In this document: piece by piece, positions 1 through 37,765 of the stretch | Layout: every line of letters begins with the position of its first letter | How positions within the stretch are numbered: position 1 is the first letter of the stretch | Source: Opitutaceae bacterium | Lineage (GTDB): Bacteria > Verrucomicrobiota > Verrucomicrobiia > Opitutales > Opitutaceae | Reading direction: 5' to 3' | Assembly (NCBI GenBank): GCA_005786775.1 | Contig: SYDD01000371.1 | Location: 1-37,765 of the forward strand | Length of the DNA stretch: 37,765 nt | Translations under genes and position numbers: made by a program | Notes under the pieces: generated by a model | What the model was told of the DNA's origin: nothing | What the model saw: only the letters and a program-made list of their open reading frames with translations | The model's database searches: none

Positions 1-42
1 ACGTTCGCATCAACCAACTCTCCTTGGCCTTGCTGCACTTGT

Positions 43-432
43 TCAAACGCCCCCTGCCAGAGGTTTTTGAAGGGGGGGCGGCGCGGCGGCGGCCTTCAGG
101 GCGGCCGCCTTGGCCGCGGACGCGGCCTCGCGCTCACGCTCAATATCCTGCCGGCTCTTCACAAAGACGCCAGAGGGAAGGTTGACGCGGGGCGGACCGG
201 ACTCGGGCGCCGGGGCCTCCGCCGGGATGGCCGCGGTCTCGGGAGCGGCAGCCACCGCGACTGGACGGCGCGCTGCGAACTCCTCCCGCAGCGACGCAGC
301 GCTAATCTTGTCCACGGTACTCGAGACCGACTTGACGTCCTGGCCGATGATCCGGCGCTCCTTGAGCAGCGCCATCATCTCCTTATTGTCCAGGCCGAGC
401 TCCTCGGCGAGTTTGTGGATGCGGATGCTCAT
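43..432 (-). CDS. infB: Translation initiation factor IF-2, N-terminal part only (frame ends in TGA at 43-45)
   Basis: N-terminus MSIRIHKLAEELGLDNKEMMALLKERR resembles the IF2_N domain, followed by the usual low-complexity Ala/Pro region; lies directly downstream of nusA on the same strand. Frame closes after 129 aa, just past a C7 tract at 72-78. Confidence 0.8.
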   Translation of the reverse strand: MSIRIHKLAEELGLDNKEMMALLKERRIIGQDVKSVSSTVDKISAASLREEFAARRPVAVAAAPETAAIPAEAPAPESGPPRVNLPSGVFVKSRQDIEREREAASAAKAAALKAAAAPPPLQKPLAGGV

Positions 433-456
433 GCGTTCGGACCTGGACGCTACGGG

Positions 457-1689
457 TTACTGCGCCTGCGCGGCGACGCGCTGAATAACGAGGGCGGCTT
501 CCTCAGGGCTGAAGCCGGAGCCTTCAAGGTCCGCCGACTCCACCCCTTCAAAAAGTTCGAGCGAGACGAAGCCCGCCTTGACGAGTCGGAGGGCGAGGTC
601 CTCGGTCACCCCGAGGCCGGCGACCAGCTTACGTTTCGCATCGCCCTCCGGGTCGGCGCCGACCGCGCGGAATTCTTCGATGTCGATCCGCCAGCCGACC
701 AGACGCGAAGTTAGGCGAGCGTTCTGTCCTTTGCGGCCGATCGCGATGGCCAGGTCGTCGTTGGCGACCCGCAGCAAGATGCGGCGGGACTTCTCGTCGA
801 GGACGATCTCCCGCGGCACCGCGGGCTTCAGGGCCTCGATCACCATTTCCCGCGGATCCGCGTAGAACTTGATAATGTCGATCTTCTCTCCGCCCAGTTC
901 ACGGACGATCGTCTTCACCCGGGCGCCGCGCGCGCCGACACAGGCGCCCACCGGATCGACCTTCGAGTCGGTGCTGGTGACGGCGATCTTCGTCCGGTAA
1001 CCCGGCTCGCGGGCGAAAGCCTCGATCTTGACCGTGCCGTCGGCCACTTCGGTGACCTCGAGTTCGAAGAGACGGCGGACGAAGCGGGGGCTGGCTCGGC
1101 TCAGGACGATCTCGGGCCCGCGCGGCGAACTTTGGATCTCGAGGAGCAGGCAGCGGATGCGCTCGCCCGGTTGGTACTCCTCGCCGGGAACCTGTTCCTT
1201 GGCGGGCATCACCGCCTCCGCCTTGCCCAGATCGATGAAGAGGTCGCTGCGCTCGCGGCGCCGCACCGTGCCGGTGACGATGTTGCCGACCTGGTCCTTG
1301 AAATCGTCGAAGATGCGGTCCTTCTCGAACTGCCGCAGCCGCTGCATCACCGCCTGCCGCGCCGTCTGCGCCGCGATGCGCCCGAGCGAGGAGGGGTCGA
1401 TCGCCTTCTCCAGCACCTCGCCGATGACGGCGCCGGGCTTCAGGGCCTGCGCCTTCTCGACGTGCAGCTCCGTGCGGGGGTTGCTGACCGAGTCGACCAC
1501 CTTGAGCAGGCACCAGGCCTGCAGCTGGCCATTGCGCGGGTTGATGTCGATCCGCAGCTCCTGGCCCGAACTGATGCCCTTCTGGGCGGCCGTCTTCAGG
1601 GCGTTCGCGATCGTCGCGATCATCTCGGCGCGCGGGATGCCCTTTTCCTTTTCCATATACTCAAGGACGGAGAGGATTTCGCTGCTCAT
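457..1689 (-). CDS. nusA: Transcription termination/antitermination protein NusA
   Basis: 410 aa; [23 protein letters not shown] start, S1 and KH-like regions ([47 protein letters not shown]); infB follows. Confidence 0.95.
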
Positions 1690-1717
1690 GGGAGTATGGA
1701 CTTGCGGGAAAGTTGGG

Positions 1718-1747
1718 AAAAAAAAAGCGGGCCGCAGGGCCCACTTT
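1718..1747 (-). terminator. Intrinsic terminator in the nusA leader (attenuator candidate)
   Basis: Minus strand reads AAAGTGGGCC-CTGC-GGCCCGCTTTTTTTTT: stem with one G.U wobble, tetraloop, T9 tract, ending about 28 nt before the nusA ATG. Confidence 0.75.
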
Positions 1748-1798
1748 CCGGAGAGAGAGTGGAGGAGAACCGTGGAGGATTCGGCTCGCCTCCGGGAT

Positions 1799-1804
1799 TG
1801 TCAA
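1799..1804 (-). promoter_or_regulatory. Candidate -35 box (TTGACA) upstream of the nusA leader terminator
   Basis: Perfect TTGACA on the minus strand; -10 match at 17-18 nt spacing is poor. Confidence 0.3.
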
Positions 1805-1916
1805 GCCCGTCGCCCGGCGCGCGTTCGCGAGGGCAAAATCTGCTTGAGCCCGGGATTTTTCGCCGAAACCCTCCACCGCTTCCTCGCGTCTTCTTACCTG
1901 CACCCTTACCTCGCTT

Positions 1917-2726
1917 ATGACCATTGCCCGCCCCGCCCCCAGCCTCGGAGCCCCCGCCCACCGCCCCGGCTTCACGCTGATCGAGCTGCTCACCGTTATC
2001 GCCATCATCGGCATCCTGGCCGCCATCGTCATCCCGACGGTCGGCACGGTGCGTGAGAAGGCCCAGCGCGCGGTCGATGCCAACAACCTCCGCGAGGTCC
2101 TCAAGGCCGCGCAGATCTACGCCGGCGACAATCAGGACCGCCTGCCCGACCCGATCAACATCGCGAACTCGGTGCTCAACGCCCCCCAGCTTGCCTGGAA
2201 GTGGCCCGGGATCCTCGCCAAGAACAACATCCTCACCGATCCGACCTTCTTCTTCTCGAAGAACGACCCGGCCTTCAGCGGCACCTTCCCGACCTTCATC
2301 ATCCAGCCGTCCAACCAGCGCAACACGCTGCACACCTCCTTCACCTCGGGTCGCTCCCCCTCTTGGGAGTTCGTCGGCGGCGTGAAGATGAGCGACCAGG
2401 CAACCACCCCGGTCATCTACACCCGCGGACTTCAGACCAACGGTCTCTGGAGCGAGACTTCCGGCGTCTACAAGGCGACCGGTGGGTACATCGCCTTCCT
2501 CGGCGGGAACATCGCGTTCTACCCGGACACCAACAACCCGTCGCCGTTCGTCTCCAACAACCCGACTTCGACGAGCACCACGCGCCCGAACAACATCCGG
2601 CAGGCGGTGCCCTTCAACGTCACGAACGCCAACCTCAGCGCCCGCATCTACGGCATCCCGCCCGCCTCGGGCGCGGCCGGCATGATCGGCACCGCCGGCG
2701 GCACCACCGCCCAGCGCGGGCCCTGA
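1917..2726 (+). CDS. Prepilin-type N-terminal cleavage/methylation domain protein (type II pseudopilin-like)
   Basis: Motif RPGFTLIELLTVIAIIGILAAIVIPTV near the N-terminus. Confidence 0.9.
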   Translation: MTIARPAPSLGAPAHRPGFTLIELLTVIAIIGILAAIVIPTVGTVREKAQRAVDANNLREVLKAAQIYAGDNQDRLPDPINIANSVLNAPQLAWKWPGILAKNNILTDPTFFFSKNDPAFSGTFPTFIIQPSNQRNTLHTSFTSGRSPSWEFVGGVKMSDQATTPVIYTRGLQTNGLWSETSGVYKATGGYIAFLGGNIAFYPDTNNPSPFVSNNPTSTSTTRPNNIRQAVPFNVTNANLSARIYGIPPASGAAGMIGTAGGTTAQRGP

Positions 2727-2857
2727 GCCCACCTTGGCCGGCCCGGCAATCGCCTCAACCGCGGATCCGGACTGATTTAGGGGTAAAACCCTGCAACTCA
2801 CTCCTCCCGGACTCAGGCAAGAAATCAGCCCGGACCAAGCCGTCTCTACCCACTCGA

Positions 2858-2886
2858 CCCCCGCGGACCGGTTCCGCGGGGGTTTT
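2858..2886 (+). terminator. Intrinsic terminator downstream of the pseudopilin
   Basis: CCCCCGCGG-accggtt-CCGCGGGGG followed by TTTT. Confidence 0.8.
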
Positions 2887-3309
2887 CCTTTTATTACCCA
2901 AAAAATTACCAATCAATAATTAACCGAATCCGGCGGCACCAAGTCACCCTGCCGGAATGGAGCCATCGGGGTCGCGCCTGGACCCGGCGGAAGCTCGAAA
3001 AACCGGCGGATGAGGCGGAAATTGAAGGAGGACTGGAGGCACACTGGAGGCACCCCGATAGCGGGACCGCGGGACCGCAGTCCAGGGATAAAACTAGGGT
3101 CCAGAACCCAGATGCGCCCCCCGCCTCCGATCCGGCCGTCGATGCCCCAGACCGCGTCCGGAGCAATCTTTCCCCGCCGGGCCTCGGCGGCCGCGGGAAC
3201 CCCGCGTCAAGCGGTCGTTATCCGGAATTCGCGCTCTCGGCATCCGCTTGCGGACCAAGGCGTTCTCTGCCTCCTTCGACGCTCCCCGCTTCCCTTGTCG
3301 ACCACGCTG

Positions 3310-5082
3310 ATGACTCCCCCACGCGCTGCCACCGCCGCCGCTCCTCGTCAGGCACCTTCGCCCGTCGTCGGGAGCGTGACTTACGTGGTTGGCCACCGCA
3401 ACCCGGATGCGGACGCGATGTGCTCCGCGATCGCGTACGCCGCGCTGAAGGAGGCCAAGGGCGAGACCGGATTTGTGGCCGCGCGGTGCGGCAACTCTAA
3501 CGCCCGCATCGACACCATCCTCACGCGGTTTCGCGTTCCCCTGCCCCACTACCTCAGCGACGTCTCCCCCCGGGTGCGCGACGTGATGACGAGCGACGTG
3601 GTTCACGTGAACGAGCACGCGACCTGCGCGGAAGCCCTGGAATTGATCGACCGCCACCACGTGAGGATCCTGCCGGTGGCCAGCACGCGGCGCAAGCCGG
3701 TCGGCCTGATCAGCCTCGCGCAGCTGGGCGGCGTGTTTATCCCACGGGTCAGCGAGCCGCGCCTGATGCGGCAGGTGCACAGCTCGCTCGCCGCCATCGC
3801 GCGGGCCCTCAAGGGCCAGGCGATCCATTTGGTCGATGCGGAGCGGGTCGAGGATCTCTTTGTCCGGCTGGGCACGATGGACATCCGTTCTTTCTGGAGC
3901 ATCTCCGTGCGCGAGAGCATTCCGGCCGAGCAATCGATCATCATCGTCGGCGACCGGGGCGACGTGCAGCGACGCGCGATCGACCTCGGGATCCGGGCCT
4001 TGGTGGTCACGAGCGGTCTTCCCATCGAGCCGGAGGTCGAGGCCGCCGCGCGCGAACGGGGCGTCAGCATCATCTCCAGCCCCTACGACTCCGCGACCAC
4101 CGCGTGGGTCGTCCGTACCGCCTCCAGCCTCGAGCGGGTCATCGACCGCAGCTTCCTCACCGTCGACGCGGACACGCGGGTTTCGGACGCCCGCAAGCAA
4201 TTCGGGTTGAGCACCCAGGCCGTGCTGGTGACGGACGATGAGGGCCGCCTCGCGGGTATCCTGACCAAGAGCGACATCCTCAAGCCCGTGCGGACCCGGC
4301 TGGTGCTGGTGGACCACAACGAGCTGACGCAGGCCGTGCCCGGCGCCGATGAGGTCACGATCGTAGAGATCATCGATCACCATCGCCTCGGCAGCCTCAA
4401 CACCGCGCAGCCGATCCTGTTCATCAACGAGCCCGTGGGCTCCACCTGCACCATCGTGGCGGACCTCTTCCGGCGGGATGGGCTGCAACCCTCGCCGTCG
4501 ATCGCGGGGATCATGATGTCCGGGCTGATCTCGGACACCCTGCACCTGCAGGGCCCCACGACCACCGGCAAGGACGCGCTGATGCTGGCGTGGCTGGGGG
4601 AGATCGCGGGGGTCGACTCGAAGCAGCTGGCCGAGGAGATCTTCAACTCCGGCTCGGTGATCCTCGCGCAGACGCCGGACAAAGTCGTGCGCTCGGACTT
4701 CAAGGTGTACGAGGAGGAGGGCGTCCGCTTCTCGGTGTCGCAGGTGGAGGAGCTGGGGTTCGGCAACTTCGAGGGCAACGCGAAGGGGATCGCCCGCGCG
4801 ATGCAGGAGCTGCGCGACGACGAGCGCCTCGCGTTCGCGGCCCTGCTGGTCACCGACATCAACACCCAGAACTCCCTCCTGCTGGTGAAGGGCGAAAACG
4901 CGTTCCTCGAGCGCATCCGCTACGCCCGCCGGGAGCTGGATGACCTGTTCGACCTGCCCGGGGTGGTCAGCCGCAAGAAGCAGCTGATCCCGTACCTCAC
5001 CACCGTGATCAAGGAGATGGCCGCCGAGGGGAGCCTGGCGGCGAGCAAGAGCACCTCGCCGTTCGGCCGGCGCCGCCGCTGA
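3310..5082 (+). CDS. Family II (Mn-dependent) inorganic pyrophosphatase with CBS and DRTGG regulatory insert
   Basis: GHRNPDADAMCSAIAY, IIDHHRLG (DHH), GSTCTIVADLF and C-terminal SRKKQL motifs; CBS-like segments flank a DRTGG-like segment. Start placed at internal ATG 3310 rather than 3010. Confidence 0.88.
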   Translation: MTPPRAATAAAPRQAPSPVVGSVTYVVGHRNPDADAMCSAIAYAALKEAKGETGFVAARCGNSNARIDTILTRFRVPLPHYLSDVSPRVRDVMTSDVVHVNEHATCAEALELIDRHHVRILPVASTRRKPVGLISLAQLGGVFIPRVSEPRLMRQVHSSLAAIARALKGQAIHLVDAERVEDLFVRLGTMDIRSFWSISVRESIPAEQSIIIVGDRGDVQRRAIDLGIRALVVTSGLPIEPEVEAAARERGVSIISSPYDSATTAWVVRTASSLERVIDRSFLTVDADTRVSDARKQFGLSTQAVLVTDDEGRLAGILTKSDILKPVRTRLVLVDHNELTQAVPGADEVTIVEIIDHHRLGSLNTAQPILFINEPVGSTCTIVADLFRRDGLQPSPSIAGIMMSGLISDTLHLQGPTTTGKDALMLAWLGEIAGVDSKQLAEEIFNSGSVILAQTPDKVVRSDFKVYEEEGVRFSVSQVEELGFGNFEGNAKGIARAMQELRDDERLAFAALLVTDINTQNSLLLVKGENAFLERIRYARRELDDLFDLPGVVSRKKQLIPYLTTVIKEMAAEGSLAASKSTSPFGRRRR

Positions 5083-5097
5083 CCGCCGCCCCGCCCG

Positions 5098-6702
5098 ATG
5101 AGCACGAATCCCCCGCTGCCGGCGCCGGGCGCCGCCGACTCCCTGGAGGCCTCGCTGCTGCGGGTGCTGATGGAGACCAGTCCGGACCGGATCTACTTCA
5201 AGGACCGGGAGAGCCGGTTCGTCCGCAACAGCCACGCGCACGCCCTCTCGCTGGGCGCGGCGTCCCCGGAGGAATGCGTCGGCCGGACGGATTTCGATTA
5301 CTTCGCCAAGGAGCACGCGGAGCGGGCGTTTGCCGACGAGCAGGAGATCATCCGCACCGGTCGCCCGGTGATCGCGAAGGTGGAACGCCTCACCCGGCGC
5401 GACGGCACGCAGGGCTGGGCCTCGAGCACGAAGATGCCTTGGCGCGACGCCGCGGGTCGGATCATCGGGACCTTCGGGCTGACGCGGGACATCACAGCCG
5501 CAAAGGAGGCGGAGGAGCGACTGAACGAGGAGCGGATCCTACTGCGCACCATCATCGACCATTTGCCCAGCCGCCTTTACGTTAAGGACACCGCCTCGCG
5601 CTACGTCCTCAACAACCGCGCGCACCTCGCGTCACTCGGGGCGAGTTCACCGGAGGAGGTGCGGGGCCGGACCACGCTGGACTTCTACCCCGGCGAGCGG
5701 GGCCGCCAGGCGCTCGCGGACGACCAGCAGGTGCTCGGCGGCGGCCCGCCGATCATCAACCAGGAGAAGTCGGATTTCGGGCCGGCGGGCGACGTGCATT
5801 GGTCGCTCGTCACCAAGGTGCTGTTGCGGGACGCGCGGGACCAGGTGGTGGGCCTGGTGGGCATCAGCCACGACATCACCCGGCGCAAGCGGGCCGAGGA
5901 GGAGCTGCGGCGGCGGAGCGCGGAAATGGAGGCGGACCTCGTCATGGCGCGCCAGGTGCAGGAGGCGTTCCTGCATCGCGCGCCCCCGTTCTTCCCGGGC
6001 GGGCGGACCCCGGGGCAGAGCGCGCTGCGCTGCAGCCACCTGTACCTGCCGACCACCACGCTGGGCGGGGACTTCTTCACCCTGCTCAAGCTCGGGGAAA
6101 GGCGCTGCGGCCTGCTCCTCTGCGACGTGATGGGCCACGGCGTGCGGGCGGGCCTGCTAACCGCGCTGCTGCGCGGCGTGGTGGAGGAGATGGGGTCCCG
6201 GGCGGGCGAGCCGAAGAACGTGCTGCAGGAGATCAACCGCAGCCTGATGCCGATCGTCGAGCAGACGCGCCAGCCGGTCTTCGCGACCGTGTTCTTCGCG
6301 GTGATCGACCTCGACCGCTGCTCGCTGGCCTACAGCAACGCCGGGCATCCGCCGCCGCTGCTGCGGGCGGCGGGGGGCGAGATCCTGCGGCTGGCGCCGG
6401 CCGATCCGGAGCCGGCGGCGGGCCTGCTCGGGGATTTCGCGTACAGCCGGCACGAGGTGGCTTTCCCGCCCGACAGCACCCTGTTGGCGTACACTGACGG
6501 GGTCTTCGAGGCGGCGAACGCGGCGGGCGAGTTCTTCGGGGTGGATCGCCTGCGGGACACCCTCGCGGGCGCCTCGGCGGGGGCGGTGATCCCGACGGTC
6601 CTCGAGCGGGTGCGGGCCCACTGCGGGCGCAGCGAGTTCGAGGACGACGTGTGCCTCGTGTGCCTCGAGGCGGACTTCGCCGCGCCGGCGGCTCAGGGCT
6701 AG
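5098..6702 (+). CDS. PAS-PAS-PP2C (SpoIIE/RsbU-like) serine phosphatase
   Basis: Two PAS-like repeats (SPDRIYFKDRESRFVRNS; LPSRLYVKDTASRYVLNN), then GGDFFTLLKLG, CDVMGHGVRAGLLTALLRG, NAGHPPPLL, YTDGVFEA. Confidence 0.88.
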   Translation: MSTNPPLPAPGAADSLEASLLRVLMETSPDRIYFKDRESRFVRNSHAHALSLGAASPEECVGRTDFDYFAKEHAERAFADEQEIIRTGRPVIAKVERLTRRDGTQGWASSTKMPWRDAAGRIIGTFGLTRDITAAKEAEERLNEERILLRTIIDHLPSRLYVKDTASRYVLNNRAHLASLGASSPEEVRGRTTLDFYPGERGRQALADDQQVLGGGPPIINQEKSDFGPAGDVHWSLVTKVLLRDARDQVVGLVGISHDITRRKRAEEELRRRSAEMEADLVMARQVQEAFLHRAPPFFPGGRTPGQSALRCSHLYLPTTTLGGDFFTLLKLGERRCGLLLCDVMGHGVRAGLLTALLRGVVEEMGSRAGEPKNVLQEINRSLMPIVEQTRQPVFATVFFAVIDLDRCSLAYSNAGHPPPLLRAAGGEILRLAPADPEPAAGLLGDFAYSRHEVAFPPDSTLLAYTDGVFEAANAAGEFFGVDRLRDTLAGASAGAVIPTVLERVRAHCGRSEFEDDVCLVCLEADFAAPAAQG

Positions 6703-7009
6703 TGCGGCAGGCGGCGCTGCCCTCCCGAGGTCACCGGCGGATTCCCGTTTCCAGCGCGAGGGCGGCGAAGGGTTCCCCAAACCGCGACCGTGGACGCACC
6801 ACCAGATCAAGCCGTTGCCGACCGATCCGAGGGCAGCTCGGCAGTCCCGTCGCAATTGATTAGCGCTTGCCAACCTCGATCGGCCGCCGGAAAAGCTAAC
6901 CTGCCCGGTGCCCGCCCTGCCGCAAACTCCACGGCCCATTCCTCCGGGTTCCGCCTGAGTTCCCCATCCGCCGTTCCGCCTGACATTCCCACGCGCCCGC
7001 TTGACGAGT

Positions 7010-7062
7010 CGTCCTCCGCAGGACGGGCAAGTTTCAGCCATCCCGCATGGGCCGGCTGAAAC
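7010..7062 (+). promoter_or_regulatory. Two tandem inverted repeats in the leader of the TonB receptor
   Basis: CGTCCT-ccgc-AGGACG (7010-7025) and GTTTCAGCC-N14-GGCTGAAAC (7031-7062, perfect 9 bp), 60-110 nt before the ATG. Confidence 0.45.
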
Positions 7063-7122
7063 CGACCGACCTGAGGCGATCCCGCGCTGACCCCGCTTCA
7101 AAACCCACCCAACTGCGCACCC

Positions 7123-9561
7123 ATGAACCACCCAAGCCAACGCTATGCTCCGCTTCCGGCGGGCCTCCTCCTCGCCGGCCTGCTTCCCTTTACCGCCCCC
7201 GCGCAGACCACCCCTGCCCCCGCCGCCGTCGACCGCGCCACCGTCACCGTGACCAAGCCGGAGGCGAAAGAGGAGGTGATCCAGCAGGAAAAGGTGGTCG
7301 TGACCTCGTTCAAGCGGGCCCTTGAGGCGTACAAGGTCCCGATCAACGTCAGCGTCCTGTCGGAGGACGCGCTGCGGGAGTACAACATCACGGACATCAA
7401 GCGGCTGATGGCGGAGAGCGAGGCCATCAACGCACCCCTCAGCGGCGCGCGCTTCGCGGACAATGTGACGGTGCGCGGGCTCAACACGGGGAATGCCAAC
7501 GCCAACAACCTAGAGCAGTTCGTGCGCTCCACCCTGTCCTACTATCTCGATGACACCCCGCTGCCGAATATCGGGTTCCGGATCAAGGATGTGGCGCGCG
7601 CCGAGACCCTGATCGGCCCGCAGGGGACGCTGTACGGCGCGGGGGCGCTGGGCGGCACGATCCGCTACATCAGCAACCAGCCGCGCTTCGGGAAGTTCGA
7701 GGGGCGCATCACAGGCACCGTCTCCGAGACCAAGCACGGCGGCCTTTCGTTTGATGCGGACACCACGATCAACGTGCCGCTCGCCCCGAACCTCGCGCTG
7801 CGGGTCTCGCTCTCCCACCTCGACGAGGCCGGGTTTACCGACCGGGTCGTCTCGCGTCCGTGGGCGCCGACGCCGGCCTGGATCGGCACGCCCAACGCGG
7901 GGCAGCAGCGCTATGCTGAGGATGACTGGCAGAAGGTCACCGGCGGGCGGGCCACGCTCCGCTGGAAGGCCACCCCCAGCCTCACCCTGAGCGTCTCCCA
8001 CGCGGAGCAGGCGCAGGACGCCCACGGTACCTCGGGCACGCAGCTCTTCCCGATCGCGCGGAATCCCGAGCCGGGAGCGCCGACGCCCCTCGCCACCCGC
8101 CAGGTGTTCAATGACCACACCATCATTTCCCCCAACGAGGAATTCGCGGACCGGCGCATCCGGATGGACTCGCTGGATCTCGACTGGGACCTGGGCTTCG
8201 CGCGCCTGGTCTCGTCGACGGGCGGCTACACGGACCGGAAGCTGGGCCAGGCCGACTACACCGCGGCCGGGAACACCTACTACAACTACATCAGTCCGCA
8301 GCTGAACATCAACAACGCCGCCTTCAACGGCCGCCCCGCGTTCATCACCTTTGACAATTACCACCGCGGGCTCGTGCACGAGACGCGGCTGAGCTCGAAG
8401 GACGCTGACGGTCCGGTCAGCTGGATCACCGGGCTGTTCTACACCAAGACCCGGCGCAGCCTGCGCTTCAGCGAGTACGTCCCGGGCCTGGACACCGCCG
8501 GGGCGCGTTTCGTGGTCGCGGACCCGACGCGTCGGAACAACGAGGGCTACCGCGAGAACCTGCAGTCCGACTACCAGGAGCGCGCGCTATTCGGGGAGGC
8601 GAACTTCCGGATCTCCCGCCGGTGGAATGTGACCGCCGGCCTGCGCAGCTTCAGCTACGAGGATGACGGTCTTTCCAACATCCGTGACTACACCGGACCG
8701 ACGAGCCGCCTCACCGAGCGCACCGAGTCCCAGAAGGGCCGGACCTACTTCAAGCTGAACTCCTCCTACCAGTTCTCGGACCAGCTGCTTGGCTATGCCA
8801 CCTTCTCCCAGGGTTACCGGCGCGGCGGGGCGAACGGGTTCCGCGACTACGCGGGTAAGGTCGTCAGTCCGCAGGCCCGCGCCTACGAGCCCGATTCGGT
8901 GGACAACTTCGAGGGCGGACTGAAGGGATACCTCCTGAAGGGTGACCTTTACGTCCAGACGGCGGTCTACGAGATGCGGTGGAAGAACCCTCAGGTGGGC
9001 TTCAGCCAGACGATCGACGACCTCTTCCCGATCAACGGCCTGGTCAACGGGGGCGACATCCGTTCCCGCGGCCTCGAGGCGGCCTTCCGTTACCGGATCA
9101 ACCGCCAGTGGAGTATCAACTACAAGACCTCGACCACGAGCGCGCGATTTATGGAGCGGCGCGTGGTCCCGCTCTACACCGTGCCCAGCGGGGAGGATCT
9201 GGTCACGACCGCAGGGCTCTCCACCTGGGGCGCACCCAAGTGGAAGCACTTCGCCGGTCTGCGCTTCTCGACGCCGCTGCGGGAGGGACTCCAGCTGACG
9301 GCCTCCCTGCGGATGCGCCGCGTGGACAAGCTGCAGTGGAGCAACGCGACCAACAACCTCTACCCGGCCTACACGAAGTACGATGCCAACGTGGGGCTTT
9401 ACCGGGACAAGTGGGACCTCTCGCTGTGGGTGGACAACCTGACGAACAACCGGGCGCTGGTCTCGAACAACGCGGGCACGAGCCAGAGCGGACAGCTGGG
9501 CTCGCGGGCGATCTACCTCCCGCCGATCACGATCGGCACGACGGTGTCCTACCGCTGGTGA
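7123..9561 (+). CDS. TonB-dependent outer membrane receptor
   Basis: Signal peptide, plug-like region (VTVRGLNTGN, RAETLIGPQGTLYGAGALGGTIRYIS), beta-barrel-like repeats and C-terminal aromatic ending TTVSYRW. Confidence 0.92.
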   Translation: MNHPSQRYAPLPAGLLLAGLLPFTAPAQTTPAPAAVDRATVTVTKPEAKEEVIQQEKVVVTSFKRALEAYKVPINVSVLSEDALREYNITDIKRLMAESEAINAPLSGARFADNVTVRGLNTGNANANNLEQFVRSTLSYYLDDTPLPNIGFRIKDVARAETLIGPQGTLYGAGALGGTIRYISNQPRFGKFEGRITGTVSETKHGGLSFDADTTINVPLAPNLALRVSLSHLDEAGFTDRVVSRPWAPTPAWIGTPNAGQQRYAEDDWQKVTGGRATLRWKATPSLTLSVSHAEQAQDAHGTSGTQLFPIARNPEPGAPTPLATRQVFNDHTIISPNEEFADRRIRMDSLDLDWDLGFARLVSSTGGYTDRKLGQADYTAAGNTYYNYISPQLNINNAAFNGRPAFITFDNYHRGLVHETRLSSKDADGPVSWITGLFYTKTRRSLRFSEYVPGLDTAGARFVVADPTRRNNEGYRENLQSDYQERALFGEANFRISRRWNVTAGLRSFSYEDDGLSNIRDYTGPTSRLTERTESQKGRTYFKLNSSYQFSDQLLGYATFSQGYRRGGANGFRDYAGKVVSPQARAYEPDSVDNFEGGLKGYLLKGDLYVQTAVYEMRWKNPQVGFSQTIDDLFPINGLVNGGDIRSRGLEAAFRYRINRQWSINYKTSTTSARFMERRVVPLYTVPSGEDLVTTAGLSTWGAPKWKHFAGLRFSTPLREGLQLTASLRMRRVDKLQWSNATNNLYPAYTKYDANVGLYRDKWDLSLWVDNLTNNRALVSNNAGTSQSGQLGSRAIYLPPITIGTTVSYRW

Positions 9562-9677
9562 GTGCGCAAGAGGACGGCCCGTCCCCGGCAGGGTCGCGGG
9601 CTGGAGCAGGGCAGGCGCGGAGATTGCTTTCCAAGCGACCCGCTTCCAGCAAGACCTGTCCCGAACCCTGCTGCGCC

Positions 9678-10268
9678 TTGCTCATTCCCCGAGCCCACCT
9701 CGCTTGCCTCTTGGCCGGACTGACGGCCGGATGCCCTCTGCAGGCACAAAGCACGCCGCAATCGCCGGAGGCCGATTGGAGCGTCGAGTCCGGCGTGATC
9801 TGGCAGGTGGGGAAGCTCACGCCGCTGGCGTACACCCTGCTGCCAACCCAGTTGTCCTGGCGCTCGGGGGAGATCCGGGGCCATGATCTCGGGGACGGAT
9901 CGCGGCTGGTGCTCCGGCACCGCTTGACCTTCTTCGCCACGGCAATCCTGAAGGGTCCCGAATCGTCTTATTCCGGAGTCGCCGCCTCCCCCTCCCTTGA
10001 GTGGTGGAATCCCGCGCGCACCCGCTCGTGGTACCTCGGGGCGGGGGGGGGCGCCGGCGCGATCGATTCCCGCGGGGTTCCAGGAGGCCAGGGTCAGGAT
10101 TTTACCCTGAACTGGTTCGTCCGCGCCGGCGCGGAGTGGAGCCCCGCAGCCTATGGCCGCGTCTTCGCCGGCGTCTTTTTCCAGCATCTCTCCAACGGGG
10201 GCCAAACGGATCCGAACCCGGGCATAGACGCCCTCGGCTTCACCCTCGGCTTTTCCTGGCGGCAGTGA
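9678..10268 (+). CDS. PagL-like lipid A 3-O-deacylase / acyloxyacyl hydrolase
   Basis: Signal-peptide-like start, small beta-barrel, PagL-type motif FFQHLSNGGQTDPNPGIDALGFTLGFSW. Start codon uncertain (TTG 9678 proposed). Confidence 0.7.
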   Translation: MLIPRAHLACLLAGLTAGCPLQAQSTPQSPEADWSVESGVIWQVGKLTPLAYTLLPTQLSWRSGEIRGHDLGDGSRLVLRHRLTFFATAILKGPESSYSGVAASPSLEWWNPARTRSWYLGAGGGAGAIDSRGVPGGQGQDFTLNWFVRAGAEWSPAAYGRVFAGVFFQHLSNGGQTDPNPGIDALGFTLGFSWRQ

Positions 10269-10319
10269 GGGGCCCCCAACGAGCGGCCCGGGGCGGACGC
10301 TCGCGGCGGCAGCGCTGGC

Positions 10320-11546
10320 TCAGGTCCGGCGGTAAGACCAGTTGAACATCGGAACCGCCATCAGGGTCGTGAAAATCGCCATGAACACCATCACCGTGAA
10401 AAAGGTGGGGGTGATGATCCCCTGCTCCAGCCCGATGTTGAGGATGATGAGCTCCATGAGACCGCGTGCATTCATCAGGGACCCGATCCCCATCGCCTCG
10501 CGATGGTTTTCCCCGCACGCCCGCGCGGCGACATAGCAGGCTCCGGCCTTGCCGAGGACGGCGACTGCAAGGGCGAGGAGCGAGATCCCCAGCAGACCAG
10601 CGTCACCGACCAGATCAAAGCGCGTATTCAGCCCGGAATAAACGAAGAACAGCGGGAGCAGCAGCCAGGTTGTGAGCGGTTCAACCCACGCCCGGAGGGA
10701 ATCCGAAAAGGCCCCGCGGGGGACCGCCACGCCGAGAAAGAAGGCCCCGAAAACCGCATAGAGGCCGATGGTGTCCGTGTACCAACAGGCCAACATCAGG
10801 ATCACCAGCACCCAGCCGAAGGCGAAACGCTCGGCGGACTGGTTTCTCGCAGCAAAGGTGGCCAGACCGGCCAGCGCCCTCCGTCCCAGTGTGAAAACCA
10901 ACAGCAGGAAAATGCCACTGCCGACGACCGCCTTGGCCGCGATCCAGGGATCGCCCTTGAGGCTGGCGAGCACCAGCGCGAGGATGCCCCACGCGGCGGC
11001 GTCATCGATCGCGGCGGCCGCGATCGCCAAGGCCCCCACCGTGGTACCGGTCAGCCCTCGCTCGACAATGATGCGCGCCAGCATCGGGAACGCGGTGATC
11101 GCCATCGCCGCGCCGACGAACGGTCCCGCCTGGAGCGCGGTCACCCCGGGACCGAAGAAACCCTCCCGGCCCAGCAGGAAGAGTCCCAGGCCGCAACCAA
11201 GCGCGAAGGGCACCAGAATGCCGGAAGCCGAGATCGCCGCCGCGCTCCGCACCCGCGCGCAGATCAATTCGATCCGGAATTCCAGCCCGACGGTGAACAT
11301 GTAGAGCGCCAGTCCCAACTGCGCCCCCGCGAACAGGATCGGCCGGGACTCTGCGGGGAAAACCGCCGCCTGCAGCGAGGGCAGGAAATAGCCGAACAGC
11401 GAGGGGCCCAGCACCACCCCCGCGATCATTTCTCCGACCACGGGCGGCTGCCCGAGGCGCGCCGCCGCCATCCCCACCAATCGACAACAGGCGAGCACCG
11501 CGGCCAATTGGAGAAAGAAGCGGACCGAAAGCTCGAACGGGGTCAT
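10320..11546 (-). CDS. Cation:proton antiporter (CPA2 family)
   Basis: Multi-TM protein; GQPPVVGEMIAGVVLGPSLFGYFLP, AIDDAAAWGILALV, NARGLMELIILNIGL. Confidence 0.88.
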   Translation of the reverse strand: MTPFELSVRFFLQLAAVLACCRLVGMAAARLGQPPVVGEMIAGVVLGPSLFGYFLPSLQAAVFPAESRPILFAGAQLGLALYMFTVGLEFRIELICARVRSAAAISASGILVPFALGCGLGLFLLGREGFFGPGVTALQAGPFVGAAMAITAFPMLARIIVERGLTGTTVGALAIAAAAIDDAAAWGILALVLASLKGDPWIAAKAVVGSGIFLLLVFTLGRRALAGLATFAARNQSAERFAFGWVLVILMLACWYTDTIGLYAVFGAFFLGVAVPRGAFSDSLRAWVEPLTTWLLLPLFFVYSGLNTRFDLVGDAGLLGISLLALAVAVLGKAGACYVAARACGENHREAMGIGSLMNARGLMELIILNIGLEQGIITPTFFTVMVFMAIFTTLMAVPMFNWSYRRT

Positions 11547-11647
11547 GATTCCGGGCATAGCTGCCCGAATACGCCCTCGGGACAAGGCGTAAGTCTTGCG
11601 CATTGACTCACGTGCGGGCGCCCGCTCGTCTGCGCAAAGCGACCCTG

Positions 11648-12583
11648 ATGATGGCCCCAATCGCAACCGGCGAACCCACCAAGCTGCGGGTGATCTTCGA
11701 CTCCCGTCCCGGTCCCGCGGACCCGGAGGCCCCGAGGATCCCCGCGCGGTGCTTGGCGGGACCGGCGGAGGAGTTGATCTTTCCCGAGGCCGTCGCGGTG
11801 GAAACCAATCCCCGACTCCGGCTATTCCGGGCAGGCGAGTTTCTGGTCGGCCATGCCAGCGAGCCCTTTTCGCGGACCGAGCTGTCCCGGGCTTCGAAAA
11901 CCCTGTACCGGAGGATACTCGCGGCCTGCCGGGGGCGGCATCTGGTTCGCCTCTGGAATTACGTCCCGGACATCAATGGCAGCGCGGGCGGCCTCGAGCA
12001 TTACCGGGCCTTTTGCGAGGGCAGATCCTTCGCGTTCGAGGAGGAGTTCGGTCAGGGCTTCCGGCCCAAGCTGCCCGCGGCCTCCGCGGTGGGCAGCGAA
12101 GGCGACCAGCTCAACGTGATTTTCGCGGCAGTGGACCGGAAACCCGAGCACTTTGAGAATCCCGAACAGGTGCCCGCCTACCTCTATCCGGCCGAGCACG
12201 GTCCCCGTTCGCCGAGTTTCGCCCGTGCCACGGTCGCCGAGGTGGGCGGGGCGAAGTGGGCCTTCATCTCGGGAACGGCTGCCATCAAAGGGCACCGGAC
12301 GTGTTTTCCCGATCAGCTCCTGCCCCAAATCGATTGCACGCTGGAAAACCTGCGGCTGATCTCGAAAGCGAGCGGGTGGGGCGAGGATCTGGGTGCCGCC
12401 GCGGGAGCCACCCGCCATTTCAAGGTCTACCTCCGGCAGCCAAACGACCTCGGGACGACCAGGGATGTCCTGCACCGTCTCCTCGTGCGCCCCGCGGACC
12501 GGGTCACGTACCTGCATGCCGACATCTGCCGGGCGGAGCTGACCGTGGAGATTGAGGCCACCTTGGTAGGGAGCCCGATCTGA
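11648..12583 (+). CDS. Chorismatase (XanB2/FkbO/Hyg5 family; predicted hydroxybenzoate-type product)
   Basis: Family-like motifs LVRLWNYVPDINGSAGGLEHYRAFCEGRS, LPAASAVGS, NPEQVPAYLYPAEHGPRSPSFARA, FISGTAAIKGH, LHADICRAELTVEIE. Start among ATGs at 11603/11648/11651 uncertain. Confidence 0.85.
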   Translation: MMAPIATGEPTKLRVIFDSRPGPADPEAPRIPARCLAGPAEELIFPEAVAVETNPRLRLFRAGEFLVGHASEPFSRTELSRASKTLYRRILAACRGRHLVRLWNYVPDINGSAGGLEHYRAFCEGRSFAFEEEFGQGFRPKLPAASAVGSEGDQLNVIFAAVDRKPEHFENPEQVPAYLYPAEHGPRSPSFARATVAEVGGAKWAFISGTAAIKGHRTCFPDQLLPQIDCTLENLRLISKASGWGEDLGAAAGATRHFKVYLRQPNDLGTTRDVLHRLLVRPADRVTYLHADICRAELTVEIEATLVGSPI

Positions 12584-12771
12584 GCGGCAAGCCGGGGGGC
12601 ATTCGGGAATTCAAATGCCGGGCGCCGCCCGACACGACGGCGGAAGCGGAGACGTCGCGGGCAAAACTGACCTAAACCGCCTGGCGAACTTCCGCCTCCA
12701 GAGACGCTTGCCTGAACCCAGGCGGGCGTAGAGGCTGTCGCGTGACGGCCTCCCCTTGATCGCATGACAGG

Positions 12772-13794
12772 GTGTACAAGCAGGGATCCGCGCTGACTCC
12801 GCTCATGACAGGAATAGGGCTCCTCACTTTTGTGACTTTCTTTACGAACGTTATCGGAGTCCTAGCGCGTGGAGTCGCCTCTCGACTCCCCCTCCTCCTT
12901 CTGGCCGGCCTGCTCGCCTGCTTCGGCTTGTCCGGTTGTGTCGTTCTGCGCGTCGCGCCCTTTCCGGTGCTCCCCGTGGACGGGTCGGCGGAGGACGGCA
13001 ACTCAGCGCGGATGATCTTCGAACGCTGCCTGGCCGCACATGGAGGCGACCTGCGGCGGCATCCCGGTGACCTCAATCTGGCCACGGACGGCCACTGGTT
13101 CGCGCTGATCCAACGCATCCAACCCCTGGTGACCGATTCCGCGTTCCGCGTCCGGTCCGAGGAACGCTATCGCCCTGCGGAGGGACTCTATGTGGTGCGG
13201 CACACCGGACCCTCGGGGGTCAAGCAGGTGGTGCGACGGGCGGGCAGGATCGAAGCGGTGCGCTACAACGGGGAATTGGAGCGGGATCCCGCCAAGCTTA
13301 GCGCCACCGCGATGACCAATGACGCCTTTCGGATGTTTCATTTCGGACCGACCTTCTTCCTTGAGCGCGTGAACGCCTGGCGGCCGTTGCCGGAGGCGGC
13401 CGAGGGCGGGCGGCGCTATCACCGCATCATCGGGGCGCTGACGCCCGGGTTCGGCGATGCCGCCGAGGACCGGGTGGTGCTCTGGATCGACTTCGAAACC
13501 TTCCGCCTTTTTCGCGTTCACATGACCCTGAACGGGTTTGAAACGACCAAAGGCGCCCACGTGGACACGACGTTTCTCGACTACCGTGAAGTGGCGGGCT
13601 TCCTGCTCCCCACCCGTTTCCACGAGCGCGTCCTCGGGCCCCTGCACCTGGATGCACACACCTGGTGGACCACCGGACTGGATCATGATCGCGGCTGGGA
13701 GGCGGCCCAGGTGACCGGCGATGCATTCACGGGCGTCGCCGCACCGCCGGCGCGACCCATCGTCCCGGCGAAAGCACCGGCGGGGACGCCCTGA
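12772..13794 (+). CDS. Putative lipoprotein, LolA/LolB-like fold possible
   Basis: Hydrophobic leader with lipobox-like LSGC; AAHGGDLRRHPGDLN pattern common in LolA-like secreted proteins. Start uncertain. Confidence 0.55.
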   Translation: MYKQGSALTPLMTGIGLLTFVTFFTNVIGVLARGVASRLPLLLLAGLLACFGLSGCVVLRVAPFPVLPVDGSAEDGNSARMIFERCLAAHGGDLRRHPGDLNLATDGHWFALIQRIQPLVTDSAFRVRSEERYRPAEGLYVVRHTGPSGVKQVVRRAGRIEAVRYNGELERDPAKLSATAMTNDAFRMFHFGPTFFLERVNAWRPLPEAAEGGRRYHRIIGALTPGFGDAAEDRVVLWIDFETFRLFRVHMTLNGFETTKGAHVDTTFLDYREVAGFLLPTRFHERVLGPLHLDAHTWWTTGLDHDRGWEAAQVTGDAFTGVAAPPARPIVPAKAPAGTP

Positions 13795-13834
13795 TCCGAC
13801 CGCGCGGGCGCGCGGGAAGCCGAAGGAGGGCGGG

Positions 13835-15187
13835 CTAGACGGCAGCGCCAGCCAAGAGCTGACGCAGTCGTCCGGTATCCGTCTTGCCACGCGCCGTCAG
13901 AGGGAACTGCGCCAGCACCAGGAAGCGTTTGGGCACTTTCCAGGAGGCCAGCCGAGTCTGGAGATCGCGGCGCAGCTGCCCGCCGGACAAGGAGGTGGCC
14001 ACGATCGCGACGAGGGCGTCGGGGCGGTTCGGCTCGGGAGCCACGAAGGCGTCCTTTACTCCTACGGTGTTCCGGAGGGCGCGCTCCACCTCCGAGAGAT
14101 CGAGCCTTCGTCCGGCAATTTTGACCATTCGCCCAGCCCTGCCCAGCAGCAGGATTTCCCCGTTCGGTTTGCGCCGGGCCCGGTCCGCGGGCCGATGCGC
14201 CCCCACCCCCGCGCGTCCGCGCCGGCGGTTGCCCAAAGTGAGGACCGCGCGACTCGAGACGCTAAACCTGCCCGCGGGCTCCCAGGAAAGGTACACTCCC
14301 GGCAAGGGCAGGCCCACGTTTCCGTCCGAGGTCGCGGCCTCGCCCGCCGGATCGTACGAGATGCCGCCAGTTTCGCTCGAACCGTAAAAGTTGTGCACCC
14401 GTCGGGCGAAGCGCTCATAAAAAGCCTGGGCGACCTCCCGGGCCAAAGGCGAACCCGCGGAAATGACCAACCGGAGCGGGGCCAGCTGGTCCGGCGCCAC
14501 CTCGGCTTCGACCAGGGCGCGGAGGATGGCGGGGACCGCCGGAAACACGGACGGCCGCCAGCGTTCGACGGCGCGCGCGATGGCCTGGGGCAAAGGCGAC
14601 GCCTCGCAGACCACGCCCGTGCCTTGCAGCACCAGAGGAAGCACCAGGTTGCCCATCCCGTAGGAGTGGCCGAATGGAATGATGCCGAGGTTGAGATCGC
14701 GCCCGGTGATCCCCATCCCCCGGCAGATCTGCCGGCCGTCCGCCATCATCTGGGCATCGGTGAAGGGCAGCGCCCGCGGGAGTCCGGTGGAACCCGAGGT
14801 CAATTTGACGAGCCGGCGGCCATCGCGGGCCGGCTTACGCCCGAGGGTCGCCGGGCGCCAGCCCTTGGCCGACCAAAGCCTCGCGGCACCCGCGGTGGCA
14901 GCCAATGCCGCCTGCGCCGCGGGCGGCTCGCCGGCATCGAGGGGCACGATGACCGCATCCGCCTTCAGCAGCCCCAGGAACACGCGCCACCAATCGCCCC
15001 CGTTGGGCTCACACATCGCCACCGGTTGGGCGGCCAGTCCCGCGCCGTGTTCCAGCGCCCAACGGTCCCCCAGAAGATCCAATTGCCGGCGGGTGAATGC
15101 CCCCCCCGCGGCCGGGTCGATCAGGGCGATTGCGTCAGGTGCGGCGCGCACGGTGCGGCGCCAGGCATGCAGGAGGCTGGCGCTCAT
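13835..15187 (-). CDS. AMP-dependent acyl/aryl ligase
   Basis: LVKLTSGSTGLPRALPFT (P-loop-like A-motif), NFYGSSETGG, GRMVKIAGRRLDLSEVE, C-terminal RGKTDTGRL. ATGA overlap with the upstream gene. Confidence 0.88.
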   Translation of the reverse strand: MSASLLHAWRRTVRAAPDAIALIDPAAGGAFTRRQLDLLGDRWALEHGAGLAAQPVAMCEPNGGDWWRVFLGLLKADAVIVPLDAGEPPAAQAALAATAGAARLWSAKGWRPATLGRKPARDGRRLVKLTSGSTGLPRALPFTDAQMMADGRQICRGMGITGRDLNLGIIPFGHSYGMGNLVLPLVLQGTGVVCEASPLPQAIARAVERWRPSVFPAVPAILRALVEAEVAPDQLAPLRLVISAGSPLAREVAQAFYERFARRVHNFYGSSETGGISYDPAGEAATSDGNVGLPLPGVYLSWEPAGRFSVSSRAVLTLGNRRRGRAGVGAHRPADRARRKPNGEILLLGRAGRMVKIAGRRLDLSEVERALRNTVGVKDAFVAPEPNRPDALVAIVATSLSGGQLRRDLQTRLASWKVPKRFLVLAQFPLTARGKTDTGRLRQLLAGAAV

Positions 15188-17526
15188 GGGCGGCCGGGAC
15201 CCGCGAACGTCTCCGCTTCAATCACGACGAGGGCAGTGAGTACGATCAGGCTGACCGTGAGGCCGAGCGCGCTCACGACGGGGATGCCACTGAAGGCGAG
15301 GACCCCGAAGGAAGCCGCGGTCGAAACCGCGGAGAGACGCACCGGCACCGGGGGCGACGAGGCGGTCGCGGAGGTTTCGGCGGAGAAGATCGCGTAGTTG
15401 TGCGACAGGCAAATGCCCAGGAAGGCACCCAGCAGGTGGAAAAGGTTGAGCTGCTGCCCCGCGATGCCGAAGGCCCCGAAGATCAGGAAACACGAGCTGG
15501 CGGGAATCAACGCGATGCGCAGTCCGCGGCGAGAGGGGTAAATGCAGAACACGCTGGCGATCACCAGCCCCAGCCCGGCGAGGCTCAGCCAGAGCGCCGA
15601 CCAGCGGTACCGCCGGAAGAGTTCATTGAGCGAGCCGAGCTGGTCGAGCCCGATGGTGCCCAATTCCGCCGGCGGCGCGGCAGGGCCGCGCGCCGCGGTT
15701 TTGGTCAGGAACCAATACGGCGAGGAGCGGAGGTTCGCCAGCAACGCGAAAGGTCCGCTCAACTTCTGGTCAATCTCGGCCACCAGAGCCTGGTAATCGC
15801 CTTCGGCCGCCTGCCCGAGCATTTGACGCCAATCCTCCAGGAAGGGCTGGAAGTAGTCGGGGGTCATCCCTTTGCGGCCCAGCGCCTGGCGGAATTCGGC
15901 CGGGAAAGCCTCAAGGGAGGCCAGGTGCCCGCGCAGTGCCTTCACCGCCTGCTCCGTGGGAACGATCAGACCCAGGCTCACCCCGCGACTCCGGTCCCCG
16001 CCGTTCGCGATCCACGCGTGAAACTCCTCCAGCTTGCGACGGGCCTCGGCCAGGGAGGGCGCGGCCGTGAGAAAGACCGATCCATCCGCTTGATCCCCGA
16101 ACAAGGACCGGACGGCGGCGTCATTCGCCCGCAGGTCGTCCGCCGGCAGGTCCAGCTGCCGGATATCATCACGCCATGTCACGAACCAGGGGCCCGCGAG
16201 AGCCACCGCCGCCGCGCAGGCGGCCAACGCGCGGCACAAATTCCTGCCGCGCCGCGAGCGGAGGAATCCCGGCGGTGGGGGAAAGCACCGCGCCTCGAGC
16301 CGGGGCCGTTCCAGCTGGGCGAAATACAGCATCGCCGCGCCGAGGGCGCAGAGGAGACCGGCCGCGACGAACACCCCGAGCTGACGAATGAGCGGCAGGT
16401 CCGAAAAGAGCAGCAGCAGGAAACCGAGGGTCGTGGTGAGGCAGCTGGCCAGCAGGGAGGGCAGCAGGCGTCTCAACTTCCGGCCGTAGGGTTCGCCCTC
16501 GTAGGCGTCCGACTGCATGAAAAGGTAGAAGCCATAGTCGATCGCCACGCCGCCGAGCACGGAACCGAGCACAAAGACGAGGATGTGGGTGCGCTCGAAG
16601 ACCAGGGTGGTGACCGTCCAGGCCCCCAGCAACGAGAGCAGCATGACCGGCACCAGGTGGAGCAGCTGCAGGATCCGCCGGACGAAAACGAGGCTGCACA
16701 GGACGACCGCGACGAGCGAGAAAAGGTTCAGCCACCGGACTTCCGACTCGATGCGCGCACGGCTGGCCGCGGCGAAGCGATTCAGTCCGGTCCATTTGAG
16801 CTCCAGCCCTTCGCGATCGATCCCGGCGGCCACCCGCGCCTGTTCGATGGCGGCGAAGACGGGACTCTGCCCCTCCTCGCTGAAGGGGGAGCCGCGCATC
16901 CGGGCCCAGATCAGGCCCTCCCGGCCGGAACCCCCGAGCGGGAGCATCTTTTCGCCCTCATGGGCCAGCGTGGGCAGCAGGAGCAGAGGGTCGCGCGACA
17001 GCAGCTCCTGCATGCCAACCGCCTCGGGGCGTGCAAGGAAACGCTCCAAGTCGGCGGCCGCACGCTCTGCCATCCAAGCCGGAAAACCGGCCTCGTTCCC
17101 TGGGCCTCCATTGTACTCCCGGTGCATGCGGGCGAGCCAGGCAGGAAGCAGCCACCGCAGACGGTGCTCAAACAATGCCCGACCGAGAGCTTCGTCCGCG
17201 GCTGGGACCCCGAGCGCGACCGCCTCCGCAATCGCCGGTGAACGCCGTAACTCATCGGCGAACGCCGTGGCCAAGGCGCCCAATGAGCGCTGGGGAGCGT
17301 CCCGATCTGCCAGAGCAAAGAGCAACACCTGCGCCTGCGGGCCTTCCGCGAGCGATCGCATCACGAGCACCTCCCGGGTCTGCTCCCCGGGGGGGATCAG
17401 TTCGAGGACACTGGTTGAAATCTTCGCCGCATAGTCCAGGCAGCCCAGCCACGCCGCGCTGCCGAGCGCGAACGCGACGAGCACGGCGCGAACCGCAAGC
17501 CTGGAGGTGATTCCAGCCCTGATCAT
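15184..17526 (-). CDS. MMPL/RND-family exporter
   Basis: About 780 aa, two blocks of TM helices around soluble loops (FVLGSVLGGVAIDYGFYLFMQSDAYE; GAFLGICLSHNYAIFSAETSA). Confidence 0.85.
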   Translation of the reverse strand: MIRAGITSRLAVRAVLVAFALGSAAWLGCLDYAAKISTSVLELIPPGEQTREVLVMRSLAEGPQAQVLLFALADRDAPQRSLGALATAFADELRRSPAIAEAVALGVPAADEALGRALFEHRLRWLLPAWLARMHREYNGGPGNEAGFPAWMAERAAADLERFLARPEAVGMQELLSRDPLLLLPTLAHEGEKMLPLGGSGREGLIWARMRGSPFSEEGQSPVFAAIEQARVAAGIDREGLELKWTGLNRFAAASRARIESEVRWLNLFSLVAVVLCSLVFVRRILQLLHLVPVMLLSLLGAWTVTTLVFERTHILVFVLGSVLGGVAIDYGFYLFMQSDAYEGEPYGRKLRRLLPSLLASCLTTTLGFLLLLFSDLPLIRQLGVFVAAGLLCALGAAMLYFAQLERPRLEARCFPPPPGFLRSRRGRNLCRALAACAAAVALAGPWFVTWRDDIRQLDLPADDLRANDAAVRSLFGDQADGSVFLTAAPSLAEARRKLEEFHAWIANGGDRSRGVSLGLIVPTEQAVKALRGHLASLEAFPAEFRQALGRKGMTPDYFQPFLEDWRQMLGQAAEGDYQALVAEIDQKLSGPFALLANLRSSPYWFLTKTAARGPAAPPAELGTIGLDQLGSLNELFRRYRWSALWLSLAGLGLVIASVFCIYPSRRGLRIALIPASSCFLIFGAFGIAGQQLNLFHLLGAFLGICLSHNYAIFSAETSATASSPPVPVRLSAVSTAASFGVLAFSGIPVVSALGLTVSLIVLTALVVIEAETFAGPGRP

Positions 17527-17585
17527 GTTCCACCCGGGCGGTCGCACGAGGCTTCGCGGCTGGCCCGGAAACGCGGGGCGCGGGC

Positions 17586-17618
17586 CCCGTGCCGGCCCCA
17601 GGCCTCGGCCGGCACGGG
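17586..17618. repeat. Perfect 12-bp inverted repeat between lolA-like and MMPL genes
   Basis: CCCGTGCCGGCC-ccaggcctc-GGCCGGCACGGG. Confidence 0.8.
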
Positions 17619-17673
17619 AGGCGCAGAACCAGGAAACGAAAGGGATAAGGGGGCGCGCATCTTCAGAGAGAGA

Positions 17674-18366
17674 TCACCTGAAGAACTGCCGCAACGTGTC
17701 CGCGGTGAACAACAACCCATCCCGCGCATCGGTGATCTCGATCTCGATCCGCTGGGCAGCCGACCTGCCCATCGTGATGCGCCGCATCGCGGTGCCCTCT
17801 CCGGCAAGACCGATTCGCCCGACGATCCCAGCCAGGGCCTCTTGGCGCGGGCGCAGCAGGAGGGACCAGGTTGATCCCTCACGTCGGCCGTGAATCTCAA
17901 AGTCCTGCCCCAGCGCCGCCAGGTCGACCTGCAGCAGTCTGGCCAAAGTCGAGGCCGCGGTACGGATCCGGTCGTCCGGCGGGGCCTCGCGCTCCTCCCC
18001 CACCTCATTCCGTAACAGCAACCCCTTCCCATCCACGATCACCACGTTCCGGGCGGGAGCCAAGTAACTCAGGCTGAGTCCTCTTCCCGGGGAGATGCGG
18101 ATCTCGCCGCTCAGCACCACGGGATCGCGCCGGAAAGGGAAATACCTGCGTTCCTCGAATTTGGCTTGCCGGTTGCCCGGCGAGGCGAGCCCCGCGAACA
18201 AAGCCCTCCAGTCCGCGTCCCGCGCAGGCTCGATGCGGACAAAACCCTGCTCCGCCCCTTCTCCTACCGGCGGTTGCGCCGAGGCCAGGACGGCTGCGGC
18301 AGCCAGCAGCAGCGCGAGCGGGCGCGCGGCGGGAGCCCGGGGAGCAGACCGCTGGATCGTGTTCAT
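17674..18366 (-). CDS. LolA-like outer membrane lipoprotein carrier family protein
   Basis: Signal peptide; F-E-E-R-R-Y-F-P-F...LSGEIRISPGRGLSLSYLAPARNVVIVDGKGLLLRN is LolA-like. Start at ATG 18366, 4-bp overlap with the GT2 gene. Confidence 0.75.
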   Translation of the reverse strand: MNTIQRSAPRAPAARPLALLLAAAAVLASAQPPVGEGAEQGFVRIEPARDADWRALFAGLASPGNRQAKFEERRYFPFRRDPVVLSGEIRISPGRGLSLSYLAPARNVVIVDGKGLLLRNEVGEEREAPPDDRIRTAASTLARLLQVDLAALGQDFEIHGRREGSTWSLLLRPRQEALAGIVGRIGLAGEGTAMRRITMGRSAAQRIEIEITDARDGLLFTADTLRQFFR

Positions 18367-19139
18367 CGAGAAAGTCCTCCGCGCCGCGCGCCGCGCGCCC
18401 GCCACACCGCAATCCATCGCCACAGGAAGAGCTGGGTGAGGAGCCGGACGTGAAGCGAGCAAAGCCTGACGTTGTCGCGCACGTACTTGAAGTGGGAGAC
18501 GCCCCCGTCTTCCGGCGCCAGGTAGCGGCAGGGCGCGGCCAGGTTCAAGAGGGGAACCCCTCGCCAAGCCATCCGGACCGCCACCTCCGGGTCAAAGTCA
18601 AAGCCGCGCGCGAACCGGGTCTCGGCCAAGGCACGCCGGAGGGCGTCCGCCGGATAGACGCGGAATCCAAACAGCGGATCGTCGATTCCCGGTCCCAGGA
18701 TTTCGGCCCAGGCCAGCCAGACGCTCAGCTTGCGCCCGTGGAGTCTCACCCGGGGAGCCTCGGGGCCGAAAACCGGCCGGCCCAACACCAGAGATTCCGG
18801 GCGAGCCGCGGACGCCTCCATGAAGGGCCCGATCTGGTGCGACGGATGCTGGCCGTCCGCGTCCAAGGTCAGCACGTGGGTGAAGCCAGAGGCCAAGGCG
18901 GCTGCAAGGCCGGTTTCGATCGCGGCACCCTTGCCGCCGTTCCGCGGCCGGACGAGCACGCGCACCCGGGGATCCCGCTCCGCCAGCCGCAGCGCGGCAT
19001 CCACACTTCCATCGGTGCTGCCATCGTCGACCACCCAGACCGGGCTCCATTCCTCCAGCGCCGAGAGGAGCGTGGTGACCAGACGGTTCCCGGCGTTGAA
19101 GGCGGGGATGAGTACTAGGTGGGTCGTTGAGGCTGGCAT
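18363..19139 (-). CDS. Glycosyltransferase family 2
   Basis: LIPAFNAGNRL, VWVVDDGSTDGS, RNGGKGAAIETGL, LTLDADGQH. Confidence 0.92.
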   Translation of the reverse strand: MPASTTHLVLIPAFNAGNRLVTTLLSALEEWSPVWVVDDGSTDGSVDAALRLAERDPRVRVLVRPRNGGKGAAIETGLAAALASGFTHVLTLDADGQHPSHQIGPFMEASAARPESLVLGRPVFGPEAPRVRLHGRKLSVWLAWAEILGPGIDDPLFGFRVYPADALRRALAETRFARGFDFDPEVAVRMAWRGVPLLNLAAPCRYLAPEDGGVSHFKYVRDNVRLCSLHVRLLTQLFLWRWIAVWRARGARRGGLSR

Positions 19140-19276
19140 GAGGGCAAGGGCCGGGGATCACGCTTGCCCGGCGGGCACCGCCCACTGGGCCGGCAGGAAC
19201 GGGTGGGCGGCCGGCCGGGGTCCGGCGGCAACACAACCTAAAGGATCACGCGCGGACGTCTCTGGGGGTTCTGACT

Positions 19277-20074
19277 TCACTCCTCAAGTTGGACAAGGGG
19301 CCGCGCAGGGGCCGTGAGGGGAAAGGGTGAGGCGAGCCCGGTGGAGAGCGCAAGCGCGACCCGCTCCGTCAGATCCCGGGCATTGCAGGCCTGCGCGGAA
19401 GCCAGTTCCGGGCCCAAGGTCAGATCGACCTGCGCCGGGAAAGCCGGCGGACGCCACCACGGCCAGCCCTTGGGCAGCAAATCCCGGGGGGCGTGAATGA
19501 GGATCACCCGGATGGGAACGCGAGCCCGGGCGGCGATCAGGGCAAACCCGGGGCGCAATGGGTTCAGGCGGACGTCCTGCGCGGTGCGGGTCCCTTCGGG
19601 AAAGATGAGCAGCGAGCGACCGGCTTTGATCCGGTCGGTGACTTCCCGGAGCAAATCCAAGCCACTCCCCCCGGAGGCATAGCCCGCCATCAGGGCCGCG
19701 GGACCGAGAACCGGATTCCGCATCACGGCTGGCTTGAAGATGCAGATCGTGTCCGGGAGACGGGAGAGCAGGAAGGTGGCGTCCATGAGTCCGGGATGGT
19801 TCGAGACATAGACCGCGGGTCCTGCCATCGCTTGAGCCGTGAAGCCGTGGAACCGGACGCGGACCAGACGAGTGAATCCCAGCCATCCGCACCACGCGAC
19901 AAAAAGCCTTCGGATCAAGTCGCGGACCAGCGCCCCCAGACGGGGCCGGGCGCCCAGCAGCAACAGCGGGGCGCAGAGCGCGTTCAGGACCAGCCCCACC
20001 AGGGCAAAGATCGCCCAGGAGAGCAGGTTCACCGGGTAGTGGTACAATCTCGCCAGTCTCCGCGGAATCTTCAT
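19277..20074 (-). CDS. 1-acylglycerol-3-phosphate-like acyltransferase (PlsC family)
   Basis: VYVSNHPGLMDATFLLS (NHxxxxD variant), LLIFPEGTRTAQD. ATGA overlap with upstream gene; start at 20074. Confidence 0.85.
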   Translation of the reverse strand: MKIPRRLARLYHYPVNLLSWAIFALVGLVLNALCAPLLLLGARPRLGALVRDLIRRLFVAWCGWLGFTRLVRVRFHGFTAQAMAGPAVYVSNHPGLMDATFLLSRLPDTICIFKPAVMRNPVLGPAALMAGYASGGSGLDLLREVTDRIKAGRSLLIFPEGTRTAQDVRLNPLRPGFALIAARARVPIRVILIHAPRDLLPKGWPWWRPPAFPAQVDLTLGPELASAQACNARDLTERVALALSTGLASPFPLTAPARPLVQLEE

Positions 20075-20991
20075 CGGCCGGTGGCTGGGAGCGGGGCGAA
20101 GTTGAACCAGAGGAAGGGATCCGCGCGCAGCTGGTCCTCGAGTCGCGCCAGAAACTCCTGGAAGTGGGCGCGGGCCCGCCCCAGATTCTCCGCCTTGCCG
20201 GACCCGTCGGGGCGGAAAATGGGCGAGCTGTGGACGCGCGTGCACCCCGGGCCGGCGGGAAGCCCGACCGCGAGGACCACGGGCAGGCGAAAGAGGATGG
20301 AAAGGTGATAAATCGACAGCGGGAACGACCTGCGCGCACCCAGGAACAGGAATTCCTCGGCCTTCGATCCGAACTCGGTCCGGTCGCATTTCATGGCGAC
20401 GGAGCCCCCCGCGGCGATCGCATCCTTGATGGCGAATAGTAGGTTTTCGGGACGGTTCACCCAGATGTAGCTGACCCACTGACGGAATTGGCTGCCCAGA
20501 ATCTCGGTATCGAGAGAGTTCCCGACGCGCTGGCGCACCATGAACACTTTCCGCCTTTCCTGGGGACCGACGAGAAAGCCGATCAGGTCGGAATGCCCGA
20601 CATGAAAGGACCCCAGGAGGGCCTGTTCGCCCGAGAACATCAACTCGTGGAACCCGAGCGCGTCGGGGGCCAGCACTCCGCGATGCGGACGGCCACGCGC
20701 GATGCGCAAGCGCAGCATCAGGAACTCCTCAAAGGCGAAAAAATGGCGCAGAACTTCCCGCGTGCTGGGCGGTCGGGCCAGGATCGTCTCCAAATAGGCC
20801 TCGGAGTGGCGCCGTCGATCGGACAGCAGCGGCACAGCGACCAGGGTTCCCAGCCAGCGCAAGGGTCGAAAGATCAGTTCCGGCAAGATCGCGTCGCAGG
20901 CGATAAGAAAACGGTAGCCCCAGGCGGGGCCCGGGTTGCGGACAGGCGCCGCGTTTTCCGGAGAACCCATCCGCTCCATGACCCCGCTCAC
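20071..20991 (-). CDS. LpxL/HtrB-like lipid A biosynthesis acyltransferase family protein
   Basis: GSFHVGHSDLIGFLV, VGNSLDTEILGSQFRQW, AAGGSVAMKCDRTEFGSKAEEFLFLGARRSFPLSIYHLS. Confidence 0.78.
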   Translation of the reverse strand: MSGVMERMGSPENAAPVRNPGPAWGYRFLIACDAILPELIFRPLRWLGTLVAVPLLSDRRRHSEAYLETILARPPSTREVLRHFFAFEEFLMLRLRIARGRPHRGVLAPDALGFHELMFSGEQALLGSFHVGHSDLIGFLVGPQERRKVFMVRQRVGNSLDTEILGSQFRQWVSYIWVNRPENLLFAIKDAIAAGGSVAMKCDRTEFGSKAEEFLFLGARRSFPLSIYHLSILFRLPVVLAVGLPAGPGCTRVHSSPIFRPDGSGKAENLGRARAHFQEFLARLEDQLRADPFLWFNFAPLPATGR

Positions 20992-21647
20992 AACCAGGAG
21001 AGACCGACCAGGAGTCCGGGAGCAGCCACCAGTTCGAGGTCACGGCGATCCCGCAGGCCGTCAAAGAAGGCCCCGAGCCCAAGGTCCGACATGGGCACAT
21101 CATCGGGAACCGGGGTGACGCCGAACCGGGCGAGCGCCCCGTTGGGCTCGCGGCGAAGGTCGATCGCCAGGGCGAAACTGCGATCGCTGGCGATGCCCCG
21201 CTCCAGCAGCCAGGTGCCCTTCTCCTCGCCCGCGCACAGGAGCACCCGCGTCGCCGGGGAGATGAGCGCGGGGATGAGGGCGCCTCCGACCAGATGCCGC
21301 CGGCCCGTCAGCGGCAGGAACTCCCGGACCGGGGACTGCCGTCCGATCATCGCCTGCTGCACGGCACTGGGATGGATTGAGGTCTGGAAGAGCGTCGGAC
21401 TGGGAGTGGGGAAGCTCTCCAGATATCCCTCGAGCGCGCAGGTTTCCCCATAAGCGGAGGCGTAGATGAGGGTGTCCTCGGGCTGAGGCGACAAGGCATC
21501 GAGGGTGGAACTGACCAGCAGGCCCAGCTGTGTCATCCGCCGGGTCGCTCCGCGGGGAAAGCGATCGCGGACCCTTTCCCGGGTGGCGGCCAAGTCCTCA
21601 TGACTCGCCTCTACCAGGCTGATGGCGTGGAGGTACTGCTCAATCAT
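20988..21647 (-). CDS. Beta-ketoacyl synthase-like chain-length-factor type protein
   Basis: Short (219 aa) KS-like protein, RRMTQLGLL, YASAYGETCALEGYLESF, PTLFQTSIHPSAVQQAMIG; typical of aryl-polyene-type loci. Confidence 0.75.
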   Translation of the reverse strand: MIEQYLHAISLVEASHEDLAATRERVRDRFPRGATRRMTQLGLLVSSTLDALSPQPEDTLIYASAYGETCALEGYLESFPTPSPTLFQTSIHPSAVQQAMIGRQSPVREFLPLTGRRHLVGGALIPALISPATRVLLCAGEEKGTWLLERGIASDRSFALAIDLRREPNGALARFGVTPVPDDVPMSDLGLGAFFDGLRDRRDLELVAAPGLLVGLSWL

Positions 21648-22767
21648 GGCTCAGAAGAAACGCCGCGTGGGCGCCGCCGAACGCGTTGCTGGCACACACG
21701 ACGCCATCCATTTCCCGGGTGGAAAACGGTTGCAGGGCCACGCCAGCATGAAAGCTGGGCTGCCCTCCGCCGACGGTGCCCGGCGCCCGTCCGTCCCGGA
21801 TCGACGAACAGGCGATCGCAAGCTCCACCAGGCCGCAGCTGCCGAGGGTATGCCCGAGGCTCCCTTTCCAGCCCACCAGTCCGGCCTCCGGAAAGATCCC
21901 AGCAAGCGCATCGGCTTCCAGCCGGCCAGCCTCGAGGGTGCCGGTGCCATGGCCCTTGAGCCAGAGCCGCATGCCGGCGGCCGCGGATTGCAGGGGCAAC
22001 AGGCACGCGGAGAATCCCTGACCGTCGGCCTGATTGGCGGTGAAGTGGTGCATCTCGTTATGTACGGACTGCGCCCGGATCACGAAATCCCCTCCCCGCT
22101 TGCTCAGGACGGCGAAGGCAGCCCCGTCGCCTAATCCGATCGAGCCGTTGGGCCGGACCGCGTAGGGCGCGGGGAAGCCGCCATTCAGAATCCGCAGGGC
22201 ATGAAATCCACCCGCCACGAAGGGGCTCAGAAAGTCGAAGGAGAAGACCAGGACCCGTTCGGCCATCCCGGAGTGCAAAAGGCGCGAGGCGTGCAGGATA
22301 CCCAGGTGGGCCGAGACACAGGCGTGAGAAATGGTCGTGAAATTCGGCCCCCAGCCGAGCTGGCGGGCGAGCCAGTCGACGCACAGGTGGGGGGTGCCAT
22401 AGGCAAGATGCGCGGCGTCGCCCGTCCGGCGATAAGCGTAGAGGCTGCCGACGCCGAAATTACTACTGGAGATAACGACCGGCCGCCGGGCAGTTCCCCA
22501 TCCCTCCCCGGGCACCTGCGCGGCGAGGGCCTCCAGCGCAGGCAGCCAGTTCGGCGGGGCCGACTCCTCGAAGGAGCGTTCCCGGAGCAACGCCAAGGGA
22601 ACCAGTTCTCCGCCGGCGGATCCGAGGACCGCCTGGGGAGTCAACGCGACCCTACCCGCCAACAGGGCCCGCACGGTCTCCCCGGTACCCCCGAAGGCGG
22701 TGAGGCATTCGCACGCCTCAATCCTCACTTCAGTCGTGAACGGAGGGCTCGGGATCAAGGTCGGCAA
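21640..22767 (-). CDS. Beta-ketoacyl-ACP synthase
   Basis: Active-site Cys in TISHACVSAHLGI, His in KGHGTGT, Lys/His in GWKGSLGHTLGSCG. Confidence 0.88.
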   Translation of the reverse strand: MPTLIPSPPFTTEVRIEACECLTAFGGTGETVRALLAGRVALTPQAVLGSAGGELVPLALLRERSFEESAPPNWLPALEALAAQVPGEGWGTARRPVVISSSNFGVGSLYAYRRTGDAAHLAYGTPHLCVDWLARQLGWGPNFTTISHACVSAHLGILHASRLLHSGMAERVLVFSFDFLSPFVAGGFHALRILNGGFPAPYAVRPNGSIGLGDGAAFAVLSKRGGDFVIRAQSVHNEMHHFTANQADGQGFSACLLPLQSAAAGMRLWLKGHGTGTLEAGRLEADALAGIFPEAGLVGWKGSLGHTLGSCGLVELAIACSSIRDGRAPGTVGGGQPSFHAGVALQPFSTREMDGVVCASNAFGGAHAAFLLSHD

Positions 22768-22773
22768 GGAGGC

Positions 22774-23049
22774 TCAGCGCGGAAGCTTGGCCGGATCCGC
22801 GCGCGCGCGAATGAACTCCGCGAGGTGGGCGATGCTCGCCAGCGCCGCGCGCGACTCCTCGCTGCTGCCGATCTTGATCCCGAACTCCTTCTCCAGAGTG
22901 ACGACCAGCTCGAGGGCATCGATCGAATCAAGATTCAAACCCGAGCCGATCAGCGGTTCATTGTCGGCGATCTGATCCGGCGTAATATCCTCGAGCTTGA
23001 GCGTGGCGACGACCAGCGATTTGAGGCGGGACACGAGTGGATCGGGCAT
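22774..23049 (-). CDS. Acyl carrier protein
   Basis: GSGLNLDSIDALELVVTLEKEFGIKI phosphopantetheine site. Confidence 0.9.
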   Translation of the reverse strand: MPDPLVSRLKSLVVATLKLEDITPDQIADNEPLIGSGLNLDSIDALELVVTLEKEFGIKIGSSEESRAALASIAHLAEFIRARADPAKLPR

Positions 23050-23165
23050 GGCGGGATAGATCAGCCAAGAAAGGATGGGGGCGGCGTGCAAGCCCGGTTA
23101 AGCGCGCGAGGCGGGGGGAAGCCGCGGGGGATTCCGGAGCGTGATGTCCCACCCGCGGCCCGCAG

Positions 23166-24437
23166 TCAGGTTCGGCCCGCGTGCAGGACGTGGCACACGT
23201 TGCTGCCGCCGAAACCACTGCTGTTGTTCAGGGCGACCGTCGGGCGCGCGGCGAGACTTTCCCGGGGCAGATCCAGACCCTCGCAGGCCGGATCCTGCAC
23301 GCGAAGATTGGCGTTGCCGGGGATGAATCCCTCGTCGAGGCACAGCGCGCAAAAGGCCGCCTCCATCACTCCAGAGAGGGAGAGAGGATGTCCGGTGATG
23401 CCCTTGGTGCTGCTGACACGCGGACGCGCCCCGGCCGCGCTGAAAACCGCCCCGAGGGCGATCGCCTCAGAGCGGTCACCGGCGGGCGTGGAGGTGGCGT
23501 GGGCGCTGACGTAGTCCACCGCTGAAGGCCCAAGCCCGGCGTCCGCCAGCGCCCGGCGCATCGCCTGCGCCAAACCAGCCCCCTCCGGGTGCGAGATCGC
23601 CACGTTGTGCCCGTCGGCGGCCTGACCCCAGCCGATGACTTCGGCGTAAACCTTCGCGCCCCGGCGATCGGCGGCCTCGCGGCTTTCCAGCACCAGACAA
23701 ACCGCGCCGCCGGCGGCCACAAAGCCATCCCGGCCGTGATCGAACGGGCGGGAGGCAGATCGCGCATCCGGATTGACCGAGAGAGCGCGCATTCCCGCGA
23801 AGGGCAAAACCGTCTCCGCGTTCACCTCCTCCGCCCCGACCACCAGCATCCGCTCCTGCCGCCCCAGCCTGATCTCGTCGAGTGCGAAGCCCAGCGCATG
23901 GCTCGAGGAGGCGCAGGCGGCGGCGAAGCCCCCGACCGCGCCGCGGATGCCGAAGTGGGCGGCAAGATTGAAGTTCACCGTCCCGGCGATCGAAGCCACC
24001 ACCCCCATCGGGTTGCCTCGCTCACCCCGCACCGCGTGCATATGCGCCAGATGATGGTGCAGCAGGAACGCCGAACCGGCGGAAGCACAGTACAGTCCGG
24101 TCGCGCCATCCACGAGATCCGCCCGCGTGATGCCCGCGTCCTCGATCGCCTGCTCCGCCGCGCACAGCGCGTAGAGTCCGTGGGGCGCCAAGCTCCGCAA
24201 GGTCTCGCGCGCCAGACCGGCGTAGCGCTCGGGAAAGCGCCAATCCCGCCAGCGAGGGGATTCCACCTCGAACCCCTTGACCGTGCCGGCCACCTTGACC
24301 GGAAGATTCGGGTTCCCGAGGAACTGGACGGGGACGATGCCGGACCGCAGTTCGCGGAGACTGAGCGAAACTTCTTTCCGGTCGTTGCCGATGCTGGTGA
24401 TGAAGCCGATGCCGGTGATGGCCGCGCGCCGCTTCAT
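23166..24437 (-). CDS. Beta-ketoacyl-ACP synthase (FabF-like)
   Basis: MKRRAAITGIGFITSIGN; GFAAACASSSHALGFA (Cys), SAHATSTPAGDRSEA (His), SSTKGITGHPLSLSGVMEA (Lys/His). Confidence 0.93.
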   Translation of the reverse strand: MKRRAAITGIGFITSIGNDRKEVSLSLRELRSGIVPVQFLGNPNLPVKVAGTVKGFEVESPRWRDWRFPERYAGLARETLRSLAPHGLYALCAAEQAIEDAGITRADLVDGATGLYCASAGSAFLLHHHLAHMHAVRGERGNPMGVVASIAGTVNFNLAAHFGIRGAVGGFAAACASSSHALGFALDEIRLGRQERMLVVGAEEVNAETVLPFAGMRALSVNPDARSASRPFDHGRDGFVAAGGAVCLVLESREAADRRGAKVYAEVIGWGQAADGHNVAISHPEGAGLAQAMRRALADAGLGPSAVDYVSAHATSTPAGDRSEAIALGAVFSAAGARPRVSSTKGITGHPLSLSGVMEAAFCALCLDEGFIPGNANLRVQDPACEGLDLPRESLAARPTVALNNSSGFGGSNVCHVLHAGRT

Positions 24438-24811
24438 TCGGGGCGAGGCTCCCGGCTGGCAAGCTTGGCGCGGACGAACTCCCGGAGGTCCGCCACGGAG
24501 CTGACCCCGAGGATTTCGGCGTTCGAGATGCTCACCTCAAAGAGCTCCTCCACAAAGAAGATCATCTCCGTGATCGCGAAGGAATCAAACCCGAGGTCGG
24601 CGACCAGGGCCGATTGATCGGAGATGGGGACGCCCTTCCGGGGCATATGCTCAGCCACGATGGCGAGCACGACCGTGTCCGCAGCCGCCGGATCCCCGGT
24701 CTCGCGCAGGCGACGGAAGGCCTCCCGGACCTCCTCCGGAAAATCACACAGGGGCTCTTTGCGGACCGTATTGCTCGAAGAGGGCTCCGGGAGTGAGGGG
24801 CTTTTTTCCAT
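24434..24811 (-). CDS. Acyl carrier protein-like protein
   Basis: ALVADLGFDSFAITEMIFFVEELFEVSI; 4-bp overlap with the KS start. Confidence 0.88.
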   Translation of the reverse strand: MEKSPSLPEPSSSNTVRKEPLCDFPEEVREAFRRLRETGDPAAADTVVLAIVAEHMPRKGVPISDQSALVADLGFDSFAITEMIFFVEELFEVSISNAEILGVSSVADLREFVRAKLASREPRPE

Positions 24812-24827
24812 ATGACACGAAGGCCCC

Positions 24828-26396
24828 CTAACTTGATTCCACGGAGAGCGTCAAGGGCAGCGTCGGGGCGCGCGTTTCCTTGGCGCGGGAAAACCACGAA
24901 CGCCAACCTTCCCGCAACTCCAGCCGCAGCCAAGAACCCAGGAGGCCCACGACCCGGAAGGGCAATCGGAGGTTGAACTCGTAACTGGTGAACCCGAAGA
25001 ACACCCGGTCATTCCGCTGGCCCCACGTTCCCCGCCTCCGCCGCGACTCGGCAATGGCCGCGAAACGGCGGTTGTAGCAGGACATCAGTCGGAAAGCCCA
25101 CGCGGACCGCGGATGGGTGAAAGGCGGATGCTCCAGCGATTGCTCCCCACGCAGGAACGCCGGCGCCACCATCCCCAAGTAATACAGTCCCAGATCAAGC
25201 CGGAAGGCCAGCGTCATCAACTCCTGATCACCCATGTAGAAATACTTGTCCCGGTAAACAGCGTCGAACCACCGCTGGTAGCTCAGCGCGAACTCCGCGT
25301 TGTGCCGGCTTACCCGGGGGGGAACCGGACGGCCCCGCAAGCCATCGCGAATCAGGGCGGCGGCCGCGGTCGCGGAGTACGCGACAAAGTCCATCCCCGG
25401 CGAATAGAAGGGATCCATGAAGCCAGCTGCGTCACCCACCAGAACCGCGCCGTCGGTCGCGAAAGTCGAACTGCTGTAGGCCAGGTTGCGGCGGAAATGC
25501 ACGTCGCCTTCGCGCCAGTGCGCTTCCGCGAGCATCTCCCTTGCCGCGGGGTGCTGGTCGAGCATCGCCTTCAGCCGGGATCCCAGCGAGGGCCCCGGGG
25601 GCAGCTCCGTGATCCGCTGGTCATAGACCACGCCGACGCTGACATCCCCTCCCTTGAGCGGGATGAACCAAGCCCACCACCCGAGACCCGCGATATGATT
25701 GGTGGCGGTGGAGCGCAAACCTTTCACCTTGCCCATCCACGCCGGATATCGCGCACCCAATTCCTGACCATCCAATGACTTGACGCCTGACCACCGGCTC
25801 CAGCAAGCGGCAGTGGGGTGGGCCCGATTCTGCACCAGCCAACCCTCCTGCCGCGCCAGCAGGGCCGCACTCCCGGAAGCATCCACCACCCACCGGGCGT
25901 GGGCCACCTTGGGCATCGCGTCCGCGCCCTCCCAACTCACGGTTTGCCTTCCGCCCTCGACCAACTGGACGCGACGGATCCGCACGGACCGCCGCGCCAC
26001 CGCACCTTCGCCCACCACTTTGGCTAGGAGGTGCTCGTCGAGAACCGAACGGTCCACCTGGTAGCCCGGGAGACGCACATTGTAGCGCGGCCCCGTCTCG
26101 CTGCACTGGTCGATCGACCGGGCACGCTCATTGGTGAACCAGAAACGCATTCCCTGCTTGGGAAGGTGGCTCTCCAGCAGGTGCCCGGTGAGACCAAGTA
26201 CTCGCCCCAGGAAGAACGCGCTGATCTCTACCGTGGATTCGCCAACCCGGCGTGAAAAACGGGCGGAGCGCTCCAGGATCAGGATGCGAAGCCCCGGGTC
26301 GCGTCGCAGAAGCAGGGAGGCGGTGGCTGCCCCTGCCAGGGAGCCGCCGATCACTATCACATCCCACTTTTCATCCGGACTGGTCGCAGTCTCCAT
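24828..26396 (-). CDS. FAD-dependent monooxygenase/halogenase-like protein (tryptophan-halogenase superfamily)
   Basis: FAD-binding VIVIGGSLAGAATASLLL, KQGMRFWF (candidate catalytic Lys), GWWAWFIP matching the halogenase WxWxIP motif, GDAAGFMDPFYSPGMDF. Start ATG 26396 or GTG 26402. Confidence 0.78.
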   Translation of the reverse strand: METATSPDEKWDVIVIGGSLAGAATASLLLRRDPGLRILILERSARFSRRVGESTVEISAFFLGRVLGLTGHLLESHLPKQGMRFWFTNERARSIDQCSETGPRYNVRLPGYQVDRSVLDEHLLAKVVGEGAVARRSVRIRRVQLVEGGRQTVSWEGADAMPKVAHARWVVDASGSAALLARQEGWLVQNRAHPTAACWSRWSGVKSLDGQELGARYPAWMGKVKGLRSTATNHIAGLGWWAWFIPLKGGDVSVGVVYDQRITELPPGPSLGSRLKAMLDQHPAAREMLAEAHWREGDVHFRRNLAYSSSTFATDGAVLVGDAAGFMDPFYSPGMDFVAYSATAAAALIRDGLRGRPVPPRVSRHNAEFALSYQRWFDAVYRDKYFYMGDQELMTLAFRLDLGLYYLGMVAPAFLRGEQSLEHPPFTHPRSAWAFRLMSCYNRRFAAIAESRRRRGTWGQRNDRVFFGFTSYEFNLRLPFRVVGLLGSWLRLELREGWRSWFSRAKETRAPTLPLTLSVESS

Positions 26397-26398
26397 AG

Positions 26399-26422
26399 TC
26401 ACTCAGTACGTTCAGCGGACAC
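26399..26422 (-). other. Candidate 7-codon minicistron (MSAERTE) upstream of the halogenase gene
   Basis: GGAGG-N7-GTG TCC GCT GAA CGT ACT GAG TGA, then CT-ATG of the halogenase frame. Confidence 0.3.
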
Positions 26423-26686
26423 GAACTTTCCTCCGACAAAATTGCCGGGCGGCAGGGAAGGATGATTGGATGACATGCAGCAGGGTTGTTACCGCAGATC
26501 CGCAAGATTTCCGGCCGGCAATCGGAGAGGAATGCCCACGGGGATCAGCCGGCCATCAGGAACAGAAAGGCGGGACGGGGAAGTGACTGCCAAACCAGAC
26601 TGGAGGCAGGGGAACGAACCGGGGGTGAGCGGGTGCGGGAGGACTTGGCCTGGCCGGAGTTGGCGATCCGTAAACTTCTTCGCAAA

Positions 26687-27106
26687 TCAGGGCGCGGCAG
26701 CGCCCGTCCGGCTGAGGATCTTCGAGATATCAGCCTTGATGTAATTCAGCCAGCCTTTCGGCTGTTCAGGCTTCTGACGAACGCCGGCCTTGTCGATCTT
26801 CCAACCCACGCAGAATAGGTCGATCTTCGCGGCGGAATAGACGATCGTCAGCGTCGCCTCATTGCCGCGGTGCTTCAGGTAGCCCACCACGCGGTCCGGG
26901 CCCTTCGAGACGACCTCCCACTGCCTGCCAACCAAAGCCCTGACGACCACGTCCTGTACTTCCGCCTCGGATCTCGTTCCCGGGACAGAAATCGAACCTG
27001 CCGCCTCACCCAGTTCAGTGGCGGCAGCGGCGTGGAGACCGGCGGGGAGGACCCATAGCGCCACGAGGGCGCCGAAGAGGCGAAGCGCGGGGAGTGAAGG
27101 GATCAT
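26687..27106 (-). CDS. Small secreted/periplasmic protein of unknown function
   Basis: Signal peptide MIPSLPALRLFGALVALWVLPAGLHAAAA; domain WEVVSKGPDRVVGYLKHRGNEATLTIVYSAAKIDLFCVGW...GWLNYIKADISKIL. Confidence 0.6.
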   Translation of the reverse strand: MIPSLPALRLFGALVALWVLPAGLHAAAATELGEAAGSISVPGTRSEAEVQDVVVRALVGRQWEVVSKGPDRVVGYLKHRGNEATLTIVYSAAKIDLFCVGWKIDKAGVRQKPEQPKGWLNYIKADISKILSRTGAAAP

Positions 27107-27643
27107 TCCGTAGGCAACAAAATCAAAGGTTCGGATGGCAAGCCGTTTTCCCATGGCCACCCGCCAGTTGAGCGCCGCTTCCCGCCCGCTCCCGTGGTCG
27201 CGCAGGATCAACGCCGCCCGGCGGGGTGTCTTTGCCCCCGGGACCAATCCGGCGCTTCGGCGCCAGCGCAAATTCGCCACGATGGGCGCATCGGTCTGGA
27301 CGACGGCAAGTTGCCTCGCGGGGCAGCGTCGGCTCGCGCGCGCCCACCCTCGCCGCGCCAACCGCCCCTGGGCTCGCGGAGGAAAAAAACCGGAACGACC
27401 CGTCACACCACCCAACGGAGTTCGAGCCACGGGAGCTCTCGAACTGGCCACCCTTGATCGCGATACATCCTCTGCGCCACCTCGAGAGGGATGAGGTGCT
27501 GAATCGCGCCTCTTCACCCCGGGCACCCCTTGGCAGCCCGAGCCACGGCCGGACCAAGCCACGCCCGGAGACCGGGCGGCCAGCCCGGCGGGAAAAGCGG
27601 CCGGGGGCCATGGCCCGGCATGGCACTGCCGCCAAGCGTCTGC

Positions 27644-28108
27644 TCAGGGCACCGCCATCGTCACCCGGGCCTGGCCGCCGCCGTGCAGCACCCGCACGCG
27701 GTCGCCGTCCATAAAGAGCCCCGTGGAGGCCTCCTGCACGACGGTGACGGTGCTGCCATCCTCCAGCCGCACGGTGATCTCCTGCGCCCGCTGGCGCGTC
27801 GCCGCCTCCTCCACCGCCTGACCGGCCACCGCACCGGCCACGGCCGCCGAGGCCTGCACCAGCGCACCGCCCACGCCCCGGCCCCCGCTGCCCGCGGCCG
27901 CCCCCACCATCCCGCCCCCGAGGGTCCCGAGGCCGGTGCGCCGGCCCTCGATGTTCACCTCGCGCACACTGGTGACGACCCCGAGGTCGCTGCGCTGCAG
28001 GACGTTCGCCTGTCCCGCGGGCACCACCCGGCGCGAGGAGGGCAAAGTGCAGCCCGCCAGCAGCAAACCAGCGAGGATCAGGATGAGCGGCGGAACGGCG
28101 GTTTTCAT
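27644..28108 (-). CDS. Glycine-zipper outer membrane lipoprotein (SlyB/Pcp-like)
   Basis: Lipobox LLLAGC; glycine-rich GTLGGGMVGAAAGSGGRGVGGALVQASAAVAGAVAGQAVEEA; C-terminal ITVRLEDGSTVTVVQ. Confidence 0.82.
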   Translation of the reverse strand: MKTAVPPLILILAGLLLAGCTLPSSRRVVPAGQANVLQRSDLGVVTSVREVNIEGRRTGLGTLGGGMVGAAAGSGGRGVGGALVQASAAVAGAVAGQAVEEAATRQRAQEITVRLEDGSTVTVVQEASTGLFMDGDRVRVLHGGGQARVTMAVP

Positions 28109-28161
28109 CAGCGAGGGAAATGGCGGGACCAGGGGCGGGGACGCGGACGGAAGGGCCAAAG

Positions 28162-30396
28162 TTACCCCGCCCGGCCGAACAGCAACCGCAGGGAATTGAG
28201 GCAGACCACGAGGGTGCTACCCTCGTGGGCCGCGACGCCGATCGACAGCGGGACCACGCCGACGGTCGTGGCCAAGACCATCACGAGGACCACCCCGAGG
28301 GAAATGGCTAGGTTCTGGCGAATGATCGCGCGCGCCCGACGGCTCAGCCGGGCGGCCGCGAGGAAATTGTCGATGCGGTCGTGCATCAGGATCACCTCCG
28401 CCTGCTCGAGGGCCGCGTCGCTGCCGCGCGCCCCCATCGCCACGCTGACGTCCGCGGCCGCGAGGCTGGGCGCATCATTGACCCCGTCCCCGACCATCGC
28501 GACCACGCGGCCCTCGGCGCGCAGCGCCTGGATCGCGGCCACCTTGTCCTCCGGGCTGAGCCCCGCCCGCACCTCGGAAACCCCAAGCTCCCGCGCCACC
28601 GCCTCGGCGGCGTGACGGCGGTCCCCGGTCAGCATCACCGTGCGGATGCCGGCGCGGCTGAGTTCCTCCAGCACGCGGCGGGATTCCGCGCGGATCTGGT
28701 CGCGCAGCAGGATGCGGCCGACGAGGTCGCGGCCGAGGACCCAGACCTCGCTGAGGTCCGCGTCGGCGGGCGGGAGCTGCCGGGCCCACGCGGCCAGCGG
28801 GCCGGCCTCGAGCAACTCGCGGCGCCCGAGCAGCAGCGTCGTTTCCCCCACCCTGCCCTGGACGCCCTGGCCGGTAAGGGACCGGAAGTCGTCCACGGGC
28901 AGCTCGCGGACACCGTGGGCCTGGGCATGGCGGACGATCGCCCGCGCGATCGGATGCTGGGACTTCGCCTCGAGCGCATAGGCCAGCTCCAGCACCTCGC
29001 GTTCGCGGCCCGGCGGGAAGCTCTCGCAGCCGGCCACGGCGAGCTCCCCCGTCGTCAGCGTCCCCGTCTTGTCGAGGGCCACGGCATCGACATCGGCCAA
29101 CCGCTCGATGGCCGCGCCGCCCCGGAAGAGCACGCCGTGGCGGGCGCCCCAAGCGATGGACGCGAGGATGGCGGAGGGGATCGAGAGCACGAGGGCGCAG
29201 GGGCTGGCGACCACCATCAGGGTCATCGCGCGGTAGAAGGCAGACCGCGTCTCACCTTCCTGAGCGAACGCAGGCAGGCCGAAGCCGAGCCACCAGACGA
29301 GGAACATCAGCGCGGAGCCGCCAATAACGAGGTAGGTGTAGCCGGTGCCGAAACGATCCGTGAGGCGCTCGCTGGGGGCCTTCAGCTTCTGGGCAGTCTG
29401 GATGAGCCGAATGATGCGCTGGAGCGTACTCTCGGCCGGGAGCCGGGTGACGTCGAAGTCCACCTGGCCCCAGAGATTGAGCGTGCCGCTGTAGACGGGA
29501 TCGCCCGGGGCCTTCGGGACGGGGTTGGCCTCGCCGGTGAGGGCGGACTCGTCGCTGGCGCTGCGGCCCGCGACCACGCTGCCGTCCGCCGCGAAGGCCT
29601 GTCCCGGGCGCACGCGCAGCCGCTGGCCGGGGCGCACCGCCTCAACGGCGACCTCGCGTTCCCGGCCGTCGGCGTCGAGCAGCGTGGCCTGTTTCGGGGC
29701 GGACTTCAGCAACGAGCCGACCTCGCGCTGGGTCCGGTGCAGGGCGTAACCCTCCATCGCGCCGGAGGCGGAGAAGAGGAACAGTAGCAGCACCGCCTCG
29801 CCCCAGGCACCGATGAGGACCGCACCGGTCGCGACCGCGAGCATCAGGAAATGGATGTCGATCGCGCGTTTCCGGAGGCTGGCCCACGTGTCGATCGCGG
29901 CGTCCCAGGCCCCGGCGGCGAGGGCGAGCAGGAAGAGGCCCCGCGCGAGCCAAGGCCATTCCGGGAGAAAGTGCCCGGCGGCGGAGGCGGCGAGGCCGGC
30001 GGCGCCGCAGAGCGTGGCGAGCAGAGCGAGGAACTTCCACTCCTGCTCCTCCGGCGCGGCCTCGGCCCGGATCTCCGGCCACTCCATCTCGCGCCACAGC
30101 CAGAGTTTCTCCGCGGTGGATCCAGCGAGGCGGCCGAGCTCGGTCATCCCGCCCTCGCGGCGAAGGCGAAACCCAGCGGGGGTCGCGGCCGGGTTCTCCG
30201 TGCTGCGGGTCGTGACGGCGGCGATCGCGGCCGCGAGCCGTTCCTCGAGGCCCGGCACCGGCGCGCGCCCCCAGGTGGCGACCGAAACGCGGCGCGAGAC
30301 GGGGTCGATCCGCACCGCGTTGACCCCCTGTTCCTCGTTGAGGAAGCGGGCCAGCCCGGCGATCCAGTCCTCCCCTGCGCCTGCTTGCTCGCTCAT
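28162..30396 (-). CDS. Heavy-metal translocating P1B-type ATPase
   Basis: TGEANPVPK, VVASPCALVLSIPSA (SPC rather than CPC), DKTGTLTTG, MLTGDRRHAAEAVA, MVGDGVNDAPSLAAADV, HEGSTLVVCLNSLRLL. Start at ATG 30396. Confidence 0.93.
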   Translation of the reverse strand: MSEQAGAGEDWIAGLARFLNEEQGVNAVRIDPVSRRVSVATWGRAPVPGLEERLAAAIAAVTTRSTENPAATPAGFRLRREGGMTELGRLAGSTAEKLWLWREMEWPEIRAEAAPEEQEWKFLALLATLCGAAGLAASAAGHFLPEWPWLARGLFLLALAAGAWDAAIDTWASLRKRAIDIHFLMLAVATGAVLIGAWGEAVLLLFLFSASGAMEGYALHRTQREVGSLLKSAPKQATLLDADGREREVAVEAVRPGQRLRVRPGQAFAADGSVVAGRSASDESALTGEANPVPKAPGDPVYSGTLNLWGQVDFDVTRLPAESTLQRIIRLIQTAQKLKAPSERLTDRFGTGYTYLVIGGSALMFLVWWLGFGLPAFAQEGETRSAFYRAMTLMVVASPCALVLSIPSAILASIAWGARHGVLFRGGAAIERLADVDAVALDKTGTLTTGELAVAGCESFPPGREREVLELAYALEAKSQHPIARAIVRHAQAHGVRELPVDDFRSLTGQGVQGRVGETTLLLGRRELLEAGPLAAWARQLPPADADLSEVWVLGRDLVGRILLRDQIRAESRRVLEELSRAGIRTVMLTGDRRHAAEAVARELGVSEVRAGLSPEDKVAAIQALRAEGRVVAMVGDGVNDAPSLAAADVSVAMGARGSDAALEQAEVILMHDRIDNFLAAARLSRRARAIIRQNLAISLGVVLVMVLATTVGVVPLSIGVAAHEGSTLVVCLNSLRLLFGRAG

Positions 30397-30478
30397 CGTG
30401 GCACGGTGCGGCGGCGGGGAGCGGGCGGCAATTTCAATTGCGGGCGGCGGCGGGCCGGGGCTTCCTTGCCGACCCGCG

Positions 30479-32554
30479 ATGATCGGCCTCCGCGACGACA
30501 CCGATTCCAGTCCGCCTCCGCCGGCCCTCGCGCCGGAGCTGGCCGCGCGCACCTTCGCGGCGGAGGGCTGGCTGAGCTCCGCCCTCGGGCTAGAGCACCG
30601 GCCGCAGCAGGAGGAGATGGCGCGGGCCGTCGCCGGGGCCGTGGCAGACGACGAGCCCCTGCTCTTCGAGGCGGGCACGGGCGTGGGCAAGTCGCTCGCC
30701 TACCTCGTACCGGGCATCATCCACGCGGTGGACCAGTCGCGGCCGCTAATCGTCTCGACCCACACTATCGCGCTGCAGGAGCAGCTGGAGGAGAGCGACC
30801 TGCCGAAGTGCCGGCGGCTGTTCCGCGGCACGCCGGAGCTGGCGCGCTACGCGGATTTCCGGGCCACGGTGCTGGTCGGCAAGGGCAATTACCTCTGCAC
30901 CACGCGGCTCGCGCACGCCCTCGCCGAACGGGCGACCCTCCTCGCCGACGCCGAGTACGATGAGCTGCAGCGCCTCGCCGACTGGGCGGAGGAGACGCGC
31001 ACCGGCCTGCGGCACGAATTGCGCCCCCCGCCCCGGGCGGAGGTCTGGGACGTCGTGAGCGCGGATTCCTCAGCCTGCTCGCGCAAGCATTGCGACGGGG
31101 ACCGCTGCTTCTACCAGCAGGCCCGCGCGCGCCTCCGCCAGGCCAACGTGGTCATCGTGAACCACGCGCTCCTCTTCGCCCTGATTAATGCCGGCGGGGC
31201 GCAGGCCCAGGGGGCCCCGGCCGACGCCCGCGGAGTCCTACTGGCGGACGACTTTGTGGTCCTGGACGAGGCCCACACCGTGCCCGAGGTGGCCACCGAC
31301 CACTTCGGCCTCAGCCTCTCCAGCTTCGGCGTCGACCGCGCGCTGAAGTACCTCCATAATCCCCGCACGCGCCGGGGGCTCCTGCGGCGGCTCGGGGATC
31401 CGGCCGGGCCACAACTCGTGGAGGACGCGCTCGCCGCGGCGGAGGAGTTCTTCGCCTCGATCGCGGACACCCTGCTCGCCGCCCGGAGCGTCGTCCGCCT
31501 GCGCCAGGCCGAGCCCGTGGCGCCGATGCTGGAAGGCCCGCTCGGGGCCCTGGAGCGCCTGCTGGCCGAAAAGGCGGACCGGATGGAGGAAGGGCGTGAC
31601 CGGGATGAACTCCTGGAGCAACGCCAGCGGCTGAAGGGCATTCAGGGCGGCCTGACGGAATGGCTTAGTCTGGGTGCCCCGGGGCACGTGTACTGGGCGG
31701 AGCGATCCGGGCGGCAGCAGACGATCGTGACCCTGCGTAGCGCGCCGCTGGAGATCGCTCCGGCCCTGCGCCAGCACCTATTTGGCCGGCGAACCTCCGT
31801 GGTCTGCACCAGTGCTACCCTCGCCCTGGGCGGGCAGGTCGGCGCGTTCGCACAGCGCCTCGGCGCGGGCGAGGCCCGCACGGGCCTCGTACGCTCGCCG
31901 TTCGATTATGCGCGGAACATGCGGGTGTATGTTGCCGCGGATGTGCCCCTGCCCTCTGCGAAGGACGCCCGGCTCGCCCTCGACATCCTTGCCGATTACG
32001 TGGCGTTCTGTTGCACCCGGGTGCGCGGCGGCTCCCTGGTCCTCTTCACCAGCTACACCGACCTCCGCGCGGTCGCGCAGACCCTAGAGCCGGTGCTGCG
32101 GGCAGAGGGGCGGCCGCTGCTCTGCCAAGGCGCGGATCTCTCGCGCACAGAGCTGACCCGACGAATGCGCGCGGCGGGTAACGCCGTACTGCTGGGCACG
32201 GACAGTTTCTGGACGGGGATCGATGTGCCCGGCGACGCGCTGGCGCAGGTCATTATCACCCGCCTGCCTTTTGATCCCCCGGACCATCCGGTGACCGAGG
32301 CGCGCTGCGACCACCTGCGCGAGGAGGGCGGCAACCCCTTCCAAGAGCTTACCCTACCCGATGCCCTGATGAAGTTCCGGCAGGGCGTGGGTCGGCTGAT
32401 CCGCTCGGCCTCGGACCGGGGTGTGATCACCCTGCTGGACGCCCGGGTGCTGGCCAAGACGTATGGACGGCTCTTTCTCGATTCCCTGCCGCAGCCCGCC
32501 TTCACCCAGCTTTCCCGGGCGAATCGAGAGGAGAAATTTCGTCCTTTCGCCTGA
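30479..32554 (+). CDS. DinG/XPD-like ATP-dependent Fe-S helicase
   Basis: FEAGTGVGKSLAYLVPGI (Walker A), NYLCTTR and ACSRKHCDGDRCFYQQAR (four Cys), VVLDEAHTVPEVA (DEAH), GTDSFWTGIDVPGDAL, QGVGRLIRSASDRG. Confidence 0.92.
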   Translation: MIGLRDDTDSSPPPPALAPELAARTFAAEGWLSSALGLEHRPQQEEMARAVAGAVADDEPLLFEAGTGVGKSLAYLVPGIIHAVDQSRPLIVSTHTIALQEQLEESDLPKCRRLFRGTPELARYADFRATVLVGKGNYLCTTRLAHALAERATLLADAEYDELQRLADWAEETRTGLRHELRPPPRAEVWDVVSADSSACSRKHCDGDRCFYQQARARLRQANVVIVNHALLFALINAGGAQAQGAPADARGVLLADDFVVLDEAHTVPEVATDHFGLSLSSFGVDRALKYLHNPRTRRGLLRRLGDPAGPQLVEDALAAAEEFFASIADTLLAARSVVRLRQAEPVAPMLEGPLGALERLLAEKADRMEEGRDRDELLEQRQRLKGIQGGLTEWLSLGAPGHVYWAERSGRQQTIVTLRSAPLEIAPALRQHLFGRRTSVVCTSATLALGGQVGAFAQRLGAGEARTGLVRSPFDYARNMRVYVAADVPLPSAKDARLALDILADYVAFCCTRVRGGSLVLFTSYTDLRAVAQTLEPVLRAEGRPLLCQGADLSRTELTRRMRAAGNAVLLGTDSFWTGIDVPGDALAQVIITRLPFDPPDHPVTEARCDHLREEGGNPFQELTLPDALMKFRQGVGRLIRSASDRGVITLLDARVLAKTYGRLFLDSLPQPAFTQLSRANREEKFRPFA

Positions 32555-32581
32555 ACGCCGGCGGCTGTTAATCTTGCTCCG

Positions 32582-33301
32582 ATGCTGACTCTGCACGCCG
32601 CCGCCGCGACCGACATCGGGCGGGTGCGCCGGGAAAACCAGGATCGCTTCCTCCTCGACGCCGCTGGTCGGCTGTTCGGCGTGGCGGACGGGGTTGGCGG
32701 GTTGCCGGGGGGCGCGGAGGCCGCTCAGCTCGCGGTGGAGGCTTTTGCCCGGTGGATGGCGGCGGACGGCTCTGCGGACCCCGATCTGGCAGCTGCCCTG
32801 CGCGAGGCCAATGATTCCGTGGCCCTGCTGGGCCGGCGCATCAGCCCGGCGGTAGGCATCGGCACCACGCTGACGGTCGGAAGCCTCGCCGGAAGCGCGC
32901 TGCGGTTGGCCCACGTCGGAGATTCCCGCTGTTATGGCTGGCGGGCGGGGGTGCTGGAACTGCTCACGGAGGATCACTCGGTCGAAAACGAAGTGCGGCG
33001 TCGTCGGGCCAAGGGTGAGAAGATCTATTATCCGGCTTCGCAGCGTGGGGCCCTCACCCGCTGCATCGGCCAGCCGCCCCCGCTGGAGATCGACGTGACG
33101 CTTCGCCCGATGCTGGCCGGAGACCGGTACGTCTTCTGCACGGACGGTATCTCGCGATTGGTCCCGGATCCTGAGCTGCAGGACCTACTGGCCGCCACAG
33201 CGGAGCCACAAGATGCGGTGGACCGAATGGTGGAAGTGGCGCTGCGGCGGGGCGGGCCGGACAACGCCACGGCGGTAGCGGTCTACGTGGAGGCAGGCTG
33301 A
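32582..33301 (+). CDS. PP2C-family Ser/Thr phosphatase (Stp1-like)
   Basis: TDIGRVRRENQDRFLLD, GVADGVGGLPGG, HVGDSRCYGWR, CTDGISRLV, GGPDNATAVAVYV. Confidence 0.93.
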   Translation: MLTLHAAAATDIGRVRRENQDRFLLDAAGRLFGVADGVGGLPGGAEAAQLAVEAFARWMAADGSADPDLAAALREANDSVALLGRRISPAVGIGTTLTVGSLAGSALRLAHVGDSRCYGWRAGVLELLTEDHSVENEVRRRRAKGEKIYYPASQRGALTRCIGQPPPLEIDVTLRPMLAGDRYVFCTDGISRLVPDPELQDLLAATAEPQDAVDRMVEVALRRGGPDNATAVAVYVEAG

Positions 33302-33303
33302 GC

Positions 33304-33618
33304 GTGCCGTCACGCCGGGAACACTTTGCAGCCCTCGTCTCTCGCCAGCCGGGGAATGAGCTCTTCCGGTTCAGCCTCGCACAGGCACTGGTGGCCGAAG
33401 GTCGGGTGGAGGAGGCGCTGGTCCACTTCCAAACCTGTGCGGAGGGTAAGGCGGACTGGATGATGCCGCGGATTCTATTGGGCAAGGTCCTCCTCGGTTT
33501 GGCCCGAACGGCAGAAGCGCGGCCGTGGCTGGAGTCGGCCCTCCGGCTGGCGGTGGACCAGCACCATGAGGAGCCGGAGCAGGAACTGCGCGCGCTACTC
33601 GCGGACCTCCGGACTTAG
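33304..33618 (+). CDS. Small TPR-like protein
   Basis: Helical repeat pattern NELFRFSLAQALVAEGRVEEALVHFQTCAE; GTG start 2 nt after the PP2C stop. Confidence 0.7.
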   Translation: MPSRREHFAALVSRQPGNELFRFSLAQALVAEGRVEEALVHFQTCAEGKADWMMPRILLGKVLLGLARTAEARPWLESALRLAVDQHHEEPEQELRALLADLRT

Positions 33619-33784
33619 CCCCAAGAAGGCACCACGGCGGATCCCGAAGGTGTAAAACCCACTCGCCCCTCACCCCAGACGCGAGATCTGGGGCTGGAGT
33701 AAGGAGTGCCCCTTATCCCCCGAAACCGACCGGCCACGGGCACTAAGGGGAGGCATCGCATTCCGCCCTTAAGGCCCGCGGGGT

Positions 33785-36195
33785 TTAAAAGCCGAAGGTA
33801 GCGGTCAGGATGAAATTCCGCGGTCGGCGCAGTTCCCAGCGGATGGGCACCAGGGCGTGGGTCGCCCCGAGCACGCCCTCGGTGTCGTAGTCACTCGCAA
33901 CCAGCCGGGCGCCGCTCCAGTCGAACAGGTTCTCCACGTTGAGCTGCGTGCGGAGCGTGACGTCGCGGAAGATCCGGCGCTCGTGGGCCAGCATCGCGCC
34001 GAGGTCCCAGCAGTCCCGGTCCTTGATCGGGCGGGAGGGATTGATGATCCCGGTCGGCGCGCCGGCGACGAGGCCCCGCTCGAAACCGACGGTGTTGGCG
34101 CTGCGCCAGCGGAAGTTGCCGCCGACCGACCAGCCTTTGAGGGCGCCGTCGCGGGCGAAGGTGTGGGTGGCGAGGCCGTTGAGGGCGTACTTGCCGTTGC
34201 GGTGCGTGGCGGCGCCCTCGATCGCGAGCTCGTCGAGGTAGACCTTCTCGGCGGCGGCGGTCTGCTGCTCTAGGTAGAGCGCGTCGGTGCCCACCTGCGC
34301 GCGGGCGGCGGCATTGGCCGGGTCGAGGTCGAAGGCGGAGGAGCGCTGCCCGGCCTCGACGCGGCGGAGCTCGCCGGCGAAGCGGCGCCAGGTGGCGAGC
34401 CCCTGGTAGGGAGTGGTGGTGTTCAGGTAGCGTCCGAGCGAGGCGAGGTGCGTGCCGAGGGTGTTCTCGTTGCTGCTGCCGGTGAGGGCCACGCGCCAGC
34501 GGGGCGAGGGGTTGAAGACGACGCTCAGCTCGTAGCCCTCGGCCTGGAAGCTCCACGTGTCGCTGACGTCGGTGGAGTCGGCCGGATAGACCCCGGACGG
34601 GGCCATCGCGGCGAAGTTCGGGTCGCGGGCGTCCCGGTAATTGGAGCGGAGGCGGGCGAGGATGTTCTTGATGTTGCCCGAGTACGCGTTCGCGTTGCGC
34701 GCCTGGTCGGTCGCGGCGTTAGTGAACCGGTTCGCGGAGACTGACAGGCGGCCGCCGAGCAGGGAGAGGCGGAGGCCGTAGTCCTCGGTCTTCCCGGTGG
34801 AGTTGGGCGCGGGCACGTCCTCGAAGTTGCGCCAGGAGGCGTTGCCGACCGGCCGGAAGTTATTGGAGCGGTTGTAGGTAAACGAGAGCCACGGCAGCAT
34901 GTGCCAGACCGCGCCCACAGTGCGGGAGATGCCGGCGGCGGAGACGCTCGGCTTGCGCTCGAGGGGGATCTGGCGCGAGGGGGAGAAATAGCGCCGCAGC
35001 GGATCGGTCGCGGAAAGGGGGATCGCAGGGTCGATGAAGCCGCGGACGTCGGGCACGCCGTAACTGCGGGTGGCGTCGCGGCGGTGGCCGATGACGGTGA
35101 CGAGGCGCCCGGCGAACCAGCGGGCCGGCCAGCCGAAGGAGGCGGCGTCATTGGTGGAGCGGGCCTTGGTCGAGTTCAGGAATTGCCGGAGGCCAAGGTT
35201 GACGGGGGCGGCGTCGTTCGCGTTGGCCCCGACGAGGGTGCGGCCGTTGAGCTGCGCCAGGTTGCGCGCGATCTGGAACCGATCCGGCAGCGGATAGGGC
35301 ACCTGCCCGTTCACGAAGTAGACCCGCGTGCGGAGGATGTGGGGGCCGCCGAGGGCCCAGGTGAGCGGGGCGACGTTGCGGTTCAGGCTGTAGCTCTCGT
35401 GGTTGAGCGTGACGACGGTGTCGCGGAACGGGCGGGCGGTGACGCCGGGGTGAGGCGGTCCTGCTTGCGGCCCTCGAACAGGCGGAACTCGCGCTTCTCG
35501 TCGTGGAGGAGGTTCCGGCGGAGCGCCAGGCGGCCGGGCACGAGGGGCTGGTTGTGCTCCAGGGCGGCGCGGCGGGAGCTCCAGCGGTCGTACTGGAGCT
35601 GCACCTGCGTGCGGCGGGCCGCGAGCTGCGCACGCTTGGTGGTGGTGACGGCGGCGCCCTGAGGATTGCCGACCCCGATCAGGAGGGCGTTGGGGCCGCG
35701 GGAGAGGGTGATGCGCTCCAGATTGTAGGCGTCGTTCGGCTCCAGCGCGGAGAAGAAGTCGTGGGCAAGACCCTGCTCGCCGTTGTTCGAGACGAAGCCC
35801 CGGATCGAGTACTGCTGGCCGGTGCCGAAGCGCAGAAACTGGCCCGAGGCGCGGTTGGCATCGACGTTGTCGCCCTCCACCGAGTCGACGCTCGGCGTGT
35901 AAAGCAGGGCCTTGTCGAGCGAGTTGGCGGCGAGGTCCTAGAGGAACTCGGGCGTGAGGACCGTGAGCGAGGCGCCGACATCGCGGAGGCTGGTGCGCAT
36001 CCGGGTACCGGCAAGGGTTTCGCTGGCGGCATAGCCGGTGTCCTTGGCGGTCGAGACCGTGAAGGGGGTGCGCACGACCGGATCCACCGGGGCCGGGGCG
36101 GGCCGTGGTGGGGCGGTCTGGGCGGGGACGCGCGGCGCGAGGATCCCGAGGAGCAGCGGCCAGAGGAGCGGGAGGCGGGGGAGCGGCGAAGGCAT
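33785..36195 (-). pseudogene. TonB-dependent outer membrane receptor, disrupted by in-frame TAG and a frameshift
   Basis: N-terminal signal and plug start in one ORF ending LTVLTPEFL* at 35938-35940; the same frame continues DLAANSLDKALLYTPSVDS...IRGFVSNNG...ERITLSRGPNALLIG; frame changes near 35447-35451 into GVTARPFRDTVVTLNHESYS...; C-terminus NFILTATFGF. Confidence 0.82.
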
Positions 36196-36405
36196 GCGGG
36201 GAATCCGGGGAAAGGGGGAGGGTTGGGGAGGTGGGGATGCGGGCGAAGAACGCTGCCGTTCGCCCCCGCGCACCGGCGCGGGGAAAAGCGGGCGCATCAT
36301 CCCGGGCGTGGGACCGGGGTCGAGCTGGGAATGGCGCCCTGCCGGCGCGGCGGACCCGCGCGCCGCCTTGCGCCCGGGGGGCAACCTGCTTCGTTGACCA
36401 ACCTT

Positions 36406-37245
36406 ATGGCTCCCTCCTCTCCCCGGGTCTGGTTCATCACGGGCGCCTCGCGCGGCCTCGGTCGCGCGATCGCTGCAGCCGCGCTGGCGCGTGGCGACCA
36501 CGTGGCCGCCTCCGCGCGGGATCCCGGCACCCTGGCGGATCTGGTGGCGGGGGCGCCGGAGCGCGTGCGGGCGCTGCGGCTGGATGTCGCCGCCCCGGGG
36601 GAGGCCTCGGCCGCCGTGTCCGCGGCGCTGGCGGCCTTCGGCCGGATCGACGTGGTGGTCAACAACGCGGGCTTCGGCCTGCTCGGCGCCCTCGAGGAGC
36701 TGACCGAGGAACAGATGCGGCGGCAGTGGGAGACGAATTTCCTCGGCGCCGTGCACGTCGTGCGGGCGAGCCTGCCGCAGCTGCGGGCGCAGCGGGGCGG
36801 CCATCTGGTCTTCATCAGCGCCGCGGCGGCCATCAGCAACTATCCGGGTTTCTCGATTTACGGGGCCGCGAAGGCCGCGCTGGAGGCCGTGGGCGAGGCG
36901 GTGGCGGCGGAGACCCGCCCGCTCGGGATCAAGGTCACCCTCGTGCAACCGGGGCCCTTCCGCACGGATTTTGTGGGCCGGTCCCTCGAGCCGGGGGCGG
37001 CGACCCTGCCGGACTATGCGGGCACGAGCGGCAAATTCCGCAAGCTGGTGGAGAGCACCCGCGGGCGTCAGCCGGGCGATCCGGCCAAGGCGGCGGCGGC
37101 GATTTTGGCGGCGGTGGACGCGGACTCCCCTCCCCTGCGGCTGGTGCTCGGCAAATACGCGACCGACAAGGCGCGGCGACGGCACACGGCCGGCCTGCGG
37201 GAGCTGGAGGCTTGGGAAGGCGTCGGCGCGGCCGCGGACTTTTGA
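36406..37245 (+). CDS. Short-chain dehydrogenase/reductase
   Basis: VWFITGASRGLGRAIA, VVNNAGFGLLGALEELT, YGAAKAALEAVGEAVA. Start at ATG 36406. Confidence 0.92.
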   Translation: MAPSSPRVWFITGASRGLGRAIAAAALARGDHVAASARDPGTLADLVAGAPERVRALRLDVAAPGEASAAVSAALAAFGRIDVVVNNAGFGLLGALEELTEEQMRRQWETNFLGAVHVVRASLPQLRAQRGGHLVFISAAAAISNYPGFSIYGAAKAALEAVGEAVAAETRPLGIKVTLVQPGPFRTDFVGRSLEPGAATLPDYAGTSGKFRKLVESTRGRQPGDPAKAAAAILAAVDADSPPLRLVLGKYATDKARRRHTAGLRELEAWEGVGAAADF

Positions 37246-37321
37246 GGCGTGCCCGGGGCCGCAAGCGGCGAAGTTTGGGCTGGATTCTCCCGAGGCAAAA
37301 CGCCACCTTCCCGCCCTCCAC

Positions 37322-37396
<75 letters not shown>

Positions 37397-37420
37397 CTTT
37401 CCGCCCCGGGTGGGCGTGTA

Positions 37421-37458
37421 AAAAAAAGGCCCGCCGACGAACGCCGGCGGGCCTTTTT
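37421..37458. terminator. Bidirectional intrinsic terminator between tRNA-Met and the convergent oxidoreductase gene
   Basis: AAAAAAA-GGCCCGCCG-acgaacgc-CGGCGGGCC-TTTTT: 9-bp stem with A-tract and T-tract on either side. Confidence 0.88.
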
Positions 37459-37476
37459 AATGGTTACCGAAGCCGA

Positions 37477-37765
37477 TCAGACGAGCTCGGTCTCGCCCGG
37501 ATTGGGGGTCTTCGGGAAAAAGCCCGGGCCCGCCTTGAATTCCTTCGGGGCGATATCGAGCTTGGAGCCCTCCATCAGCCACTTCCAGGACACCTCGCGC
37601 CCGGTATAGGCCGAGATGCGGCCACCGATCGCGGTGAGCGTGCTGATCGCCACCTGCTCGCCCTCGTTCAGCGGCTGGTTCTTGCGGATGCTCTCGATCA
37701 GGTGCGTGTGCTCGACCACGTACGGGTCCAGCGTCGGGCCGGAGTAATTGAACGGGTTCGCCCCC
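37477..37765 (-). CDS. Gfo/Idh/MocA family oxidoreductase, C-terminal part (runs off window)
   Basis: GANPFNYSGPTLDPYVVEHTHLIESIRKNQPLNEGEQVAISTLTAIGGRISAYTGREVSWKW resembles C-termini of Verrucomicrobia/Planctomycetes family members. Confidence 0.7.
   Translation of the reverse strand, partial: GANPFNYSGPTLDPYVVEHTHLIESIRKNQPLNEGEQVAISTLTAIGGRISAYTGREVSWKWLMEGSKLDIAPKEFKAGPGFFPKTPNPGETELV

Follow-up and report, generated by a model that had tools for sequence, protein, structure and literature searches.

Which product could a chorismatase facing a ketosynthase (KS) operon yield in Opitutaceae (Verrucomicrobiota), and how would its beta-carbons be processed, when the operon encodes neither a ketoreductase (KR) nor a dehydratase (DH)? 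In the window, the 37,765-nucleotide stretch of DNA analysed here, a chorismatase gene (11651-12583, plus strand) is opposed to a tight 12.6-kb minus-strand operon (26396-13835) with the order halogenase, ACP1, KS1, ACP2, KS2, chain length factor (CLF), LpxL/M-fold acyltransferase, PlsC, GT2, LolA, MMPL and AMP-ligase. We propose, with good confidence, that this Opitutaceae locus directs synthesis of a xanthomonadin-type aryl polyene and that beta-carbon processing would take place in trans.

Gene set and organisation of the locus

The genes of the locus and its flanks are as follows:

9850-10268, plus strand: PagL-like outer-membrane protein, C-terminal part of ORF 8979-10268 (PF09411, 52.1 bits)
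10320-11666, minus strand: Na+/H+ exchanger, KefB-like (PF00999, 166 bits)
11651-12583, plus strand: chorismatase, Hyg5/XanB2-like (PF21168)
12805-13794, plus strand: lipoprotein with a lipobox (no Pfam match)
13835-15187, minus strand: AMP-ligase, putative aryl-acid:ACP ligase, ApeH/ArcT-like (PF00501, 136.9 bits)
15184-17547, minus strand: MMPL/RND-type exporter, ApeM-like (PF03176, 36.9 bits; position conserved in relatives)
17674-18369, minus strand: LolA-like periplasmic carrier, ApeL-like (PF19574, LolA_3, 23.1 bits against a cut-off of 23; position conserved)
18363-19139, minus strand: family 2 glycosyltransferase (GT2), like the GT part of ApeJ (PF00535, 83.5 bits)
19277-20074, minus strand: PlsC-type lysophospholipid acyltransferase, ApeD-like (PF01553, 44.9 bits)
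20071-20979, minus strand: LpxL/LpxM-fold acyltransferase, like the acyltransferase part of ApeJ (predicted fold)
20988-21647, minus strand: half-size CLF, ApeC-like (profile and predicted fold)
21640-22767, minus strand: KS2, ApeO-like (profile matches 7F28_B, 6.3e-29, and 6QSP_A, 2.3e-21)
22774-23076, minus strand: ACP2 (PF00550, 32.2 bits; DSI motif)
23166-24437, minus strand: KS1, FabB/FabF-like (PF00109/PF02801)
24434-24811, minus strand: ACP1 (PF00550, 29.2 bits; DSF motif)
24828-26396, minus strand: FADH2-dependent halogenase-like flavoprotein, first gene of the operon (PF04820, 60.2 bits)

Pfam and profile searches and predicted folds established that every gene named in the first-pass annotation is real and lies where it had been placed. 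The chorismatase-like ORF beside the operon, the two KS with intact Cys/His/Lys-His residues, the KS-like chain-length factor, the two ACPs (both PP-binding matches), the LpxL-like acyltransferase and the halogenase-like flavoprotein were all borne out by the evidence given below, while the PlsC-like, GT2, LolA-like, MMPL and AMP-ligase genes each have a Pfam match; the HMM annotation suggested there as a check keeps the chorismatase and the KS pair in their expected families. Its gene set thus stands, with the layout refined to a minus-strand operon faced by the chorismatase, and its list is extended by the Na/H exchanger (10320-11666, minus strand), which had been left out. No sigma-70-like promoter was found in a promoter scan, and no methyltransferase or thioesterase was recognised in the operon by family searches, a lack that counts against an aryl polyene locus.

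The same gene order recurs in dozens of genomes, so the gene set is not a product of chance. Moreover, the chorismatase adjoins the AMP-ligase in 45 of the 46 relatives having both, and the chorismatase and KS2 co-occur within the family (both in nine genomes, KS2 only in one, neither in ten, chorismatase only in none; Fisher p 1.2e-4). Among the flanking genes, the Na/H exchanger is probably an accessory gene of the locus and the counterpart of Azoarcus arcG; a 69% identical gene adjoins the chorismatase in one relative (G018), and the exchanger is also found in G045, G060 and G295. The plus-strand ORF at 10503-11606 was rejected as a gene, having no family and lying opposite the exchanger. 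The PagL-like gene is a possible accessory gene: it turns up again close to the cluster in G123, G274, G404 and G429, and in 8 of 80 loci. Among the loci examined, the lipoprotein (12805-13794) has no match in relatives and is confined to the window genome.

Priming, chain extension and tailoring functions

The chorismatase scores 76.8 bits against PF21168 (cut-off 27) and is matched over its whole length by Hyg5 (5AG3, 3.6e-72), better than by FkbO (4BPS, 2.1e-64); its TIGR04444 score of 173.8 lies below the cut-off of 325. It shares with these chorismatases the catalytic Glu and the Hyg5-type Gly and Cys, since G208, C293 and E300 correspond to Hyg5 G240, C327 and E334 and are invariant in 21 orthologues, whereas, in this comparison with Hyg5, the third CH-II residue differs (A146 in place of Hyg5 Gly173). 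UbiC was absent from 16 family genomes in a family search, which makes the chorismatase the sole hydroxybenzoate (HBA)-forming enzyme found. It would yield a hydroxybenzoate primer, more likely 3-HBA than 4-HBA, as Hyg5 is a 3-HBA-forming enzyme.

Both an AMP-ligase and dedicated ACP families are present. Benzoate-CoA ligases are among the top full-length PDB matches of the AMP-ligase, whose substrate we infer to be an aryl acid; its orthologues are 38-57% identical, and a frameshift was ruled out by alignment.

KS1 scores 107/107 bits for the two ketoacyl-synthase halves, its best PDB match being 7PPS (3.8e-93), with ApeR (7F27) at 1.6e-73, and presumably plays the role of ApeR. KS2 scores 32.5 bits in Pfam for the C-terminal half. 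Their active sites (C175/H313/K345/H350 in KS1; C150/H273/K301/H306 in KS2) are complete, and none of these residues varies among the orthologues aligned. The half-size CLF (20988-21647) has no Pfam match, and is identified by profile matches to 7F28_A (3.3e-5) and 6QSP_B (ApeC, 7.4e-5) and by a predicted model (pLDDT 84.3) with 6QSP_B as Foldseek rank 1 (5.1e-9). The pair therefore agrees with the solved ApeO-ApeC complexes, by profile for both proteins and by fold for the CLF.

The locus also holds a lipid-attachment set of acyltransferases and a GT, together with LolA/MMPL export. Within this set the LpxL-like protein (20071-20979) has neither a Pfam nor a PDB sequence match; its AlphaFold model (pLDDT 88.6) retrieves LpxM (5KN7, 2.2e-11) and PatA (5OCE, 2.7e-11) in Foldseek.

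The flavoprotein may halogenate the ring of the pigment, as suggested by its FAD site, its WAWFIP motif (WxWxIP), its conserved catalytic Lys (K80) and its top PDB profile matches, CmlS and other FADH2-dependent halogenases including PltA; moreover, the Xanthomonas and Azoarcus loci contain halogenases. Against this, its best NCBIfam match is the flavin monooxygenase QhpG (88.8 bits, far below the cut-off of 240), with the CmlS halogenase close behind (87.5), and the gene is absent from many relatives: only 21 of 80 loci show it, some in truncated form. A hydroxylase or a relic, with a non-halogenated pigment as in Lysobacter, is accordingly a real alternative, albeit the less probable one.

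Reduction and dehydration of the chain

What the first-pass annotation had overlooked is that the operon encodes neither KR nor DH, both present in characterised loci. No KR was found by SDR profile and motif scans in any of more than 100 Opitutales clusters examined, SDRs occurring outside the clusters only, and family searches found no DH in the window operon or in the clusters of its own family; outgroup Opitutales clusters retain an ApeP-like DH between MMPL and AMP-ligase. Because of this double absence, the reading is at its least certain where it comes to polyene formation. The missing KR matters since FabG of A. baumannii was unable to substitute for ApeQ in vitro (PMC8041823).

Unlinked KR and DH genes were sought by family searches. 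One FabG scored above cut-off in each of 15 genomes, operon-bearing or not, and FabG-like SDRs with lower scores numbered from several to about 20 per genome. Genomes with the operon have no more FabZ-type copies than those without it (3.0 vs 3.2), on which ground an extra FabZ was rejected as an operon-linked DH; the single FabG and the flat FabZ count both weigh against our reading. ApeI-like matches were weak and, in most genomes, fell on the dehydratase region of a long reading frame, which we take to be an LpxC-FabZ fusion. SDR candidates for the missing KR were rejected: that in the window (~36403-37245) is 10 kb off, of PRK06180/PRK08263 type and not conserved beside the operon, and the SDR near the split loci in G378, L156 and L160 is outside the cluster, amid unrelated genes.

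Instead of housekeeping fatty-acid enzymes, a dedicated KR and DH at an unlinked locus could complete the aryl polyene. Split loci are indeed known, as the Azoarcus arc genes are divided between two loci and the relative G378 has KS2-CLF-LolA on one contig and MMPL-AMP-ligase-chorismatase on another; any of the lower-scoring FabG-like SDRs could be the KR, and the failure of A. baumannii FabG to replace ApeQ points the same way. Nevertheless, the clusters of the order all lack a KR, even those retaining a DH, and operon-bearing family genomes have no additional FabA/FabZ or ApeP-like gene, which leaves this arrangement somewhat doubtful. The absence of KR from the clusters examined, and of DH from the window's own family, would also suit a non-polyene product, a short, unreduced or partly reduced, lipid-anchored aryl polyketide made by the KS/CLF; we consider it improbable, given that the KS/CLF belongs to the ApeO-ApeC type, which makes polyenes, that no aromatase or cyclase gene was recognised in the operon, and that the ApeP-like DH kept in outgroup clusters implies that the ancestral product was probably dehydrated.

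Relation to known systems and biological meaning

Family searches, matches to solved structures, synteny and the literature all support the xanthomonadin/aryl-polyene-like reading proposed initially, including its possible halogenation. The Xanthomonas pig/xan, Azoarcus arc and Lysobacter yellow loci share with the window chorismatase, AMP-ligase, ACP, KS and adjacent half-CLF, as well as acyltransferases, GT2, LolA and exporter; the halogenase is common to the window, Xanthomonas and Azoarcus, and the Na/H antiporter to the window and the arc locus (arcG). Gene content fits the arc locus, with halogenase, chorismatase and Na/H antiporter all included. A polysaccharide deacetylase, present in the Azoarcus locus, was found here in the window's relatives only. 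In contrast to xanthomonadin/arcuflavin loci, the window lacks KR (arcH) and DH (arcI, arcS), and has two KS, a divergent chorismatase and a Verrucomicrobiota host, the latter as first proposed. The ape cluster of E. coli, Xenorhabdus and Acinetobacter shares ApeO-ApeC type KS/CLF, a second KS, two ACPs, AMP-ligase, LPLAT, LolA and MMPL, with GT and acyltransferase functions fused in ApeJ; family searches of the window did not find its ApeQ (KR), ApeI/ApeP (DH), ApeK (thioesterase), ApeB (methyltransferase), ApeG or ApeN, while chorismatase and halogenase are extra in the window. Clusters of Cerasicoccus, Pelagicoccus and Opitutales MAGs share the core order KS2/CLF, acyltransferases, GT2, MMPL and AMP-ligase, and the chorismatase where the contig shows it; they likewise lack KR but retain the ApeP-like DH.

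In the pathway that we propose, the chorismatase would convert chorismate to hydroxybenzoate, a primer postulated from the outset and supported by the literature and by the Hyg5-like chorismatase beside the AMP-ligase. This ligase would charge an ACP with the primer, to which KS1 and the KS2/half-CLF pair would add malonyl units. Each beta-keto group would then be reduced and dehydrated by enzymes from other loci, in the simplest case the housekeeping FabG together with a FabZ, to give the aryl polyene. The ring would possibly be halogenated by the flavin halogenase, and PlsC, the LpxL-fold acyltransferase and GT2 would join the chain to a (glyco)lipid, which LolA and MMPL would carry to the outer membrane, for protection from light and oxidants. 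Most likely the product is a yellow, xanthomonadin-like pigment lipid, primed by hydroxybenzoate and possibly halogenated. In this context, relative G396 carries the locus, as apparently does the yellow isolate Congregicoccus parvus ASA1, whose colonies are whitish-yellow, becoming yellow, and in whose genome antiSMASH called an arylpolyene cluster; its colour could come from some other pigment.

Few specialised metabolites of bacteria are as widespread as aryl polyenes, and those that have been characterised depend on a dedicated KR and DH; new here are the absence of KR across clusters and of DH in the window's own family. We tentatively suggest, at a little short of even confidence, an order-wide aryl-polyene-type line without its own KR and, in Opitutaceae, its own DH. 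It would either borrow FabG and FabZ from primary fatty acid synthesis, enzymes that would have to accept aryl-polyenoyl-ACP, in contrast to FabG of A. baumannii, or make a new type of aryl polyketide lipid, partly reduced or not reduced at all. Such a KR-less version, in Opitutaceae also DH-less, allows testing how a type II polyene synthase borrows or omits steps. In brief, the locus is a source of new chorismatase and halogenase variants and offers a concrete genetic explanation for yellow colour among Verrucomicrobiota that can be cultivated.

Locus architecture and class assignment

Gene calling and family searches bore out every element named by the first-pass annotation in this contig, which is included whole in the window and belongs to a metagenome-assembled genome (2.96 Mb, 74% complete). 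Twelve minus-strand genes, overlapping or almost touching (largest gaps, 137 and 126 bases), run from 26396 to 13835 in the order halogenase-like flavoprotein, acyl carrier protein ACP1, ketosynthase KS1, ACP2, KS2, half-chain length factor (half-CLF), LpxL-fold acyltransferase, PlsC, GT2, LolA, MMPL, and AMP-ligase. The neighboring genes are:

7123-9561: TonB receptor, in the flank
8979-10268, plus: PagL-like outer-membrane protein (domain about 9969-10253), adjoining the locus
10320-11666, minus: Na/H exchanger, preceding the chorismatase
11651-12583, plus: chorismatase
12805-13794, plus: lipoprotein-like gene without a recognized family, lying between the chorismatase and AMP-ligase genes

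A plus-strand ORF over the exchanger was rejected as spurious, the gene there being on the minus strand. No counterpart of the lipoprotein was found in the relatives (Opitutaceae and other Opitutales), and a role as LolB-like acceptor is only a guess; relatives repeatedly have homologues of the PagL-like protein close to the cluster. The flanks (43-6702 and 28162-37396) are ordinary, with the IF-2 N-terminus, NusA, a DHH/CBS/DRTGG protein, PAS-SpoIIE phosphatase, P-type ATPase, DinG-like helicase, PP2C, SDR, and tRNA-Met.

Judging by its KS/CLF, ligase, ACP, lipid-attachment, and export genes, the locus probably works like a xanthomonadin-type aryl polyene locus. Characterized loci (ape, xan/arc) encode a ketoreductase (KR) and dehydratases (DH); since the operon has neither, it is a variant, not a typical member. 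Published work already includes arylpolyene calls for Opitutales; in the open-access literature, we found no paper describing chorismatase linkage or missing KR/DH.

Predicted enzyme functions

Profile search assigned the proposed chorismatase to the Hyg5/FkbO type, with Hyg5 (5AG3, 3.6e-72) scoring better than FkbO (2.1e-64). Among the Hyg5 diagnostic residues Gly173, Gly240, and Cys327 (PMC7170507), equivalents of the latter two, lacking in FkbO, are retained along with the catalytic Glu, but Ala replaces Gly173; the overall pattern favors, but does not prove, 3-hydroxybenzoate as product. UbiC was not found in any of 16 family genomes searched.

The predicted KS pair and CLF also held: Cys-His-Lys-His is intact in all aligned orthologues of KS1 and KS2, the two ApeO-ApeC complexes of known structure (6QSP and 7F28; PMC8358021) are profile matches for KS2 and half-CLF, and the half-CLF model has ApeC as best PDB fold match. 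The LpxL-like protein, with no match in Pfam or PDB sequence searches, was recognized from its predicted structure, which matched the acyltransferases LpxM and PatA (E about 1e-11).

WxWxIP and a conserved Lys are marks of flavin halogenases; the flavoprotein carries both, and CmlS and other FADH2-dependent halogenases are its first profile matches, as anticipated. A second halogenase-like flavoprotein (PF04820; e.g., L051:9571-10944 in genome G018), about 27% identical to it, usually lies upstream of the first in relatives and is absent from the window.

Conservation and variation among relatives

Operon genes lay within 10 kb of the chorismatase in nearly all of 20 chorismatase-selected relatives, with nearly the whole operon in most. 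With KS2 as bait, 80 named loci were recovered, many on truncated contigs, with CLF (78/80), ACP2 (75/80), LpxL (73/80), GT2 (66/80), PlsC (63/80), MMPL (58/80), AMP-ligase (52/80), chorismatase (46/80), halogenase (21/80), and the second halogenase-like gene (18/80). Chorismatase and AMP-ligase were within 1.5 kb in 45 of the 46 loci holding both. Of the family genomes searched for both KS2 and chorismatase, the two occurred together in nine, KS2 alone in one, chorismatase alone in none, and neither in ten (p 1.2e-4, which overstates the evidence because the genomes are related).

The Ereboglobus-type genomes (L192, L167 [Ereboglobus], G421, G080), from anaerobes, keep ACP2-KS2-CLF-LpxL-PlsC-GT2-LolA-MMPL; the lack of chorismatase, AMP-ligase, and halogenase near the cluster, together with a B12-radical SAM gene following MMPL in L192 and G421, points to another primer or other tailoring. 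In relatives' clusters, B12-binding radical SAM genes of two kinds recur (e.g., L042:10815-12305, L031:4878-6401). The first kind never accompanied the halogenase in 35 full-length loci (0/13 vs 6/22, p 0.06); outgroups G120 and G369 carry both.

In relatives, the chorismatase repeatedly has VTT/DedA-like, polysaccharide deacetylase, and PAP2 genes next to it (e.g., L035:10482-11258, L036:10711-12128), none of which was found in the window; Azoarcus loci likewise have a deacetylase (arcN). KS2-CLF-LolA stand apart in G378 (C2 and C3) and L156, thus the locus can be split. The G396 cluster includes halogenase, chorismatase, and AMP-ligase, and this genome is apparently that of Congregicoccus parvus ASA1, a whitish-yellow to yellow Opitutales isolate whose authors reported an antiSMASH arylpolyene call; a yellow isolate thus apparently carries the locus.

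Missing KR/DH genes and proposed pathway

No SDR lay inside any of the >100 clusters scanned with a profile made from relatives' FabG/SDR proteins (37 + 80 regions, some from the same genomes), and SDRs were found in the flanks of several loci; a linked KR is present in no lineage examined. Outgroup Opitutales (G129, G231, G369, G120, Cerasicoccus, Pelagicoccus, and others) have an ApeP-like dehydratase gene separating MMPL from AMP-ligase; no cluster in the window's family has it, and there MMPL and AMP-ligase usually abut. Nearly all family genomes have three FabA/FabZ-type domains, whether or not they carry the operon, and one FabG scored above the curated cut-off in each of 15 genomes. The linked dehydratase thus seems to have been lost in this family. 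A. baumannii FabG, tried as purified protein, failed to substitute for the KR ApeQ (PMC8041823), so the missing KR is a real biochemical gap, not a formality.

By analogy with the ape and xan/arc systems (PMC8253772, PMC8358021, PMC3949708, PMC3691225), the chorismatase would most likely convert chorismate to hydroxybenzoate, which the AMP-ligase would load on ACP for elongation by KS1 and KS2/CLF, with reduction and dehydration supplied in trans and ring halogenation optional. Acyltransferases and GT2 would then transfer the chain to lipid for export via LolA/MMPL, and the pigment may, as in those systems, be protective.
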